From contig NZ_LMSS01000003.1 of the NCBI RefSeq assembly GCF_001429605.1, positions 310,001-374,000 of the forward strand: 64,000 bases of DNA, read 5' to 3'. The notes beneath the pieces were generated by a model. It made no database searches. It was not told where the DNA came from and worked only from the letters and a program-made list of their open reading frames with translations. This DNA comes from Phycicoccus sp. Soil802. Lineage in GTDB: Bacteria; Actinomycetota; Actinomycetes; Actinomycetales; Dermatophilaceae. The position numbers and the translations under genes are program-made. This document shows positions 1-64,000 of the stretch, piece by piece (position 1 is the first letter of the stretch; each line of letters begins with the position of its first letter).

Positions 1-1
1 G

Positions 2-202
2 GAGGAGGGTAACGCCGTCTCGTTCACGCTCGACGAGCTGCTGCCGTTCTTCGAGGTCGTGACGGCCCACACGCTGAACCTGGCCACGGCCTACTCGGTC
101 GAGCTAGATGACCTGGACGATCAGGATTCCGACGAGGGAGTCGTCCTTAACCTGCGCCGGCACCTCGAAACCCAAAGGCAGATCCTCGCTAACGTCGCGT
201 GA
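2..202 (+). CDS. C-terminal end of an unrecognised protein (5' truncated)
   Basis: An open frame runs in from the window edge and ends at a TGA at 200-202, giving the last 66 residues of a protein. It is acidic in the middle (a run rich in D and E) and ends in a predicted helix with the residues RRHLETQRQILANVA. No family is recognisable from this fragment. It lies on the strand opposite the MFS/DUF397/HTH genes that follow, so it belongs to a separate unit that begins outside the window. Confidence 0.55.
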   Translation, partial: EEGNAVSFTLDELLPFFEVVTAHTLNLATAYSVELDDLDDQDSDEGVVLNLRRHLETQRQILANVA

Positions 203-465
203 GACTGCTCCCCACGTGGACGGTCGACACTTTGCACAGCGTATCGACCCCCCGGCTCGGCGCGGTGCGTCCTGCTGGCTGGCGGAAAAACTCATCATGA
301 CTGCACGCACCTGAAGGCTGGCCATCTCAGGACGTTGGCGGCTAACCTTCTCATGTCAGACGGAGACATACATGCTCCGAATCGGGCCGAGCGCCTTCAG
401 TCGCGAACCCACAGTGCCGGGCTGGATGTGAGCCAGCTGAGCACGCGCCTTGAGGAACGGTCGCG

Positions 466-678
466 GTGCTCAATTGCTCGAAGAAGTCCTATCCAAGCCA
501 GTGGACCGCGGAACGTGCCTTACACGCGATCCAAGAGTCCTGCCGGTCACGTGATCGGCGGGCTCCGACGGGGTCCTACTGGTGCAGCTCCTGCAGAGCT
601 TGGCACTTGACCTCAAAGTCGAAGAGCCGCACTCCGCCCTGGCGCAAGGCAAGACGAGCTCCGGGCCTCCTGGGTTGA
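466..678 (+). CDS. Small zinc-ribbon-like protein
   Basis: A 70-residue protein that would start at a GTG, with GAGGAA about 8 nt upstream as a plausible ribosome site. It shows the pattern C-x3-(S/R)YPS...AAxRALHAIQ...YWCSSCRAWHLTSK: an N-terminal Cys, then CxxC followed by WHLTS. Short proteins of this pattern recur in actinobacterial genomes and phages and probably bind zinc; their function is unknown. The C-terminal 20 residues are basic and low in complexity. It sits alone between a truncated gene and a convergent MFS gene, within the putative mobile element. Confidence 0.6.
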   Translation: MLNCSKKSYPSQWTAERALHAIQESCRSRDRRAPTGSYWCSSCRAWHLTSKSKSRTPPWRKARRAPGLLG

Positions 679-749
679 GCAGTCGCGCCGGCCGGCGGAT
701 CAGCCCCTCGGTGGTTTGCCATCGGCAGGAAAGGCAAATGCCGAGTCGG

Positions 750-2003
750 CTAGCTAGGCCGAACCTGCGGCCTAGATCGTCCGCTGTGTCGAATGCCGAA
801 GAAGAACGCAGATGACACGAGGGCGCTGACCAGAGCAATGACGAGAGGTGCACCGAGTCCGGCCATGCTGCCGGCCAGTCCGCCTAGGAGTGCACCGGCC
901 CCAGCGGAGCCAAGCCCAAGGGTTCTTGTGCCAGCGCTGACACGGCCCAAGAGATCGTCCGGAGTGAGGACCTGCCGCGCTGACGCACCGATGACGGTGA
1001 CCGCCATGCTAGCCAGCCCAATTAGCACGAGAGCGGCGCCGGCGAGCCAACGGCTTGGCCATAGCCACATGGCGCCCCACGCGATTCCCTGCGCAAGTAG
1101 GCCGAAGGCGTAGGCGTGAGTGCTCGTCACGCGTCGCTGGATACGCGGAGACAGCCAAGCCCCGAGCAGACCGCCAATTGCGATCATGGCGAGGAGCAGG
1201 CCAAAGCCGCGGTCGCCCAGATGGAGGCGTTCCTGAGCGAAGAGAACCAAAGGCGCGAAGGCGATGTTGTACGTCAGGTTGAAACTGGCCATCCCGAGGG
1301 TCAGTGCCCGGAGCTCGCGATGCCTCCACAGGAACCGCACACCCTCCCTCATGGAGGCGCCCACTCCCGCAGGGACAGCTGATCGGCCCTCGGCACGGTC
1401 GATGCCACCCAACCCCGCCAGCAGGAGAGCAGACACCACGAAGGTGAGGGCATTGCCGGCGAATGGCAACACCATGGCCAGCGCGAAGAGGGCAGCCCCG
1501 AGGGGCGGTCCTATCAGGGACCGACCGACGAGGTCGAGTGACCACAGGCGGCTATTTGCTCGCGCGAGAACACCCGGTTCGCGACCGACCACCTGGGGGA
1601 TAGCTGCCTGCGCCGCGGGATCAAAGAAGCAACTGGCTACTCCGATCGCGAAGACAACTAGGACGAGCATCAACAGCGATGCGACATCAAGAGCCACAGC
1701 GATCGCGAGCCCAGCCAACAACATCGCTCTTGCGACATCGGCCAGCACCATGGTTCTTCGCCGCGGCCACCGGTCCACGAGTGCTCCTGCGGGCAGACCC
1801 ACGGCTAGCCACGCGGCATACCCGGCTGCGACGGTCAGGGAGACCCCCACGGGGTTCCGGGTGAGTGATGCGGCTAGCAGGGGCACGGCAGCCAGCACCA
1901 TCCCTTGGCCTGCGATGGATACCCCCGTGGACGCGAGCAGCCTGCCGAGACCGCCGACTCCGGGGGTCTCGACAGGCTGACGCATCTCCACAGGATTGCT
2001 CAT
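750..2003 (-). CDS. MFS transporter (EntS-like efflux type)
   Basis: A 417-residue membrane protein with about 12 hydrophobic segments and the MFS loop 2-3 signature GALVDRWPRRR. The overall layout resembles the enterobactin-exporter/macrolide-efflux branch of the family. An upstream start in the same frame is possible, but the ATG at 2003 forms a 4-nt ATGA overlap with the stop of the DUF397 gene, so translational coupling favours it. It is the last gene of a three-gene unit (HTH, DUF397, MFS). The substrate cannot be read from sequence; export of a small hydrophobic compound is an inference from family. Confidence 0.85.
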   Translation of the reverse strand: MSNPVEMRQPVETPGVGGLGRLLASTGVSIAGQGMVLAAVPLLAASLTRNPVGVSLTVAAGYAAWLAVGLPAGALVDRWPRRRTMVLADVARAMLLAGLAIAVALDVASLLMLVLVVFAIGVASCFFDPAAQAAIPQVVGREPGVLARANSRLWSLDLVGRSLIGPPLGAALFALAMVLPFAGNALTFVVSALLLAGLGGIDRAEGRSAVPAGVGASMREGVRFLWRHRELRALTLGMASFNLTYNIAFAPLVLFAQERLHLGDRGFGLLLAMIAIGGLLGAWLSPRIQRRVTSTHAYAFGLLAQGIAWGAMWLWPSRWLAGAALVLIGLASMAVTVIGASARQVLTPDDLLGRVSAGTRTLGLGSAGAGALLGGLAGSMAGLGAPLVIALVSALVSSAFFFGIRHSGRSRPQVRPS

Positions 2004-2221
2004 CGGCTCGTGCGCAGCCTGTCGTACTCGAATTCGCCAAGTGCGACGCCGCCGGTGAACGCACGCCACTCCTTCTCGTTGAACTCCAGGATCGGGCCGT
2101 TGCCCTCCGCCTTGGTGTCACGCACACCAACGGCGCCGTCGGCGAAAGCGACTTCCACGCATCCGCCGCTGTCGCTCAGGACACTCTTGCGCCACCGGGC
2201 TGACTTCCACTTCTCATCCAT
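2000..2221 (-). CDS. DUF397 domain protein
   Basis: A 73-residue protein with the DUF397 pattern: WRKSVLSDSGGCVEVA near the N-terminus, VxVRDTK in the middle and an aromatic WxAF motif before the C-terminus. DUF397 proteins are typically encoded beside Scr1/WhiJ-type HTH regulators in actinobacteria and are thought to work with them, some as antagonists of the regulator. Here it lies 21 nt downstream of such an HTH gene and overlaps the MFS start by 4 nt, which fits a co-expressed trio. Confidence 0.9.
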   Translation of the reverse strand: MDEKWKSARWRKSVLSDSGGCVEVAFADGAVGVRDTKAEGNGPILEFNEKEWRAFTGGVALGEFEYDRLRTSR

Positions 2222-2242
2222 CGGATATCCCCTCAGATGGGT

Positions 2243-3076
2243 TCACGACGCCAGTTGACGCCGAGTCCTTTCGATTAGGAGCCGTGAGGCGTCCTTGTCG
2301 AGCGCGTCTCGTTGAAGGTCGCGGAACAGTCGTCGATAGGCGGCCACATCCGTCTCAGACGACAGGTAGAGGTCGGCAGTCTGCGCTTCTACGAGGACGA
2401 CGGGAGTGCCTTCTGCGAAGTCGTAGAGGACGAAGGAACCTGCTGCGTATGCCGCTCGGTCACCCTGGGCGGGTCGGACGCGAAGGTCCACGATCCCCTC
2501 GTCGACGACGTCGAGGATGGCGCTCAGCTGCTCGTGCATCGTGGCCCGGCTGCCAGGGCTCCGCTCGAGGACACCCTGCTCGACGACGACCTGGTACACC
2601 ACTCTGCGCCGGTTCCGGAGAGCGTCCTGTCGCGCCTGTCGTCGTGCAGCGATGCCCTCGGGAGATGGGAAGCGTCCGGACTTGGCAATCGCGTTCGCAT
2701 ACGAGGGCGACTGAAGCAGGCCCGGGAACCACAGAGCTTGGTACTGCAGGAGCCGCTTCACGCGTGCCTCGACCGCACCGACCTCAGCCTGGCGACGCCG
2801 TGGACCACCAGCCCTAACGACCCATGCTCCCTGCGCACCATCGTCTCGAGCTACCCAACTGAGGATCTCGGCACGGATCTCTTCTGCAACGCCGTAGTAG
2901 TCCAACAGGGTCGCGACTTCGCCGATCGAGGCGCCGAACCGGCCGGTCTCGACGCGAGAGACCTTGGACTGGGACCACCCGAGTTCGCGGGCTATTGCCG
3001 ACCCCGAAAGCCCCGCCTGCTCGCGGATGCCGCGCAGCTCGTTTCCAACTCTTGCGTTGGAAACCTGGTCACCCAT
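2243..3076 (-). CDS. XRE-family regulator with DUF5753 (WhiJ/Scr1 type)
   Basis: Residues 8-65 form a helix-turn-helix: LRGIREQAGLSGSAIARELG followed by WSQSKVSRVETGR. The rest matches the DUF5753 effector region, including QALWFPGLLQSPSYA and the DVAAYRRLFRDL stretch near the end. The start was set at MGDQVSNARV, which directly precedes the HTH; an in-frame extension upstream of it has atypical composition. A 14-bp perfect palindrome lies 12 nt upstream of this start and is a plausible autoregulatory operator. The partner DUF397 gene and an MFS gene follow on the same strand. Confidence 0.9.
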   Translation of the reverse strand: MGDQVSNARVGNELRGIREQAGLSGSAIARELGWSQSKVSRVETGRFGASIGEVATLLDYYGVAEEIRAEILSWVARDDGAQGAWVVRAGGPRRRQAEVGAVEARVKRLLQYQALWFPGLLQSPSYANAIAKSGRFPSPEGIAARRQARQDALRNRRRVVYQVVVEQGVLERSPGSRATMHEQLSAILDVVDEGIVDLRVRPAQGDRAAYAAGSFVLYDFAEGTPVVLVEAQTADLYLSSETDVAAYRRLFRDLQRDALDKDASRLLIERTRRQLAS

Positions 3077-3087
3077 GGAGTCGTCCG

Positions 3088-3101
3088 ATGCATATATGCA
3101 T
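3088..3101. promoter_or_regulatory. 14-bp AT-rich palindrome upstream of the HTH gene
   Basis: ATGCATATATGCAT is a perfect palindrome standing out in GC-rich DNA, 12 nt upstream of the HTH start codon. Its position fits a promoter -10 region or an operator for autorepression. This is inferred from symmetry and location only. Confidence 0.5.
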
Positions 3102-3131
3102 AGGACCACCATACAGACGGCGAGCACGGGA

Positions 3132-3806
3132 TCACTCCACCCAGACGTTGGAGGCGTGCTCCCAACGCAGGCTTGGGTGAGGTTCGGCCGGGTAGTCGCG
3201 CGCCCATCGGTACCAGTCGCCCTCGGCCATGACGGTGATGGCGAGGTCGCCGTCGTTGGTCATGCGGACGGGGCTGACCGCTCGTAGATCGGTTTCGACG
3301 CTGTCCCCTGCAACGACGACGCGGGCGCCCACGGGGTCGGGGTGTCCTTGCACTGAGTGAAGGGTTCGGAGCTCCGGCGTATTGGGGTCCCTGTTGAGGT
3401 TGTCCAGCCAGACGACCGACCCCGGGTCTTCGGCCGGAGTGGTGGAGGAGACGTATTGTTCGACCCAAACGCGTGAACGCCCGACGGCGAAGCGATTGGT
3501 GCTCTCGCAATCGCCGTAGTAGTCCCGTTCCTCTTGGACCCAGACGGCGGGCTCGTCAACGCCTCTGACCTTGGGGATTACTTCCGAGACGATCCGCAGA
3601 CTGTCTTTCCAGCCGTGCGCGAGCCAGCTGCCGTCATGGGTATAGCTGGTCATCAGGAACCGAGCCCGCCGCCCTGTGAGGGGCTCGTTGAGGCCGAGTG
3701 CGCGGCGAATCAGAAGTGCTGGGAAGTGGTCGTTGAGGCGCCCCACCGTGCCATCACGATTGGTCAATTCGGCCTCAGCGAGATCGTCGAACTCTGCGCC
3801 GGTCAT
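3132..3806 (-). CDS. Hypothetical protein, last gene of the conjugation operon
   Basis: A 224-residue protein with no signal peptide or membrane segment and no recognised domain. It is rich in Trp and acidic residues, with a C-terminal half resembling a small beta-rich fold (VWVEQYVSS, SVVWLDNLNRDP, ARVVVAGDSVETDLRAVSPVRMTNDGDLAITVMAEGDW written in pieces). Its start overlaps the stop of the NlpC/lysozyme gene by 4 nt, so it is co-translated with the type IV secretion module. A soluble accessory role in conjugation is an inference from position only. Confidence 0.6.
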   Translation of the reverse strand: MTGAEFDDLAEAELTNRDGTVGRLNDHFPALLIRRALGLNEPLTGRRARFLMTSYTHDGSWLAHGWKDSLRIVSEVIPKVRGVDEPAVWVQEERDYYGDCESTNRFAVGRSRVWVEQYVSSTTPAEDPGSVVWLDNLNRDPNTPELRTLHSVQGHPDPVGARVVVAGDSVETDLRAVSPVRMTNDGDLAITVMAEGDWYRWARDYPAEPHPSLRWEHASNVWVE

Positions 3807-4939
3807 GGCTGGGATCCTGATTCAACCTCGTCTGTCGTGCTGTCCGGGCGGGCGACGAGGGCGAGTTGGGAGGAGTAGTAGGGATCCTTGAGTACGTCGT
3901 GGACGATCTCGACCGTCTTGCCGGTGCGCGGTGCGTGGACCATCCCGCCTTGCCCGTCGTAGAGGCCGACGTGGTGGTAGCTGCCGGGCGGGTCGCCGGG
4001 GGAGTGGAAGAACAGCAGGTCGCCAGCTCGAAGGTGCGATCCAGGAGGAACGTGGGGAAGGGCGGCGGCTTGGGCGTCGGTGACCCGGGGGAGTGTCCGT
4101 CCGGTGGCCTGGTGGTAGGCGTATTGGACCAGGGAGGAGCAGTCGAAGCCGACCGTTGCGCTGCCAGGGCCGAATCCGTTGCCTGGGCCGCCGATACCTC
4201 CACCGCCCCAGCTGTAGGGAGTGCCGAGAAACTGCAGGGCTGAGGCGACTGCGTTGGAGCCTTGGGTGCCGTCGCCGGTGTAGTCGGCAGTGGTGTAGCA
4301 GGTGGCGGACAGCACGGCCGGGTTGGCGACGATCTCTTGCGCGAGGGGTTCCCATCGGGCGTAGGCGTCGGGGAACGCACTGGCCTGTACCGCCTGGGCC
4401 GCCCTCGTGAGTGGCATGGCCTCGAACCCGTGGATCTGGACCAGCCCCTTCTGGCCTCCCTTGCCGCCTTCATAGAACATCCGGGCGGCGGTCTCGGGGT
4501 TGAGCCGGTCGGCGTCTGAGCCCCAGGCGGCGCGTTGCTGGAAGAGGCCGAGGCTGTCGAGGTGACCGTGGTCGAGGTTGGTGAGGCTGGACTCCTGCAG
4601 GGCGGTTGCGACGGCGATAACCCAGCCGTAGGCCGGCACGTTGAGCTGGCGGCCAACCGCGACGATGGTCTGGGCGTTGGCGAGCTGCTCCCCGCTGAGG
4701 TCCTGGGCGTTGGCGCCTGAGTTCGCAGCGAAGGCTGTGGTAGCGGTAGAGCAGTGCCCGGTGACCTGGGCCGTGCCTGAGTCCCTATCTCCGGTGGTGA
4801 ACAGCAGCAGGACGATCAGGCCCATCGCGAGGGCGCCGACCATGACCACGGGGAGGACAATGAGCCCTAGGCGGATGAGGCGACGCAAGACGACCTTGCG
4901 GGCCATCTGCGCGGCGGCTGCGACCAGCGGGGCCGGCAT
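3803..4939 (-). CDS. Conjugation-associated cell-wall hydrolase (lysozyme-like plus NlpC/P60)
   Basis: A 378-residue protein. One transmembrane segment near residues 22-45 is followed by a transglycosylase/lysozyme-like region with a candidate catalytic Glu in ALQESSLTNL and the SLGLFQQR motif. The C-terminal NlpC/P60 (C40) peptidase has catalytic Cys in GFDCSSLVQYAY and His in HHVGLYDG. Such bifunctional enzymes open peptidoglycan for Gram-positive type IV secretion systems (compare TcpG/Orf14 of ICE and pCW3 systems). The start MPAPLVAAA is 1 nt past the upstream stop; a longer in-frame start would overlap the VirB8-like gene. Confidence 0.88.
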   Translation of the reverse strand: MPAPLVAAAAQMARKVVLRRLIRLGLIVLPVVMVGALAMGLIVLLLFTTGDRDSGTAQVTGHCSTATTAFAANSGANAQDLSGEQLANAQTIVAVGRQLNVPAYGWVIAVATALQESSLTNLDHGHLDSLGLFQQRAAWGSDADRLNPETAARMFYEGGKGGQKGLVQIHGFEAMPLTRAAQAVQASAFPDAYARWEPLAQEIVANPAVLSATCYTTADYTGDGTQGSNAVASALQFLGTPYSWGGGGIGGPGNGFGPGSATVGFDCSSLVQYAYHQATGRTLPRVTDAQAAALPHVPPGSHLRAGDLLFFHSPGDPPGSYHHVGLYDGQGGMVHAPRTGKTVEIVHDVLKDPYYSSQLALVARPDSTTDEVESGSQP

Positions 4940-4940
4940 G

Positions 4941-5564
4941 TCAGTTCCCTGAACTCGCTGTGGCTGGTGACAGCGACGGGGTCGGGGCACCGGGTGGGGC
5001 GTCGTCCGGGGCGAGCGTGTCGGCCTTCCACGTGCCGCTCTGGTTGACCAGATCAACGGCGATGCGGCCCCCGTCGGTGGGCACGCTGACCGTGGCGGTG
5101 GGGCCCTTGACCGACTTCAGGGCAGCGTCACCGGTGACTCGGGTGGCTGGGACTTGGGCTGGGTCAGTTCCTGTGAGGGAGGAAATGAGGGATGGGGTTC
5201 CCCAGGGTTTCATGCCGGTCAGCCACGGCGTCTCCCCCTGGGTGGTGGTCGACCAGGCAGTGACGAAGGCGGTGGCCACCGCGACCGGGGAGCCAGTCGA
5301 GACCTTGGTTGGCGTGGTTGAACCCGGGCTTGCTGTAACCGATTCGGCTGTCGTCGGGTTGCTGGGCGTGGCCGTCGCGGCGGGCACGGTGGGCGCGGAC
5401 GCGGTCAGAGGTGGCCGCGGGGCGGACGCGGCCGAGGCTCCCACTTCGTTGGTCAGGCGACCGAGGGCCGCGAGCAGGACGAGAGCCAGAACGGCCGTCA
5501 CAGTCAGGTTGCGCCATGACCAAAGCGGCCATCGCACGGCGCGGCCGACTCCTCCGGCATTCAT
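4941..5564 (-). CDS. Membrane-anchored VirB8/TcpC-like conjugation protein
   Basis: A 207-residue protein with a short cytoplasmic N-terminus, one transmembrane segment (about residues 20-37), a Thr/Ser/Pro-rich linker and a compact C-terminal domain containing AVATAFVTAWST and WxADTL. This layout, together with its place between the VirB6-like and cell-wall-hydrolase genes, fits the NTF2-like VirB8/TcpC scaffold proteins of Gram-positive conjugation systems. The fold assignment is an inference; no strict motif is present. It overlaps the upstream gene by 4 nt. Confidence 0.6.
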   Translation of the reverse strand: MNAGGVGRAVRWPLWSWRNLTVTAVLALVLLAALGRLTNEVGASAASAPRPPLTASAPTVPAATATPSNPTTAESVTASPGSTTPTKVSTGSPVAVATAFVTAWSTTTQGETPWLTGMKPWGTPSLISSLTGTDPAQVPATRVTGDAALKSVKGPTATVSVPTDGGRIAVDLVNQSGTWKADTLAPDDAPPGAPTPSLSPATASSGN

Positions 5565-7576
5565 TCCTCGGCTCGTTTCTGCAGGCTCAGAACCGTCTGC
5601 TTGGTGTCGGGGTCATAGAGGCGTGGTCCGATACCGTCACGCCGGAACTGCGTGTGCGAGTCGTGGGCGAGGTTCGGGATCTCCCGGGCGTCCGCTGGGA
5701 TCTGAGGAACGATCCGTCCGCTGATCGGGGTCTCTCCGCTTGTGGCTCGGACGTTCACAGGATCGGGTCTCGGCTGCGTCTGCTGGACTTCACCAGCGAG
5801 GGCGTATGCCGGGCCCTCTCGATCGGCGTCCGCCTCGGCAGAATCGGGGGCCAAGACGGGGTCTTGGTTCGCGGTGACGGAGTGCGCGGGCCTGGGTGCC
5901 TCAACCGAGCTGAGTTGAAGGTGTTGAGGCGCCGGCAGGGCTCTCTCGGAATCGGCGACGGTGGGGAAGTAGGCGGGTCGTCCGAAGGCTTCGGCGGGAA
6001 GCCCGGTGTGTCGGTAACGACGATGGACACCGTTGTCCTGCGCGGCTGCCTTCTCGTCGCCATCGGCCTTCTTGTTCTGGTCGGCATCCTCGTTGGCTGC
6101 GTCGACGCCGTGTTGGGTGGCCAGTCGCCTGGAGGTGTAGTTCCAGATCTCACGCCCGCCGCGCTTGGCCCAGCGTGGCCCTCCGGAGTGACCGAGGATG
6201 TTGGTGAACGACAGCAGTGGGAACAGCACGATGAACGCGGCCACCGTCGCCACCATGCACAACACGATGCCCAGGACGCCCATGCCGGTCGTGGTGGCGC
6301 GGGACAGGACTGCGGAGATGATCGTGGCGTGGACCGCCGACCCGGCCGAGAACGCGACCACGTTGACCACGGCGGCACCGCCCATGCTGAACACGCGCCG
6401 CACGATCGATGCCATCGGGGCCATGACCCCAACCACGGCGATGGCCGGGAACAGCATGACCAGGAACCGCAGCATGACCAAGCCGGCAAAGAGGAAGATG
6501 TCGGCGGCTAGCCGGAAAAGCAGGCTGAAAGTTGACCCGAGTGCGACCATCACACCGGTTCCTGCGCGACCACCGGCCTTGCCCTGCAGGTAGCCGTACG
6601 CGACCGGGTCCTGCTTCTCGATCTCGGCTGCGGTCTTCTTCCAGTTCTCGGCCTTCTTCTCGGCGATCCGCTTGCCCGCATCAGGGTCCTGCTCTGCCTG
6701 GCGGGCTTCGGCCCAGGTGAAGGCGCTGGCCTTGAAGAGGTCTGGGCCCCACTTCTTGGCCGCGGGGGAGTCGGTGGAGCCGAGCTCGCCGCGCAGCCAG
6801 TTGTCGTAGAGGACGCGGTCGACCACCAGGGCGCCCTGGGCGCGTGCGGGGTCGGACGAGGCGGGCAGGTTGGTCAGGCCGCTGACGCCGCTGCTGATCG
6901 CCGAGACGCTCGAGGTGACTGTGCTGTCGAAGAATGTGGCGACCCGGGTCGGGTACTGGCCAATGCCGGCGACGATCGCTGTCACCAGCAGTGCCCAGGC
7001 GGCGGCCGAGGTCACTGACGACAGTCGTCCGCTCATCGAGTAGAAGAGCAGCAAGGCACCGACTCCGACCAGTGCTGTGGCGCCCCAAGGGGACCAGATC
7101 GAGTCGTGCAGTCGCTGCGTCACGCCGGCAACGACGTCGTCGAGCGGGGCCATGTACTCCTCGGGATGGGCAACCTTGTTGTGCAGCCCGTTGGTGGCTG
7201 CGGCGCCCCACGTCGCGGTCGATATCAGGAAGTTGCCGGTCGCGGTGTCGATACTGGCGTCGACGTCGCGCAGGCCACCACCGCAGCCGAGGTCGTAGGT
7301 GTGCCACCCGAGTCCGGCGTACCCGTATTGCTCGTACACGCTGGTCGAGGGGTGGTCGGCGAACGGGTCGCGCGGTTCCGGTGGCGTCTTGGGTCCTTCG
7401 TCGAGGAACCCGGTTATCCCGGACCCGGGCAGCTGCGCGGTGGGTGCGTCCTTGCAGTCCGGCACGCCTGGGATGGTCGGTGTCGCGGAGGCTGCCCCGG
7501 CAACCCCCACACAGACCCCGGCGAGGATCGCGCCGATGGCCAGCATGCGGCATACGACCCCCCGCAGCGCAGCCAT
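5561..7576 (-). CDS. Polytopic conjugal transfer membrane protein (VirB6/TrbL-like)
   Basis: A 671-residue protein. A signal peptide (ILAGVCVGVAGAASATP) is followed by an extracellular region with two cysteines, then at least seven membrane segments between about residues 155 and 460 and a long hydrophilic, proline-rich C-terminal tail. The architecture is typical of VirB6/TrbL-type channel subunits in actinobacterial ICEs, where sequence conservation is low. The ATG at 7576 lies just past the VirB4 stop; a longer reading frame exists but would overlap VirB4 with biased composition. The gene is in a tight operon, overlapping the next gene by 4 nt. Confidence 0.75.
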   Translation of the reverse strand: MAALRGVVCRMLAIGAILAGVCVGVAGAASATPTIPGVPDCKDAPTAQLPGSGITGFLDEGPKTPPEPRDPFADHPSTSVYEQYGYAGLGWHTYDLGCGGGLRDVDASIDTATGNFLISTATWGAAATNGLHNKVAHPEEYMAPLDDVVAGVTQRLHDSIWSPWGATALVGVGALLLFYSMSGRLSSVTSAAAWALLVTAIVAGIGQYPTRVATFFDSTVTSSVSAISSGVSGLTNLPASSDPARAQGALVVDRVLYDNWLRGELGSTDSPAAKKWGPDLFKASAFTWAEARQAEQDPDAGKRIAEKKAENWKKTAAEIEKQDPVAYGYLQGKAGGRAGTGVMVALGSTFSLLFRLAADIFLFAGLVMLRFLVMLFPAIAVVGVMAPMASIVRRVFSMGGAAVVNVVAFSAGSAVHATIISAVLSRATTTGMGVLGIVLCMVATVAAFIVLFPLLSFTNILGHSGGPRWAKRGGREIWNYTSRRLATQHGVDAANEDADQNKKADGDEKAAAQDNGVHRRYRHTGLPAEAFGRPAYFPTVADSERALPAPQHLQLSSVEAPRPAHSVTANQDPVLAPDSAEADADREGPAYALAGEVQQTQPRPDPVNVRATSGETPISGRIVPQIPADAREIPNLAHDSHTQFRRDGIGPRLYDPDTKQTVLSLQKRAEE

Positions 7577-7577
7577 C

Positions 7578-10121
7578 TCAGGCACTCTCCCTCTCGGGCT
7601 CGTTCGCGGATGTCGTTGGGGTGGCGGTGAGCTCAGGGCGGGCCACCCGGTTCCGGGCCTGATCGGGCTGGGCGGTGGTGTTGAGGGCGGCCAGCAGGTG
7701 CGGGTGGGCGGACAGGTCCATGCGGATTCGTTCGATGCCGCCGGTGCCGTCGCTGAAGATGAACTCGCGCGACCCTCGTCGGCCCTCACGGGTCGGGCGG
7801 GACAGGGTGCCGAAGATCGACTCGTACCCCATCCCGTCGCGGATGCCGGGCAGGAACCGCAGGGCGTCGGTCTGGGCGTCCTCACCGGTGAGGCGGCCGA
7901 TGAACGCGGCCGAGATCAGGTTGGCAAGGTCCAGCTTGAGCAGGTCGGCGGGGTTCTGCGAGGCCATCAGCACGCGAGTGTTGTGCTTGCGGGAGTCGCG
8001 GGCGGCCCGGTCGATGAACCGGCGGCCGGTGCTGAAGGTGGACAGTGCCCACGCCTCGTCGATGAAGATTCCCTTGCGGGCGTTGACATCCCCGAGGTAC
8101 ATGCCGCGTTGGGTGAGCCACGCGGCGAGGTAGAGCACGCACATCGACAGTCGCTCGTCGAGGTCCTCACTGTTGGCGGTGGACTCGTCCGGCAGGGCAA
8201 GCCCGCGCAGGCTGTAGACGGTCAACAGCGGGTCTTCCCGCCCGTAGTCCTGTTGGTACCCGGACGGGAAAATCAACCGGCCGTGGCTGGTTTTGGCAGC
8301 CTCGGTGAGGAAGTCCGCCATGTACCCGGCGTGGCGGCGCAGGTCTGGATCTCCGTCCAGGCGCGTCAGTGCGTCGACGACCTCGTGGGTGGATGCGGTG
8401 TGCCTGGCCGACACCGCACCGACGGCACGCATCAAGGCCACCTCGGTCAGCATGTGGTCCTGCAGCTGACGCGGAAGCATTGCCCGCAGCACCGACGAGG
8501 TGAGCAGACGGCGGGTGTCCTCGGCCTGGTTCTGTGCGGTGCGCCAGTCCAGCTCGGAGTCGTAGTGCTCACGGCGTGGTTCTGCGATGACGCGGTAGGT
8601 GCACAGCGCGCCAGGTGGTGCGTCGAGCAGGTCGATCGCCTGGGACACCTCCGCGAGCTCGGGCAGACGGCACAACGCAGTCAGTCGACCGGAAGGGTCG
8701 AGCACGGTCCACGGGACGCCCTGCATGACGGTGCGGTAGATGATGTTCCCGCCGGCGGTGGACTTGCCGCCGCCCAGACCCGCGCACAGGACCGCGAGAC
8801 CGGACTCCTCTCGGGTCTCGGTGCTCTCCCACGGCTCCCACGTGACCACGCGTGCGCTGGTGCCGGACGTCTCGCCGAGGTGGATCCCGACCCGGTCGCC
8901 CACCTTTGCGGTGGCGGCGGGGACGGCTGCGGCGAGGGTGGTCACCGGCATACGCCGCTTGTATGCCGTGGATGCCAGCTTCTCGCCGGGGATGAACTCG
9001 CGGGCGATGGCGTACTGGTCCGCAGGGCGGGCAATGGTGATCTGGGGCGTGTAGAGCTTGCGCAACAGGCTGGCCCGCTCGAGTGCCTCCTCCTCCGATG
9101 CTCCGGAGACCGCGATGCGGTACCACCCGGTGGTACGGGTCGACAGCCCGGACAGGCCCATCGAGATCTCGTCCTCAACGCCCAGGGCCTTGTCAGCCTG
9201 ACGGTCCAGTGCGCCGGGGGCGGGCTCACGGTGCTCGACCTCGTAGTGGTCCTTCTGGGCGCGGATCTTCTGGATGTTGCGACGCATCGCCATCCCCACC
9301 TTGGCGGAGTCCTCGATCGTGACCCGGGCGGACCACTCGACCGGGAAGCCGAGCTGGTCGGTGCGCTGCATCCACGGAATGCCGGCCGGGATCTCCAGAT
9401 CGGTCATCCGGCCCACGGACAGGACGCACACATGCCGTTCGACGCGCTGGTCCTCATTCTCACCGATAACGCGCAGAGTGCGGGCGTACGGTTCGGCGAA
9501 CCATTTCACGTGGTCAGTGAACTCGTGCAGGTCCTCCTCCTCCCAGCGCCCGTCGTCGACAGCCCCGAGTGTCAGAGGTGCGGGCAGGCCCAGTGAGCAG
9601 GACCGGTGCAGGAGCCATTCCAGCTCCCGCGCGCTGACCGGTGCACCGTCCATTCCCGGGGCGGCCATGATCTCGTCGGTGACGCGGATCTCCTTGGACA
9701 GGGCCGAGACCTCTCGGTCGGAGAACGTGCCAGCCAGCCCGCCGAGCGCCTTGTAGAGACCCTTGCGTGCGGGTATCTCGACGCCGACGTAGACCTCCTT
9801 GTCGGCCATGCTGCGACCCGACAGGTGCTGCTGGTCCGTCAGGAGGTGGTTGCGCCACCCGGGCAGAGGGGCCGGGGCGTTCTCGTCGTGCGCGGCGGCC
9901 CACCGGCTGACCGGGTAGGGCCTGGTCGTGACCCGGATGTGCAGCTGACGCTTGACCAGTTGGGCGTACGCATCCGCACCGTCGATGATCAGTTGCTCCC
10001 GCACGCTGTCCGGCCGGAACGACCATCCCTGCGGATCGAGGAGGTACCAGGCCACGATCCGGTCGGCGGTCACGGTGCAATGGCCGCTGATCCGGCGCAG
10101 CGCAATACCGGGCTTGCTCAT
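7578..10121 (-). CDS. VirB4-family conjugation ATPase
   Basis: An 847-residue ATPase. The Walker A motif GLGGGKST lies near residue 446 and the Walker B motif GIFIDEAW near residue 680; the N-terminal half is the usual variable VirB4 region. Later motifs such as RVLMASQNPADL fit the sensor region of VirB4/TraC ATPases. It would power pilus-less DNA transfer at the membrane. It overlaps the small membrane protein upstream by 4 nt and is followed by the VirB6-like gene after 1 nt, so the order VirB2/3/4/6/8/hydrolase matches Gram-positive type IV secretion modules. Confidence 0.9.
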   Translation of the reverse strand: MSKPGIALRRISGHCTVTADRIVAWYLLDPQGWSFRPDSVREQLIIDGADAYAQLVKRQLHIRVTTRPYPVSRWAAAHDENAPAPLPGWRNHLLTDQQHLSGRSMADKEVYVGVEIPARKGLYKALGGLAGTFSDREVSALSKEIRVTDEIMAAPGMDGAPVSARELEWLLHRSCSLGLPAPLTLGAVDDGRWEEEDLHEFTDHVKWFAEPYARTLRVIGENEDQRVERHVCVLSVGRMTDLEIPAGIPWMQRTDQLGFPVEWSARVTIEDSAKVGMAMRRNIQKIRAQKDHYEVEHREPAPGALDRQADKALGVEDEISMGLSGLSTRTTGWYRIAVSGASEEEALERASLLRKLYTPQITIARPADQYAIAREFIPGEKLASTAYKRRMPVTTLAAAVPAATAKVGDRVGIHLGETSGTSARVVTWEPWESTETREESGLAVLCAGLGGGKSTAGGNIIYRTVMQGVPWTVLDPSGRLTALCRLPELAEVSQAIDLLDAPPGALCTYRVIAEPRREHYDSELDWRTAQNQAEDTRRLLTSSVLRAMLPRQLQDHMLTEVALMRAVGAVSARHTASTHEVVDALTRLDGDPDLRRHAGYMADFLTEAAKTSHGRLIFPSGYQQDYGREDPLLTVYSLRGLALPDESTANSEDLDERLSMCVLYLAAWLTQRGMYLGDVNARKGIFIDEAWALSTFSTGRRFIDRAARDSRKHNTRVLMASQNPADLLKLDLANLISAAFIGRLTGEDAQTDALRFLPGIRDGMGYESIFGTLSRPTREGRRGSREFIFSDGTGGIERIRMDLSAHPHLLAALNTTAQPDQARNRVARPELTATPTTSANEPERESA

Positions 10122-10543
10122 GACGGGGCCTCTCTTGATGCCATCTTGGCTTGCAGACGGGCTGCCTTACGTTGGGCCCGGCTCAGGCGTGTGGGGACGG
10201 CACGTACCCGAGCCGGGTGCATGAGGCCCACCGTGGGTCGGGTGCGCTCCCGCGGCGCGCCGACCTCGTGGGCAAATCCAGCAATGACCGAGCCGAGTGG
10301 CCGGTCTGCGTCTACGACGTTCAGGATCAGCCGGGTAAGGCCGACGGTGACCAACAGGGTGTAGGCCAGGCTGAAGAACCCCAAACCGATGCCCAGTCGT
10401 CTCTCGATGACCTGCAGGAGGACGAAGACCAGGGCGCCCACGGCATATGCCACGTAGCGGGCCCGGAAGGGCAGGGTCTTGTTGGGCGGACCCAGCCAGA
10501 CGGCGTTGACGTTGTAGATCTCGTCATCCACGGGAAGTCGCAT
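10118..10543 (-). CDS. Small membrane protein (PrgI/TcpE/VirB3-like)
   Basis: A 141-residue protein with two adjacent membrane segments (about residues 28-45 and 52-72) and a basic C-terminal tail ending in AQRKAARLQAKMASRE. Size, topology and position directly before the VirB4 ATPase match VirB3/PrgI/TcpE proteins that dock the ATPase to the membrane. The start MRLPVDDEIYN was chosen because it lies 4 nt past the upstream stop; a longer frame would run through the preceding gene. Confidence 0.7.
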   Translation of the reverse strand: MRLPVDDEIYNVNAVWLGPPNKTLPFRARYVAYAVGALVFVLLQVIERRLGIGLGFFSLAYTLLVTVGLTRLILNVVDADRPLGSVIAGFAHEVGAPRERTRPTVGLMHPARVRAVPTRLSRAQRKAARLQAKMASREAPS

Positions 10544-10547
10544 CGGA

Positions 10548-10802
10548 TCAACCCGTGATGAGCCCGGCCATCCAGGCCCCGAGATTGTCAGCTTGGCCGC
10601 TGCTGGCAATGCCGAGCACGGCCAGAGCCACGACCACGCCGGCCACAACCTTCATCGCCTTGGCGTTGTCGCCTCGCTGGGCGAGCACGAAGAGCATCAC
10701 CGCAATCAGTAGAAGCAGCAGCGGTATGACGTTGTCCTTGATCCAGGACTGCAGGCCTCCGGTGTTGGCGGCCGACACGAGAGTGGTGTTAAGGGTGTTC
10801 AT
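10548..10802 (-). CDS. VirB2/TrbC-like small membrane protein, first gene of the conjugation operon
   Basis: An 84-residue protein with two hydrophobic segments separated by a short basic turn (LAQRGDNAKAMK), the topology of VirB2/TrbC pilin-like subunits. The start MNTLNTTL has a good ribosome site (GGGGAC, 4 nt upstream); the in-frame start 45 nt further upstream does not. It opens the minus-strand conjugation operon, which runs to 3132 with only overlaps or gaps of a few bases. A near-perfect 29-bp palindrome lies 14 nt upstream of the start. Confidence 0.7.
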   Translation of the reverse strand: MNTLNTTLVSAANTGGLQSWIKDNVIPLLLLLIAVMLFVLAQRGDNAKAMKVVAGVVVALAVLGIASSGQADNLGAWMAGLITG

Positions 10803-10816
10803 GATCGTCCCCAATC

Positions 10817-10845
10817 GGTTGGTGCGAGTGGCCACTCGCGCAACC
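10817..10845. promoter_or_regulatory. Large palindrome upstream of the conjugation operon
   Basis: The core GCGAGTGGCCACTCGC (10824-10839) is a perfect 16-bp palindrome, and the flanks GGTTG and CAACC extend the symmetry to 29 bp. It lies 15-43 nt upstream of the VirB2-like start codon. An operator for a dimeric repressor of transfer genes, or a 5' UTR hairpin, are the simplest readings. Confidence 0.6.
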
Positions 10846-10990
10846 ATTAACCCGGCCGATACACCCTCAGTCCACCAATTGTCCGCGTTTGAGACGAGTT
10901 CTTACCGTTTGTTGACCTTCCGTTCATGGTCGACCCAGTCAGAGGAGCGGTCGTCGATGCAAGGGCGAGTGCGAGTGCGAGGATGCGGAC

Positions 10991-11071
10991 ATGGATCTGC
11001 TAGCCGGCATCATGCTCGGCCTCGGGCTTAGCCTGATCGCGTCGTGGGCATGGTCGCGTGCCCATGACTAG
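10991..11071 (+). CDS. Tiny hydrophobic peptide (26 residues) coupled to the next gene
   Basis: An ATG-initiated frame encodes MDLLAGIMLGLGLSLIASWA plus a short WSRAHD tail: a single predicted membrane helix with a polar end. Its TAG stop overlaps the start of the downstream gene by 8 nt, suggesting translational coupling. There is an AGGATGCGG stretch shortly upstream that could serve for ribosome binding. It is divergent from the conjugation operon. It may be a real micropeptide or only a leader; codon usage cannot settle this at such length. Confidence 0.4.
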   Translation: MDLLAGIMLGLGLSLIASWAWSRAHD

Positions 11072-11819
11072 GCACCCGGCTGCGCCTACCTCGAGCGGGA
11101 CAGCAAGGGCTCTGGGTCTGGGCGAGGCCTGGGAAACGACCCTCCGCAATCAAGGGGCCGAAATCGGCGATTCGCACGCATGGAGACGACGCCTCATCGC
11201 CGCCACCGAGCCGCTGACTGTCGCAGACCTGCGCGTCGTTGCACTGAGACTGCAAGGCCTTCCGCCCTCTGCCATTGCCATGCGCAGGAGTCGCAAACGA
11301 CTAGTCCGTGCCGACGTAGAACGCTTGTGCTTGGCCGTGGCCGTTCGTCTCACCAGCGACGACGCTGGCCCAAGTTGGCGACTCTTGGGCGTCGGTCGCA
11401 GTGGGCGGGAGCTCGTGCGCAATGCGATGCCACCGGAGCGTGCTGTTCCTAACGTGCCCCAGACTGAGTTCGACCGTCTGTGGCTGAAGGGCCACTCCAA
11501 GCATGAACTCAGAGACCTGCTGGCCATTGGCCCAGCTGCGGTCGAGCGCTTCGCGACTCAGGCACCGCCTCGTTGGTTCGGGCGGGAGATTGCCGCACAC
11601 CTGGGGTGGTCACGTGAGAACCACCGCCTTCGGCTAGCCCGGGGACACTTCCCTGAGCCTGACGGTCGCGACGGTTTGCGGAATTGGTGGTGGCCAGACA
11701 CGGTCATTGTGTGGGCACGGGGCCAGCGACTTGTGCCTTGCCCGGCGTGTGGAGCGCAGGTCGAGCGGCTCAAGCAGCATTGGAGGATGCATTCCCTAAG
11801 ACAACATTCGCCCGCCTGA
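11064..11819 (+). CDS. Putative DNA-binding protein with C-terminal zinc finger
   Basis: A 251-residue soluble protein. Around residues 165-220 there is a helix-turn-helix-like stretch (FGREIAAHLGWSRENHRLRLAR, then NWWWPDTVIVWARGQ) resembling MerR/AlpA-type winged helices. It ends with CPACGAQVERLKQHWRMHSLRQH, a C-x2-C-x11-H-x2-H arrangement likely to bind zinc. It is transcribed divergently from the conjugation operon, and the shared intergenic region holds the 29-bp palindrome, so it could be a regulator of transfer; this role is an inference. The family is not recognised. GTG at 11058 is an alternative start. Confidence 0.6.
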   Translation: MTRHPAAPTSSGTARALGLGEAWETTLRNQGAEIGDSHAWRRRLIAATEPLTVADLRVVALRLQGLPPSAIAMRRSRKRLVRADVERLCLAVAVRLTSDDAGPSWRLLGVGRSGRELVRNAMPPERAVPNVPQTEFDRLWLKGHSKHELRDLLAIGPAAVERFATQAPPRWFGREIAAHLGWSRENHRLRLARGHFPEPDGRDGLRNWWWPDTVIVWARGQRLVPCPACGAQVERLKQHWRMHSLRQHSPA

Positions 11820-11969
11820 CTGTGCCGCTTTAGGAGTCGCATCGGCGCCTGTGAGGTCTGGGGATGCGCCCCGAGTCTGTGCGTGGATGCTTGTCATTCA
11901 CTGATCGGCGTAGCATCTCCACCACCGATCGGGGGCGCCCCCAGCGCCCTAGTGGTCACCGGTGCGACG

Positions 11970-13031
11970 ATGGGTCTTGTGTCCCTGTCGACTCACCCTT
12001 TGCCAGTCGTGGCCTACTTCGACATGAACGTTTGGGTCGAGATGGCCCGCGGTCAACGGATGCAGGATGTCGAGTGGAACCGGGCGATCACTGCGCTGCA
12101 TGTGGCAGTCACGGAAGCCCGGCTCGCCGTTGCTTTGAGCGCCGCCCACTATCTCGAGCTCTGGCATCGACGAGACATGACTTCTCGAGAGGCGGTCGGT
12201 GCCGTGATGCGGGATGTCACTGGTTACGCAGCGCTCTCGCCGATCCAGCGGGTTCGACGCTTGGAGATCGAAGCACTCGTCGACCGACACATGGGCGGTA
12301 GCCGCCGCGTCAGTACCCAGGATCTGCTCGGACAGGGAGTCGTCCATGCCTTCGACTCGCCCGACGGCCGATTTCGTTTCGTTGCTTCGATCGAGACATC
12401 TGAACGACGTGAGGGTGAGCCCGCTGCCGCGCCTGACGTCATGACTGACTTACGTGCGCGACCGGCGCTTTGGGAGTGGGTGAATCTCGTCGGGACGCAA
12501 GACTTCATCGACGGCGATTGGGTCGATCGAACCCCAGAGCACCGGCTTGGGGACCGTTACGCGCAACAGCAGCTTCGGCTCAGGCAGCGGGTGCGGGACG
12601 AGCCGCTCGTCCGGGCGCGGCTTCGCGACCACATCCTCGTCGAGGAAGTCGTAGATGTGACTGACGAGATCAATCGAGTCTGCGTGGAGCGCGATGTCGA
12701 CCCCCACGGGCTGTTTTTCAAGGCACACGCTGACTCGTCCCCTGAAGCCGTTCGGCGTTTCGTCGAGGAGCTTCCTAGCGTGGATGCGAGTGTCTCGCTT
12801 CGTTGGTGGAAGCACAAAGACTTGGGGATGAACTGGGAGCAGCACGACAAGGTCGACCTCATGTCGCTGGCCGTTGCCGCACCATATGCCGACGTGGTCG
12901 TAACGGAACGTCGCTGGGAACACCTGCTGCGGGCATCAGGCCTCGCTAAGCGTCATAAGACAATCGTCGGTCGGGGAGTCGACGGCGTGTGGGCCGCCTT
13001 GGAGCTTGCCGGCACTGCCCGCTCGGAATAG
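11970..13031 (+). CDS. PIN-like domain protein
   Basis: A 353-residue protein. It opens with VVAYFDMNVWVEMARG, the first acidic residue of a PIN-type active site, has an internal Glu in AAHYLELWHRRD and later KVDLMSLAVAAPYADVVVTERRWEHLL, where two further Asp residues fall at expected positions. PIN-fold proteins are metal-dependent RNases, often toxins or defence effectors. The start was placed at MGLVSLSTHP, just before the first strand; an upstream frame of 29 residues has no domain. It converges on the Dcm methylase with 5 nt between the stop codons. Confidence 0.65.
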   Translation: MGLVSLSTHPLPVVAYFDMNVWVEMARGQRMQDVEWNRAITALHVAVTEARLAVALSAAHYLELWHRRDMTSREAVGAVMRDVTGYAALSPIQRVRRLEIEALVDRHMGGSRRVSTQDLLGQGVVHAFDSPDGRFRFVASIETSERREGEPAAAPDVMTDLRARPALWEWVNLVGTQDFIDGDWVDRTPEHRLGDRYAQQQLRLRQRVRDEPLVRARLRDHILVEEVVDVTDEINRVCVERDVDPHGLFFKAHADSSPEAVRRFVEELPSVDASVSLRWWKHKDLGMNWEQHDKVDLMSLAVAAPYADVVVTERRWEHLLRASGLAKRHKTIVGRGVDGVWAALELAGTARSE

Positions 13032-13036
13032 GCGTC

Positions 13037-14206
13037 TCACAACCCAATGTGATCGCGGATCCGCTGCGCGAGCAGTTGCGCGACTGGGACCGCGACGGCG
13101 TTCCCGATAGCCCCCATGCTGCGCGAGCGGGCGACTGGGAACTCGTACCAATCCGGGAAGCCTTGAATGCGAGCGGACTCGCGCACGGTGAGGTACCGCA
13201 AGGAGTTGTCATCGAAGCGGATCATCGCCTCGCCGCCGCTGACTCCATGGACACCGGCCTTGATCGTCTTCGCGGGCCAGTCGAACGGACTTCCGGAGTG
13301 TTTCGGATACGCGCGTGCGCCAGGGATTCCTCGGTGGCTTGTGAAGCGTTCTGAGTCCACCCCATCAACCGGTTCGGGAAGCCCGACAATCGCGTCGCGG
13401 ATCGTCTGCCACCGCTTCTGCTCGGGTCGACCTCGCTCCTTGAGTTCTCGCTTGCGCTCCTCCAAGCCGTCAGGGGCGATGGGCATCGCCATGCCGTGAC
13501 TCGTCCAGTAGTCGCCGGTGACCCATTGGTCGTAAAGGAGAGCGTCACGGCTGAACTCGCCGTCGATCTTGCCTGGCCAGGTATCGGCGTTCGGAAGGTC
13601 CGATCGGATCCCGATCAGAAAAACTCGGCGCCGGTTCTGCGGCAGGCCGAAGTCAGCGGCGTCGATCAGATGCTGGGTGACGCGGTAGCACAAGGAACGT
13701 GGCCGAGCCTTCTTGATCCGAGAATCGTGCTCTGCCCAGAATTCATCCTCGTTGGGGGTAACCGTCGGCTTCTCGAGCTGATGCCGGATGTAGGAGAAGT
13801 ACGGCGAGAACGACGGCCTCGTGAGCCCCGGGACATTCTCAAAGATCACGAACTTCGGACGCAGCTTCCGCACAACGTCCAATGCCGCCGGAAACATGTT
13901 CCGATCGTCCTCATCGCCTGCGTGCACACCTGCCAGCGAGAACGGCTGGCACGGGGGCCCGCCCGCTACTAGGTCGACCTGCCCTTCCATGAGGTGGGTT
14001 TGATTGAGCCAGATGCGGACGTCCTTCTCGTGCACATCGTCCTTGTTCCAGAGGTTCGGGTGGAGCTCCGCGTTGTGTCGAAGGATCTTCGCCGCGGGCT
14101 TGTACCACTCGACCAGCGCAAGATGTTCGAACTCGGCATTGCGAGTCCCGAGGGCCATGCCGCCGCCGCCCGCAAACAGCTCCACGGAAGTCATCAAGTT
14201 GCTCAT
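13037..14206 (-). CDS. DNA cytosine-5 methyltransferase (Dcm family)
   Basis: A 389-residue enzyme with the C5-methylase motifs in order: I (ELFAGGGGMALG), IV with catalytic Cys (GGPPCQPFSLAG), VI (FENVPGL), VIII (QNRRRVFLIG), IX (RESARIQGFPD) and X (GAIGNAVAVPVAQ). A target-recognition region lies between VIII and IX. It should methylate cytosine at a specific site and protect host DNA. It is the last gene of a five-gene operon, overlapping Vsr by 4 nt. The recognition sequence cannot be predicted here. Confidence 0.95.
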   Translation of the reverse strand: MSNLMTSVELFAGGGGMALGTRNAEFEHLALVEWYKPAAKILRHNAELHPNLWNKDDVHEKDVRIWLNQTHLMEGQVDLVAGGPPCQPFSLAGVHAGDEDDRNMFPAALDVVRKLRPKFVIFENVPGLTRPSFSPYFSYIRHQLEKPTVTPNEDEFWAEHDSRIKKARPRSLCYRVTQHLIDAADFGLPQNRRRVFLIGIRSDLPNADTWPGKIDGEFSRDALLYDQWVTGDYWTSHGMAMPIAPDGLEERKRELKERGRPEQKRWQTIRDAIVGLPEPVDGVDSERFTSHRGIPGARAYPKHSGSPFDWPAKTIKAGVHGVSGGEAMIRFDDNSLRYLTVRESARIQGFPDWYEFPVARSRSMGAIGNAVAVPVAQLLAQRIRDHIGL

Positions 14207-14646
14207 CGGCCGATGTCCTCCCGCCGACCGCGAACGGCAAGTTCGACCCGGTCCGCGGCTGAGACGACATCACGCTCGACGTCGGACGCCCATACGCGTA
14301 TCACCTTCCAGCCTTCGCTAGTCAGCGCCTGGGTTACCTGCGCGTCTCGCCGCATGTTGCGGCTGATCTTCTTCATCCAAAAGTCTGAGTTTGCGTGGCG
14401 AAACTCCTCCTCGAAGGACTTGTAGCCACGTGTCCGCCATCCGTTGCCGTGCCAACGGTCGCCATCCACGAAGCAAGCGACCCGGGCTGGCCCGAACACG
14501 ATGTCGGGCTTGCCGAACAGATTCGTTGACACTCGGAAGCGAAGTCCTCTCTTGTGCAGTTCACGGCGCAGGGCCATTTCGGGTCGAGTCCCGGTATGCC
14601 TTACAGCCGACATGATTTTGGATGTCACCTGTGGGTCACGCTTCAC
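14203..14646 (-). CDS. Very short patch repair endonuclease (Vsr)
   Basis: A 147-residue protein with the Vsr signature: SAVRHTGTRPE near the N-terminus, catalytic Asp in FGKPDIVFG and the second motif FVDGDRWHG. In classical Vsr the second motif is HGCFWH; here His and Cys are Asp, as in the Vsr-like group often written VDGDFWHG, so one zinc ligand seems to be missing. Vsr nicks T:G mismatches that arise from 5-methylcytosine deamination. In this operon it may either repair such damage or act as the restriction nuclease. It overlaps both neighbours by 4 nt. Confidence 0.92.
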   Translation of the reverse strand: MKRDPQVTSKIMSAVRHTGTRPEMALRRELHKRGLRFRVSTNLFGKPDIVFGPARVACFVDGDRWHGNGWRTRGYKSFEEEFRHANSDFWMKKISRNMRRDAQVTQALTSEGWKVIRVWASDVERDVVSAADRVELAVRGRREDIGR

Positions 14647-15269
14647 GTCTGGTCGCCGCCCTTCGCCTGACGAGGGGCCACGCGGTAGTACTTGATGGTG
14701 ATAGAGCAGCGGTCAGCGATCCGCTTGTGGTGGGCCTTCTCTCCGCGCGTGACCGGGTGATCCAACGTCTCCAAGACCACGATGCATCCCTCGTGGCTCG
14801 GGTTGCTCGCGAGGTGGTTGATCGTCGCCCAAACGAGGTGGCGGATGTTCTTCGCCGCATCCCACACGACGTAGGTCGTCGCGGCGCCAATCTTGGCGAG
14901 ACAGTGAAAGGGTTTGACCCCTTTGCTGTCGTCGACCACCGCGGCGTCGGACCCGAGGGCGTGCTGGACGAGTTGCTCAGCGGTTGGCCCGACGGAGGTG
15001 CCGAACCTGGCGTACCTCCCGGCTCCGAGCTGAGCCCGTCCATACTCCTTCATCGGGCCGTCCTTGATCCATGAGCGGGAGTTCTCAATGCTCATGTACC
15101 TGGTGAGGACGCCGCCGATCTCGGGATCGGTCACCCAATCGTCGTACTGCGCGGTCCGGTTGTTGGCCGGCAGGTGCTCCCAGTCGAGCCGATCCGCGGC
15201 CGCATATAGAACCTTGACCACACCGTCGATCTGATCCTTCGGCACGCGGCGGGACTCTGCGGCGCTCAT
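14643..15269 (-). CDS. Unrecognised component of the Dcm/Vsr/helicase/GHKL operon
   Basis: A 208-residue soluble protein, Trp- and His-containing, with no signal peptide or membrane segment. The middle region holds GTSVGPTAEQLVQHALGSDAAVVDDSKG and the C-terminal part HLVWATINHLASN, then ETLDHPVTRGEKAHHKRIADRCSI (given here in part). No nuclease motif of PD-(D/E)xK, HNH or PLD type is clear. It overlaps the helicase stop and the Vsr start by 4 nt each, so it is an integral gene of the defence operon. Its function is unknown. Confidence 0.75.
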   Translation of the reverse strand: MSAAESRRVPKDQIDGVVKVLYAAADRLDWEHLPANNRTAQYDDWVTDPEIGGVLTRYMSIENSRSWIKDGPMKEYGRAQLGAGRYARFGTSVGPTAEQLVQHALGSDAAVVDDSKGVKPFHCLAKIGAATTYVVWDAAKNIRHLVWATINHLASNPSHEGCIVVLETLDHPVTRGEKAHHKRIADRCSITIKYYRVAPRQAKGGDQT

Positions 15270-16927
15270 GATGCCGGGAGATCTGGGTCGAGGAACTGGA
15301 GACGTGCGTCATCGTTCGCCGTCTCAAGATCAGCGGCGTCAAGAATCCACTGATCGAGGAGCGACTCGGCCCGAGCGTCGCTGAAGCTTATCTCCGGCTG
15401 AGGCACCTCGGGAACTACCTCGACCTCGTCCGCATTGGTCTGCCTGCGCAGGTTGAGCAGGGCCGCGACACGCCGTAGGTCGCTGACGAAGTCGAGCGCA
15501 ATCACCTTGTGCTTGCCCTCGCGGAGCCTCAGGCCACGCCCCAACTGCTGGACAAATATCCTGCGACTGTGGGTGACACGGGCGAAGCAGATGATGTTCA
15601 CATCGGGCACGTCGACGCCCTCATTCAGGATGTCGACAGCAGTCAAGATCGGGACGCGACCGGATCGGAAGTCGAGAAGGCGAAGCTGTCGATCGCGAAC
15701 CTTCAAGCCCTCGTGGATTGCCTGAGTGTTGGACCACTCTGGCGTTCGGCGCATCAACTCCGCCATGCGTTCAGCGTGCTCCTTCGTCTGGCAAAACACG
15801 ATGGCGCGCGGGTCAAGCGTCGACCGCCAGGCTGCGCTCAGCTCGTCAAGGATCGCCTCGTCTCGCTGCGGCAGGAACAACTTGGAATTGAGCTCCTTCA
15901 TTGAGTAGGAGCGCCGTGACACGTCCTTGACGACATCCCAGTCGATGTTGTCAAGGAACAGCCGGTAGTCGACCTGGGCAAGGTAGCCGAGGCGCATTCC
16001 CTCGCCGATGCCCAACTTGTAGGAGGCAGGCCCGAAATGGCTCTCGATGTCATACTTGTCGCCGCGCCACGGCGTCGCGGTGACTCCGAACTGGCTTGAG
16101 TCGCTCAACTCGGCCAGCAGCTGTCCGTACTGACCGTCCTCTCCCACATGGTGGGTCTCATCCACCATGACCACGGAGGGCCGGTAACCCGCTAACGCCA
16201 CGTTGAGGGCACTGGCAACGGTCGCGAAGGTAACTCCACGCAGGTCCTTGGGCTTCTCGTCGCCGGTAAGGACCTGGGTCCTTACGGTCTTCGGCAGGTG
16301 CCTCCAGAGCGCGCGCTCGAGTTGCGCGACGAGGTCCTTGGTGTGAGCAGCCACCAGGATGTCGGCTTTCGGGTCCAACGCGAGGTGGTGTGCGATCACC
16401 TCTCCGCCGACGACTGTCTTTCCCAAGCCGGTGGCGAGCACCAGAAGCGCGCGACCCTCGGTGTCGAGGTCCTCAATCAACGAGGCAACGGCTTGGCTCT
16501 GGTAGTCCCGCAGCCGGATTCGCACTGGCTGGTCGGCAGCTTGCTCCCACAGCTGCAGCAGGTCGGCGCCGGTCCAGAAGTCGATGCGCTGGCCGGTGCG
16601 AGCTAGGACCTGAGCGCGCGCCGCAGCGTCTCGGCTGGGACGAACGTTGGTAACGACAACGCCGCGGTCCGCGCGGTAGTGATCCATCGCGTTGGAGACC
16701 TCGTCAACCGCACTCTTCGGAACGCTGCCCTGCTTCTGCCACTTGGCCTGGAACACCCACTTCTGCCCTGCGATCGTGGCGAGCAGATCGCCACCTTCGT
16801 CGCCAGAGCCGTCGATGTTCGAGATGTCGCTGTACCGCAGAAGGCCAAGGAGCCGCTCGACTTGCGTGGTGAACCGACGCTCACCCCCAAGTATGAGGTG
16901 CCGCGGATCAACGAAGGACTCGTTCAC
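15266..16927 (-). CDS. SF2 DEAD/DEAH-type helicase with N-terminal Mrr-like nuclease domain
   Basis: A 553-residue protein. Residues 1-150 look like a PD-(D/E)xK restriction domain of the Mrr type, with GGD at 45-47 and QAK at 60-62. Then follow helicase motifs: Walker A ATGLGKT, DEAH-type box VDETHH, motif III VTATPWR and motif VI QQLGRGLRLREGK. The enzyme should use ATP to move on or unwind DNA and may cleave it. It lies between the GHKL ATPase and the unknown 208-residue protein with 4-nt overlaps on both sides. Its length is ordinary for this architecture. Confidence 0.92.
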   Translation of the reverse strand: MNESFVDPRHLILGGERRFTTQVERLLGLLRYSDISNIDGSGDEGGDLLATIAGQKWVFQAKWQKQGSVPKSAVDEVSNAMDHYRADRGVVVTNVRPSRDAAARAQVLARTGQRIDFWTGADLLQLWEQAADQPVRIRLRDYQSQAVASLIEDLDTEGRALLVLATGLGKTVVGGEVIAHHLALDPKADILVAAHTKDLVAQLERALWRHLPKTVRTQVLTGDEKPKDLRGVTFATVASALNVALAGYRPSVVMVDETHHVGEDGQYGQLLAELSDSSQFGVTATPWRGDKYDIESHFGPASYKLGIGEGMRLGYLAQVDYRLFLDNIDWDVVKDVSRRSYSMKELNSKLFLPQRDEAILDELSAAWRSTLDPRAIVFCQTKEHAERMAELMRRTPEWSNTQAIHEGLKVRDRQLRLLDFRSGRVPILTAVDILNEGVDVPDVNIICFARVTHSRRIFVQQLGRGLRLREGKHKVIALDFVSDLRRVAALLNLRRQTNADEVEVVPEVPQPEISFSDARAESLLDQWILDAADLETANDDARLQFLDPDLPAS

Positions 16928-19254
16928 GACGAGTCCTCGGGTGCGTCGGCCAACTCTGCTTCCAGCAGGCGGCAGCTCAACCGACCGCGGTTGAGTTCAT
17001 CGGGTCGCCGCCTTGTCTGGTGCTCCGCCAGCTGGCCGGCATCGTTCAGGTATCCGATCAAACGGTTGACCGTGAGCGCGCGGGCGTGGCTGTCCGTGAA
17101 CGTCTGGTAGGGCGCTCGGAACACTCGGCCGTCGAGGAACTCGCCAGGACGCTGCTGGATGAGACGGGAGAGGGCAGCAGAAGACGCGTACAGAATCCAG
17201 GCTCCGCTTTCTCGAGCCTCCTGCCAATCGGCCTCCATGCCCTCCTGAGCAAACCGTTGCTCGGCGGCTGCCTGCTCTGGCTCCATCACGTAGCCCCAGA
17301 ACCCCTCCGAGTTGCCCGCGATCACTGGCCGCATTGTGCGCCGGACGCGGTCAAGCAAAGCGTGAGCCGCACCGCCGAGCGCCGTCGGGGTCACTTTCTG
17401 GTCGGGAAGGCAACGATCCATCAGGTCAGCGATGATCGAGCTGAGGGCCTGAGTACTGCCCCGACGATCTCGGATGTGCTCGGCCACCCCGAGGACGGCG
17501 TACTCCCGCGGGTCCGCGCCAAAGTCAGTGAAGAGACTGTGGCCGAAGTCCACGAACACGTGAACGTCGGTTCCGCGCTGTTGTTGCACGTACACGGGCA
17601 CCCGCTGACCGTTTGTGTCCGCGACCTCGGTGCCGTTCAGGCCGTAGACGGTCACCTTCAGGGCATTTCCGAAGCCGGGCAGCGCGTACTCGCCGGAGAT
17701 GTCGTGGAGGACCTCTCCCTGCTGGCGGTATCGGTCCTGCTTCTGGTCCTCGGTCTCACGTGGCGGCGTCGGGTCCCCTGGATGTAGCTGCGCGTCAGTG
17801 GGCTCGGGAATGTCCAGCCGGAATCGAGCGTCGTCGCCGCCGTCTCCTGGGTCGCTCGACTCTGGAGGCACGATGACCTTCGGCTCGTCGTGCTGCTTCG
17901 CCTGCTCGTACCAGATGTGGTCATCCTGATACTCAGCGTCACCTTTGCGGAACAACTTCGCCCACTCACGGGCCTTCTCGTGGATCGCATGGTCGCCATC
18001 TCCGGGGACCAGATACTTGAGACCTGGGTCCAACCGTCGGTAGCCGGTGAAGAGACGACCGATCGGGGATTCGTTGGGCGGATAGCCGGCGTCGCGCGCG
18101 ATATTCGGACGGACAGGACCGTCCCCGCGCAGCGTGCGAACAACCTGCTTCCACTCGATCGTGTTGTACTCAAATGCGTTCTTTTGATAGTTGACCCGTA
18201 CGTGATCGATATGGATCTCGCCAACGATCCGGCCCTCGTTGGGCACCTCGATCGGGTACTCGCTTTCCGGGCGAGCGCCGAGTTCGTTGGGGTCCTCCCA
18301 AGCGAAGATCCGCACGTCACGAACGAGGATCTTGCGACCGTTGCGCAGGAAGTCGATGCCGAAGTCGGACTTGTGGGAGTAGCGCTGGATGCCGAGCCAA
18401 CCCGTGATGCGGCGCTCGCGCTCCTCCAACTCGGTGCTGCCGCACTCCTCGCACTCGCGGACAGTGAGATCCTGCCACCGGCCGCAGTCGTGGCAGGCAT
18501 TCAGCGACGGCAACTCCTTATCGATCTCGATATATGCCGGGTACTTGACGCCCCGCTGCACCACCGAGCGGTCCTTATTCCAGATGCACGGCAGCAGCGG
18601 CTGGACGGCTTTGCCGTCGACCCGGAGGGAGAAGTCACGCTCCCGTAGGAGATACGAGTACACGTCCCCGAGCAGGTCCCGGATCCTGGTCTGTTGGCGC
18701 GACAGCAGATCGTGCTGCTCCTGCTTCAGATCGCTGACGATGACCTGGGTCCCGTGCTCAGCCGTGTCATCCTTCGGCTCCCGGATAACCGGCACGACGA
18801 AGTTGTCCTGCGTGGCCATCTTCCGCAGGTCCAGGGTGACACTCACCCACTCGGAGTCGCCGGCCCGGGTCGTGCGAACCTGGGTCGAGTTGCCGAGTCG
18901 AGCCGTCGCGATGTTGAAGCCCATGCCGAACAGTCCGAGCTTGCCGTAGCGGGCGTTGCTCGACCACCCGGCGGACAGTGCCATGTTGAGGTGTTCGAGG
19001 CTCATACCCCGGCCGTTGTCGCTGATCCACACCTGGGCGTCCCGGTGGTCGGAATTCCGGCTGGGAAGGCTGATCGTGACCGTCGGCGTGTCGTCCTCCG
19101 CGGGATCCGAGAGGAAGTCATCGAAGGCGTTGTCGATCAACTCGGCGAGACACTGCCACGGCGCGAACTCGATGTCACCGAGCACCGCCAACAGCCGCGG
19201 ATGCGGCGTGACGTCGATGCTCTCCCCGCCGATGGAGACTTCCTCATCGACCAC
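16924..19254 (-). CDS. GHKL ATPase of the MutL/MORC-like type
   Basis: A 776-residue protein. The Bergerat ATP-binding fold shows the N box ELIDNAFDD (Glu38, Asn42), the G1 box SDNGRGMS and the G2 box GLFGMGFNIA. A zinc ribbon with two CxxC pairs (CHDC and CEEC) follows at about residues 253-272. The C-terminal part, from about 560, is unassigned. A GTG start preceded by AGGG was chosen; the upstream in-frame extension has no domain. Comparative work links MORC/MutL-like GHKL ATPases with Vsr, Dcm and SF2 helicases in restriction systems, which is the context here. It is the first gene of the operon. Confidence 0.88.
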   Translation of the reverse strand: MVDEEVSIGGESIDVTPHPRLLAVLGDIEFAPWQCLAELIDNAFDDFLSDPAEDDTPTVTISLPSRNSDHRDAQVWISDNGRGMSLEHLNMALSAGWSSNARYGKLGLFGMGFNIATARLGNSTQVRTTRAGDSEWVSVTLDLRKMATQDNFVVPVIREPKDDTAEHGTQVIVSDLKQEQHDLLSRQQTRIRDLLGDVYSYLLRERDFSLRVDGKAVQPLLPCIWNKDRSVVQRGVKYPAYIEIDKELPSLNACHDCGRWQDLTVRECEECGSTELEERERRITGWLGIQRYSHKSDFGIDFLRNGRKILVRDVRIFAWEDPNELGARPESEYPIEVPNEGRIVGEIHIDHVRVNYQKNAFEYNTIEWKQVVRTLRGDGPVRPNIARDAGYPPNESPIGRLFTGYRRLDPGLKYLVPGDGDHAIHEKAREWAKLFRKGDAEYQDDHIWYEQAKQHDEPKVIVPPESSDPGDGGDDARFRLDIPEPTDAQLHPGDPTPPRETEDQKQDRYRQQGEVLHDISGEYALPGFGNALKVTVYGLNGTEVADTNGQRVPVYVQQQRGTDVHVFVDFGHSLFTDFGADPREYAVLGVAEHIRDRRGSTQALSSIIADLMDRCLPDQKVTPTALGGAAHALLDRVRRTMRPVIAGNSEGFWGYVMEPEQAAAEQRFAQEGMEADWQEARESGAWILYASSAALSRLIQQRPGEFLDGRVFRAPYQTFTDSHARALTVNRLIGYLNDAGQLAEHQTRRRPDELNRGRLSCRLLEAELADAPEDSS

Positions 19255-19617
19255 AATTGACCCTTCCCTCGACCCTCGACCCTCGTCCGCTCCGTCTCGA
19301 TGCGACTGTCCGACCCTAACGGCCGCGTCCGACGGAACTCGCTGACTTGGCTGAAGTGAAGGCGTTGTGGTGGGCCGCAACTGGCGCCTAGCGAGCTGGC
19401 GGTGGGGCCCTAAGCAACGTCTACGACGGGTCTGAGGCGACGCGCTTGGACTCGGCCATTACACCGGACGTCCTGATTCAGCAGATCAGTTGCCCTTCAG
19501 TGGTCGCCATCCGGTTCCACTGTGAACCCGGCCGAATGGCGGTCGGGGCCTTTCAGAAGGGCCGGCAGACTCGATGACGGACTAATAAAACCCACCCAAA
19601 TCGGCTGACTGTCTGAT
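19255..19617. other. Intergenic gap between the two minus-strand defence units
   Basis: No supported gene. It should hold the promoter of the GHKL operon and the end of the DUF262 transcript. A weak stem GGCCTT/AAGGGCC near 19545-19565 is followed by an A-rich stretch but is not convincing as a terminator. Confidence 0.5.
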
Positions 19618-20778
19618 CTAGTTCTCGTCTTCGAGGTCGTCGCTCCCTGGGCTCTCGTTTTCCCCGACAGCATCTAGGGCAGCGAGCTCGTCCTGATTCT
19701 GATACCCCTTGAGGTATGCCGTTAGGATCTCTGCTCGGCGGCTAAGCGCTCCTCCGTCGTTGGAGGACTGCACGAAGAGGTTGTACTCACGAAGTCGGTT
19801 GTTTCCGGGCCGGGTGAACGCAGGATCATCCTCGTCCATCCGCGAGGCGAGTCGACGCAGCTCTTCAAAACGTTGCAGGCGCTCCCGCGAAGCGCTCGCG
19901 ATGAGCTGCGAGTCCCGGAAGGCGATGTAGTAGACGACGAGCGTCCCGACCGAGCGGAGAAGGGGGTCGTCATCTATGAAGAGCCCGGCCATACGATCCA
20001 GTACGCCAGCGGCGGTCGCTTGGTATCTGGCCATCTCAGCTGCACTAATCTGTGGCGGGTTCCCGCGGCTTGCTAGGAACAAGTCCATCAGCGTGGCGGC
20101 CTTGATGTCAGAGATGCGGCCGTTTCTCGTATCGATCTGATGCTCGATCGCCAAGAATTTCGCGGCCAGCTCCCGGTGCTTGTATCGAGAGGCCTTGATC
20201 GGCGACCGAGCAGAGAGCAGGCTGTGCGTAGCCAGAGCGTTGGCGGCATCCCTGGTCGCGCCCGACACGGAATTTCGCCGTTCGGCGTGATTCAGGGCGG
20301 TGGCGGCGTTGAGCCGTTGGAACAGTTCTTCGATTAAGTCAATGCTGTCCGAGCTAACGCCGACGATGGGTAGCTCGAAGTCGAGGATCCGCTGAGCCAA
20401 CCCCGGGTAGGCGGACTGCAGTTCCGCAAAGGTGAGATTGGCGGCCGAAACGCTCCCGTCCTCGAAGTACTCGAAGTCGCTCGGGAGTTGCAACTCATTA
20501 TCGAGGAACTCTCCGACAGCTTCGAGGCGTTGCTTGCCGTCTAGTACCGCGTACTGGATTGTGCGTCCTTGTTCAGTGGTCCGGCGACTTGTTGCCCGCT
20601 CGAAGTACAGTTTGGGGAGGTCGAATCCGTTGACGATCGAGTCGATCAACCGGCTCCGGGTTTCGCGCGTCCACACGCCACCTTCCCGCTGGTAGGCCGG
20701 TTCAAAGTCGATGGCCGGTCGCATGTGGGCATAACGTGCGATCGTAATCTCGCCCAGCGGCTCCGTGCGGATCTTCAC
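19618..20778 (-). CDS. DUF262 domain protein without the DUF1524 nuclease
   Basis: A 386-residue protein with DUF262 hallmarks: FEPAYQREGGVWTRETRSRLIDSI at the N-terminus and the DGKQR motif in YAVLDGKQRLEAVGEFL, a ParB/sulfiredoxin-like nucleotide-binding signature. GmrSD-type type IV restriction enzymes join DUF262 to a DUF1524 HNH nuclease; the C-terminal half here shows no HNH motif and ends in an acidic tail. It starts at a GTG that overlaps the FRG gene stop by 4 nt, so the two form an operon. A role in phage defence is inferred from family and location. Confidence 0.85.
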   Translation of the reverse strand: MKIRTEPLGEITIARYAHMRPAIDFEPAYQREGGVWTRETRSRLIDSIVNGFDLPKLYFERATSRRTTEQGRTIQYAVLDGKQRLEAVGEFLDNELQLPSDFEYFEDGSVSAANLTFAELQSAYPGLAQRILDFELPIVGVSSDSIDLIEELFQRLNAATALNHAERRNSVSGATRDAANALATHSLLSARSPIKASRYKHRELAAKFLAIEHQIDTRNGRISDIKAATLMDLFLASRGNPPQISAAEMARYQATAAGVLDRMAGLFIDDDPLLRSVGTLVVYYIAFRDSQLIASASRERLQRFEELRRLASRMDEDDPAFTRPGNNRLREYNLFVQSSNDGGALSRRAEILTAYLKGYQNQDELAALDAVGENESPGSDDLEDEN

Positions 20779-21563
20779 AGCGAACCCTTGTGAGTGGCCT
20801 TGATTCGTCCGGCGATTCGATCGAGGTCGCGGTAGATGGTCACTTCTGTGAGACCTAAGGTTTCAAGTTGCTCCCGAAGAGCCTGCTTCTTTCCCGACGG
20901 GATCACAAAGCGCCGAAGGGACCTCGCACTCGCCAGCTGCGGAAGCGGATCCCCGTCTGCCGGCCGTTGGCTCACGGTGAAGGTTCCCGTCTGAAAACGG
21001 ATTCGATCAAATGACATCGGCGCGATAACTGCCCGCGGTCTCATCCGCTGGGAGGCATCATGGCCTGGCCGGTAGTGGTCGAGGGCCGAGTGCCCGTCCC
21101 TCAGCAGCACGGGATGGCCTCCCCCTGCGTCTCCTGCTTCCTCGTTGAGATCGCGGGGATCGATCATGAGCAGCTCACCCTCCGCCTCTGCCTCGTCGGG
21201 CTTGGCCTCCCCACCGCGCTCGCAGGCGAAGTACAGTCCGACCAGAGGGCTCTGGGACCAATCGAGTAGGCGAGTCGGAAGCTGGTGGTGCTGCGCGAAC
21301 GTGATCCAGCCCCATTCGTCGAACGAGTACGGCTGGCCGGCAGTCGCTGCCTCTTGGCGAAAGCGATCAAGCATAGATTGCTCGCTGTCCCGGTGACCCG
21401 GGCTTCGAAACACGGAAGGTTGGAGCAAGTACCCGCTGTCACGGTGGCCGCGATACCAGTACTCGCGGCCATCGGCGGTGATGGCTTGCAGAGCCACTAA
21501 TAGATCTTGCACACTCCCAATCTCGGGAGGTGCAGGCTGCGCATCGCCAGTCCCTTCAGTCAC
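20775..21563 (-). CDS. FRG domain protein
   Basis: A 262-residue protein. The FRG domain spans about residues 30-190 with EYWYRGHRDSGY, then the conserved AQHHQLPTRLLDWSQSPLVG and the strand LYFACE. FRG domains are named for a conserved F/Y-R-G motif and occur in many stress or defence loci; their activity is not established. It starts at GTG and overlaps the downstream DUF262 gene by 4 nt, suggesting a two-component system. It could be an effector whose activity is controlled by the DUF262 protein. Confidence 0.85.
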   Translation of the reverse strand: MTEGTGDAQPAPPEIGSVQDLLVALQAITADGREYWYRGHRDSGYLLQPSVFRSPGHRDSEQSMLDRFRQEAATAGQPYSFDEWGWITFAQHHQLPTRLLDWSQSPLVGLYFACERGGEAKPDEAEAEGELLMIDPRDLNEEAGDAGGGHPVLLRDGHSALDHYRPGHDASQRMRPRAVIAPMSFDRIRFQTGTFTVSQRPADGDPLPQLASARSLRRFVIPSGKKQALREQLETLGLTEVTIYRDLDRIAGRIKATHKGSL

Positions 21564-21582
21564 GGAGGCAAACTAGCAGCCG

Positions 21583-21773
21583 GCCAGTTGCGCCGCAGGC
21601 GTCAGGCTCCGGCGTCGTAAACGCTGAGGCGATCGTGCCATCGAACGAGACCATCGCAACATCCCGGAATCGACCGCGCCATCGCATTTCTCAGCTATCA
21701 ACGCAACGAGTCCGCGGCTCAACTCAGGCGGGGGACAGCGTCGGTCGTAATCATCCGCGAACATCACCTGAGT
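21583..21773 (+). pseudogene. Decayed lacI-type HTH fragment (left copy)
   Basis: In one frame the DNA encodes RAIAFLSYQRNESAAQLRRG, matching the LacI pattern RAIALLGYQRNEAAAELRR of the right-hand copy at 30.2 kb. Upstream, in a shifted frame, VVNAEAIV aligns with VLNDEPHV of that copy. Stops and frame changes between these pieces show that it is broken. Nucleotide similarity to the right copy is visible over roughly 150 bp. Nothing of the LacI ligand-binding domain follows. It sits just before the catabolic island. Confidence 0.5.
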
Positions 21774-21987
21774 AAGCGGGGGCGCGCAAACTACGCGCGG
21801 CAGGCAGGGGGTCTTGCGATGACCTCTGCCGAATCTGTGTTCCATCACGCGATGATGCGCTATGCGTACCGCCAGTTCGATGTGCAGATCCGCGCTCAGA
21901 CCGCGATCCGGCGTGCTCATTTGATTGCCGCTGAGCCTCGGGGGTCATGCCTGGGGCGACTTGGTGACAGTGCTCGGCCCCTCAGTT

Positions 21988-23181
21988 TCAAACGACGGCA
22001 TTGGTCCGTCCGTCGACGCGCGTCGGCCCCTTCGGGACTCGTGCGCCCGGCGGCGTCACGGGGGTTGGTGATCGCAGTGATCCCAATGGCATGAGACGCC
22101 CTTGCCGCTCGGCCGCGGTCCAGAGCGCGAGGGCGACAAAGAGGCGCAGCCGTCCGAGGCTGTCGTCGATGCCGAACCCCAGTTCCGCGCCGTATTTCCT
22201 GACCCGCTCGGCTAGCGAGGTGTGGTGCAGGTGCACGGCAGCCGCGGCCTGACGCATGGATCCCATGGTGAGCACGGCGTCGAGGTCAGTGAACGACGAA
22301 GGCCCGAACCTGACCCGCAGCCTCCCGAGCGCGAGGACGTCGGGATGGTGGGCCGCGACTTCGGCGTCAACGTCGGCGAGAAGGGTCAGGCAGCCGAGGT
22401 CCTCGGGCCGGAGCCAGCGCGACCAGCTGGTGCTGAGCCCGGCCAGCCGGAGCGATGCACTGAGGGAGCGCCAGGCCGGGGCAAGGTCGTCGACCTTTAG
22501 CCCGGACCGTACGACTCCGTCGGCGTGGGGTAGCAGGTCGTCTAGCTGGTCAGGCGGCATCGTCGTGGGAGCGAGTACCGCGACGACACCCGGCTCTACC
22601 CGGGCGCCCCAGACGGGGACGGACCACCGTTCACGGAGGGCGGCCACGATGTCCCGTTCGGACCCGAGGGCACGGATAGCGAGAAGGCTGAAGATGCCGT
22701 CTACAGGTATCCCAGCGAGCCGGGCCGCCCGAGCCCGCTCGACGCTGGAGACCTGTGCCGATAGGAGCAGCTCGAGGAGGGCCGGGTCGGCCAGACCGCC
22801 GGCTGCGGGAGGCACCGGGGACCCGTTGCGCCGACCCAAGATCGCAGTTGCGGCCATCGCCATCCGCTCCAGGATCAGGTTGTCCAGCTCGGGTGCGTCC
22901 CCGACGCGTTCGAGCCACACGCCGACACCTCCGTCGGTCACACTGTCGTCGGCGTAGATCCTTTCGGTGCCAGCTGCGGATTCGGGAGCCAGATCGCGGC
23001 CGTCGGCGCCAAAGCGTGCGCGCAGACCGTTCGGGACCGCAATGCCCGCCGGGCACTCGGCGAGAGCGGCGCCCGCTCGGACCACCGTGGCGACATCCGC
23101 GTGGTGGCGCACGAGCTGGTCGAAGTAGGCGATGACGCGCAGCGCTCGTTCACTCTCGCCGTCGACGTCATAGAGGCGCAT
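21988..23181 (-). CDS. PucR-family transcriptional regulator
   Basis: A 397-residue protein ending in the PucR-type helix-turn-helix: LDAVLTMGSMRQAAAAVHLHHTSLAERVRKY and then the LFVALALW helix. The N-terminal 300 residues are the expected sensor and GGDEF-like spacer region. The ATG at 23181 has AAGGA 6 nt upstream; a GTG at 23202 also has a fair ribosome site, while starts further upstream would place an inverted repeat inside the gene. It is divergent from the esterase and catabolic genes, which it probably controls in response to their substrate. Confidence 0.85.
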   Translation of the reverse strand: MRLYDVDGESERALRVIAYFDQLVRHHADVATVVRAGAALAECPAGIAVPNGLRARFGADGRDLAPESAAGTERIYADDSVTDGGVGVWLERVGDAPELDNLILERMAMAATAILGRRNGSPVPPAAGGLADPALLELLLSAQVSSVERARAARLAGIPVDGIFSLLAIRALGSERDIVAALRERWSVPVWGARVEPGVVAVLAPTTMPPDQLDDLLPHADGVVRSGLKVDDLAPAWRSLSASLRLAGLSTSWSRWLRPEDLGCLTLLADVDAEVAAHHPDVLALGRLRVRFGPSSFTDLDAVLTMGSMRQAAAAVHLHHTSLAERVRKYGAELGFGIDDSLGRLRLFVALALWTAAERQGRLMPLGSLRSPTPVTPPGARVPKGPTRVDGRTNAVV

Positions 23182-23214
23182 TAACAGTCCTTGCACGAGC
23201 ACCGTCCTTTCAAC

Positions 23215-23260
23215 CCACCATCTGGCGGGCTCCATCGACCAACAATGCGCCAGATGGTGG
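23215..23260. promoter_or_regulatory. 13-bp inverted repeat between the PucR and esterase genes
   Basis: CCACCATCTGGCG at 23215-23227 and its exact reverse complement at 23248-23260 are separated by 20 bp, with half-site centres 33 bp apart (about three helical turns). Lying in the divergent promoter region, it is a good candidate operator for the PucR-type regulator. Confidence 0.65.
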
Positions 23261-23327
23261 CTGTTTCGGCGTGGCGCAAACCTTACCTTTCGAAGTGCCC
23301 AATGACGAGCCCCCGGAAGAGGACCCG

Positions 23328-24305
23328 ATGACCCGCAGTCTCTTCGCAAACCCCCGCCTCGATCCTGAGCTAGCGGCTGCGTCTGTGCTCCTCCCTGAGA
23401 TCGACCTGCGAGCGTCCACAGAGGCGCGACGACTGGAGCGGACCCTCAGTGCCGAGATAGGGGGACTGTCGGACCTTGGGGTGACGACGCGAGATCTAGT
23501 GGTGCCCACTCCCGAGGGTGGCGTCCCAATCCGGTGGTACGAATCCCAGTCGAGCCGCCACACGGACGAGACGGGCCAGCCGCGCCCGACGCCCGTGATT
23601 CTCTACCTCCACGGCGGGGCCTTCGTCCTCGGTGGCCTCCACTCGGAACACGGGCGCTGTGCAGAGTACTGCGCCGAGACCGGCGCTGTCGTCGTCTCGG
23701 TCGACTACCGGCTCGCCCCGGAGAACCCCTACCCGGCAGCCGTCGAAGACGGGCTGGCCGTGCTGCGCTGGCTGGTCGTGGAGGCCGAAGACCTGGGGCT
23801 CGACGTCAAGCGGATCGTCCTCGCCGGACTGAGCGCTGGCGGGTGCCTCGCAGCGGTGCTCGCCATCGCTGCGCGCGACCAGGGCCTCTGTCGGCCACGG
23901 CTCCAGATGCTCATCAACCCCGTCACCGACTCGTCGCTGAGCAGCCCGTCCATGGCCGAGTTCACAAGCACGCCGATGCTCACCACCACCCACTCACACG
24001 ACATGTGGGAGCTCTACCGCGGGGCGGCGACGCCCGCCGACGCCGACGGGATGCTCGCTCCAGCCCACGCCGCCACACACTCCGACCTCGCCCCGGCATT
24101 CATCAGCGTCGCAGAGCTCGACCCCCTGCGCGACGAGGGAATCACCTATGCAATGAGCCTGCTGAGGGCAGGCGTCGGAGTCGATCTCCACTGCTACATG
24201 GGCACTTACCACGCGTTCGACAGCTTCCAAAAATCTCGCGTCGCCCGGCGCAGCCGCACCGACCAGATCAACGCGCTGCAGCGCGCCTTCGCCCGCTCCT
24301 CCTAA
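23328..24305 (+). CDS. Alpha/beta hydrolase, hormone-sensitive-lipase-type esterase
   Basis: A 325-residue enzyme with the HSL-family oxyanion motif LYLHGGAF, the nucleophile elbow GLSAGG (Ser, with Leu in place of the usual Asp), the acid in AELDPLRDEG and the catalytic His in YHAFDSF. It should hydrolyse small acyl esters in the cytoplasm. The start MTRSLFANP has AGAGGA in front; a longer frame exists. It is the first gene of the plus-strand catabolic unit and is 54 nt from the solute-binding protein, suggesting that the imported substrate is an ester or is deacylated first. Confidence 0.9.
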   Translation: MTRSLFANPRLDPELAAASVLLPEIDLRASTEARRLERTLSAEIGGLSDLGVTTRDLVVPTPEGGVPIRWYESQSSRHTDETGQPRPTPVILYLHGGAFVLGGLHSEHGRCAEYCAETGAVVVSVDYRLAPENPYPAAVEDGLAVLRWLVVEAEDLGLDVKRIVLAGLSAGGCLAAVLAIAARDQGLCRPRLQMLINPVTDSSLSSPSMAEFTSTPMLTTTHSHDMWELYRGAATPADADGMLAPAHAATHSDLAPAFISVAELDPLRDEGITYAMSLLRAGVGVDLHCYMGTYHAFDSFQKSRVARRSRTDQINALQRAFARSS

Positions 24306-24359
24306 GCCAACTCCGGCCCCAACCCGCCACCCGGCAACTCAACGAAGAGGAAGAACCCA

Positions 24360-25343
24360 ATGGCAATTCACCCCGCCCGCCTGACGGCCGCAGCAGCGCT
24401 CGTCGGCCTCGCACTCGCTGCCTGCTCCACGGAGAACGTGGGTCAACCCGCAGGTGCGACGGCCGGCGCAGGAAAGACCACCGAGGTCAAGACCCTCCAG
24501 TTCGTCAACCCCCTTCCGAGCGAGCCGGTGTGGAAGCAGATCAACGACTGCATGAAGGAGGAGGCCGAGAGCAAGGGCATCGCGTTCACCGCGAGCGGCC
24601 CGCCCGCCTCCAAGCCCGGCGATCCCGCCGTGATGATCCAGCAGGTCCAGGACGCCACGGCGGCGGGAAAGGACGCCATCGTCACCTTCCCTGCCTCGGG
24701 AGCCTTCGGTCCGGTCCTTCAGCAGGCCCAAAAGAAGGGTGTCATCACGGCCACGCTCTACGGCGACGGCACCCCCGAGAGCGGAGCTACCGTCAACGCC
24801 GGTGTCGATTGGACGGAGATCGGAAAGCAGTACGTTGACGCCATCGCAAAGCTCCCGGGTGACCACAAGGTCGGCCTCGTGGCCGAAGGCCCGACCGGCA
24901 TCGGCAAGTCGTGGACGGACGGGGTCGAAGCCGCGGCCAAGGGGACCAACAACGTCCAGATCGTGGCCAAGGTGTTCATCGGCGCCGACGCGTCGAAGGC
25001 GTTGCCGCAGGTCACGAACCTGTTGACCGCTCACCCCGACGTCGACATTGTGGCCTCAAACACCGGCTTGATGACCCAAGGTGCCGTGGCGGCGCTGAAG
25101 TCGAAGGGACTGGACGGCAAGGTCAAGCTGCTCGTCATCAACAACGCCAACGGTGGGCCCGAGGCCGTACGCAACGGCGCCGCGATCGGCGTCTACCTTC
25201 AAGACCTCTGCGACCTCGCCAAGCGCACCGTCCAAGGCGTGATCGAAGCGTCGTCGGGTCAGAAGGTCCCACTCGTCACCGTAAAGGCGGTCATCGCGAC
25301 CAAGGACGACCTGCAGGAGTACCTCGACAAGGGATGGCAGTGA
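24360..25343 (+). CDS. Sugar-type ABC transporter solute-binding lipoprotein
   Basis: A 327-residue protein with a signal peptide and lipobox (LALAACST) and a type I periplasmic-binding fold of the RbsB/Peripla_BP_4 group: VKTLQFVNPLPSEPVWKQ near the N-terminus and a later VASNTGLMTQGAVAALKSKG segment. It captures substrate at the membrane for the following ATPase and permease. Ribosome site GAAGAGGAAG precedes the ATG. Its TGA overlaps the ATPase start (TGATG). The ligand is unknown; a sugar, polyol or nucleoside is likely given the neighbours. Confidence 0.92.
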   Translation: MAIHPARLTAAAALVGLALAACSTENVGQPAGATAGAGKTTEVKTLQFVNPLPSEPVWKQINDCMKEEAESKGIAFTASGPPASKPGDPAVMIQQVQDATAAGKDAIVTFPASGAFGPVLQQAQKKGVITATLYGDGTPESGATVNAGVDWTEIGKQYVDAIAKLPGDHKVGLVAEGPTGIGKSWTDGVEAAAKGTNNVQIVAKVFIGADASKALPQVTNLLTAHPDVDIVASNTGLMTQGAVAALKSKGLDGKVKLLVINNANGGPEAVRNGAAIGVYLQDLCDLAKRTVQGVIEASSGQKVPLVTVKAVIATKDDLQEYLDKGWQ

Positions 25344-26104
25344 TGTCGAGCGAGCCAGTGCTCAGCCTGCGCGACGTCCGCAAGAGCTTCGGATCAGTGT
25401 CGGCCCTCGCGAGCGTGTCGATCGACGCGTTCCCGGGCGAGGTCCACGCGGTGGTCGGGGACAATGGAGCTGGGAAGTCAACGACCGTCAAGATCATCAC
25501 TGGCCTGCACGCTCCCGATGGCGGGTCGATAGAGCTCCTCGGGGAGCCGCTGTCCCATCGGCGCTCTACCGCGGGACTGCACGAGCACGGAATCTCCGTG
25601 GTGTACCAGGACCTCGCCCTCGTCGAGTGCCTCGACATTGCCACGAACCTGACGGTCGGGCGCCTGCCGCGCCGGTTTGGGTTCCTCTTGGACCGCAAAG
25701 CGATGCGACGCGACGCGCAGGCCGTCCTGGACGACCTGAACGTCAGGGTCAAAGACGTGTCGACACCGGTAGGTCTCCTCTCCGGCGGCCAGCGGCAGAT
25801 CATCGCCATCGCCCGCGCGGTGCGGCTCGACCAACCGCTCCTTCTCCTCGACGAACCGACGGCTGCCCTTGGCGTTCAGGAGACGGCGCATGTCGGCGAG
25901 ATCATCGATCGGCTCAAGGAGCAGGGCAAGACGATCGTTTGCATCAGCCACGACCTCGACTTCGTCTTCCGCCACGCGGACCGCGTCACCGTACTGCGCC
26001 TCGGTCGCAGTGTTGGGACCCGCCTAACCAGGGAAACGACCCGTGCCGAGGTCGTCGGCCTCATCACGGGCGCCCTCTCGCGTGATCTGGATGGTGCCGC
26101 ATGA
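25343..26104 (+). CDS. Sugar-type ABC transporter ATP-binding protein
   Basis: A 253-residue single-domain ATPase: Walker A GDNGAGKST, Q-loop region ISVVYQDLALVECLD, signature LLSGGQRQ, Walker B PLLLLDEPTAAL and H-loop ISHDLD. It is half the size of RbsA/XylG-type double ATPases, like FrcA-type proteins, so it would act as a homodimer. It starts inside the upstream stop (TGATG) and overlaps the permease by 4 nt, ensuring balanced synthesis. Confidence 0.93.
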   Translation: MSSEPVLSLRDVRKSFGSVSALASVSIDAFPGEVHAVVGDNGAGKSTTVKIITGLHAPDGGSIELLGEPLSHRRSTAGLHEHGISVVYQDLALVECLDIATNLTVGRLPRRFGFLLDRKAMRRDAQAVLDDLNVRVKDVSTPVGLLSGGQRQIIAIARAVRLDQPLLLLDEPTAALGVQETAHVGEIIDRLKEQGKTIVCISHDLDFVFRHADRVTVLRLGRSVGTRLTRETTRAEVVGLITGALSRDLDGAA

Positions 26105-27132
26105 GCATGGTTTCCTCGACTAAGACCCCTTCGTCGTTGCCGACGGCCCCCCGACAGGAAGCCCCTGTGGAGAAACGCAGTCTTGTGCAGATCCTGATCT
26201 CGCGTCAGGAGCTCTCGCTCGTGTTGGTCGTCATCGCGATCACGGCGGCGGCATCGGTCAAAGCGCCGGCCTTCATGACCCAGTCGAATCTTTTGCAGAT
26301 CCTTGAGGGCAGCGTCTTCTACTTCGTGATCGCCTGTGGCAGTGCCCTCCTCGTGGTCGGAGGAGGCCTCGACTTCTCGGTCGGGGCGACCTTCACTCTG
26401 GGTGGCCTGTTGAGCAGCCAGTTGATGAGCGAAGGGCTCGCATGGCCGGTGGCGTGTCTTCTGGGTTTGCTGGCCAGCATCGTGGTCGGTGTCGTCAACC
26501 ACAGTGTGATCACGTACTGGCACGTGCCACCGATCATCGCGACTCTCGGTGTCTTCTACGTCCTCCTGGGGGTCACCACGCTCATCACGGGTGGTCTCGA
26601 CGTCGTGCCTCTCCCCGACGAGTTCCAGGCCCTGGCACAAGGGCGCATCCTTGGGATACCGAACACAATCCTCATCGCGGGGCTAGTGGGAGTCGTGACG
26701 TGGTTCGTCCTCGAGCAAACACCATTCGGTGTCAACATCAGGGCTCTCGGGGGCAACCGGCAGGCGGCGCTCGCCAACGGGCTCCCCACGAAACGGCTCG
26801 ACCTGACCCTCTATGCAGCTGCGGCCGCGACCGCGGGCGCCGCGGGCATCCTCTATGCGTCTCGCGTCGGATCTGGCCAGGTCAACGCGGGAGGCTCGTC
26901 AATGACCCTCTCCGTCATCACCGCCGTGCTAATCGGCGGGGTGAGCCTCCTGGGCGGGCTCGGCACGATCCAAGGGGTCGTGGTGGGCAGCATCCTGCTC
27001 TCGCTCATTGACAACGCCCTAGTCCTCACCGAGGTCCCACCCACCCTGAACACCATCATCGTGGGCTCGATCCTGGTAGGTGCAGTCGCCCTCGACCACC
27101 TACGCCGCGACCACCTGTATCGCAAGCGCTGA
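26101..27132 (+). CDS. Sugar-type ABC transporter permease (RbsC/BPD_transp_2 family)
   Basis: A 343-residue membrane protein with about nine hydrophobic segments. The family features GGGLDFSVGATFTLGGLL and the cytoplasmic coupling region with FGVNIRALGGNRQAAL are clear. It forms the channel for the substrate delivered by the lipoprotein. No second permease gene is present, so it is probably a homodimer. The gap to the next gene is 251 bp, so the nucleoside hydrolase could have its own promoter. Confidence 0.93.
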   Translation: MSMVSSTKTPSSLPTAPRQEAPVEKRSLVQILISRQELSLVLVVIAITAAASVKAPAFMTQSNLLQILEGSVFYFVIACGSALLVVGGGLDFSVGATFTLGGLLSSQLMSEGLAWPVACLLGLLASIVVGVVNHSVITYWHVPPIIATLGVFYVLLGVTTLITGGLDVVPLPDEFQALAQGRILGIPNTILIAGLVGVVTWFVLEQTPFGVNIRALGGNRQAALANGLPTKRLDLTLYAAAAATAGAAGILYASRVGSGQVNAGGSSMTLSVITAVLIGGVSLLGGLGTIQGVVVGSILLSLIDNALVLTEVPPTLNTIIVGSILVGAVALDHLRRDHLYRKR

Positions 27133-27383
27133 GCCCGGACGCCGATGGGTGGGCTTTCACCCTCCTTCTCTTCAAGTGGGCGGCTACTTGTGGCGGCCGC
27201 TGTAGATAGCGACGCAGCGGTGACGCGGTCTTCGTCGCTCGGAGCACGCTAGCGACTTCGGGAGAATCGTCACCGGCGCGGACCTGCTCTCGGCTGTCCC
27301 ATTCGTACGCATCTTCCAACGGCACTTCACGGCGTCCATCGCTGCCACAGGCGGCAAGGGCTAGATCACCGAGAACGGACAAC

Positions 27384-28295
27384 ATGAGAGTCCTGATCGA
27401 CACCGACATCGGCACCGACGTCGACGACGCATTGGCCCTCGGGATGATCGTTGGATCTCCTGAACTGGAGCTTGTCGGCATCACTACCGTCTACGGCGAC
27501 ACCCGCCTGCGCGCGCAGATCGCTCGTCGCCTCCTCCGGATCAACCACTACGACCTATCCCTCCCGATCGCCGCGGGAATGCAGCAGACCCGCAGCGGCA
27601 AGGACGTCTGCTGGAGTGGCCACGAAGGAAATCTGTTCCACAACCTCGACATTGAGACCGTCGCCGACGACGGCGTCGACCTTCTTCTTCGGATGGTCGC
27701 CGCGAATCCCGGCGAGGTGGACATCTTGGCCATTGGCCCGCTCACGAACATCGCCGCAGCACTTGACGCCGACCTTGACTTCGAGTCGAACGTGCGACGG
27801 CTGGTCGTCATGGGCGGGGACTTCCGTGCTGAAGGCCGCATTGCCGAGCACAACTTCGAGTCGGATGTCGCTGCAGCGCAACGTGTCTTCAGCTCAAGAC
27901 TCGACATAGTGATTGGCAGCTTGGACCTCACCCTCAAGATCCGCCTCGAGAGCCTCGAGATCGACCAGATTGCCAAGTCCGGGCCCTTGGGAGCCGTTCT
28001 CGCCGACGAAGTTCGCGTCTGGTGGAGGTTCAACGAAGCACGCGGTGATACCCGGTTCAACTCCCCCCACGATCCGGTCCCGGCGCTCTGGATGGCCAAA
28101 CCCGACCTCTTTACGGCAGCGCCAGCGCACGTCCACATCGACAACTACGGATTCAGCAGGGCGCAGATCCACCGAGACGGCCCTGTTCGGATCCTCGGCG
28201 TACGCGACCCACACCTGATCAAGACTGAGATCGTCCGGCGCATTCTGAACGCATCGGCGGGCGTGGAGACCCAGCGAAAGGCTGGCCGCCAATGA
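27384..28295 (+). CDS. Inosine-uridine preferring nucleoside hydrolase family enzyme
   Basis: A 303-residue protein with the calcium-binding N-terminal motif DTDIGTDVDDALAL, the second motif AIGPLTNIAAAL and later VVMGGDFRAEGRIAEHNFESD, all typical of the IU-nucleoside hydrolase family. It cleaves the N-glycosidic bond of ribonucleosides or related compounds. It lies between the ABC importer and the polyol dehydrogenase and overlaps the latter by 4 nt. The third helix region is typical; substrate choice cannot be judged. Confidence 0.92.
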   Translation: MRVLIDTDIGTDVDDALALGMIVGSPELELVGITTVYGDTRLRAQIARRLLRINHYDLSLPIAAGMQQTRSGKDVCWSGHEGNLFHNLDIETVADDGVDLLLRMVAANPGEVDILAIGPLTNIAAALDADLDFESNVRRLVVMGGDFRAEGRIAEHNFESDVAAAQRVFSSRLDIVIGSLDLTLKIRLESLEIDQIAKSGPLGAVLADEVRVWWRFNEARGDTRFNSPHDPVPALWMAKPDLFTAAPAHVHIDNYGFSRAQIHRDGPVRILGVRDPHLIKTEIVRRILNASAGVETQRKAGRQ

Positions 28296-29746
28296 GCGCT
28301 TTCGTCAGTCCCGTCCCTTACGACCGGTCACAGGTCGGCGTCGGCATCGTCCACTTTGGTGTGGGCAACTTCCACCGCTCCCACCAGGCCATGTACCTGG
28401 ACAGGCTCTTGCGCGCCTGGAACACCCAAGAGGCCGCTCGTGAGTGGGGCATCTGCGGTGTTGGCATACTTCCGTCAGATCGGCAGATGCGAGACGCCCT
28501 CCGCAGTCAGGACCTTCAGTACACCCTTGTCGAACGTCACCCCAATGGAGCGGCGCCAGCATTGCAGATTGGCTCGATGGTCGAGTACCTCTACGCTCCC
28601 GACGAGCTCGACGCAGTACTCGCACGCCTTGCCAACCCGAAGACGCGGATCGTGTCCCTGACGATCACTGAGGGTGGCTACAACATCAATGACTCCACCG
28701 GCGAATTCGACTGCGCCAACGCCGCCGTCGTCGCTGACGCCCTCCCGGCCGCGAAGCCCGCCACCGTGTTCGGGATCATCGTCGCGGGACTGCGCTTGCG
28801 CCGCGAGCGCGGCACCGACCCCTTCACCGTCATGTCCTGCGACAACATCGAAGGCAACGGGCACGTCGCCAGGTCCAGCATCAGCGCCTTCGCCCGCCTG
28901 ACCGACCCAACCTTCTCCGACTGGATTCTCAGGGAAGTTCGGTTCCCGAACAGCATGGTCGACCGGATCACCCCCGCCACCTCCGACGTCGACCGGGCCT
29001 GGGTCGCAGAGAGTTACGCAACCGAGGACGCGTGGCCGGTTATCAGCGAGTCCTATTCCCAGTGGGTGCTAGAGGACAACTTCGGCCTCGGGCGCCCGAC
29101 GCTCGACGAGGCCGGGGTGCAGCTGGTCGATGACGTCCGTCCGTACGAGCTGATGAAACTGCGCCTGCTCAACGCCAGCCACCAAGCGCTCGCCTACGCC
29201 GGCATCCTCTGCGGTTACGAGTACGCCCACCAAGGCGCCTCCGACTCGATCATCTCGGCGCTGCTGCGCGCGTACATGGACCGCGAAGCTACGCCGACTC
29301 TTGAACCCGTTCCCGGCACGGATCTCGACGCCTACAAGGACGCGGTCATCGCCAGGTTCGGCAACCCCTACGTCCGAGACACCCTCGCCCGCCTCGCAAC
29401 AGACGCATCCGATCGCATACCGAAGTTCCTCGTTCCCGTCATACGCGCCCGCCGAGCCACCGGCGCGGCGACCCCACTCAGCGCCGCAGTTGTCGCGAGC
29501 TGGGCCTGGTACGCCGAGCGATATTTCGCTGGCGACCCACTCCCCTTCCGGGACCGACAGGAACAGGCCGTCCGGGCCGCCGTCACCCGCGCTGCGACAG
29601 ATCCGGTGGGGTTCCTGCATAACCGCGACTGGTTCGGCGACCTCGCCAACGACAAGGGATTCACTGCGGACTACCTCGAGGCGCTCGACGCCTTCCGCTC
29701 CACCGACGACCCCCGCCGCGCGGTCGCGAACCTCCTGCAACTGTGA
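28292..29746 (+). CDS. Mannitol dehydrogenase-family polyol oxidoreductase
   Basis: A 484-residue protein of the long-chain polyol dehydrogenase family. The NAD-binding region begins IVHFGVGNFHRSHQAMY; SCDNIEGNG and the catalytic-domain segment RLLNASHQALAYAG follow, where mannitol 2-dehydrogenase has its conserved Lys/Asn/His set. It should interconvert a sugar alcohol and a ketose using NAD(P). The ATG overlaps the nucleoside hydrolase stop by 4 nt. Full length is normal for the family. Confidence 0.92.
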   Translation: MSAFVSPVPYDRSQVGVGIVHFGVGNFHRSHQAMYLDRLLRAWNTQEAAREWGICGVGILPSDRQMRDALRSQDLQYTLVERHPNGAAPALQIGSMVEYLYAPDELDAVLARLANPKTRIVSLTITEGGYNINDSTGEFDCANAAVVADALPAAKPATVFGIIVAGLRLRRERGTDPFTVMSCDNIEGNGHVARSSISAFARLTDPTFSDWILREVRFPNSMVDRITPATSDVDRAWVAESYATEDAWPVISESYSQWVLEDNFGLGRPTLDEAGVQLVDDVRPYELMKLRLLNASHQALAYAGILCGYEYAHQGASDSIISALLRAYMDREATPTLEPVPGTDLDAYKDAVIARFGNPYVRDTLARLATDASDRIPKFLVPVIRARRATGAATPLSAAVVASWAWYAERYFAGDPLPFRDRQEQAVRAAVTRAATDPVGFLHNRDWFGDLANDKGFTADYLEALDAFRSTDDPRRAVANLLQL

Positions 29747-30194
29747 CGGCACGGCGGCCAGTGAGACGCTCTTACCTTGCGGTCAAAGCGGTCCGGACGC
29801 CTACGCGACCGGGCGAGGCCCCCAGAAGCAACCTGGGCGTCTTGATCAGAACGAACAGCATGGTCGAGCGGGGCTTTGCGGACCATTTTGAACGCCGTCC
29901 TGGCGGCGGTAACCGCTCAAGTCATCGCCAATTGGCGAATCCCTCCCCACCGACCCCGGTGGCGTGGGCGTGTTCTCGCGTCCGCCCGCGCCGCCGGCCT
30001 TCGGTCGGGGAAAGCTGGTCGGACCAGTCCCCTGAGGACTTCGCCACCGCGTTGCCCTCCGCAAGGCGTTGCCTTAGGGGTCCTGCTGATGGCCCCCAGG
30101 CCGAGCGAAGCGGCGCTTCTAGTGGATCAACGGTTGCGTGTGCGCCCGTACCCGCACTCAAAGTCGCAGCGACCCGGCTTGGGACGGGGAAATT
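29747..30194. other. Intergenic gap after the catabolic operon
   Basis: No supported gene on either strand. Frames here are short and lack ribosome sites or recognisable motifs. The end of the catabolic operon and the promoter of the lacI fragment would fall here, but no clear terminator hairpin was found by eye. Confidence 0.4.
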
Positions 30195-30490
30195 GTGAAC
30201 CACACAGACCCCTCGGGAGCCTCAGCATTCCCGCTTGGCAGCCCTACTCTCAAGGACGTCGCCAGTCTCGCTGGCGTTAGTTTCAAAACCGTCTCGAGGG
30301 TGCTGAACGACGAGCCCCATGTCAGTTCAGAGACCCGCGAACGTGTCAGCCGCGCTATCGCTCTCCTCGGCTATCAACGCAATGAGGCGGCCGCTGAACT
30401 CCGCCGCAGACACTGGCGCTCGTAGTCATACCGCGAAAATTGCCCAGGCCTGACGACTGTTCCGGGCGTCCAGCGGAGGGCGTCGTGTGA
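30195..30490 (+). pseudogene. Frameshifted lacI-type regulator fragment (right copy)
   Basis: From the GTG at 30195 the frame encodes a normal LacI helix-turn-helix: TLKDVASLAGVSFKTVSRVL, then HVSSETRERVSRAIALLGYQ and RNEAAAELRR. The frame then closes at 30425. A one-base shift around 30405 restores TLALVVIP, the usual first strand of LacI sensor domains, and this frame closes at 30490. About 270 residues of a normal LacI are missing. It is the more intact of two copies flanking the catabolic island. Confidence 0.8.
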
Positions 30491-30512
30491 GAACTTTCCT
30501 TACTGGCTTAAA

Positions 30513-30593
30513 CGCGGCTTCGCCGCGAGCCGCGCCTGCGGCGCGGCCGTGCCGGGCATGCGGCCTGGCGGCCGTTCCGGGCGCGGCCGCGCC
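30513..30593. repeat. Cluster of GC-only hairpins near the element end
   Basis: CGCGGC/GCCGCG with a TTC loop (30513-30527), then GCCGCGCC/GGCGCGGC with a TGC loop (30529-30547), then the 14-bp palindrome GGCGCGGCCGCGCC (30580-30593). The run is denser in symmetry than its surroundings. The whole stretch 30,491-30,995 has no supported gene. Confidence 0.6.
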
Positions 30594-30995
30594 GAGGGCG
30601 GCACAGGAAAGCAGCGCCTTGGCCAGATTCCAGGACGCTGCTCACAACTCAGGCTCAGCTCACCGTCTACTGCGCTGATGACGGACGGAGCGGGCGGGCG
30701 CATGGGTGCCGTAAGCCCCAGCCGGCACTTTCCGGTGTACTCCGGTCTTCGGACCCGTGGAGCTGGCTTCCGTACCGGCATCGCAGCCGGTCACCTTCCA
30801 GCCCTCTTCCCGTTGGGTCAATGCGCAGACCCGCGTGGCCGGCTCCCGCGCGCGTCGGACCCACCGCTTTGCCCACCGCTTTGCCGCCGAACTGTCCGCT
30901 AGGCCAGCGAGACGACCGCTACTTGCGGCAGCCAAGTTGTGCGCGATCAAGGCGGGGATCGGCACCAACCAGAACAGTCGGAAGAATCGCGCGCA

Positions 30996-31035
30996 AAAAC
31001 AAGGGGTTGGGGGTTCGAGTCCCCCCGTCGGCTCC
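30996..31035 (+). other. 3' end of a tRNA gene, probable attachment-site remnant
   Basis: A T-arm (GGGGG, TTCGAGT, CCCCC at 31009-31025) is followed by CGTCGGC (31026-31032), discriminator T and CC, as in an encoded tRNA 3' end whose 5' acceptor strand would be GCCGACG. Upstream there is no matching acceptor strand, D-arm or U33, so only about 40 nt is tRNA-like. Tyrosine-recombinase elements that integrate in tRNA genes leave such partial copies at one end. It marks the change from accessory to core-like genes. The amino acid cannot be assigned. Confidence 0.7.
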
Positions 31036-31061
31036 CTGTGACCGGCTGATTCCGCGGGGCG

Positions 31062-31499
31062 TCAGCGGGTCTCGGCCCGGCGGAGCACGGTCTCGAACTG
31101 CTTGGCCAGCGTGCGCGCGCCCACGAGGGGGATCAACCCGGCGACGAGCTTGCCCTTGAAGGAGTTCGGCTTCCGGTTGAGGGTGACCCGCAGGTCGGTG
31201 CCGCCGGCCGCTGGGGTGAGCTCGTAGTGCCAGCTGCTGCCGGGGCCCCAGAGGTTCGAGTCCAGGGTTTCGATGGTGACGGTGCCGGCCGCGGCGTCCC
31301 ACGAGTACCGCTCGCGCTCCCAGCCCATGCCGGTCCCCTCGGTCACCTCGGCCCAGTCGGGCCCCTGGTCGTGGACAGCGAAGTGGGCGTCGTCCACGTT
31401 CGGCCACCAGCGCGCGCGGTCGGGGCCGAAGTCCGTGATCACCGCCAGGGTCTCGCTCGGCGACAGGCTCGTGTGGACGGTGAAGTGCGTGGTCGCCAT
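31062..31499 (-). CDS. SRPBCC-fold (START-like) protein
   Basis: A 145-residue protein with the START/polyketide-cyclase-like layout: a first strand THFTVHTSLSPSETLAVITDFG, an internal WxYELTPAAGGTDLRVTL pair of strands and a long C-terminal helix with VGARTLAKQFETVLRRAE. Such proteins bind hydrophobic ligands in a central pocket; the ligand is unknown. The ATG at 31499 has AAGGAC in front. It is the first chromosomal gene beyond the tRNA fragment. Confidence 0.85.
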   Translation of the reverse strand: MATTHFTVHTSLSPSETLAVITDFGPDRARWWPNVDDAHFAVHDQGPDWAEVTEGTGMGWERERYSWDAAAGTVTIETLDSNLWGPGSSWHYELTPAAGGTDLRVTLNRKPNSFKGKLVAGLIPLVGARTLAKQFETVLRRAETR

Positions 31500-31631
31500 T
31501 CGGGGTCCTTCCGTGGGTGGTCGGCTCGGTCCGCCGTCGTGCCCATCATGCGCCACAGGCGAGGTATGCCGCGTGGTGACCGACCCTGGACAGTCCCATC
31601 CGAACTCAGAGGACCTGACGCCGGGCAGGCG

Positions 31632-31925
31632 TCACTCGTTGGTGGTGCCGATCCGCACCTTGCCGTTGCCGCTGCACTCGGGCAGGTGCGCCTCGGCGTC
31701 GCGCCGGGCCTTGCCTCGTGCTCTGCGGGCCGCACCGACCCAGTTGCAGCTCTTGCAGTAGCCGAAGGTGAAGGACCCTTCTTCGCGGACCGCGACGGAG
31801 TCCGCCTCCACCTGGGTGATGGTGGCCCGGTGCTTCTGGCCAGCCTCGTCGGTGAGCGTGAGGTTGTGACCCTTGCGCTTGAGGAACTGCAACGTCGGTC
31901 TCGCCACGGCGTCATCCTCCCCCAT
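31632..31925 (-). CDS. Small protein with a possible zinc-binding motif
   Basis: A 97-residue protein. The N-terminal half forms short strands (LQFLKRKGHNLTLTDEAGQK, ATITQVEADSVAV) and the second half has YCKSCNWVG followed by AEAHLPECSG: CxxC, then H-x3-C, a likely zinc site. It resembles small conserved actinobacterial proteins of unknown role. It stands alone between two plus- and minus-strand genes. Starts at the first ATG or a GTG seven codons later are both possible. Confidence 0.7.
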   Translation of the reverse strand: MGEDDAVARPTLQFLKRKGHNLTLTDEAGQKHRATITQVEADSVAVREEGSFTFGYCKSCNWVGAARRARGKARRDAEAHLPECSGNGKVRIGTTNE

Positions 31926-32027
31926 GAGGCAGGCCGTCGCCTCCGTGGTCTCGGAAATGCCGGTGAAGGTCAGGGGGCCGGGCGGGTCCGGGTCGAGGGG
32001 ATGCCCACGGGTCTAGAGTCCCGTCTC

Positions 32028-32450
32028 GTGATCCCAGACCGCTTGCGCGCCCCAGTCGCCCTGCTCGCCGTGGGTTTCGTCACCACCGTGCTGCTGAGCG
32101 GGTGCTCGGGCCAGGGCAACGCGGAGGCCGGCAACGCGCAGGCTGCGGCGGTGTCGTTCAGCCGAGCCGTCGCCGGCGCGACCGATGAGGCGTGCGGACT
32201 CCTCGCGCCACAGACCCGCAAGGAGCTCGAGGACCGCGAAGGTCCTTGTGCCAGTGCGCTGCCCGCCGAGCTGCAGTCCACGCCCGGGCCGGTGAGGTCG
32301 ACCGAGGTCTACGGGAAGGACGCCATCGTGCGACTCGAGTCGGACACGATCTTCCTCGCCCGCTTCCGCGACGGCTGGCAGGTGACGGCGGCCGGGTGCG
32401 CCCGCGCCCAGGTGGGTCGGCCATACGACTGCAAGGTCAAGGGAGACTGA
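32028..32450 (+). CDS. Putative lipoprotein
   Basis: A 140-residue protein that begins with a basic residue pair, a hydrophobic stretch (APVALLAVGFVTTVLLSG) and a lipobox Cys (LLSGC), so it should be a membrane-anchored lipoprotein. The mature part has four cysteines and a repeated strand pattern around VYGKDAIVRLESDTIFLARF and GWQVTAAGC, reminiscent of NTF2-like or DUF-type folds. It starts at GTG; an ATG 27 nt upstream is in frame. It is 1 nt away from a tiny membrane-peptide frame. Confidence 0.75.
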   Translation: MIPDRLRAPVALLAVGFVTTVLLSGCSGQGNAEAGNAQAAAVSFSRAVAGATDEACGLLAPQTRKELEDREGPCASALPAELQSTPGPVRSTEVYGKDAIVRLESDTIFLARFRDGWQVTAAGCARAQVGRPYDCKVKGD

Positions 32451-32451
32451 C

Positions 32452-32535
32452 GTGCGCCCCCTCTTCATCGGCTACCTGCTGTTCATCGGCCTCGGTCTCC
32501 TCTTCTGCTTCGCGATGGCGGTGACGCACCGGTGA
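32452..32535 (+). CDS. Tiny membrane peptide (27 residues)
   Basis: A GTG-initiated frame just after the lipoprotein stop encodes RPLFIGYLLFIGLGLLFCFAM plus a short VTHR tail (given in part): one membrane helix. Its TGA overlaps the GTG start of the DUF6766 gene (GTGA), so the three genes are translationally coupled. AGGGAGACTGAC upstream can serve as ribosome site. Confidence 0.6.
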   Translation: MRPLFIGYLLFIGLGLLFCFAMAVTHR

Positions 32536-33206
32536 AGCGCAGGCTGAAGGAGAACGGCCTGACGCTCGCCTTCTCGGCGCTGCTGCTGGCTGCGCTCGTC
32601 GGGCAGGCCCTCACGGGACGGGCGTCCTACAACGAGTCGGCGGTCGATGCCGGGCTGCCCCTGCTGAGCCTGGCCGAGTACGTCACGTCCTCGCAGTTCG
32701 CGGTGGACGTCGCGGAGAACTGGCAGTCGGAGTACCTGCAGTTCCTGCTCTACATCCTGTTCACGGTGTGGCTGCTCCAGAAGGGCTCGCCCGAGTCCAA
32801 GCCGCTCGACAAGGCCGGCCGGGAGTCGGACGAGGAGCAGAAGGTGGGCGCCCACGCCGAGGCCGGCTCGCCCGGGTGGGCGAAGGTCGGCGGCTGGCGG
32901 ACAGCGCTGTACTCGCGTTCCCTCGGGCTGCTCATGGGCCTGGTCTTCCTGGGGTCGTGGAGCGCCCAGTTCGTCGCCGGGCGCAGCGCCTACAACGCCG
33001 AGCAGCTGCACGACCTGCAGGACCCGCTCGGGTGGGCGCAGTACCTCCAGGCGCCCGACTTCTGGAACCGCACGTTCCAGAACTGGCAGTCCGAGTTCCT
33101 CGCCGTGGGCAGCATGGTGGTCTTCAGCATCTACCTGCGCGAGCGGGGGTCGCCCGAGTCCAAGCCGGTCGGCAGCCCGCACACCGCCACCGGCGTCGAG
33201 GGCTAG
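32532..33206 (+). CDS. DUF6766 family membrane protein
   Basis: A 224-residue protein with two similar halves. Each half has a hydrophobic segment, a motif with GRxSYNxxxxxxGLPLL or GRSAYNAEQLHD, an NWQSE(Y/F)L motif and a second hydrophobic segment ending in (R/Q)KGSPESKP or ERGSPESKP. This gives about four transmembrane helices and a duplicated origin. DUF6766 proteins are frequent in actinobacteria and rhizobia and have no known function. It is coupled to the upstream tiny peptide. Confidence 0.88.
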   Translation: MKRRLKENGLTLAFSALLLAALVGQALTGRASYNESAVDAGLPLLSLAEYVTSSQFAVDVAENWQSEYLQFLLYILFTVWLLQKGSPESKPLDKAGRESDEEQKVGAHAEAGSPGWAKVGGWRTALYSRSLGLLMGLVFLGSWSAQFVAGRSAYNAEQLHDLQDPLGWAQYLQAPDFWNRTFQNWQSEFLAVGSMVVFSIYLRERGSPESKPVGSPHTATGVEG

Positions 33207-33218
33207 CTCGCCCAGGGG

Positions 33219-33242
33219 GTTTGGTGCCCAGCCCGTCGGGTA
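33219..33242 (+). promoter_or_regulatory. SigB/F-type promoter for the 33.3-36.4 kb operon
   Basis: GTTT (33219-33222), 15 nt, GGGTA (33238-33242), then the GTG or ATG of the next gene 11 nt later. This matches the SigB/SigF consensus GTTT-N15-GGGTA. Confidence 0.65.
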
Positions 33243-33252
33243 GGGCCTGACC

Positions 33253-34368
33253 GTGAGCAAACCCGCCATCGCACCGCTCGTCCTCGTCGACCGGAGGGTC
33301 GAACCCGACGTGGCCAGGACGATCGCCTGCACGGGGTACGAGGCGGGCCGGGCGGCGTCCTCGCCGGACACCGTCGGCGAGGCCCTGCGGGTCGCGTCGG
33401 AGTGGGGACCGAAGCTCCCGCGTCCGGGCGGTGGGAGGACGGCAGCCCTCTGGTCGGTGCTCGCCACCGTCGGGTCGGTCGACCTCACCGTCGCGCGGGT
33501 CGTCGAGCCACACGTCGACGCCCTGGCGATCCTGGCCGAGGCTGGCCTCGACAGCGCCGTGGCGCCCGCAGGGGCCACGTGGGGTGTGTATGCCGCCGAA
33601 GGTCCGGGCCTGCGCCTGACTGCGGCCCAGATGGGGTCACGGTGGATTCTCGACGGGCCCAAGCCGTGGTGCTCGCTGGCCGACCGGGTGACCCACGCGC
33701 TCGTCACGGCGTGGGTCGACGACACGACGAGGGGCCTGTTCGCGGTCGACCTCCGCGCGAGCGGAGTGCGTCCGTCGGCGCGAGAAGGGGAGTGGGTGAG
33801 CCACGGCCTGCCGGACGTCACGAGCGGCGGGTTGGAGCTGACCCGGGTGCGTGCCGTCCCCGTGGGAGGGCCGGGCTGGTATCTCGAGCGGCCGGGTTTA
33901 GCGTGGGGCGGGGTCGGCGTGGCAGCCGTCTGGTTCGGGGCGGCAGTGGCCCTGGCCCGGAGGGTTGGTCGGCACGTGGCCGACCGCCCGGCCGACCAGG
34001 TGGCGCAGCTGCACATCGGTCAGCTGGACCTGGCCATCTCGACCGCCCGCCAGGCGGTCGCCGCGGCGGCTGCGGTCGCGGACCGGACGGCGGACCGAAC
34101 CCCGGGCAGGGCGGCGGACGCAGCGCCGGGTGACGAAGCGCCCGGACTGGTGGCGGCGCGGGCCCGCAGCATCGTGGCGGAGTCCGTCGAGACCGTGCTC
34201 CGCGTGGCCGACCACGCCATGGGCCCCGGCCCCCTGGCGACGGAGGCCGAGCACGCGCAACGGGTGAGCGACCTGCGCTTGTACGTCCGGCAGCACCACG
34301 CAGAACGTGACGTGGCGAACCTCGGGCAGCAGGTCCTGGCCGCAGCAGGGTCGGGATCGCCCTGGTGA
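33253..34368 (+). CDS. Acyl-CoA dehydrogenase-like protein
   Basis: A 371-residue protein with an acyl-CoA dehydrogenase layout: an N-terminal helical region, a middle beta-domain with GSRWILDGPKPWCSLADRVTHALVTA and FAVDLRASGV, and a C-terminal helical bundle with a His/Arg-rich end (LRLYVRQHHAERDVANLG). It should bind FAD, but the usual catalytic Glu context is not obvious, so substrate and activity are uncertain. It overlaps the PIG-L/methyltransferase gene by 4 nt. Confidence 0.8.
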   Translation: MSKPAIAPLVLVDRRVEPDVARTIACTGYEAGRAASSPDTVGEALRVASEWGPKLPRPGGGRTAALWSVLATVGSVDLTVARVVEPHVDALAILAEAGLDSAVAPAGATWGVYAAEGPGLRLTAAQMGSRWILDGPKPWCSLADRVTHALVTAWVDDTTRGLFAVDLRASGVRPSAREGEWVSHGLPDVTSGGLELTRVRAVPVGGPGWYLERPGLAWGGVGVAAVWFGAAVALARRVGRHVADRPADQVAQLHIGQLDLAISTARQAVAAAAAVADRTADRTPGRAADAAPGDEAPGLVAARARSIVAESVETVLRVADHAMGPGPLATEAEHAQRVSDLRLYVRQHHAERDVANLGQQVLAAAGSGSPW

Positions 34369-35699
34369 GGGCCTTCACCCATGACGACCGTGGCACCTCC
34401 CGCCGGGAGTGGGACGACCTGCTCGAGACCGCGGCCCTGCCGCTCCTCGACCTCTCGCCCTACCGACGACTGGTGGTGGTTGGCGCTCATCCGGATGACG
34501 AGAGCCTCGGGGCAGGAGGTCTGCTCGTCACGGGGGCGGCTCTCGGACTGGTGACCGCACTGGTGGTCGCGACGGACGGCGAGGGGTCCCACCCCGGCTC
34601 GCCCACCCACGACCCCGCGGCGCTGGCACGTCGTCGCCGAGCCGAGCTCGGCGACGCCCTGGCGGCGGTGGGGCAGGGCGGGGCGACGGTCATCACGCTC
34701 GGGCTCCCCGACGGTCGGGTCGGTGACCACGCGGACGAGGTCGTCGCCAGCATCGTCGACGTGGTGGGCGACGGGCGCGACTGCCTGGTCGTCGCGCCAT
34801 ACCGCGGGGACGGGCACCCGGACCACGAAGCCATGGGCTCCGCTGCCGCTGCCGCCGCGCACCGCACCGGCGCCACCCTCGCCGAGTACCCCATCTGGCT
34901 CTGGCACGCGGGCGGGGAGCATGACCTCCCGCTGCGTTCGACGGTGCGGTTGCCCCTGACCGCGCGCACTCGAGCAGGCAAGCAGGCAGCAATCGCCTGT
35001 CACACCAGTCAGATCCGGCCCCTGTCGGACCAGCCGGGAGACGCGGTGATGTTGCCGGAAGCGGTCCTCGAACACTTCGCGGGCACCGACGAGCTCTTCG
35101 TCCTCACGCCGGCTGAGCAGACCCGGAACGACCGCCTCGACCGTCTCCACCGCGATGACGACGACCCGTGGGGTGCCGAGTCGAGGTGGTACGAGCAGCG
35201 GAAGCGCTCGCTCCTGCTTGCTGCCCTCCCGCGCCCCCGCTTCACGCGAGCCCTCGAGGTGGGGTGCTCGACGGCGGTGTTGACCGAGGCGCTGCAGGAG
35301 AGGGCGGCGCGGGTGGTCGCGATCGACAGCTCGCTGGCTGCCCTCGACCTGGCGCGGCGTCGTCTGGGTGACCACGCAGACCTGCGCGAGGTGGACGTGC
35401 CGTGGCGGTGGCCGGAGGGCTCGTTCGACCTCGTCGTGGTCTCCGAGGTGGGCTACTTCCTCAGCCCGGTGGCCCTCGAAGGGCTGGTCGGTCGGGTGGC
35501 CGACAGCCTCACGCCGGACGGCGTCGTGGTCCTGTGCCACTGGCGGCACCCGGTGAAGGGGTGGCCGCTCGACGGGGAGGACGTCCACCGCGCCTTCGCT
35601 TCGGCGGGGATCCCCGAGCGCGCGGCGACCTACCGCGACCGGGACATCGAGATCGTGGTCCACACGGCACCCGAGCAATGGCCGGACCCGCACCGGTGA
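34365..35699 (+). CDS. Fused PIG-L deacetylase and SAM-dependent methyltransferase
   Basis: A 444-residue two-domain protein. Residues 30-240 are a PIG-L/LmbE deacetylase with metal motifs VGAHPDDESLG and GHPDHEA, acting on N-acetyl amino sugars or amides. Residues 260-440 are a class I methyltransferase with motif I LEVGCSTAVLTEAL, then VVAIDSS and DLVVVSEVGYFL. The fusion suggests two successive steps on one small molecule, perhaps a modified amino sugar. It overlaps both operon neighbours by 4 nt. Confidence 0.9.
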   Translation: MRAFTHDDRGTSRREWDDLLETAALPLLDLSPYRRLVVVGAHPDDESLGAGGLLVTGAALGLVTALVVATDGEGSHPGSPTHDPAALARRRRAELGDALAAVGQGGATVITLGLPDGRVGDHADEVVASIVDVVGDGRDCLVVAPYRGDGHPDHEAMGSAAAAAAHRTGATLAEYPIWLWHAGGEHDLPLRSTVRLPLTARTRAGKQAAIACHTSQIRPLSDQPGDAVMLPEAVLEHFAGTDELFVLTPAEQTRNDRLDRLHRDDDDPWGAESRWYEQRKRSLLLAALPRPRFTRALEVGCSTAVLTEALQERAARVVAIDSSLAALDLARRRLGDHADLREVDVPWRWPEGSFDLVVVSEVGYFLSPVALEGLVGRVADSLTPDGVVVLCHWRHPVKGWPLDGEDVHRAFASAGIPERAATYRDRDIEIVVHTAPEQWPDPHR

Positions 35700-36412
35700 G
35701 CGGTCTGCGCGCGGTCCACGTGGTCGTCCCCGCCCGCAACGAGGAGCAGCTCATCGGTCGGTGTCTCGACGCGCTCACGGACGCCCGGACGGCGGTGCGC
35801 GCCGAGCGCCCCACCCTCGAGGTGCGCATCACCGTCGTCCTTGACGGGTGCGGTGACGGCACGGCCGCCATCGTGCGTCGAGCCGATGCCGTCGACGCCG
35901 TCCACGTCACGGAGCTCACGCCCGGCGGCGCCCGGGCGGCCGGGATGCGCCGGGTCCGCGACCTGGCCTCCGACCTGGACGGTGGGCAGGTCTGGGTGGC
36001 CTGCACCGACGCCGACAGCGTGGTGCCGGTCGGCTGGCTGGCCGACCAGGTGCAGTGCGCCGAGGAGGGTGTCGTATGCCGTGTCGGTACCGTCCACCCG
36101 GAGCTCGGGCCGGCGGAGCGTCGGCTCCACCTGGGCTGGCTGGCGCGGCACTCCCACGCCGACGGGCATGCCCACGTGCACGGCGCGAACCTCGGCTTCA
36201 CCCTGGCGGCATACGAGCAGGCCGGCGGCTTCGCGCCGCTGGACTGCGGTGAGGACGTCGACCTCGTGCGACGGATCCGCGCCGCAGGACTGCCCGTCCG
36301 GTCGACCGGCCACGACCCGGTCCGGACGTCAGCGCGCCGCTCGAGCAGGGTGCGCGGTGGCTTCGCCGACTACCTCGCCACCCTCGCCGTGGACCTCGCC
36401 CGCGCTACCTGA
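35696..36412 (+). CDS. Family 2 glycosyltransferase
   Basis: A 238-residue GT-A fold protein: VHVVVPARNEEQLIGRCLDAL at the N-terminus, a later VACTDADSVVPVGWL with the DxD motif (DAD) and the acidic EDVDLVRR motif near the end. Only short hydrophobic stretches are present, so it is cytoplasmic or peripheral. The GTG at 35696 overlaps the previous stop (GTGA) and is preferred over an ATG 18 nt upstream. It is the last gene of the operon with the PIG-L/methyltransferase, supporting a glycosylated product. Confidence 0.88.
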   Translation: MSGLRAVHVVVPARNEEQLIGRCLDALTDARTAVRAERPTLEVRITVVLDGCGDGTAAIVRRADAVDAVHVTELTPGGARAAGMRRVRDLASDLDGGQVWVACTDADSVVPVGWLADQVQCAEEGVVCRVGTVHPELGPAERRLHLGWLARHSHADGHAHVHGANLGFTLAAYEQAGGFAPLDCGEDVDLVRRIRAAGLPVRSTGHDPVRTSARRSSRVRGGFADYLATLAVDLARAT

Positions 36413-36424
36413 CCGGCGCGGGCC

Positions 36425-37165
36425 CTAGGGCTTGGGGCCAGGTTGAGGCCGGGTCAGGTCGGGGTGGCCGTCGGGGTCGGAGAGGACGGCTTGGGCGACG
36501 TCACCCAGTCGGTGGTGGTTGATGCGGGCATAGCGACGCATCAGCTCGAAGGCGAGGTTGACGTCGATGCCGTGCATCCTTGCGAGGGCGCCCTTCGCCT
36601 GCTCGATCATGATCCGGCTGTTCAGGGCGCTCTGGAGCTGCTCGGTGAGGAGCTCACCGCTGCGGATGGCGCGCTCCTGGAGGATGGCGATCGTGGCGAT
36701 GTCGGCCAGGGACTGGACGATGCGGGTGTCCTGCTGCCCGAGCTCGCCGGGTTGGGTGCTGAACAGGTTCATCGCACCGATCACCTTGCGCTGGTGGCGC
36801 AGCGGGAAGGCATGGACCGACCGGTAGCCCGCCGCGACGGCCCTGGGGGCGAAGTTCGGCCAGCGGTCCTCGGCCTCGCTGAGCTCGGCGTTCACGACCG
36901 GCTCGCCGGTGTTGAAGCAGTCCAGGCAAGGACCTTCGCGGTACTGCAGCTGGAACAGCTCCAGGAGCTTGATCGACTCGGCCGACGAGGCGATGTACTG
37001 CAGCTGACCCTTCGGGTTGGCAAGCAGGAGCCCGGCGGAGGCCGCACTGCTGACCTGGGCGGTGTGGTTGGTCAGCGTCTCGAGGAACTCGATGACGTCG
37101 AAGTCGTCGACGAGCGTGTCGGCAGCCTCCACGAAGATCTCGGCCAACCGGTCAGTGGAGATCAT
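36425..37165 (-). CDS. GAF-ANTAR regulator
   Basis: A 246-residue protein. A GAF domain (about residues 20-165, with ASAGLLLANPKG and REGPCLDCFNTGEPVVNAEL) senses an unknown small ligand. An ANTAR RNA-binding domain follows (residues 170-230, with IMIEQAKGALARMHGIDVNLAFELMRRYAR). ANTAR proteins bind paired hexaloop hairpins in nascent RNA and prevent termination. No kinase or response-regulator partner is adjacent. It lies 48 nt from a second GAF-ANTAR gene on the same strand. Confidence 0.92.
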   Translation of the reverse strand: MISTDRLAEIFVEAADTLVDDFDVIEFLETLTNHTAQVSSAASAGLLLANPKGQLQYIASSAESIKLLELFQLQYREGPCLDCFNTGEPVVNAELSEAEDRWPNFAPRAVAAGYRSVHAFPLRHQRKVIGAMNLFSTQPGELGQQDTRIVQSLADIATIAILQERAIRSGELLTEQLQSALNSRIMIEQAKGALARMHGIDVNLAFELMRRYARINHHRLGDVAQAVLSDPDGHPDLTRPQPGPKP

Positions 37166-37213
37166 GCCTGGCCAGTCCTTCCTGCCCGGACGTCGCCGGT
37201 CCGTCCGACCGGG

Positions 37214-37945
37214 TCACGGCTCGTCCTTGCTCAACCTCAGGCTACCTTCCACGATGTCGCGGGCGACATCGGTGAGGGTGCGTTCGTGGGCGTAGGTGTG
37301 CGCCCTCAGTCGGGCCATCGCCTCGTCCAGGCTCACCCCGAGGTCGACCATGACCATGCCCTGGGCCTGGTAGACCTCGAGCCGGTAGGCGAGTGCGTCG
37401 TCCAGGTCGGCGGCGCCTCCGGCCTGGGTCGCCGTCTGCGAGTCCAGCAGCAGCCGCATGGCTATGTCGGCGAAGGTCAGCGCCTGGGAGAGCGCCCCCT
37501 GGGTGAGCCCGCCCGCCTCGTGACGATAGACGTCCATCGCCCCGGCTCGAGCCGTGCCGATCTGGAGCGGGAAGGCGAACACCGCCCGGACCCCCTCGTC
37601 CTGTGCTGCGGCGGCATACCCCGGCCAGCGGGTGCTCCCGTGCCCGAGCAGGTCAGGTTCGAGGACCGGGCGACGCGACGCGTAGGCCTCGATGCAGGGA
37701 CCTTCGCCCAAGGTGAACTGGAGCTCGTCCAGCCGACGGCTGACGACGTCCGAGGCGGCGATGGTGCCTCCGAGGTGGCTGTCCTCGGTCAGCACGCTGA
37801 CCCCCACACCGGACGCGGGCAGGTTGCGGGACAGGGCCGAGCAGAGGCGTTCCATCCGGCCGAAGGGTGTTGGCTCGGGTGACGGCGACTGTTCCGCGTC
37901 GATGAGCCGGTTGGCCCGCGCGACCCGTGCGGCTGCGTCCGGCAT
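37214..37945 (-). CDS. GAF-ANTAR regulator, second copy
   Basis: A 243-residue protein with the same architecture as its downstream neighbour: GAF domain with LGEGPCIEAYASRRPVLEPDL, and an ANTAR domain with VYQAQGMVMVDLGVSLDEAMARLRAHTYA. The proteins are about 30% alike by eye, so they are old paralogues. It is divergent from the STAS gene. Nearby stress genes suggest both act in stress-related antitermination; this is an inference. Confidence 0.92.
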   Translation of the reverse strand: MPDAAARVARANRLIDAEQSPSPEPTPFGRMERLCSALSRNLPASGVGVSVLTEDSHLGGTIAASDVVSRRLDELQFTLGEGPCIEAYASRRPVLEPDLLGHGSTRWPGYAAAAQDEGVRAVFAFPLQIGTARAGAMDVYRHEAGGLTQGALSQALTFADIAMRLLLDSQTATQAGGAADLDDALAYRLEVYQAQGMVMVDLGVSLDEAMARLRAHTYAHERTLTDVARDIVEGSLRLSKDEP

Positions 37946-38105
37946 CTCAGGGACTCGGACGTTCGCTGGCGGGCGACCGCCTCTGGTGTGCCACGAGCTC
38001 AGCGTAGACCCCTCAGTGGTGGTGTTGTCTCGGCGTGAGGAGGCGTACTGTGATGGGCGAGGCTACCCCGGACCCCGGTCGCGACAGTTGCTATCGGCGG
38101 AGCCC

Positions 38106-38489
38106 ATGATGAACACCCAGCCCTTCCACGCCAGGCCGGTCCTCCACCTGGTGCCGCCCTGGTCGGTGGCGCCCGCACCGGAGTCGCCCCTGAGGGTGAC
38201 CCACGACGACCAAGGGGCACTCTGGGTCCTGGCGCTGACCGGTGAAGCCGACATCAGCACCCGCGACGTCCTGGCGCGTGGCCTCGCCACGGCGCTCGCG
38301 ATGAACCGGGGGGTGCTGGCCGTCGACGTCTCGGGTCTGGAGTTCTGCGACTCCTGGTGCGTCGATGCCGTGCTCGAGGCCAACAGCCAGGACTCCAGCA
38401 GCACCATGGTGCTCGTGGGCGGCCGGGGCATGGTCAGCCGCGTGTTCGACCTGCTCGACCCTGACGAGACCCTCGCCCGCCACGCCTAG
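38106..38489 (+). CDS. STAS-domain protein (anti-anti-sigma factor type)
   Basis: A 127-residue protein with a STAS domain (residues 30-120): GALWVLALTGEADISTRDVL, VDVSGLEFCDSWCVDAV with Ser as the possible phosphorylation site, and LVGGRGMVSRVFDLL. STAS proteins antagonise anti-sigma factors in SigB/F-type pathways. No anti-sigma kinase gene is in this window, but a SigF-type sigma factor is encoded 13 kb away. The start is one of two consecutive ATG codons. Confidence 0.88.
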   Translation: MMNTQPFHARPVLHLVPPWSVAPAPESPLRVTHDDQGALWVLALTGEADISTRDVLARGLATALAMNRGVLAVDVSGLEFCDSWCVDAVLEANSQDSSSTMVLVGGRGMVSRVFDLLDPDETLARHA

Positions 38490-38568
38490 GTGGTCAGCGC
38501 GGACCTGAAGTGCGGCAGACGCACGGGCCCAGGGGTAGCGCCCGCGCACAGGGAGGGCATGGACAGGA

Positions 38569-38610
38569 GCGCGCCCCTCGACCTTGGGGGACTGGAAGGG
38601 AGGGGCGCGC
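38569..38610 (+). terminator. Hairpin after the STAS gene
   Basis: GCGCGCCCCTC (38569-38579) and its exact reverse complement (38600-38610) with a 20-nt loop, 80 nt downstream of the STAS stop. There is no U-tract, so a transcript-end or processing role is only probable. Confidence 0.5.
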
Positions 38611-38658
38611 ATAACCTGCCCCCGGGGCGCAGAACCTGAGATCTGGGGATACGCAAAG

Positions 38659-38696
38659 CCCCAGACGGTTCACCGGGTCGCGACCGTGGTCTGGGG
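38659..38696 (-). terminator. Hairpin after the zinc-ribbon gene
   Basis: On the minus strand CCCCAGAC pairs with GTCTGGGG (38689-38696 with 38659-38666), with a few more inner pairs, followed by CTTTGCG. It lies about 50 nt past the stop of the minus-strand zinc-ribbon gene. A second copy of TCTGGGG at 38642-38648 could pair instead with the middle strand. Confidence 0.5.
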
Positions 38697-38745
38697 CAGC
38701 AAAATCACCCTACGCCTGAGTGGGCCAGCTCGGAAGGGGCGCCGG

Positions 38746-38934
38746 TCAGCTGTCTTGCTCGGTGGGGTGGCCCTCATGGAGTCGAGCCCACTGCTCGTCG
38801 TCCGCCCACTGCGTGTCGCACACCATGCACCGGAACGCCGGGTGGGGGCGCGCGTCGTGGGACCCCTTGGCCGGCGGGAGCATCACGCTCGTGGCCTTCG
38901 GGGACCCGCAGCGTGGACACTCGTGGGTGGCCAT
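38746..38934 (-). CDS. Small zinc-ribbon protein
   Basis: A 62-residue protein starting MATHECPRCGSPKATSVMLP, with CPRC at residues 6-9 and CMVC later, forming a four-Cys zinc ribbon. A longer frame exists upstream but lacks a motif, and GAGGAGG is in front of this ATG. The gene is divergent from the catalase, and each has a SigB/F-type promoter, so both seem to belong to the same stress regulon. The function of the zinc ribbon is unknown. Confidence 0.8.
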   Translation of the reverse strand: MATHECPRCGSPKATSVMLPPAKGSHDARPHPAFRCMVCDTQWADDEQWARLHEGHPTEQDS

Positions 38935-38983
38935 GCCGACCTCCTCTCCACCTGGGTCGCGTGCGTCCAGTATGCGCACGGAC

Positions 38984-39007
38984 TACCCGGTGGCGCCCCG
39001 CCCAAAC
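38984..39007 (-). promoter_or_regulatory. SigB/F-type promoter for the zinc-ribbon gene
   Basis: On the minus strand GTTT (39007-39004), 15 nt, GGGTA (38988-38984), 50 nt before the ATG. Confidence 0.65.
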
Positions 39008-39047
39008 GCCAGGTGGACCCGCACGGCGCCGGGGCGCCCACGGTGAG

Positions 39048-39071
39048 GTTTGAAGCACACCGGGCTGGGCA
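39048..39071 (+). promoter_or_regulatory. SigB/F-type promoter for the catalase
   Basis: GTTT (39048-39051), 15 nt, GGGCA (39067-39071), 42 nt before the catalase ATG; it differs from the zinc-ribbon promoter only by C for T in the -10 element. Confidence 0.6.
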
Positions 39072-39112
39072 CGGCATACCCGTCAAGGAAGGTCCGTGGA
39101 CGAGAGGGTGTC

Positions 39113-41209
<2,097 letters not shown>

Positions 41210-41259
41210 GTCGTAGGGGACGCGCGCGACGGTGCAGGACGACGGAGGAGGGCCGCACG

Positions 41260-42129
41260 TTGTTCGAGGGGTTCGACGAGGTGCACGTGGACGTGGCTGA
41301 CGGCGTGACCCTGCGCTGTCGCCACCACCGCGGCGCGGGACCCGCGGTCCTCCTCCTGCACGGACACCCCAGGACGCACACGACGTGGTGGCAGGTCGCC
41401 CCTCGCCTGGCGGACCGGGGGATGAGCGTGGTGTGCCCGGACCTGCGGGGCTACGGCCAGTCCGTCGGGCCGCCGCCCGACGCCGACCACGAGAACTACT
41501 GCGACCGGGCCATGGCCGGCGACCTCGTGTCCCTGATGCGCACACTCGGCCATGACACCTGGGCGGTGGTCGGTCACGACCGCGGGCAAGGAGTCGCCTT
41601 CCGGATGGCGATGGACGCACCGGCCCACGTGGCACGCCTCGTGATCCTCGACGGCATACCCATCGTCGAGGCACTCGAACGCGCCGACGCACGGTTCGCA
41701 GAGCTGTGGTGGCACTGGTTCTTCTTCTCGTCACCGCACGCTGAACGCGTCATCACCGACGACCCTCTCGCGTGGTACGCGCCCGACCCCGTGGCCATGG
41801 GCCGGGAGAACCACGCCGACCTCGTGCGGGCGATCCAGGACCCCGCAACCGTCCGCGCGATGCTGGAGGACTATCGAGCAGGCCTCCACGTCGACCGTCG
41901 CCACGCCGAGGAGGACCGGGACGCGGGACGGCTGGTCGACTGCCGCACCTTGGTCGCCTGGTCGATCCACGACGACATGGAGCTGCTCTACGGCGACCCT
42001 GCCGCCATCTGGCGGGACTGGTGTCGCCTTCCGGTGGTGTCGGCCCGAATCGACTCCGGCCACCACATGGCTGAGGAGAACCCGGCCCAGCTGGCGGAGG
42101 TGCTCACATCGTTCCTCCTGGCGGACTAG
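41260..42129 (+). CDS. Alpha/beta hydrolase (haloacetate dehalogenase/epoxide hydrolase type)
   Basis: A 289-residue enzyme with an HGHP oxyanion motif (LLLHGHPRTHTTWW), a nucleophile region VVGHDRGQGVAFRMA with Asp in place of Ser (GHDRG), typical of haloalkane/haloacetate dehalogenases and epoxide hydrolases, and a catalytic His in DSGHHMAEENP. It hydrolyses a carbon-halogen bond or epoxide; the actual substrate is unknown. The start is a TTG with GGAGGAGG 7 nt upstream, the best ribosome site in the area; an upstream ATG frame overlaps the catalase end. Confidence 0.85.
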   Translation: MFEGFDEVHVDVADGVTLRCRHHRGAGPAVLLLHGHPRTHTTWWQVAPRLADRGMSVVCPDLRGYGQSVGPPPDADHENYCDRAMAGDLVSLMRTLGHDTWAVVGHDRGQGVAFRMAMDAPAHVARLVILDGIPIVEALERADARFAELWWHWFFFSSPHAERVITDDPLAWYAPDPVAMGRENHADLVRAIQDPATVRAMLEDYRAGLHVDRRHAEEDRDAGRLVDCRTLVAWSIHDDMELLYGDPAAIWRDWCRLPVVSARIDSGHHMAEENPAQLAEVLTSFLLAD

Positions 42130-42153
42130 CTCCCCGCGTGCCGGCTCCCGGCG

Positions 42154-47333
<5,180 letters not shown>

Positions 47334-47337
<4 letters not shown>

Positions 47338-48203
47338 GTGTGACCGCGGCGGAGGCGCCCCTCCTGGAGCAGGGTCGCGGTGGTGGGCTGCGCGGGGTGG
47401 CGGGCCGCCGGTTCCTGCTCGGCCTGCTGGTCCGCAAGGAGCTCCGGGTGCGCTACCGCGCCTCGGTCCTGGGGCTGGGCTGGTCGTACGTCAAGCCGGC
47501 CGTGCAGTTCGCCGTCTACTTCGTGGGCATGGGTTTGTTGTTGCGGCAGAACGTGATCGGCGACTATGCCGTCTACCTGTTCGGCGGCCTGGTCGTCATG
47601 ACGGCGTTCAGCGAGGCGGTCGGCAACGCCACCAGGTCGGTCGTGGCGAACGCCGACCTGGTCCGCAAGATCTACCTGCCGCGCGAGCTCTTCCCCGTCG
47701 CCAGCCTCTGCGTTGCCGGCGTCCACCTCGGTCCGCAGCTGCTGGTGCTGGTCGTCGGAGCGGTGGCGGCCGGGTGGTCGCCCGACCTGGTCGGGGTTGT
47801 CTGCCTGGCCCTCGGTCTCGCGCTGACTGCCCTGCTCGCCCTCGGGCTGGGGCTCGTCCTCGCGTCCGTGAACGTCCTGTTCCGCGACGTCGAGAACGTC
47901 GTCGACCTGGTGCTCATGGTGCTGGTCTGGACCAGCCCGGTGCTCTACCCCTGGCAGCGGGTCGCCGAGCTCCTCGGCTCCGACTCGGTGTGGTTCCGGC
48001 TCTACCAGGCGAACCCGTTGACGGTGGCGGTCGAGCTCGTGCACCGGGGCACGTGGGCACACGCCTCGGTGGGCAACGGCTCCTCGCTGCCTCCGGGACT
48101 CGGGCCCAGGGCGGTGGCGGCCTTGCTGCTGTCGGTGGCGCTGGTCGCCCTGGGGCAGTGGGTCTTCCGGCGCCTCTCCGGCCGTTTCGCCCAGGAGCTG
48201 TGA
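47334..48203 (+). CDS. wzm: Polysaccharide ABC exporter permease (Wzm type)
   Basis: A 289-residue ABC-2-type permease with six membrane segments. Family features include RKELRVRYRASVLGLGWSYVKP at the N-terminal coupling helix, then the VYLFGGLVVMTAF segment and FRDVENVVDLVLMVLVWTSPVLYP with the family's late Pro. It exports the lipid-linked galactan together with the ATPase encoded next. It overlaps both neighbours (ATGA, GTGA). Confidence 0.92.
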
Positions 48204-48934
48204 CGGTGGGCAGCACGGCCGTCGAGATCCACGGGGTCTCCAAGCACTTCCGCCTCCGCCATACCCACTCGCTCAAGGAGAGCGTGGTCTGGGCACTCCA
48301 GGGTCGGCCGCAGCGCGACGACTTCGTGGCCCTCCACCCGCTCGACCTCACGATCGCCCAGGGGGAGACGGTCGCGCTGCTCGGTCGCAACGGCTCGGGG
48401 AAGTCGACGCTCCTCAAGCTGGTGGCCGGAGTCATGACGCCCGACACCGGTCGGGTGCGGGTGCGGGGCCGGCTGGCCGGTCTCCTCGAGGTCGGAGCCG
48501 GCTTCCACCCCGACCTCACCGGCCGGGAGAACGTCTACCTCAACGCCTCGATCCTCGGTCTCGACCGAGCCCAGATCACCGCCAGGTTCGACGAGATCGT
48601 GGAGTTCGCCGACATCGGGCCGTTCCTCGACACCCAGGTGAGGTTCTACTCCTCAGGCATGTTCCTGCGGCTCGCCTTCGCGGTCGCCGTCCACACCGAA
48701 CCCGATGTCTTCCTCGTCGACGAGGTCCTCGCCGTCGGCGACGAGGCCTTCCGGGCGAAGTGCATCGAACGCATCGCGCGGCTGGGCGCAGAGGGCCGCA
48801 CGCTGGTGGTGGTCAGCCACGACCTGCCGCTCGTCGAGCAGCTCTGCTCGCGCGGGGTGGTGCTCGACCGCGGCCACCTCGTCGTCGACGGCGAGGTGAC
48901 CGACGCGGTGATGACTTTGCGGGTCGCGGGTTGA
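48200..48934 (+). CDS. wzt: Polysaccharide ABC exporter ATPase (Wzt type)
   Basis: A 244-residue ATPase of the polysaccharide/teichoic-acid exporter group. Motifs in order: GVSKHFRLRHTHSLKESV (aromatic anchor of the adenine), Walker A LGRNGSGKST, the family-specific LLEVGAGFHPDLTGRENVYL, signature FYSSGMFLRLAFA, Walker B DVFLVDEVLAVGD and H-loop VVSHD. It ends right after the nucleotide-binding domain, with no carbohydrate-binding extension. GTG start in the upstream stop. Confidence 0.93.
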   Translation: MTVGSTAVEIHGVSKHFRLRHTHSLKESVVWALQGRPQRDDFVALHPLDLTIAQGETVALLGRNGSGKSTLLKLVAGVMTPDTGRVRVRGRLAGLLEVGAGFHPDLTGRENVYLNASILGLDRAQITARFDEIVEFADIGPFLDTQVRFYSSGMFLRLAFAVAVHTEPDVFLVDEVLAVGDEAFRAKCIERIARLGAEGRTLVVVSHDLPLVEQLCSRGVVLDRGHLVVDGEVTDAVMTLRVAG

Positions 48935-50874
48935 CCGCCTGGCTCCAGGCCCTCCCGGCAGTGTCCGTGGCCGCGGCCATGCTCCTCGTCCCCGGCCTGC
49001 TGGTCGCCGTCGCGGCGGGGCTGCGTGGTCTGACCGCCATCGGGCTCGCGCCGCCCCTGTCGGTGACGACGGTGGCCTGCACCGCGGTGGCTGCCGGGCT
49101 GGTGGGCGTCCCCTTCGGCGTGGCTGCCGTCGTGGTGGGGACCGTCGTCACCGCGGGGATCGCGGTCGCAGTCTCCAAGGTGCTTCCCGGCACGGCGCCG
49201 TCGCGGACCAGCTGTCCATCGGTGGTGGCTGGGCTGGCCGGCGCCGCGGCGGGCGGCATGTGCGCCGCGCTGGCCGTGGTCCATGGCATCGGACAGCCGG
49301 ACGTGTTCCCCCAGACGTTCGACGCGGTCTTCCACCTGAGCGCGGTCTGGCAGGCGTTGCACACCCACGACGCGTCGTCGCTGACGATGGGAACCGTTGC
49401 CGCGCCTGGGAACTCGTCGGCCTTCTACCCAGCGGCGTGGCACGGTCTGGTGGTCCTCGTGGCCGAGGTCAGCGGCGCACCGATCGTCGTCGCGGTGTCG
49501 GCCGTGTCGGTGGTCGTCTCGGCCCTGGTTTGGCCACTGGGCTGCGTCCTGCTCGCGCGCCAGGTCGCAGGCTCGCGCCCAGGGGCGCTGTTCGCGGCAG
49601 GAGTGCTCTCCGCGGCGTTCGGGGCCTCGCCCTACCTCCTCCTGTCCTACGGCACCTTGTGGCCGAACGCCCTCGCCAACGCCCTCCTGCCCGCGACCTT
49701 GGCCTGCGCAGCCCGGCTCCTCGTCCCTCGTGACCGCGCCGGCCAGACGGACGGCTTCGACAGGTGGCGGGCCGGCGTCTTCGGTGCGGTGGCGCTGCCC
49801 GGGCTGGCCCTCGCCCACCCCAACGCCGTGCTCAGCGGGCTCATCTACGTCACCGTCATGGCCCTCGTGGCGCTCGGCCACTGGGGCCTGTCCGCGCGTG
49901 CGGGCGCGCAGCCGCGGCTCGTGGCACTCGGTGGAGCTGCCGCCCTTGTCGGGGCCGGGCTCTGGCTCGTCGCGTGGTCACCGTTGTTCGCGGCCACGCG
50001 GCACACCAGCTGGCCGGCCCGACAGAGCCTGGCCCAGGCGGTGGGGGAGTGGGTGAGCGCCGCCCCCATGCGCACGCCCGTCCCCTGGCTCGCGGCCGCC
50101 CTCGTCCTCGTCGGGTGCGTCGTGGCCTGGCGGCGACCGCAGCTGCGCTGGCTGGTGTTGGCGCACGCGGCGGCGGGCGGGGCCTTCGTCCTCGTGGCCG
50201 GCAGCGACGGCCCGGTCGCGCGAGCGCTCAGCGGCCCTTGGTACGACGACCCCTTCCGGTTCGCGGCCCTGCTCGGCGTGACCGCAGTGCCGCTTGCGGC
50301 GCTCGGCCTCGAGGCCGGCGCCATCGCCGGGGTCCGTGGCGTCAGGGCGCGCTCGCACCGCTTCCCCGCCCTCCGTCCGTTGGTCGCCACGTGCGGCCTC
50401 GCCGCCGTCGTCGCGACCCTCACCGGAGGGATGTATGCCGGTGGGAACAGTCACGTCGTCGCCACCTGGTACCACGGGCAGTCCTTGGCCGGGCCCGCGG
50501 AGCGGGCGATGCTCGAACGACTCCCGCAGCTCGTCCCCTCGGGGGAGCTCGTCGCCGGAAACCCTTGGAACGGCTCACCGTTCGCGTCCGTGCTGGGCGA
50601 CCGGGCCGCCGTCTTCCCGCACGTGAGCGGGTCCTGGGACCCCGACCGGGTCTTGTTGGCCAGCAGCCTGAACCGCGCCGAGGACCTGCCGGAGGTCTGC
50701 GCGGCGGCGCGCCGCCTGGACGTCGGCTACGTCATCGACGGGTCGGTGGCCTTCTGGAAGGGCGACCACCGCCAGGCGCAGTACCGCGGCCTCGAGGTGG
50801 CCGGCCATCCCGGCTTCGAGCCCGTCGCGCACGGCGGACGGCTGACCCTCTACCGCGTCACCGCCTGCTCCTGA
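48931..50874 (+). CDS. DUF6541 family polytopic membrane protein
   Basis: A 647-residue protein with about 13 hydrophobic segments and a C-terminal soluble domain (VAGNPWNGSPFASVLGDR). The N-terminus VSVAAAMLLVPGLLVAVAAG and the first large loop PDVFPQTFDAVFHLSAVW match actinobacterial DUF6541 proteins, often found beside cell-wall polysaccharide genes and resembling GT-C transferases. A TTG start overlapping the ATPase stop (TTGA) joins it to the operon. A membrane glycosyl- or substituent-transferase role is an inference. Confidence 0.82.
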   Translation: MTAWLQALPAVSVAAAMLLVPGLLVAVAAGLRGLTAIGLAPPLSVTTVACTAVAAGLVGVPFGVAAVVVGTVVTAGIAVAVSKVLPGTAPSRTSCPSVVAGLAGAAAGGMCAALAVVHGIGQPDVFPQTFDAVFHLSAVWQALHTHDASSLTMGTVAAPGNSSAFYPAAWHGLVVLVAEVSGAPIVVAVSAVSVVVSALVWPLGCVLLARQVAGSRPGALFAAGVLSAAFGASPYLLLSYGTLWPNALANALLPATLACAARLLVPRDRAGQTDGFDRWRAGVFGAVALPGLALAHPNAVLSGLIYVTVMALVALGHWGLSARAGAQPRLVALGGAAALVGAGLWLVAWSPLFAATRHTSWPARQSLAQAVGEWVSAAPMRTPVPWLAAALVLVGCVVAWRRPQLRWLVLAHAAAGGAFVLVAGSDGPVARALSGPWYDDPFRFAALLGVTAVPLAALGLEAGAIAGVRGVRARSHRFPALRPLVATCGLAAVVATLTGGMYAGGNSHVVATWYHGQSLAGPAERAMLERLPQLVPSGELVAGNPWNGSPFASVLGDRAAVFPHVSGSWDPDRVLLASSLNRAEDLPEVCAAARRLDVGYVIDGSVAFWKGDHRQAQYRGLEVAGHPGFEPVAHGGRLTLYRVTACS

Positions 50875-50945
50875 CCGACCCCCGCGGCTCACTGGTCCTG
50901 ACCTCGACCGGGGCCGGCACCCGACGGCGACGCGGCCAGGTGGGC

Positions 50946-50969
50946 GTTTGGCGGACGGTGTCGCGGGTA
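50946..50969 (+). promoter_or_regulatory. SigB/F-type promoter for the acidic small protein
   Basis: GTTT (50946-50949), 15 nt, GGGTA (50965-50969), 46 nt before the ATG at 51015. Confidence 0.65.
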
Positions 50970-51014
50970 GGACCCGGACGCCACAGCCGCGCATGAACGA
51001 GGAGGAGCCACACC

Positions 51015-51203
51015 ATGACGGAGAACGCGACACCCACAGAGGACGGGGGCTCGTCGACGCAGGACACCGGCGCCCCGGCCATCGGCCGGGACGAGGACCA
51101 GCAGGACGGCGGCCCGGGCTCGCACACCGAGGACGGGACCGGCGGCGCGGTGGACGACCCCGCGAGCGGTGGGGTCCCCGAAGGTGCCGACGAGGACGAC
51201 TGA
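51015..51203 (+). CDS. Small acidic disordered protein
   Basis: A 62-residue protein that is almost wholly Asp, Glu, Gly, Ser, Thr and Pro, with no hydrophobic core. AGGAGG lies about 6-9 nt before the ATG. Its net charge is strongly negative. It resembles short stress-induced hydrophilic proteins rather than a folded enzyme. A SigB/F-type promoter sits upstream. The end of the gene lies in a 13-nt tandem repeat whose copies each contain a TGA. Confidence 0.65.
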   Translation: MTENATPTEDGGSSTQDTGAPAIGRDEDQQDGGPGSHTEDGTGGAVDDPASGGVPEGADEDD

Positions 51204-51230
51204 CCACGACGACTGACCACGACGACTGAC
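51195..51230 (+). repeat. 13-nt tandem repeat at the end of the acidic gene
   Basis: GACGACTGACCAC is repeated 2.8 times. The first copy supplies the stop codon of the acidic protein; the others lie just downstream and add further TGA codons in a regular array. Confidence 0.75.
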
Positions 51231-51255
51231 TCCCCGGCGGTCGCGCCCGGGTGGG

Positions 51256-51756
51256 TCAGCGCTTGTCGCGGCGCAGCATGCCGAGCGGGAGCACCAGCCA
51301 GTTGACCGCGAAGAGCAGCAGGGAGGCCCCGGCCGCTGCGACGGCCACCCCGGTGTCGGCCACGACGTCGAAGATGACGAACGCCACGGCCGAGACGGCG
51401 AGGGCCAGGGCGACCAGCCCGACTCGCGCGCACCGGTTGGCGAGCGCGACGAGGGCTGCCTTCTCGCCCTTGCGGAACAGCAGCCGGTGGGCGCTGACAG
51501 GAGCCACCAGGAAGGCGGTCGCGACCACAGCGAGGGCGAAGGCGACCAGGAACACCACCCGGTTGACGTCCTCGATCTGGGTGAACCGCTGCTGGAACGG
51601 CAGGGTGAGCAGGAACCCGGCGAGGATCTGGACACCCGTCTGGACCACGCGCAGCTCCTGGAGCAGCTCGTCCCAGTTGCGATCGAGGCGCTCCAGGGGG
51701 GTCTCGTCGCGGCCGTCGTGTGCGCTGGCGGTGTCGGGGGCGTGGTCGTCGTCCAT
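51256..51756 (-). CDS. DUF6328 family membrane protein
   Basis: A 166-residue protein. A hydrophilic head (with LERLDRNWDELLQELRVVQTGVQIL) precedes four membrane segments (AGFLLTLPF, FLVAFALAVVATAFLVAP, ALAVSAVAFVIFDVVA and LLLFAVNWLVLPLG). This fits DUF6328. The function is unknown. A SigB/F-like promoter with one mismatch in the -35 element lies just upstream on the minus strand. It is divergent from the sigma factor gene. Confidence 0.85.
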   Translation of the reverse strand: MDDDHAPDTASAHDGRDETPLERLDRNWDELLQELRVVQTGVQILAGFLLTLPFQQRFTQIEDVNRVVFLVAFALAVVATAFLVAPVSAHRLLFRKGEKAALVALANRCARVGLVALALAVSAVAFVIFDVVADTGVAVAAAGASLLLFAVNWLVLPLGMLRRDKR

Positions 51757-51766
51757 GCCACACGTC

Positions 51767-51790
51767 TACCCCCGATTCGCTCCCCCAACC
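51767..51790 (-). promoter_or_regulatory. SigB/F-like promoter for DUF6328
   Basis: On the minus strand GGTT (51790-51787, one mismatch to GTTT), 15 nt, GGGTA (51771-51767), 11 nt before the ATG. Confidence 0.5.
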
Positions 51791-51921
51791 AGTTCTGCCC
51801 CGTGTTGCCGCATCCACCAGATTCAGCCTGCCCTTGCGCCCGTCTGCCTGTGGTGGTTTGGTGAATACCGACACATCGGTCCAAAAGCGGTGCCGTGTCC
51901 CATCACTTCGAAGGGATGCCC

Positions 51922-52752
51922 ATGGCACTCGCGACACCGCTTTCGACCACCCGGTTCCCGGCCGCCCCGCCGTCTGGCCCGGCGGATCACCAGGCCGGCC
52001 CGGACTCCCCGGACCACGCCCGCGCCGAGGAGCTGCTCGCCGAGGTCGAGACCTGCCACGACCGCTGGCGCCAGTGCGAGCTGCGGCAGGAGGCGGTCGC
52101 CCTCACGCTTGACCTCGTCGACGGGGTGGCGCGGCGCTACCACGGGCGGGGCATGGAGCGCGACGACCTCGTCCAGGTGGGCCGGATGGCCCTCGTGAAG
52201 GCAGCGAACGGCTACCGCTGCGGGCTGGGGAGCAGCTTCGCGGCATACGCGGTGCCGACGATCTCGGGCGAGATCAAGCGGCACTTCCGCGACCAGGGCT
52301 GGCTCGTGCGCCCGCCGCGACGGCTCCAGGAGCTGCGCGCCGAGGTGGCGGGCGAGCAGGAGCGGCTGCGCCAGGTGCTGCTGCGCGAGCCCACCGACGT
52401 CGAGCTGGCGCAGGCCCTCGACGTGACCACCGAGCAGGTGCGTGAGGTGCACGCGTCCTCGATGGCCTACCACGCGATGCCCCTCGACCTCTGCGACGGA
52501 CCCGGCCCGACCGGTGACGTTCGCTGGTTCGACGACGTCGTCGTGGCCCGTGACGCCCTGCGCAGTGCGCTGGTGGAGTTGAGTGAACGAGACCTCCTGA
52601 TCGTCCGCCTGAGGTTCGTCGAGGAGCAGACCCAGTCGCAGATCGGGGAGGTGCTGGGGGTCAGCCAGATGCAGGTCTCTCGCCTGCTGGGCTCGATCCT
52701 CCAGCGGTTGCGGGCTGCGATGGCCCCGGAGGTCGGAGGCGACCGGCCATGA
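51922..52752 (+). CDS. SigB/SigF-type sigma factor
   Basis: A 276-residue sigma-70 family protein of the SigB/F/G group. Region 2 shows VARRYHGRGMERDDLVQVGRMALVKAANGYR, then FAAYAVPTISGEIKRHFRDQGW, and region 4 has LSERDLLIVRLRFVEEQTQSQIGEVLGVSQMQVSRLL. It directs RNA polymerase to general stress promoters, expected as GTTT-N15-GGGTA, which occur upstream of several genes here. The ATG of MALATPL has AAGGG in front. The next gene overlaps it by 4 nt. Confidence 0.94.
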   Translation: MALATPLSTTRFPAAPPSGPADHQAGPDSPDHARAEELLAEVETCHDRWRQCELRQEAVALTLDLVDGVARRYHGRGMERDDLVQVGRMALVKAANGYRCGLGSSFAAYAVPTISGEIKRHFRDQGWLVRPPRRLQELRAEVAGEQERLRQVLLREPTDVELAQALDVTTEQVREVHASSMAYHAMPLDLCDGPGPTGDVRWFDDVVVARDALRSALVELSERDLLIVRLRFVEEQTQSQIGEVLGVSQMQVSRLLGSILQRLRAAMAPEVGGDRP

Positions 52753-53702
52753 AGGTGGGCTACTTCCTGTCGTCCGAGGAGTACACCCCCGACGACCTCG
52801 TCGAGCAGGCGGTCCTCGCCGAGCGAGCCGGGTTCTCGGGCCTGTGGATCAGCGACCACTACCACCCGTGGAACGACGAGCAGGGCCAGAGCCCCTTCGT
52901 CTGGTCGGTGATCGGCGCGATCTCGCAGGCGTGCTCGTTGCCGGTCACCACGGCCGTCACCTGCCCGACCGTCCGGCTGCACCCGGCCGTCGTGGCGCAG
53001 GCCGCAGCCACCTCGGCGACCATGCTCGGCGGGAAGTTCATCTTGGGGGTCGGCACCGGCGAGGCCCTCAACGAGCACATCCTGGGCGGCCCGTGGCCGC
53101 ACGCCGAACGCCGCCTCGAGATGTTGGCGGAGGCGGTGGAGCTCATCCGGGCTCTCTGGACCGGCGAGGTGGTCTCCCACTCCGGGGAGCACTACACGGT
53201 GGACACCGCCCGGATCTACACGTTGCCGGCCGAACCCCCGCCCGTCTACGTGTCGGCGTTCGGGCCCAAGGCGCTCGAGGTGGCAGCCCGGATCGGTGAC
53301 GGCTTCATCACGACCAAGCCGGACGCCGAGTCGGTCGCGGAGTTCAGGCGGCTCAAGGGCGACGCCAAGGCTCCCACGATGGCCGGCCTCAAGGTGGCCT
53401 TCGCCGACAGTGCCGAGGAGGGGCGCGACCACGCCCACCGCCTGTGGGCGAACTCCGGCCTACCGGGGGAGCTCGCCCAGGTGCTCCCTTCGCCGCAGCA
53501 CTTCGAGCAGGCCTCGACGCTGGTCACCAAGGAGGCGACCGGCGAGTCGGTCGTCTGCGGCAACGACGTCCAGGAACACGTGGAGGCGTTCCAGCCCTAT
53601 GCCGAGGCGGGGTTCGACGAGGTCTTCGTCGCGAACATGGGCCCCCACTGGCGCGAGATGATCGAGTTCTACGGGGAGCAAGTCCTGCCGCGGCTGGCCT
53701 GA
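52749..53702 (+). CDS. F420-dependent LLM-class oxidoreductase
   Basis: A 317-residue TIM-barrel protein of the luciferase-like monooxygenase superfamily, near the F420-dependent glucose-6-phosphate dehydrogenase subgroup. Features are VGYFLSSEEYTPDDLVEQA, GLWISDHYHPWNDEQGQSPF, the cofactor loop MLGGKFILGVGTGEALNEH and TVDTARIYTLPAEPPPVYVSAFG. The substrate is unknown. It overlaps the sigma factor gene by 4 nt, an unusual pairing that would link its level to sigma synthesis. Confidence 0.92.
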   Translation: MKVGYFLSSEEYTPDDLVEQAVLAERAGFSGLWISDHYHPWNDEQGQSPFVWSVIGAISQACSLPVTTAVTCPTVRLHPAVVAQAAATSATMLGGKFILGVGTGEALNEHILGGPWPHAERRLEMLAEAVELIRALWTGEVVSHSGEHYTVDTARIYTLPAEPPPVYVSAFGPKALEVAARIGDGFITTKPDAESVAEFRRLKGDAKAPTMAGLKVAFADSAEEGRDHAHRLWANSGLPGELAQVLPSPQHFEQASTLVTKEATGESVVCGNDVQEHVEAFQPYAEAGFDEVFVANMGPHWREMIEFYGEQVLPRLA

Positions 53703-53725
53703 CCGTCCCGCCCTGCCCGCCATGG

Positions 53726-54427
53726 TCACGGTCGGGTGCCCCACACCCCCGGCGCAGGTTCGGGCCTGGCGTCCTGGAGGGCGTCAAGGAGGGCTGCGAG
53801 GTCCTGGAAGGTGAGCTCGGCGCCCGCGCTCTCGAGCTCGGCCGCACTCGTCCCACCGGTCGCGACGCCGATCGCCACCGAGCCGATCCGGGCGGCTGCC
53901 TCCATGTCCCACACCGAGTCGCCCACGACCATCACGTCATCGGCCTCGAGCCCCGCCCGCTCGAGGACGGCGCCGAGCACGTCGGGATCGGGCTTCGTGC
54001 TGTCCACGTCGTCTCCCGTGACGATGACGTCGAAGTCGGGGTGGTCGAGGACCTCCAGCATCGCCCAGAGGTCACGCTCCCCGCCCGAGGAGGCGAGGGC
54101 CACCGTCAGCCCGGCGTCGCGGCACCAGTTCAGCAGGACCCTGGCGGCCGGCAGCGGGTGCAACCGCTCGTGCCAGGTGCCGAACAGCACGTCGTGGGCA
54201 GCCGTGATCTCGGGGTCCTGGGCCCGCTCACGGCTGTCTCCGAGCAGGTGGTGCAGGAGGTGGTCGGACCCCATTCCCACCGTGTGGTGGACTGCGGCCA
54301 TCGGACGGGAGTGGCCGAACTGCTGCAGCGCCTCCCACCAGCAGAGGGTGTGCACGTAGGTCGAGTCGACCAACGTGCCGTCGAGGTCGAAGACGATCCC
54401 GCTGGCTCGCGTCAGGCTGTCGGACAT
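53726..54427 (-). CDS. HAD-family phosphatase (phosphoglycolate phosphatase-like)
   Basis: A 233-residue protein. Motif I is IVFDLDGTLVDSTYVH, motif II threonine/serine lies in VALASSGGERDL, and motifs III/IV are in STKPDPDVLGAV and VVGDSVWDMEAAARIG. The helical cap sits between motifs I and II. It hydrolyses a small phosphate ester. MSDSLTRASG was chosen as start since it directly precedes motif I; an upstream frame lacks conservation. It is divergent from the DUF7218-like gene, and the two may share SigB/F control. Confidence 0.92.
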   Translation of the reverse strand: MSDSLTRASGIVFDLDGTLVDSTYVHTLCWWEALQQFGHSRPMAAVHHTVGMGSDHLLHHLLGDSRERAQDPEITAAHDVLFGTWHERLHPLPAARVLLNWCRDAGLTVALASSGGERDLWAMLEVLDHPDFDVIVTGDDVDSTKPDPDVLGAVLERAGLEADDVMVVGDSVWDMEAAARIGSVAIGVATGGTSAAELESAGAELTFQDLAALLDALQDARPEPAPGVWGTRP

Positions 54428-54483
54428 GGTGCCTCCCCAGCGCCCGTGGACCACCGGGCGGTCGTACCGGCTCCCCTCCATGG

Positions 54484-54508
54484 TGCCCCTGAACCGGCCG
54501 GGCCAAAC
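54484..54508 (-). promoter_or_regulatory. Possible SigB/F-like promoter for the HAD gene
   Basis: On the minus strand GTTT (54508-54505), 16 nt, GGGCA (54488-54484), 57 nt before the ATG. The spacer is one longer than the others. Confidence 0.4.
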
Positions 54509-54514
54509 CTGCGG

Positions 54515-54538
54515 GTTTGCCACCCATCCGGCCGGGTA
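54515..54538 (+). promoter_or_regulatory. SigB/F-type promoter for the DUF7218-like gene
   Basis: GTTT (54515-54518), 15 nt, GGGTA (54534-54538), 76 nt before the ATG. Confidence 0.65.
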
Positions 54539-54613
54539 GGACCCGGGCGGTGACGCCCCCACTCGCTCGCGTCACCGGCATACCGCTCCCCAGCGAGTGC
54601 ACAGGAGGTCACC

Positions 54614-54883
54614 ATGCCTGCACGCAAGCCCGGCCCGTCCGTGAAGGACCCAGAGATGTACGAGGCGCTGCGCGACGACGGCGCCAGCAAGGAGAAGGCG
54701 GCCCGCATCTCCAACGCCGCCTCGAACACCTCACGAAGCGCCGTGGGCGCCAAGGGCGGTCGCAGCGGCGACTACGAGGACTGGACCAAGCAGGAACTCA
54801 TGAAGCGCGCCCGCCAGATCGGGATCGAGGGTCGCTCGTCGATGTCGAAGGCGCAGCTGGTCACGGCGCTGCGGGACCACTGA
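54614..54883 (+). CDS. DUF7218/Rho-N-like small protein
   Basis: An 89-residue protein. The N-terminal half has KPGPSVKDPEMYEALRDDGASKEKAARISNAA and the C-terminal half is a SAP/Rho_N-like helical pair (WTKQELMKRARQIGIEGRSSMSKAQLVTALR) that often binds nucleic acid. Small proteins of this type recur in actinobacterial stress regions; the exact role is unknown. AGGAGG lies 7 nt before the ATG. A P/E-rich gene follows 4 nt later. Confidence 0.85.
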   Translation: MPARKPGPSVKDPEMYEALRDDGASKEKAARISNAASNTSRSAVGAKGGRSGDYEDWTKQELMKRARQIGIEGRSSMSKAQLVTALRDH

Positions 54884-54887
54884 GCGG

Positions 54888-55052
54888 ATGACCATGGACA
54901 CCTACGCGTCGAACCTTCTCCCCGACGGGACGACCTTCCCGCCGGTCACCCCGGAGCCGCCCTTGCCGCCCGGGTACGAGCCCCCGCCGGAGCTGGAGCC
55001 GATCCCACCCGAGCCGGAGCAGGAGCCGTCCGAGCCGGAGCCGTCCGAGTGA
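54888..55052 (+). CDS. Small proline/glutamate-rich protein
   Basis: A 54-residue frame just after the DUF7218-like stop: a short N-terminal part (MTMDTYASNLLPDGTTFPPV) and a C-terminal half made of P-E repeats (EPPPE, EPIPPEPEQ, EPSEPEPSE). It is probably disordered. The GAGCGG before the ATG is a poor ribosome site, but re-initiation from the upstream gene is possible. Codon use is like that of neighbours, so it is likely real. Confidence 0.5.
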   Translation: MTMDTYASNLLPDGTTFPPVTPEPPLPPGYEPPPELEPIPPEPEQEPSEPEPSE

Positions 55053-55065
55053 CCTCGGAGGGTGG

Positions 55066-55674
55066 TCAGAGGTTCTCGACCACGTGACGGGCCACGTCCC
55101 GGAGCTTCTCGTTGCGGGTGCTGGACCAGCTCTTGAGCAGGTCGAAGGCGGCGTCGGCGTCCAGGCCGTACCGCACCATCAGTGCGCCCTTGGCGCGCTC
55201 GATCACCGCGCGCTGCTCGATCACGCGTGAGGCCTCCTGCCAGGCGTCGGTCTTCACCTGGCGTTCGAGGGCGTTCGTCACGTCCACCATGTAGCCGTGG
55301 ACGGCGACGACGCGTCCACCCAACACGATCCCCTCGCCCACCGAGATGACCTGTCGCACGGTGCCGTCGGCGGTCACGACCCGGTGTGGCTGGGTGAAGG
55401 GCTGGCCGGTCTCGAGCGCCTGGTGCAACGTCGCTGCCGCCTCGGCGTGGTCGTCGGGATGCTTGAGCGAGAGGATCAGCTGGGTGGTCAGCCGGGTCTC
55501 GCTGTCGAGCAGGCCGTGGATGGCGTACATCTCGTCGGACCACCACCAGGTGTCGGTGAGGTTGTCGTAGCGGAAGCGTCCGAGCGTGGAGGATGGCGGC
55601 GGCTGCTGCACACCACCGCTGAGGTGGTCGTCCGCGTAGCCGTCGGTGGAAGGGCTCGACTCAAGGGCCGACAT
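55066..55674 (-). CDS. PAS-ANTAR regulator
   Basis: A 202-residue protein. A PAS domain (residues 30-140; GRFRYDNLTDTWWWSDEMYAIHG, then PHRVVTADGTVRQVISVGEGI) senses a signal, and a C-terminal ANTAR domain (VIEQRAVIERAKGALMVRYGLDADAAFDLLKSWS) binds antitermination hairpins in RNA. The start MSALESSPSTDG has GGAGGAC in front. This is the third ANTAR gene in 20 kb and again has no kinase partner. Confidence 0.92.
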   Translation of the reverse strand: MSALESSPSTDGYADDHLSGGVQQPPPSSTLGRFRYDNLTDTWWWSDEMYAIHGLLDSETRLTTQLILSLKHPDDHAEAAATLHQALETGQPFTQPHRVVTADGTVRQVISVGEGIVLGGRVVAVHGYMVDVTNALERQVKTDAWQEASRVIEQRAVIERAKGALMVRYGLDADAAFDLLKSWSSTRNEKLRDVARHVVENL

Positions 55675-55818
55675 GGGGTCCTCCGTGACAGGTGTCCGCT
55701 CACAAAGCGGAAGTGAAACGAGAGGGCTGCTTCTTAACCCGGCGTCATCATAGGTGGACCTGAGTCGGCTGCGACAACTCCTCCCGGCACGTGTCTCACG
55801 CGGCGCGTTTGGGGCCAC

Positions 55819-55842
55819 GTTTGCCGGCACCAGAACCGGGCA
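55819..55842 (+). promoter_or_regulatory. SigB/F-type promoter for the NRAMP-like operon
   Basis: GTTT (55819-55822), 15 nt, GGGCA (55838-55842). The following GTG at 55853 is only 10 nt further, so the transcript would be leaderless or nearly so. Confidence 0.5.
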
Positions 55843-55852
55843 TGAGGAGGTC

Positions 55853-55945
55853 GTGACCGAAGGACTGGCCCTGGCGGGCGGTTGGTTGATCTATGCCTGC
55901 ATGCTCTCCACGCTGGCCTTCGTCCTCCTGCGGCGCCCACGATGA
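55853..55945 (+). CDS. Small membrane protein at the head of the NRAMP-like operon
   Basis: About 30 residues from a GTG: TEGLALAGGWLIYACMLSTL and AFVLLRRPR (given in two pieces), a single membrane helix with a basic end. A longer frame from 55754 is possible, but the SigB/F-type promoter falls inside it, which favours this start. The TGA overlaps the lipoprotein start by 4 nt. Confidence 0.5.
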   Translation: MTEGLALAGGWLIYACMLSTLAFVLLRRPR

Positions 55946-56409
55946 CCACCCGTCCTCGCGGCGCGCGCCTGGTCCGGGCAGCCAGCGCCGCCCTCATGGC
56001 CTGCCTCGCGCTCGGCGGGTGCGTGGTGCCGGCCCGGGACGACGGCGCCTTCCGGGCCAACGCCGAGGCCGCCCTCGGGTCCGCCGTCAGCGAGGCGCGC
56101 ACCGGCGCCCTGGTCCTGCAGGCCCGGCTCGACGGGCACGCGACGAACGCCTACGCGGACACGGTCATCACCGAGAGCGAGTCCGCCATCGGCCCCATCG
56201 AGGACAGCTTCGGCAACGTCGACCCACCGGAGCCGGGGCAGGACCAGCTGCGGACCGACGTCATGGAGCTGCTGGGTGACACCGCCGACGCCTTCGCCGC
56301 CGCCAGGCTCGCGGTGCGGCGCGACGACGAGGCGCAGATGCGCGCGACGGCAACGGAGCTCACCGAGGTGGCGGACCGCATGGACGACGCCAAGGAGGGC
56401 TTGCGGTGA
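55942..56409 (+). CDS. Putative lipoprotein of the NRAMP-like operon
   Basis: A 155-residue protein with a signal peptide and lipobox (MACLALGGCVV), then a helical region (FRANAEAALGSAVSEARTGALVLQAR) and more helices with acidic patches. It has no recognised domain but looks like a helical-bundle lipoprotein. It overlaps the upstream peptide (ATGA) and the NRAMP-like gene (GTGA), suggesting a functional link with the transporter. Confidence 0.7.
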   Translation: MTTRPRGARLVRAASAALMACLALGGCVVPARDDGAFRANAEAALGSAVSEARTGALVLQARLDGHATNAYADTVITESESAIGPIEDSFGNVDPPEPGQDQLRTDVMELLGDTADAFAAARLAVRRDDEAQMRATATELTEVADRMDDAKEGLR

Positions 56410-57635
56410 AGAAGCTCTTCGCCGTCGCGCTCGGGATCCTCACCGCCATCGGTGGATTCGTGGACATCGGCGACCTCGTGACCAACGGCCACGTGGGTTC
56501 GCGGTTCGGCATGTCGCTCGGCTGGGTCGTGATCGTCGGGATCGTCGGGATCTGCGTCTTCGCGGAGATGAGCGGGCGGGTCGCGGCGGTGTCCGGCCGA
56601 GCGACCTTCGACCTCGTCCGCGAACGGCTCGGCCCGCGCGTGGGACTGGCTAACCTCGTGGCGTCGATGGCCGTCACCATGCTCACCTTCATCGCCGAGA
56701 TCGGTGGCGTCGCGCTGGCGCTCCAGCTGGCGACCAGCGTCAACGATTACCTGTGGATCCCGGTGGTGGGGGCCGCCGTCTGGCTGGTCCTGTGGCGGGT
56801 GAAGTTCGCGGTGCTGGAGAACGCCTTCGGCCTTGCCGGTCTGTCCCTCATCGTCTTCGCGGTGGCGCTGTGGAAGCTGGGCCCCGACTGGGATGCCCTG
56901 TGGCTCCAGGCGTCGCAGCCGTTCGTCCCGCATGACGAGAGCCACTGGACCTACGCCTACTACGCGATCGCCCTGTTCGGCGCGGCCATGACCCCGTACG
57001 AGGTCTTCTTCTTCTCCTCCGGTGGCGTGGAGGAGCGCTGGACCGCCAAGGACCTCGGCACCATGCGCGCCAACGTCTTCATCGGTTTCCCGTTGGGCGG
57101 CCTGCTCTCCCTGGCGATCGCGGCCACGGCGACCGTGGTCTTCCAACCCGAGGCGATCCAGGTCGACACCTTGGGACAGATCGCGTTGCCGGTCACGATC
57201 GCGCTGGGCAAGGTGGGGCTGGCGCTGGTGCTGTTGGGCTTCTTCGCGGCGACCTTCGGCGCCGCCTGTGAGACCGGTCTGTCGGTCGGCTACAGCATCG
57301 CGCAGTACTTCGGCTGGCAGTGGGGCAAGTACGTCGAGCCGTTGCGGGCCGCGCGGTTCCACACGGTGCTGCTGGTCTCGGCGATCGCGGCCATCGGGGT
57401 GCTGCTGACGACCGTCGACCCGATCATGCTCACCGAGTACTCAGTGGTGTTCAGCGCCATCGCGCTGCCGTTGACCTACTTCCCCATCCTCGTCGTGGCC
57501 AACGACCGCACCTACATGGGCAAGCACGTCAACGGGAGGCTGGCCAACGGCCTGGGGAGCGTCTACCTCTGCATCGTGCTGGTGGCCGCTGTCGCCGCGA
57601 TCCCGCTCATGATCGTCACGAAGGCCGGTCAGTGA
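56406..57635 (+). CDS. NRAMP-related divalent metal transporter with altered motifs
   Basis: A 409-residue protein with 11 membrane segments and the NRAMP layout. TM1 carries DIGD (residues 20-23) where canonical NRAMPs have DPGN, and TM6 carries MTPYE where they have MPH. Asp20 and Met in TM6 keep some metal-site chemistry, but the changes suggest a different substrate, as in NRAMP-related magnesium transporters. It starts with GTG overlapping the lipoprotein stop. A PRC-barrel protein is encoded next. Confidence 0.85.
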   Translation: MKKLFAVALGILTAIGGFVDIGDLVTNGHVGSRFGMSLGWVVIVGIVGICVFAEMSGRVAAVSGRATFDLVRERLGPRVGLANLVASMAVTMLTFIAEIGGVALALQLATSVNDYLWIPVVGAAVWLVLWRVKFAVLENAFGLAGLSLIVFAVALWKLGPDWDALWLQASQPFVPHDESHWTYAYYAIALFGAAMTPYEVFFFSSGGVEERWTAKDLGTMRANVFIGFPLGGLLSLAIAATATVVFQPEAIQVDTLGQIALPVTIALGKVGLALVLLGFFAATFGAACETGLSVGYSIAQYFGWQWGKYVEPLRAARFHTVLLVSAIAAIGVLLTTVDPIMLTEYSVVFSAIALPLTYFPILVVANDRTYMGKHVNGRLANGLGSVYLCIVLVAAVAAIPLMIVTKAGQ

Positions 57636-57653
57636 CATGAGGAGGACCGCGTC

Positions 57654-58487
57654 ATGACGCCATCCAGCGCGAAGCGGCAGGCGCCCAGCCACAGGGTGGT
57701 GCTGCGCATCCTCGACCACCAGGTGGTGGGTCCGGACGGCGAGCTGCTCGGCAACGTCGACGACCTCGAGCTGGTCGTCTCGCACGACGGGTGGAACGTC
57801 ACCGCCCTCCAGGTCGGGCCGGCTGCCCTGGGTCGACGACTGCCGGGAGCACTCGGCCGCTGGACCGTGGCGATCTGGCGGCGCCTCCAGACCAGCCCCG
57901 AGGCGCAGCCTGCCCGGGTCGGGATCGAGGACGTGCACGACATCAGTTCGGCGATCACGGTCAGCGAGTCAGCGGCGAGGGCATTGGCTGCGTCGTTCGG
58001 GCTCGAGCTGTGGTTGCGGGAGCACGTCGTGTCACGGATCCCGGGGGCCAAGGGCGGTGGTGACGAGCGCGACGACCGAGGCCCTGTCCCAGAAGGTGGG
58101 GGCAAGGCGCCCCGGAGCGCGACGAAGCCGTCGGGTCGTGCGGTGCGGACCGGTTCGGTGTCGGACGTCATCGGCGCGCGGGTCTTTGCCAACGACGGGT
58201 CCGAGCTGGGGGTCGTCCTCGAGCTGCTCTGTGCCGAGCCCCCGTCCGGGCGTCGCCGAGACCACCTGGCCGTCACCCACCTCCAGTACGGGCAGCACGC
58301 CGCCGGCTCCCAGCTCGGCTACGACGCCGAGGCCCGCCAGGGCCCGTTGGTCGTGGGCGCGGTGGTCCGGTGGTGGCAGCGCAGCCACCGGGTCGCACTA
58401 ATCGAGGCGGTCGCCGACGTGGACCTCGAGGCAGGCACGCTGCGGGTCACCTCCCACACAAGCCACGTGCACCCCCACGAGCTCTGA
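57654..58487 (+). CDS. Double PRC-barrel-like protein
   Basis: A 277-residue soluble protein with two related beta-barrel regions: LRILDHQVVGPDGELLGNVDDLEL at residues 14-40, and SDVIGARVFANDGSELGVVLEL at about 165-190. A basic, Gly-rich linker lies between. PRC-barrel domains bind RNA or act in regulatory complexes. The gene follows the NRAMP-like gene after 18 nt, with GAGGA before the ATG, and probably shares its transcript. Confidence 0.75.
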   Translation: MTPSSAKRQAPSHRVVLRILDHQVVGPDGELLGNVDDLELVVSHDGWNVTALQVGPAALGRRLPGALGRWTVAIWRRLQTSPEAQPARVGIEDVHDISSAITVSESAARALAASFGLELWLREHVVSRIPGAKGGGDERDDRGPVPEGGGKAPRSATKPSGRAVRTGSVSDVIGARVFANDGSELGVVLELLCAEPPSGRRRDHLAVTHLQYGQHAAGSQLGYDAEARQGPLVVGAVVRWWQRSHRVALIEAVADVDLEAGTLRVTSHTSHVHPHEL

Positions 58488-58595
58488 GGTCGCCCCGTCC
58501 GGTGTCGCACACCGTTGACAGAACGCGACATTTCGGATCATGATCACAGGGCTTCAAGCAGCCGGGGCACCTTTCACGACGTCCGGAGGCCGCTC

Positions 58596-58826
58596 ATGAC
58601 CGAGTTGACGAAGCCTGCTCCCACCGATGGCGCACCGGTCGCGGCGGCCCTCGAGGCCGAGGCGCCTGCGACCGTCCGCGAGCTGCTCACCGAGCTCGCC
58701 GCGCTCGAGGACGCCACCCGGTCGCCCGGCGCAGCTCGCCACGAGTGCCAAGCGGCTCTGGCGCGCGAGCAGGAGATCATCGCCGAGCTGCACCGTCGGT
58801 GCCCCGAAGGGACCCCGACGACCTGA
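58596..58826 (+). CDS. Small alanine/glutamate-rich protein
   Basis: A 76-residue helical protein (ATVRELLTELAALEDATRSP, then ARHECQAALAREQEIIAELHRR), probably a coiled-coil or adaptor. The ATG has GGAGG 6 nt upstream; the longer upstream frame lacks one. No domain is recognised. It stands alone between the PRC-barrel and VOC genes. Confidence 0.6.
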   Translation: MTELTKPAPTDGAPVAAALEAEAPATVRELLTELAALEDATRSPGAARHECQAALAREQEIIAELHRRCPEGTPTT

Positions 58827-58931
58827 CCGACCCGTCGAAACCCGATCGTCTTGCGGTCAGGAAGTGGCCGGAAGTCTTCCTAGGCTGGTGGTAGAACCTC
58901 CGAAGGAGAGGTTGCGACGAGAGGACCGGCC

Positions 58932-59354
58932 GTGGACTACAAGATCGAGCTCATCCCCATCTCCGTCACGGACATCGACCGTACGAAGGCGTTCTACGAG
59001 GACGTCGTCGGGTGGCCGGCCGACCAGGACCAGGTCGTGGAGGAGGCGGGGCTACGCTTCGTCCAGATCACGCCGCCCGGGTCGGCCTGCTCCTTCTGCT
59101 TCGTCAAGGGCATGTCGATGCTGGGCGAGGGCGTGAAGCAGTACATCCAGGTGGTGGTCGCCGATGCCGACGCCGCGCACGACGAGCTCAAGGGTCGCGG
59201 CGTCGAGGTGACCGAGGTCGAGGACCTCCCGTGGGGTCGGTTCACCCACTTCGAGGACCCGGACGGCAACCACTTCGCGCTCCAGGAGCTGCCCGACTAC
59301 GCCGCCGGGCTCGCGGCACGCGAGGCCGCCGCCGCGTCCGTCTCCCAGGACTGA
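58932..59354 (+). CDS. VOC/glyoxalase-family protein
   Basis: A 140-residue protein with two beta-alpha-beta-beta-beta modules. Module 1 has IELIPISVTDIDRTKAFYED and WPADQDQVV, module 2 has QVVVADADAAHDELKGRGV and FTHFEDPDGNHFALQEL, with the usual metal-site Glu near the end. Such enzymes bind metal or small molecules in resistance or detoxification. The GTG has AGAGG in front. The function is unassigned. Confidence 0.9.
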   Translation: MDYKIELIPISVTDIDRTKAFYEDVVGWPADQDQVVEEAGLRFVQITPPGSACSFCFVKGMSMLGEGVKQYIQVVVADADAAHDELKGRGVEVTEVEDLPWGRFTHFEDPDGNHFALQELPDYAAGLAAREAAAASVSQD

Positions 59355-59359
59355 GCGGG

Positions 59360-59962
59360 TCAGCCGCCGTCGGCGCCGCGTGGCCGACGCAGGGCCAGCC
59401 CGGCCACGAGGGCGCCGAGGGTGCCGAGCGCCTCGTCGCCGAGGGTGTCCTGGTATGCCGTGTCGAGCTCGGTGCCGTGGCGGATGAAGGTGTACCACTC
59501 GCCGAGCTCCCACCCGATCGCGAGCACGGCACCGAGCCCGGTCACCAGCAGCACCCGCGCCCACCGAACCCGGATCCCTTGCAGCAGTAGGAGACCCAGA
59601 CCGGCGCACAACAACACCCAGTTGACGAAGTGGTTGGCGTCGTCCCACCACCCGACCGAGTCATAGAGGTCGAGGGTGTTGCCGGTGACGTCGATGAGGA
59701 ACGGCGCCATCACGAGGGCGAAGGCGCCCCACGGGACCCTGACGTCTCGGCCACGGTGCGCCAGCCACCAGGCCACCGGCACCACGAGCATCATCACGGG
59801 GTAGGCGACCAGCCGGGCCCCGAAGGCCTTGCCCTCGAACTGCTGCAGGCTGCTCGCGAAGGTGCCGACGCCGAGTTGCACGACGGTCAGCGCGAGGACG
59901 GCCGCGGGCGCCCACCAGCCCGCGCGGACCCTCGAGCCGTGCGCCCCTCCGTCGGCAGCCAT
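59360..59962 (-). CDS. DUF2238/YjdF-like membrane protein
   Basis: A 200-residue protein with five or six hydrophobic segments. Characteristic stretches are DVTGNTLDLYDSVGWWDDANHFVNW and IGWELGEWYTFIRHGTELDTAYQDTLGDEALGTLGALVAG (given in part), matching YjdF-type DUF2238 proteins. The conserved acidic and His residues in the membrane suggest metal or ion binding. Function is unknown. It lies 27 nt from the molybdate operon end, on the same strand. Confidence 0.75.
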   Translation of the reverse strand: MAADGGAHGSRVRAGWWAPAAVLALTVVQLGVGTFASSLQQFEGKAFGARLVAYPVMMLVVPVAWWLAHRGRDVRVPWGAFALVMAPFLIDVTGNTLDLYDSVGWWDDANHFVNWVLLCAGLGLLLLQGIRVRWARVLLVTGLGAVLAIGWELGEWYTFIRHGTELDTAYQDTLGDEALGTLGALVAGLALRRPRGADGG

Positions 59963-59989
59963 GAGGAGATCATGGTGGACCCGGGCGCG

Positions 59990-61042
59990 CTATGCGCCGT
60001 AGACGGCCACTTCGCTGGCCTTGACCGTGAGCACGACCGCCGTGCCCGGGGCGAGGTCGAGGTCGGCCAGCGCGGCGGGCGTGATGTCCGCGGAGAGGTA
60101 TGCCGTGTGCACCCGCACCTGGTGTCCGTGCGGTTCCAGCTCGGTCACCGTCGCGTGCACGACGTTGCGTGGGCTGCCCGAGGGTGCGACACGGTAGACG
60201 CCCACGGCGCTGGGGCTGAACACCGCGACCGCGGCCGATCCGTCGGCCAGGTCGTCCTCGGACAGGCCCTCGACCTGGAGCCCTTCCGGCGTGGTCACGG
60301 TGGTGCCCCGGGCCGTGCCGCGCACCAGGTTGAGGCCCGCGATGCGTGCCGCGAACCGGCTGGTCGGTCGGGTCAGCACCCGCGCCGTCGGCCCCTCCTC
60401 GACGACTCGGCCCGCCTCGAGGACGGCGACGTCGTCGGCGAGCAGCACCGCGTCGAGGATGTCGTGCGTGACGACGATGGTGGTGCGGCCCTCGAGCACC
60501 CGTCGCAGCAGCTGGCGGATCGCCGGGGCGGAGTCGACGTCGAGCGCCGACAACGGCTCGTCGAGCAGCAGCAGGTGGGGCTCGGTGGCGAGGGCACGGG
60601 CGATGGCGACCCGCTGCGCCTGGCCGCCGGAGAGGGCCGCCGGCCGCCGGTCCGCAAACTCCTCCGCGTCCACCTGCGCCAGCCACTGGTGGGCCACCTC
60701 GCGAGCCCGGCCACGCGGCATACCGGCGCTGCGTGGGCCGAAGGCCACGTTGTCGAGCACCGACAGGTGGGGGAAGAGCCGGGCCTCCTGGGCGAGAAGG
60801 GCGACTCCGCGGGCGTGAGGCGGCACCCACGACGTGTCGCCGGCGCCATTGTGCGAGAACAGGATCCGGTCGTCGAGGGTGATGCGCCCGGACGCCGGGC
60901 GCAGGAGGCCGGCAATCGACGCGAGGGCCGTGGACTTGCCGGCGCCGTTGGGGCCGAGCAGCGCGAGGGTGCGCCCGGCCTCGACCGCGATCCCGAGGTC
61001 GAGGTCACGGTCGGGGAAGCCCACGCGGGCCTCGAGCTTCAC
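59990..61042 (-). CDS. modC: Molybdate ABC transporter ATP-binding protein
   Basis: A 350-residue protein: ATPase domain with Walker A LLGPNGAGKST, Q-loop LLAQEARLFPHL, signature ALSGGQAQR, Walker B LLLLDEPLSAL and H-loop VVTHD. A C-terminal TOBE-type domain spans about residues 235-350 (NLVRGTARGTTVTTPEGLQVEG, then AVVLTVKASEVAVYGA). It powers molybdate import with ModB and ModA. The start is a GTG 13 nt past the permease stop; an upstream frame overlaps it. Confidence 0.93.
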   Translation of the reverse strand: MKLEARVGFPDRDLDLGIAVEAGRTLALLGPNGAGKSTALASIAGLLRPASGRITLDDRILFSHNGAGDTSWVPPHARGVALLAQEARLFPHLSVLDNVAFGPRSAGMPRGRAREVAHQWLAQVDAEEFADRRPAALSGGQAQRVAIARALATEPHLLLLDEPLSALDVDSAPAIRQLLRRVLEGRTTIVVTHDILDAVLLADDVAVLEAGRVVEEGPTARVLTRPTSRFAARIAGLNLVRGTARGTTVTTPEGLQVEGLSEDDLADGSAAVAVFSPSAVGVYRVAPSGSPRNVVHATVTELEPHGHQVRVHTAYLSADITPAALADLDLAPGTAVVLTVKASEVAVYGA

Positions 61043-61055
61043 GACGCTGCCATCT

Positions 61056-61874
61056 TCACAGCGCGGTCCGTGAGCGTCGGGTGAGGGCGATGACGACGGT
61101 GGCCACGACGACCAGCACCAGCGACAGGGCGACTGCCGCCTGTGGGTCGGTCTCGCGCTGCAGGTAGATCTCCAGGGGCAGCGTGCGGGTGACTCCTTGG
61201 AGGCTGCCGGCGAAGGTGATGGTGGCGCCGAACTCGCCGAGGGCCCGGGCGAACGCCAGCACCGCCCCGGATGCCAGCCCCGGCAGCACCAGCGGGAGGG
61301 TGACCCGCAGGAAGACGGTGGTCGGTCGGGCGCCGAGGGTCGCGGCCACCTCCTCGAACCGCTGGCCACCGGTGCGCAGCGCACCTTCCAGGCTGACGAC
61401 GAGGAACGGCAGCGCCACGAAGGTCTGGGCCATCACGACGGCGGTGGTGGAGAAGGCGATCTGCAGCCCCAACACCTCCATGGAGTGCCCGAGCAAGCCC
61501 TTGCGGCCGAAGGTGTAGAGCAGGGCGATGCCTCCGACGACCGGTGGCAGCACGAGCGGGAGCAGCACGAGCGAGCGGGCGATCGACTGGCCCCGGAACT
61601 CGGTGCGCGCGAGGACGAGGGCCATCGGCACGCCGAAGAGGATGCACAGCACGGTGCTCGCCAGGGAGGTCCGCAGGCTCAGGGCCAGGGCCGCGCGCGA
61701 GGACTCGGAGGTGATGAGCGAGCCGAAGCTGCCCCACTCGACCCGCGTGAGCATCGCCACGAGCGGGAGGACGACGAAGGTCGCCCCGACCGCAGCGGGG
61801 ACGAAGACCCAGGCAGGCAGGCCCAGCCGCGGCTGGCCTCGGAGCGTTGCGGGGACCTGCGGCACGAGGTGCAC
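61056..61874 (-). CDS. modB: Molybdate ABC transporter permease
   Basis: A 272-residue membrane protein with six hydrophobic segments and the ModB pattern: [22 protein letters not shown], then [16 protein letters not shown], and the EAA loop [26 protein letters not shown] with the conserved Gly. It forms the membrane channel for molybdate. It starts with GTG, 1 nt past ModA. Confidence 0.94.
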
Positions 61875-61875
61875 G

Positions 61876-62697
61876 CTACGGCTTGGCGAAGCCGGCGGCC
61901 GCGAGGATCCCCTGCCCGGGCTCGCCGGTGACCGCCTCGAGGAAGGCCTGGGCCGCCACGGCGTTCTTGCTCGCCTTGAGGGTCGCGATCGGGTAGGTGT
62001 TCACGGCCGACGACGACTCGGGGAACTCCACGCCCTCGACGGCGTCGCCCGCGCCCAACACGTCGGTCACGTAGACCAGCCCGGCGTCGGCCTCCATGGA
62101 CGTGACTTTGCCGAGGACGTCGGTGACCGACTGCTCCTCGCTGACCGGCTTGATGTCGACCTTGGCGGCTGCCTCGACCTTGGCGGCGGCGGAGCCACAG
62201 GGCACTTCGGGCGCGCACAGCACGACCTTGACGCCAGGCCTGGCCAGGTCGGCCAGGCTCGCGATCTTGGCCGGGTTGCCCGGAGGCACCGCGATCTCGA
62301 GCGTGTTGGAGGCGAAGTTGGCCGGGGTCGCCGCCGTCAGCGAGTCGCCGGTCGCCTTGGCCATGTTCGTGGTGTCGGCCGAGGCGAAGACGTCGGCCGG
62401 GGCGCCCTGCTGGATCTGCGCGACGAGGTCGGACGACCCGGCGAAGTTGAAGGTCACCGTCACCCCGGGGTGGGTCCTCTCGAACTCGGTGCCGATCGCG
62501 GTGAACGTCTTCTTCAGCGAGGCCGCGGCGAAGACCGTCACGGTCCCGCTGAGCTCACCTCCCGACGAGGTCGACGACGAGCTGCCCCCCTGCGGCGACT
62601 CGTCGTCCGTCGAGGATCCCGACCCGCAGGCGGCGGTCGTCAGGAGGAGGCCGGCGAGGGCCAGGGCCGGCGTGGCGCGGCGGCGGACGATGGTCAT
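61876..62697 (-). CDS. modA: Molybdate ABC transporter binding lipoprotein
   Basis: A 273-residue lipoprotein: signal and lipobox LLTTAACGS, then a Ser-rich linker and the molybdate-binding fold with [42 protein letters not shown] and later [13 protein letters not shown]. It binds molybdate or tungstate outside the membrane. The ATG overlaps the regulator stop by 4 nt, so the operon order is regulator, ModA, ModB, ModC. Confidence 0.95.
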
Positions 62698-63098
62698 GAC
62701 GCTCCTTCCGGAGTCTCGACGATGACGGTCGTGGACTTCACGACGGCGATGGCCACCGACCCGAGCTCGAGCCGCAGGTCGTCCACGGCCTCCGAACTCA
62801 TCAGCGAGACGACGCGGAACGGACCGCACTGCATCTCCACCTGGGCCATCACGGTGTCGCGCTTGATGTCGGTGACGAGGCCGACGAACCGGTTGCGGGC
62901 CGAACGCCCCACGCCGCTCGGGTCCTCGACGGCGTGCGCCTGGTCGCGGGCCAGCAGCGCCACCTGGTAGCCGTCGACGACCTTGCGACCGGCGTCGTCG
63001 GCCTCGGCCTGCAGGGCGCCGCTGTCGACCCAACGACGCACCGTGTCGTCGCTGACGCCGAGGAACGACGCGGCGTCCTTGATCCTCATCAGCGGCAT
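62694..63098 (-). CDS. Molybdate-responsive HTH-TOBE regulator
   Basis: A 134-residue protein. Residues 3-50 are an excisionase/MerR-like helix-turn-helix (MRIKDAASFLGVSDDTVRRW, VDSGALQAEADDAGRKVVDGY). Residues 68-132 are a molybdate-binding TOBE (Mop) domain (NRFVGLVTDIKRDTVMAQVEMQ, SLMSSEAVDDLRLELGSVAIAVVKSTTVIV in part). It should sense molybdate and control the modABC genes that follow. It opens the operon and overlaps ModA. Confidence 0.92.
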   Translation of the reverse strand: MPLMRIKDAASFLGVSDDTVRRWVDSGALQAEADDAGRKVVDGYQVALLARDQAHAVEDPSGVGRSARNRFVGLVTDIKRDTVMAQVEMQCGPFRVVSLMSSEAVDDLRLELGSVAIAVVKSTTVIVETPEGAS

Positions 63099-63170
63099 GA
63101 GGAGGACACTACCTCCGCATCTGCGGGCGTGGAAGCCATTTCACTCCGCAGGATGGCCCCGGCTGGTCGG

Positions 63171-64000
63171 TCAGTCGGTGTCGGGCTCCGGCGGCTCGGC
63201 GGCGCCCTCGCGCTCGTCGCGGTCGGCCCACTCGACCAGCTGGTCGATCTCGAACACCGCGTCGTCGATCCCCGCGTGCAGGTCGCCCAGCTCGGCGTAC
63301 CGGGCCGGCATGGTCGCGATGGTGAAGTCGTCGGGCTCGACGTCGTCCACCTCGTCCCAGCGGATCGGGGCCGACACCGTGCCGATCGGGTTGCCGCGCA
63401 CCGAGTAGGCCGCCGCGATGGTGTGGTCGCGCGCGTTCTGGTTGTAGTCGACGAAGAGGTCGGCGGGGTCGCGGTCCTTGCGCCACCAGGTCGTGGTGAC
63501 GTCGTCGGGCATCCGCCGCTCCACCTCCCGGGCGAACGCCAACGCACCACGACGCACGTCCTTGAAGCCCCACTCCGGCTTGATCCGCACGTAGACGTGC
63601 ATCCCCGAACCGCCACTCGTCTTCGGCCACCCGACGGCGCCGAGCTCGTCGAGCACCTCGTGGGCGACGTGGGCGACCCGCTGCACCCGGTCCCAGGGGC
63701 AGTCCGGCCCGGGGTCGAGGTCGATCCGCCACTCGTCGGGCTTCTCCACATCGGCCCGCCGGCTGTTCCACGGGTGGAACTCGACGGTCGACATCTGCAC
63801 CGCCCAGATGACCTGCGCCAGCTCGGTGACGCACAGCTCGTCCGCCGTGCGGTTCCACCGCGGGAAGGTCACCCGCACGGTCTCCAGCCAGGGCGGGGCT
63901 CCGTGCGGCACCCGCTTCTGGTGCACCTTCTCGCCGGACACCCCCTCGGGGAACCGGTGCAGCATGCAGGGCCGCTCGCGCAACGCGTTGACGATCCCGT
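63171..64000 (-). CDS. LigD-type polymerase/primase domain protein (5' truncated)
   Basis: About 276 residues of a polymerase of the NHEJ LigD family, cut by the window edge. The N-terminal motif continues from the edge: ALRERPCMLHRFPEGV followed by KVHQKRVP. The metal site RIDLDPGP and the nucleotide-binding TSGGSGMHVYV motif are present, and RGNPIGTVSAPIRWDEV closes the fold. It should add nucleotides during double-strand break repair. A Ku or ligase gene is not in the window. The ATG/TTG starts seen inside are internal. Confidence 0.92.
   Translation of the reverse strand, partial: GIVNALRERPCMLHRFPEGVSGEKVHQKRVPHGAPPWLETVRVTFPRWNRTADELCVTELAQVIWAVQMSTVEFHPWNSRRADVEKPDEWRIDLDPGPDCPWDRVQRVAHVAHEVLDELGAVGWPKTSGGSGMHVYVRIKPEWGFKDVRRGALAFAREVERRMPDDVTTTWWRKDRDPADLFVDYNQNARDHTIAAAYSVRGNPIGTVSAPIRWDEVDDVEPDDFTIATMPARYAELGDLHAGIDDAVFEIDQLVEWADRDEREGAAEPPEPDTD

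Follow-up and report, generated by a model that had tools for sequence, protein, structure and literature searches.

A conserved MORC-like ATPase, Mrr-helicase and predicted pseudo-nuclease core beside an Eco29kI-type methylase in Phycicoccus: a probable ATP-dependent restriction-modification operon

Introduction

The window, i.e. the whole stretch of 64,000 nucleotides of Phycicoccus sp. Soil802 DNA analyzed here, holds a run of genes for a GHKL ATPase, a helicase, a 208-residue protein, Vsr and Dcm, raising the question of whether these genes act as one system and what DNA they might act on. Operons of this class were predicted from gene neighbourhood by Iyer, Abhiman, and Aravind in 2008 (PMC2292703), and the computational precedent that a sequence-only reading of this DNA had invoked, linking MORC/MutL-like ATPases with Vsr, Dcm and helicases, is real. 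Among the papers listed by our literature searches, none described experiments with a MORC-helicase-Dcm operon.

Results and Discussion

Operon Organization

ORF calls identified five ORFs on the minus strand between 13037 and 19254, and the operon first read from the letters is real. Its genes are as follows:

16924..19254, minus strand: gene 1, GHKL (MORC-like) ATPase, 776 aa, GTG start
15266..16927, minus strand: gene 2, Mrr-type nuclease domain and SF2 (ResIII/Rad25-like) helicase, 553 aa, GTG start
14643..15269, minus strand: gene 3, 208-aa protein, predicted pseudo-nuclease with a helical N-terminal domain, ATG start
14203..14646, minus strand: gene 4, Vsr-family endonuclease, 147 aa, GTG start
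13037..14206, minus strand: gene 5, C5-cytosine methyltransferase (Dcm), Eco29kI-type, 389 aa, ATG start

The coordinates agree with the earlier claim of a 4-nt overlap at all four junctions (GTGA, ATGA, GTGA and ATGA, from gene 1 to gene 5), but not with its description of the genes as "fused translationally", as they overlap and are at most translationally coupled. Such an overlap is an ordinary feature of operons. Across the family it was counted at 55/92 GHKL-helicase, 39/86 helicase-208-aa, 12/22 208-aa-Vsr and 9/21 Vsr-Dcm junctions, using only hits above 60 bits and the start codon nearest the 4-nt position, a choice that favours overlap. Since the overlaps vary among family members they are no evidence of function, and uniform overlap was rejected as a sign of it.

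A Fixed Core and a Movable Cassette

The operon family was seen in 92 examined loci, mostly from Actinomycetota and spanning several phyla. The scan with the ATPase kept 80 of its 254 relatives, and the table of architectures omits helicase hits below 100 bits and Dcm hits below 50 bits. The ATPase, helicase and 208-aa genes follow one another on one strand and in this order in 86/92 loci, so their grouping is not due to chance. Dcm is present in 87/92 core loci; in 69 of the 87 it lies no more than 1.5 kb, and in 81 no more than 3 kb, from the ATPase-helicase pair. Vsr is present in 84/92. Distances among the core proteins correlate at 0.88–0.92, and those between the core and Vsr and Dcm at 0.52–0.59. 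The family is made up of two co-evolving parts, a fixed three-gene core and a movable Vsr-Dcm cassette: Vsr is absent and the core retained in the Deinococcus locus L004 and in L038, and the core is absent from the fetched region of the Vsr-Dcm-Eco29kI operons L199, L200 and L204. The five-gene unit of the sequence-only reading stands as a conserved multi-gene restriction-type system, but Vsr travels with Dcm as a separable cassette and not with the ATPase machine.

In viral contigs scanned with the helicase profile, the ATPase was present in 8 of the 80 loci kept. The 208-aa protein, used on its own to scan viral contigs, gave no match, and the ATPase was without a match at E 1e-5 in 50,697 phage records.

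A DUF262 + FRG gene pair lies beside the operon at 19618-21563 (Pfam, PADLOC). It was rejected as part of the core, being directly upstream of the ATPase only in L005 and L006, while L012 and L061 carry it at another position. Among the loci compared, only L008 and L009 contain relatives of the 382-aa gene convergent with Dcm, and matching one flanking ABC-transporter gene to a same-genus genome returned 89 ABC matches and no syntenic answer on the island boundaries.

The ATPase and the Mrr-Helicase

The ATPase matches Pfam HATPase_c_3 (E 3e-11) and its ATP motifs are intact, with E38 (singled out in the sequence-only reading), D41, N42, D79, G83, L106, G107 and G110-N114 each conserved in 92/92 loci and G81 in 91/92. 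Three motif regions of the ATPase and helicase are referred to below:

18439..18495, minus strand: zinc-ribbon cysteines of the ATPase, aa 254-272, four Cys columns
18328..18360, minus strand: S5-domain motif GIDFLRNGRKI of the ATPase, compared with the MORC signature GhXhhpXXRhl
16739..16801, minus strand: Mrr nuclease motif region (D...QAK, Lys62) of gene 2, from motif conservation

The zinc ribbon proposed earlier is supported by four cysteines that are each kept in 90 or 91 of the 92 loci, the first being missing in Deinococcus L004. The S5 motif agrees with the MORC signature at 10/11 positions and its G, R and R are invariant (92/92), while position 10 is Lys in 89/92 where the signature has a hydrophobic residue. 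The nearest solved structures, by sequence profile and by fold, are MORC3 and MORC4. The MORC/MutL-like nature first suggested for the protein is supported: both its sequence and its predicted fold resemble those of MORC proteins, to which it is nearest among GHKL proteins. Structures of the ATPase and the 208-aa protein were predicted for whole proteins, with the C-terminal half of the ATPase barely covered by the fold search. The ATPase had no match up to E 0.1 among PADLOC (2023) defence systems.

Gene 2 matches Pfam Mrr_cat (2e-15), ResIII (4e-22) and Helicase_C (6e-17), and its profile hits in the PDB include RadD and XPB/RAD25. Its D...D...QxK nuclease motif and helicase motifs I-III are conserved in 92/92 loci, among them the previously named QAK Lys62, and motif VI in 90-91/92. 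These domains and the intact Mrr-type nuclease motif bear out its identification as an Mrr/SF2 helicase.

The 208-Residue Protein

The window protein belongs to no Pfam family; six Pfam families at E 0.02-0.1 each match one or two of the 56 members of the 208-aa family. It had no NCBIfam match and none up to E 1 among sequences of solved structures, and in PADLOC (2023) only NsnC was found (E 0.006, over just 50 residues). Foldseek against the PDB gave nothing below E 0.001, with NAD synthetase ranked first, and three matches to viral models at E <0.001, with rmsd values of 10.8-14.6, were not used. The nearest fold is that of the mismatch endonuclease EndoMS/NucS. Two regions stand out:

15018..15071, minus strand: WIKDxPMKEYxRAxxGxG motif of gene 3 (K69 and K74 56/56, R78 55/56, W67 53/56)
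14859..14915, minus strand: gene 3, putative counterpart of the PD...ExK hairpin by its predicted strands, lacking the catalytic acids

The hairpin-like region keeps K119 (55/56), P120 (56/56) and W136 (52/56) and no conserved acid, and in a search for a catalytic D...(D/E)xK no column in residues 90-199 reached 70% D/E across the 56 sequences. For the C-terminal half, the predicted fold resembles that of PD-(D/E)xK nucleases, with no acidic residue conserved. In three loci a member of this family is fused to PIN-like domains. Because it seems to combine a nuclease-like fold lacking catalytic acids with invariant basic and aromatic residues, the 208-aa protein at least equals the ATPase, the possible sensor of unmethylated DNA in the sequence-only reading, as a candidate for reading the site or its methylation.

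Methylase Specificity and the Eco29kI-Family Endonuclease

Pfam bears out the identities given to genes 4 and 5. Vsr matches Pfam Vsr (6e-19), scores above the cut-off of NCBIfam TIGR00632, and its motif Asp and His are kept in 83/83 aligned sequences; Dcm matches DNA_methylase (7e-56), with motifs PC, ENV and QxRxR in 87/87. The specificity of Dcm was approached through one segment:

13217..13336, minus strand: Dcm target-recognition segment, aa 291-330, common to M.Eco29kI and presumed M.DrdVII

This segment of the window Dcm is 0.54-0.70 identical to that of the methylases listed, 8 core-linked (of 86) and 10 Eco29kI-linked, while the catalytic regions of the same 18 are only 0.39-0.48 identical. 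In 30 control methylases segment identity was 0.05-0.23, and it was 0.10-0.19 in the six controls with catalytic regions equally similar to the window Dcm (0.41-0.45). Its key residues are invariant in 87/87 core-linked Dcm proteins, which, judged by this segment, are of one constant recognition type. Dcm carries the Eco29kI recognition segment, the feature tested for an R-M system of the Eco29kI kind. CCGCGG is the site of R.Eco29kI, and the second C of this site is methylated by M.Eco29kI (PMC1952068, PMC3039593). On pDrdI the core-linked methylase is the only C5 methylase found, and M.DrdVII (YCGCGR) is the only 5mC methylase listed for that plasmid (PMC6430315); the core-linked Deinococcus methylase is presumably M.DrdVII. 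The predicted site class of the operon is CCGCGG or the relaxed YCGCGR.

Plasmid matches to Dcm came to 2701 records, 40 of them listed: L002-L004 are core loci, 10 others were fetched from the better matches, and 27 were left out. An Eco29kI-family GIY-YIG endonuclease adjoins Dcm of this kind in 10/10 of the fetched plasmid operons. Among core loci, 41/92 carry this endonuclease gene, in 45 copies, of which 36 are nearest to Dcm and within 700 bp. The active site (Y, Y, R, H, E) is intact in 43/45, with one copy each in L066 and L070 having a residue changed or missing. The link to Eco29kI was absent from the sequence-only reading.

The 31 core loci in which both flanks measure 7 kb or more and no Eco29kI-family gene was found include the window, where no ORF of at least 60 aa matched an 11-sequence profile of the family. 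PF09517 was also without a match in the whole genome of the window, but the same search gave no match in control genomes either, so absence is not proven by it. Dcm is present in 30 of these 31 loci (the exception is L092), so that a methylase is retained even where the core is the sole restriction arm observed. A core that simply replaces Eco29kI was rejected, given the 41 loci with both; with the gene in 41/92 and none in 31, the core would be a second or sole arm rather than a mere replacement.

Proposed Mechanism and Alternative Explanations

We think it probable, with moderate confidence, that the operon is an ATP-dependent restriction-modification system for unmethylated CCGCGG-class sites (CCGCGG or YCGCGR). 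Dcm would methylate these sites in host DNA and so mark self, and Vsr would repair the T:G mismatches that arise from deamination of the methylated cytosine. The three-gene core would be the restriction arm: the MORC-like GHKL ATPase may form an ATP-driven clamp on DNA, the 208-aa protein, a nuclease fold that has probably lost its catalytic acids, may help read the site or methylation state or bridge the parts, and the Mrr-helicase would translocate along DNA without the mark and cut it. Restriction of unmethylated DNA by the core, the identity of the reading subunit and the cut by the Mrr domain are what we infer. In many relatives the core and an Eco29kI-family endonuclease would share one methylase; in the window the core would be the sole restriction arm found. 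A broader and tentative idea is that MORC ATPase, helicase-nuclease and repurposed dead endonuclease make up an ATP-driven module that shares methylase and site with Eco29kI-type systems, beside or without their endonuclease, the dead endonuclease reading methylation state and the PIN nuclease fusion of some lineages adding a further, possibly RNA-cutting, line. If true, this would provide a direct prokaryotic model for MORC reading of DNA methylation.

A variant of the preferred explanation, which we regard as doubtful though worth keeping in view, makes the GHKL ATPase itself the reader and the 208-aa protein only structural. The parallel is the BbrUII/HgiDII family, where the ATPase may recognize the site: ATPase residues 36-297 match NCBIfam NF050001 ('BbrUII/HgiDII family restriction enzyme') at E 5e-5, although 21.9 bits is sub-threshold and far under the family cut-off of 550. 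M.HgiDII is a C5 methylase for GTCGAC (PMC5867850), and the barely covered C-terminal half of the ATPase leaves room for such a role. Against it, the 208-aa family retains its invariant basic and aromatic residues despite the lost acids, and its PIN-like fusions are what a reader or adaptor would show. It is unlikely that the core merely helps an Eco29kI-type system without reading a site, coming into play once the type II enzyme has acted, for instance to unwind and degrade cut phage DNA or to step in where restriction has failed. The mostly intact, Dcm-adjacent endonuclease copies in 41 loci would suit a helper, but in the 31 loci without one, the window included, the core would have to be a remnant or have another partner, and core motifs are conserved throughout the 92 loci, whether the enzyme is there or not; the profile search of the window genome points the same way, with the proviso set by its controls.

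Methylcytosine repair, with the GHKL ATPase in the place of MutL and the helicase in that of UvrD serving Vsr very-short-patch repair of deaminated Dcm sites, seems improbable. MutL and Vsr cooperate in E. coli (PMC2292703), Vsr accompanies most cores and the 208-aa protein is closest in fold to a mismatch endonuclease; however, L004 and L038 keep the core without Vsr, L199, L200 and L204 have the cassette with no core in the fetched region, distances correlate far better within the core than with Vsr and Dcm, and the helicase has an Mrr nuclease motif of its own (92/92). Mrr domains occur in modification-dependent restriction, and in PADLOC the helicase part scores best against a type IV model, which would suit a core that attacks DNA with other modifications while Dcm marks self or is a passenger. 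This too has a low probability in our view, as a type IV enzyme would not need Dcm, yet 87/92 core loci have one, with a constant recognition segment. The neighbouring DUF262 + FRG pair, another set of defence-like genes, could suggest that separate defence genes have clustered by chance in a defence island, but gene order common to several phyla, invariant motifs and correlated distances make this very improbable. Chance clustering is unlikely for the core; for the Vsr-Dcm cassette it may apply in six loci, those with Dcm more than 3 kb away.

Relationship to Known Systems

The operon resembles the MORC/paraMORC R-M operons (PMC2292703) in having a GHKL ATPase with a putative S5 domain, beside a protein that joins a Rad25/type III-like SF2 helicase to a restriction-endonuclease-fold domain, a cytosine methylase and Vsr, and a sporadic, laterally mobile distribution. 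The operon of the window fits the first class described there (Rad25-like SF2 helicase-RE-fold nuclease fusion, Dcm, Vsr), while the main text of that paper has no acid-less nuclease-fold third subunit, Eco29kI/CCGCGG link or PIN fusions; its figures or supplement may draw the operon. Within the literature searched, the dead-nuclease subunit, the specificity link and the PIN fusions appear to be new.

With Eco29kI (CCGCGG) it shares the Dcm family and recognition segment, tight gene packing, Vsr in some relatives and, in 41/92 core loci, the endonuclease family. Eco29kI restricts by one GIY-YIG endonuclease, whereas the window has a three-gene core and no GIY-YIG gene was found there. Restriction by Eco29kI is not known to need ATP. 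Like NgoAVII/CglI, the operon pairs a methylase with a separate DEAD-family helicase/ATPase, needed there for cleavage; the available part of the source (PMC4267653) names no GHKL ATPase for those systems, and their nuclease is a separate R protein. In phage defence, VcSduA/paraMORC3 (Shedu with GHKL) is another case of a GHKL ATPase coupled to a PD-(D/E)xK nuclease, and changes to either abolish activity (PMC12137116); there, ATPase and nuclease share a single chain, whereas in the window a second protein, next to a methylase, carries nuclease and helicase. Eukaryotic MORC3 and MORC4, the nearest solved structures of the ATPase, are chromatin proteins with no operon helicase or methylase partner.

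In animals and plants, MORC ATPases silence transposons. The operon family gives their bacterial relatives a predicted site (CCGCGG or YCGCGR), a new subunit family and a methylase with a single type of recognition segment, and its loci with and without the Eco29kI-family enzyme are natural controls, so that a role of prokaryotic MORC proteins in methylation state becomes testable.

The operon and its conservation

The five-gene operon that the sequence-only reading had described (13037-19254, minus strand; GHKL ATPase, Mrr-helicase, 208-aa protein, Vsr and Dcm) is present as it was described when the ORFs are read in the window sequence. Pfam families were assigned to four of the five proteins, and a Pfam search with the 208-aa protein gave no family. 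The family of this protein is rare, occurring in 1 of 11 genomes of the genus and in 2 of 396 genomes drawn from the phylum, the second by a weak partial match. The window's ATPase, from a genome of 4.29 Mb, shares 96% identity with the ATPases of Nocardioides sp. J54 and N. gansuensis found in a scan of the genome collection. The host may therefore be related to Nocardioides, although a gene that moves between genomes is no proof of this.

We compared 92 ATPase loci, made up of the best 80 of 254 relatives from a genome-collection scan with an alignment of four ATPases as query, three plasmid loci, eight virus-collection loci and the window. Most come from Actinomycetota; those from outside include a Ruegeria plasmid and a Deinococcus plasmid, and further loci lie on delta-proteobacterial, myxococcal and spirochaete-endosymbiont contigs. 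The helicase is present in all 92, and the 208-aa gene in 86; in each of these 86 the three genes share one strand and run ATPase, helicase, 208-aa gene (together, the core). Four of the six loci without the 208-aa gene have 140 bases or less of sequence beyond the helicase ORF (L035, L050, L083, L091), and it was not found in L038 and L092 despite enough sequence there. Within the locus, Dcm occurs in 87 of 92 and Vsr in 84, the pair standing on either side of the core and on either strand, with Dcm at most 3 kb from the ATPase-helicase pair in 81 of its 87 loci and 3.2-6.8 kb away in six. Four of the five loci lacking Dcm end at a contig edge on one side (L019, L035, L081, L091), and in L092, which is uncut by a contig end, it was not found. 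The five genes are one system. L092 (7486-12143) carries a divergent ATPase-helicase pair (ATPase 30% identity) followed by an unrelated 191-aa ORF; Dcm, Vsr and the 208-aa gene were looked for there and none was found.

ATPase residues E38, D41, N42, D79 and G83 are each kept in 92/92 loci, as is the glycine-rich motif (L106, G107, G110-N114), with adjoining motif positions at 90-91/92. All 92 helicases have the Mrr D...D...QxK and the Walker A, DExH and SAT residues, and motif VI is kept in 90-91 of them. The Vsr Asp and His are found in 83/83 aligned proteins and the Dcm PC, ENV and QxRxR motifs in 87/87. Judged by these residues, the machinery of core and cassette (Vsr and Dcm) looks active. 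L013 (6679-7569), L016 (8647-9555) and similar loci have long Vsr-family ORFs of about 300 codons, with roughly at least 130 codons ahead of the Vsr domain to which Pfam assigns no family, though start positions are uncertain. The window ATPase (16924-19254, minus strand) has a sub-threshold match (E 5e-5) to NCBIfam NF050001, the BbrUII/HgiDII family restriction enzyme, a hint that GHKL proteins may serve as restriction enzymes in that family too.

Two modules

Pairwise distances were correlated over the 83 complete five-gene loci. Correlations are 0.88-0.92 among ATPase, helicase and 208-aa protein and 0.86 between Vsr and Dcm, and fall to 0.52-0.59 between core genes and Vsr or Dcm. All five genes share the species tree, so this difference (about 0.9 against about 0.55) speaks for exchange of the Vsr-Dcm cassette. 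Divided into two clusters, the Dcm proteins give groups of 26 and 57 loci, with a mean identity of 0.41 between them.

Neighbouring genes

Further features of the window and of three other core loci:
Window 19618-21563, minus strand: DUF262/GmrSD_N gene and FRG-domain gene, overlapping by 4 nt, just upstream of the operon
Window 11883-13031, plus strand: gene for a 382-aa protein of no Pfam family, convergent with Dcm
Window 3806-10121, minus strand: NlpC/P60 protein, AAA_10 ATPase and more genes of no family
L024 14624-16240, L025 14590-16224 and L067 5512-7242: a further copy of the 208-aa domain, in fusion with a PIN-like domain

The DUF262/GmrSD_N and FRG pair matches NsnA (1e-25) and PDC-S15 (4e-48) in PADLOC, and lies likewise upstream of the ATPase in core loci L005 and L006. 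Relatives of the 382-aa protein were found only in L008 and L009 among the core loci searched, and its YFDMNVW stretch resembles a PIN-type start. Near the core of L018, L028 and L085 lies a PIN_8 protein whose C-terminal half is different. The AAA_10 ATPase is presumably VirB4-like, and 3806-10121 is possibly part of a conjugative element.

The Eco29kI-family endonuclease

The pECO29 methylase is among the plasmid-borne relatives of the window's Dcm, of which 10 of the 40 listed were examined. An Eco29kI-type gene adjoins Dcm in 10/10 of these operons and is annotated as such in seven. In Pfam the gene is clear in L201 (E 1.5e-59) and below the cut-off of 30.8 bits in L199 (30.0 bits) and L204 (23.1 bits). 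Residues Y49, Y76, R104, H108 and E142 are present in 11/11 aligned family proteins, that of core locus L003 included, and N154 in 9/11.

A profile from 11 family proteins found 45 copies in 41 of the 92 core loci, 43 of them with the five active-site residues intact, and 36 lie closest to Dcm, at most 700 bp from it. With the same profile no such gene was found in 31 loci whose sequence extends 7 kb or more both before and behind the ATPase-helicase pair, the window included; 20 more core loci are without a match but are shorter on one side. PF09517 had no match in the window's whole genome and none in control genomes either, so this result is no proof of absence. Two matches per locus were seen in L049, L056, L014 and L080, and the sole match in L066 and L070 is short, with an active-site residue altered or absent.

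No core genes were found in the examined regions of the ten plasmid operons. Three operon states thus emerge, endonuclease alone (10 plasmid regions), endonuclease with core (41 loci) and core alone (31 loci), with one kind of methylase throughout. One of the ten plasmid records, Pseudosulfitobacter L207, has a core some kilobases further on; its region 641-15252 holds Dcm, the Eco29kI-family gene, ATPase, helicase, a 208-aa relative and a PIN-like gene, interspersed with IS66, IS21 and IS3.

The recognition segment of Dcm

Eco29kI-linked Dcm proteins are 0.60-0.70 identical to the window's in the recognition segment (aa 291-330) and 0.42-0.48 in the catalytic regions, and core-linked ones (8 of 86) are 0.54-0.65 identical in the segment. 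Thirty C5 methylases of that class, taken as controls, reach 0.05-0.23, and the six of them with equally close catalytic regions (0.41-0.45), which look like one subfamily, 0.10-0.19. Deinococcus wulumuqiensis 479, formerly named 'Deinococcus radiodurans', has a core on plasmid pDrdI, where no C5 methylase was found besides the core-linked Dcm. M.DrdVII, YCGCGR, is the single 5mC methylase that the genome paper gives for this plasmid (PMC6430315), and YCGCGR is methylated at 3,601/5,878 sites in 'Deinococcus radiodurans' in a passage of PMC8112702 that gives no strain. The Eco29kI site is CCGCGG, with the second C methylated (PMC1952068, PMC3039593).

Two proposed restriction arms

The class of MORC-type operons was already predicted: the MORC and paraMORC restriction operons set out by Iyer et al. 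2008 (PMC2292703) contain SF2 helicases together with cytosine methylases and Vsr, and these authors put forward DNA looping. In the main texts and text passages searched, no description was found of the 208-aa protein as a predicted dead-nuclease subunit, of an Eco29kI link of the core or of PIN fusions of the 208-aa domain. The next best account of the core makes it a helper of the type II enzyme; the 30 core loci with Dcm and room and no endonuclease would therefore have to be remnants or otherwise partnered. Readings of the core as methylcytosine repair or as a type IV system are weaker. For three locus states that share one kind of methylase, the simplest account is that core and endonuclease serve as separate restriction arms acting at the same class of site. 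How the core reads this site and cuts DNA we infer, and on this two-arm account the window would have the ATP-dependent arm only.
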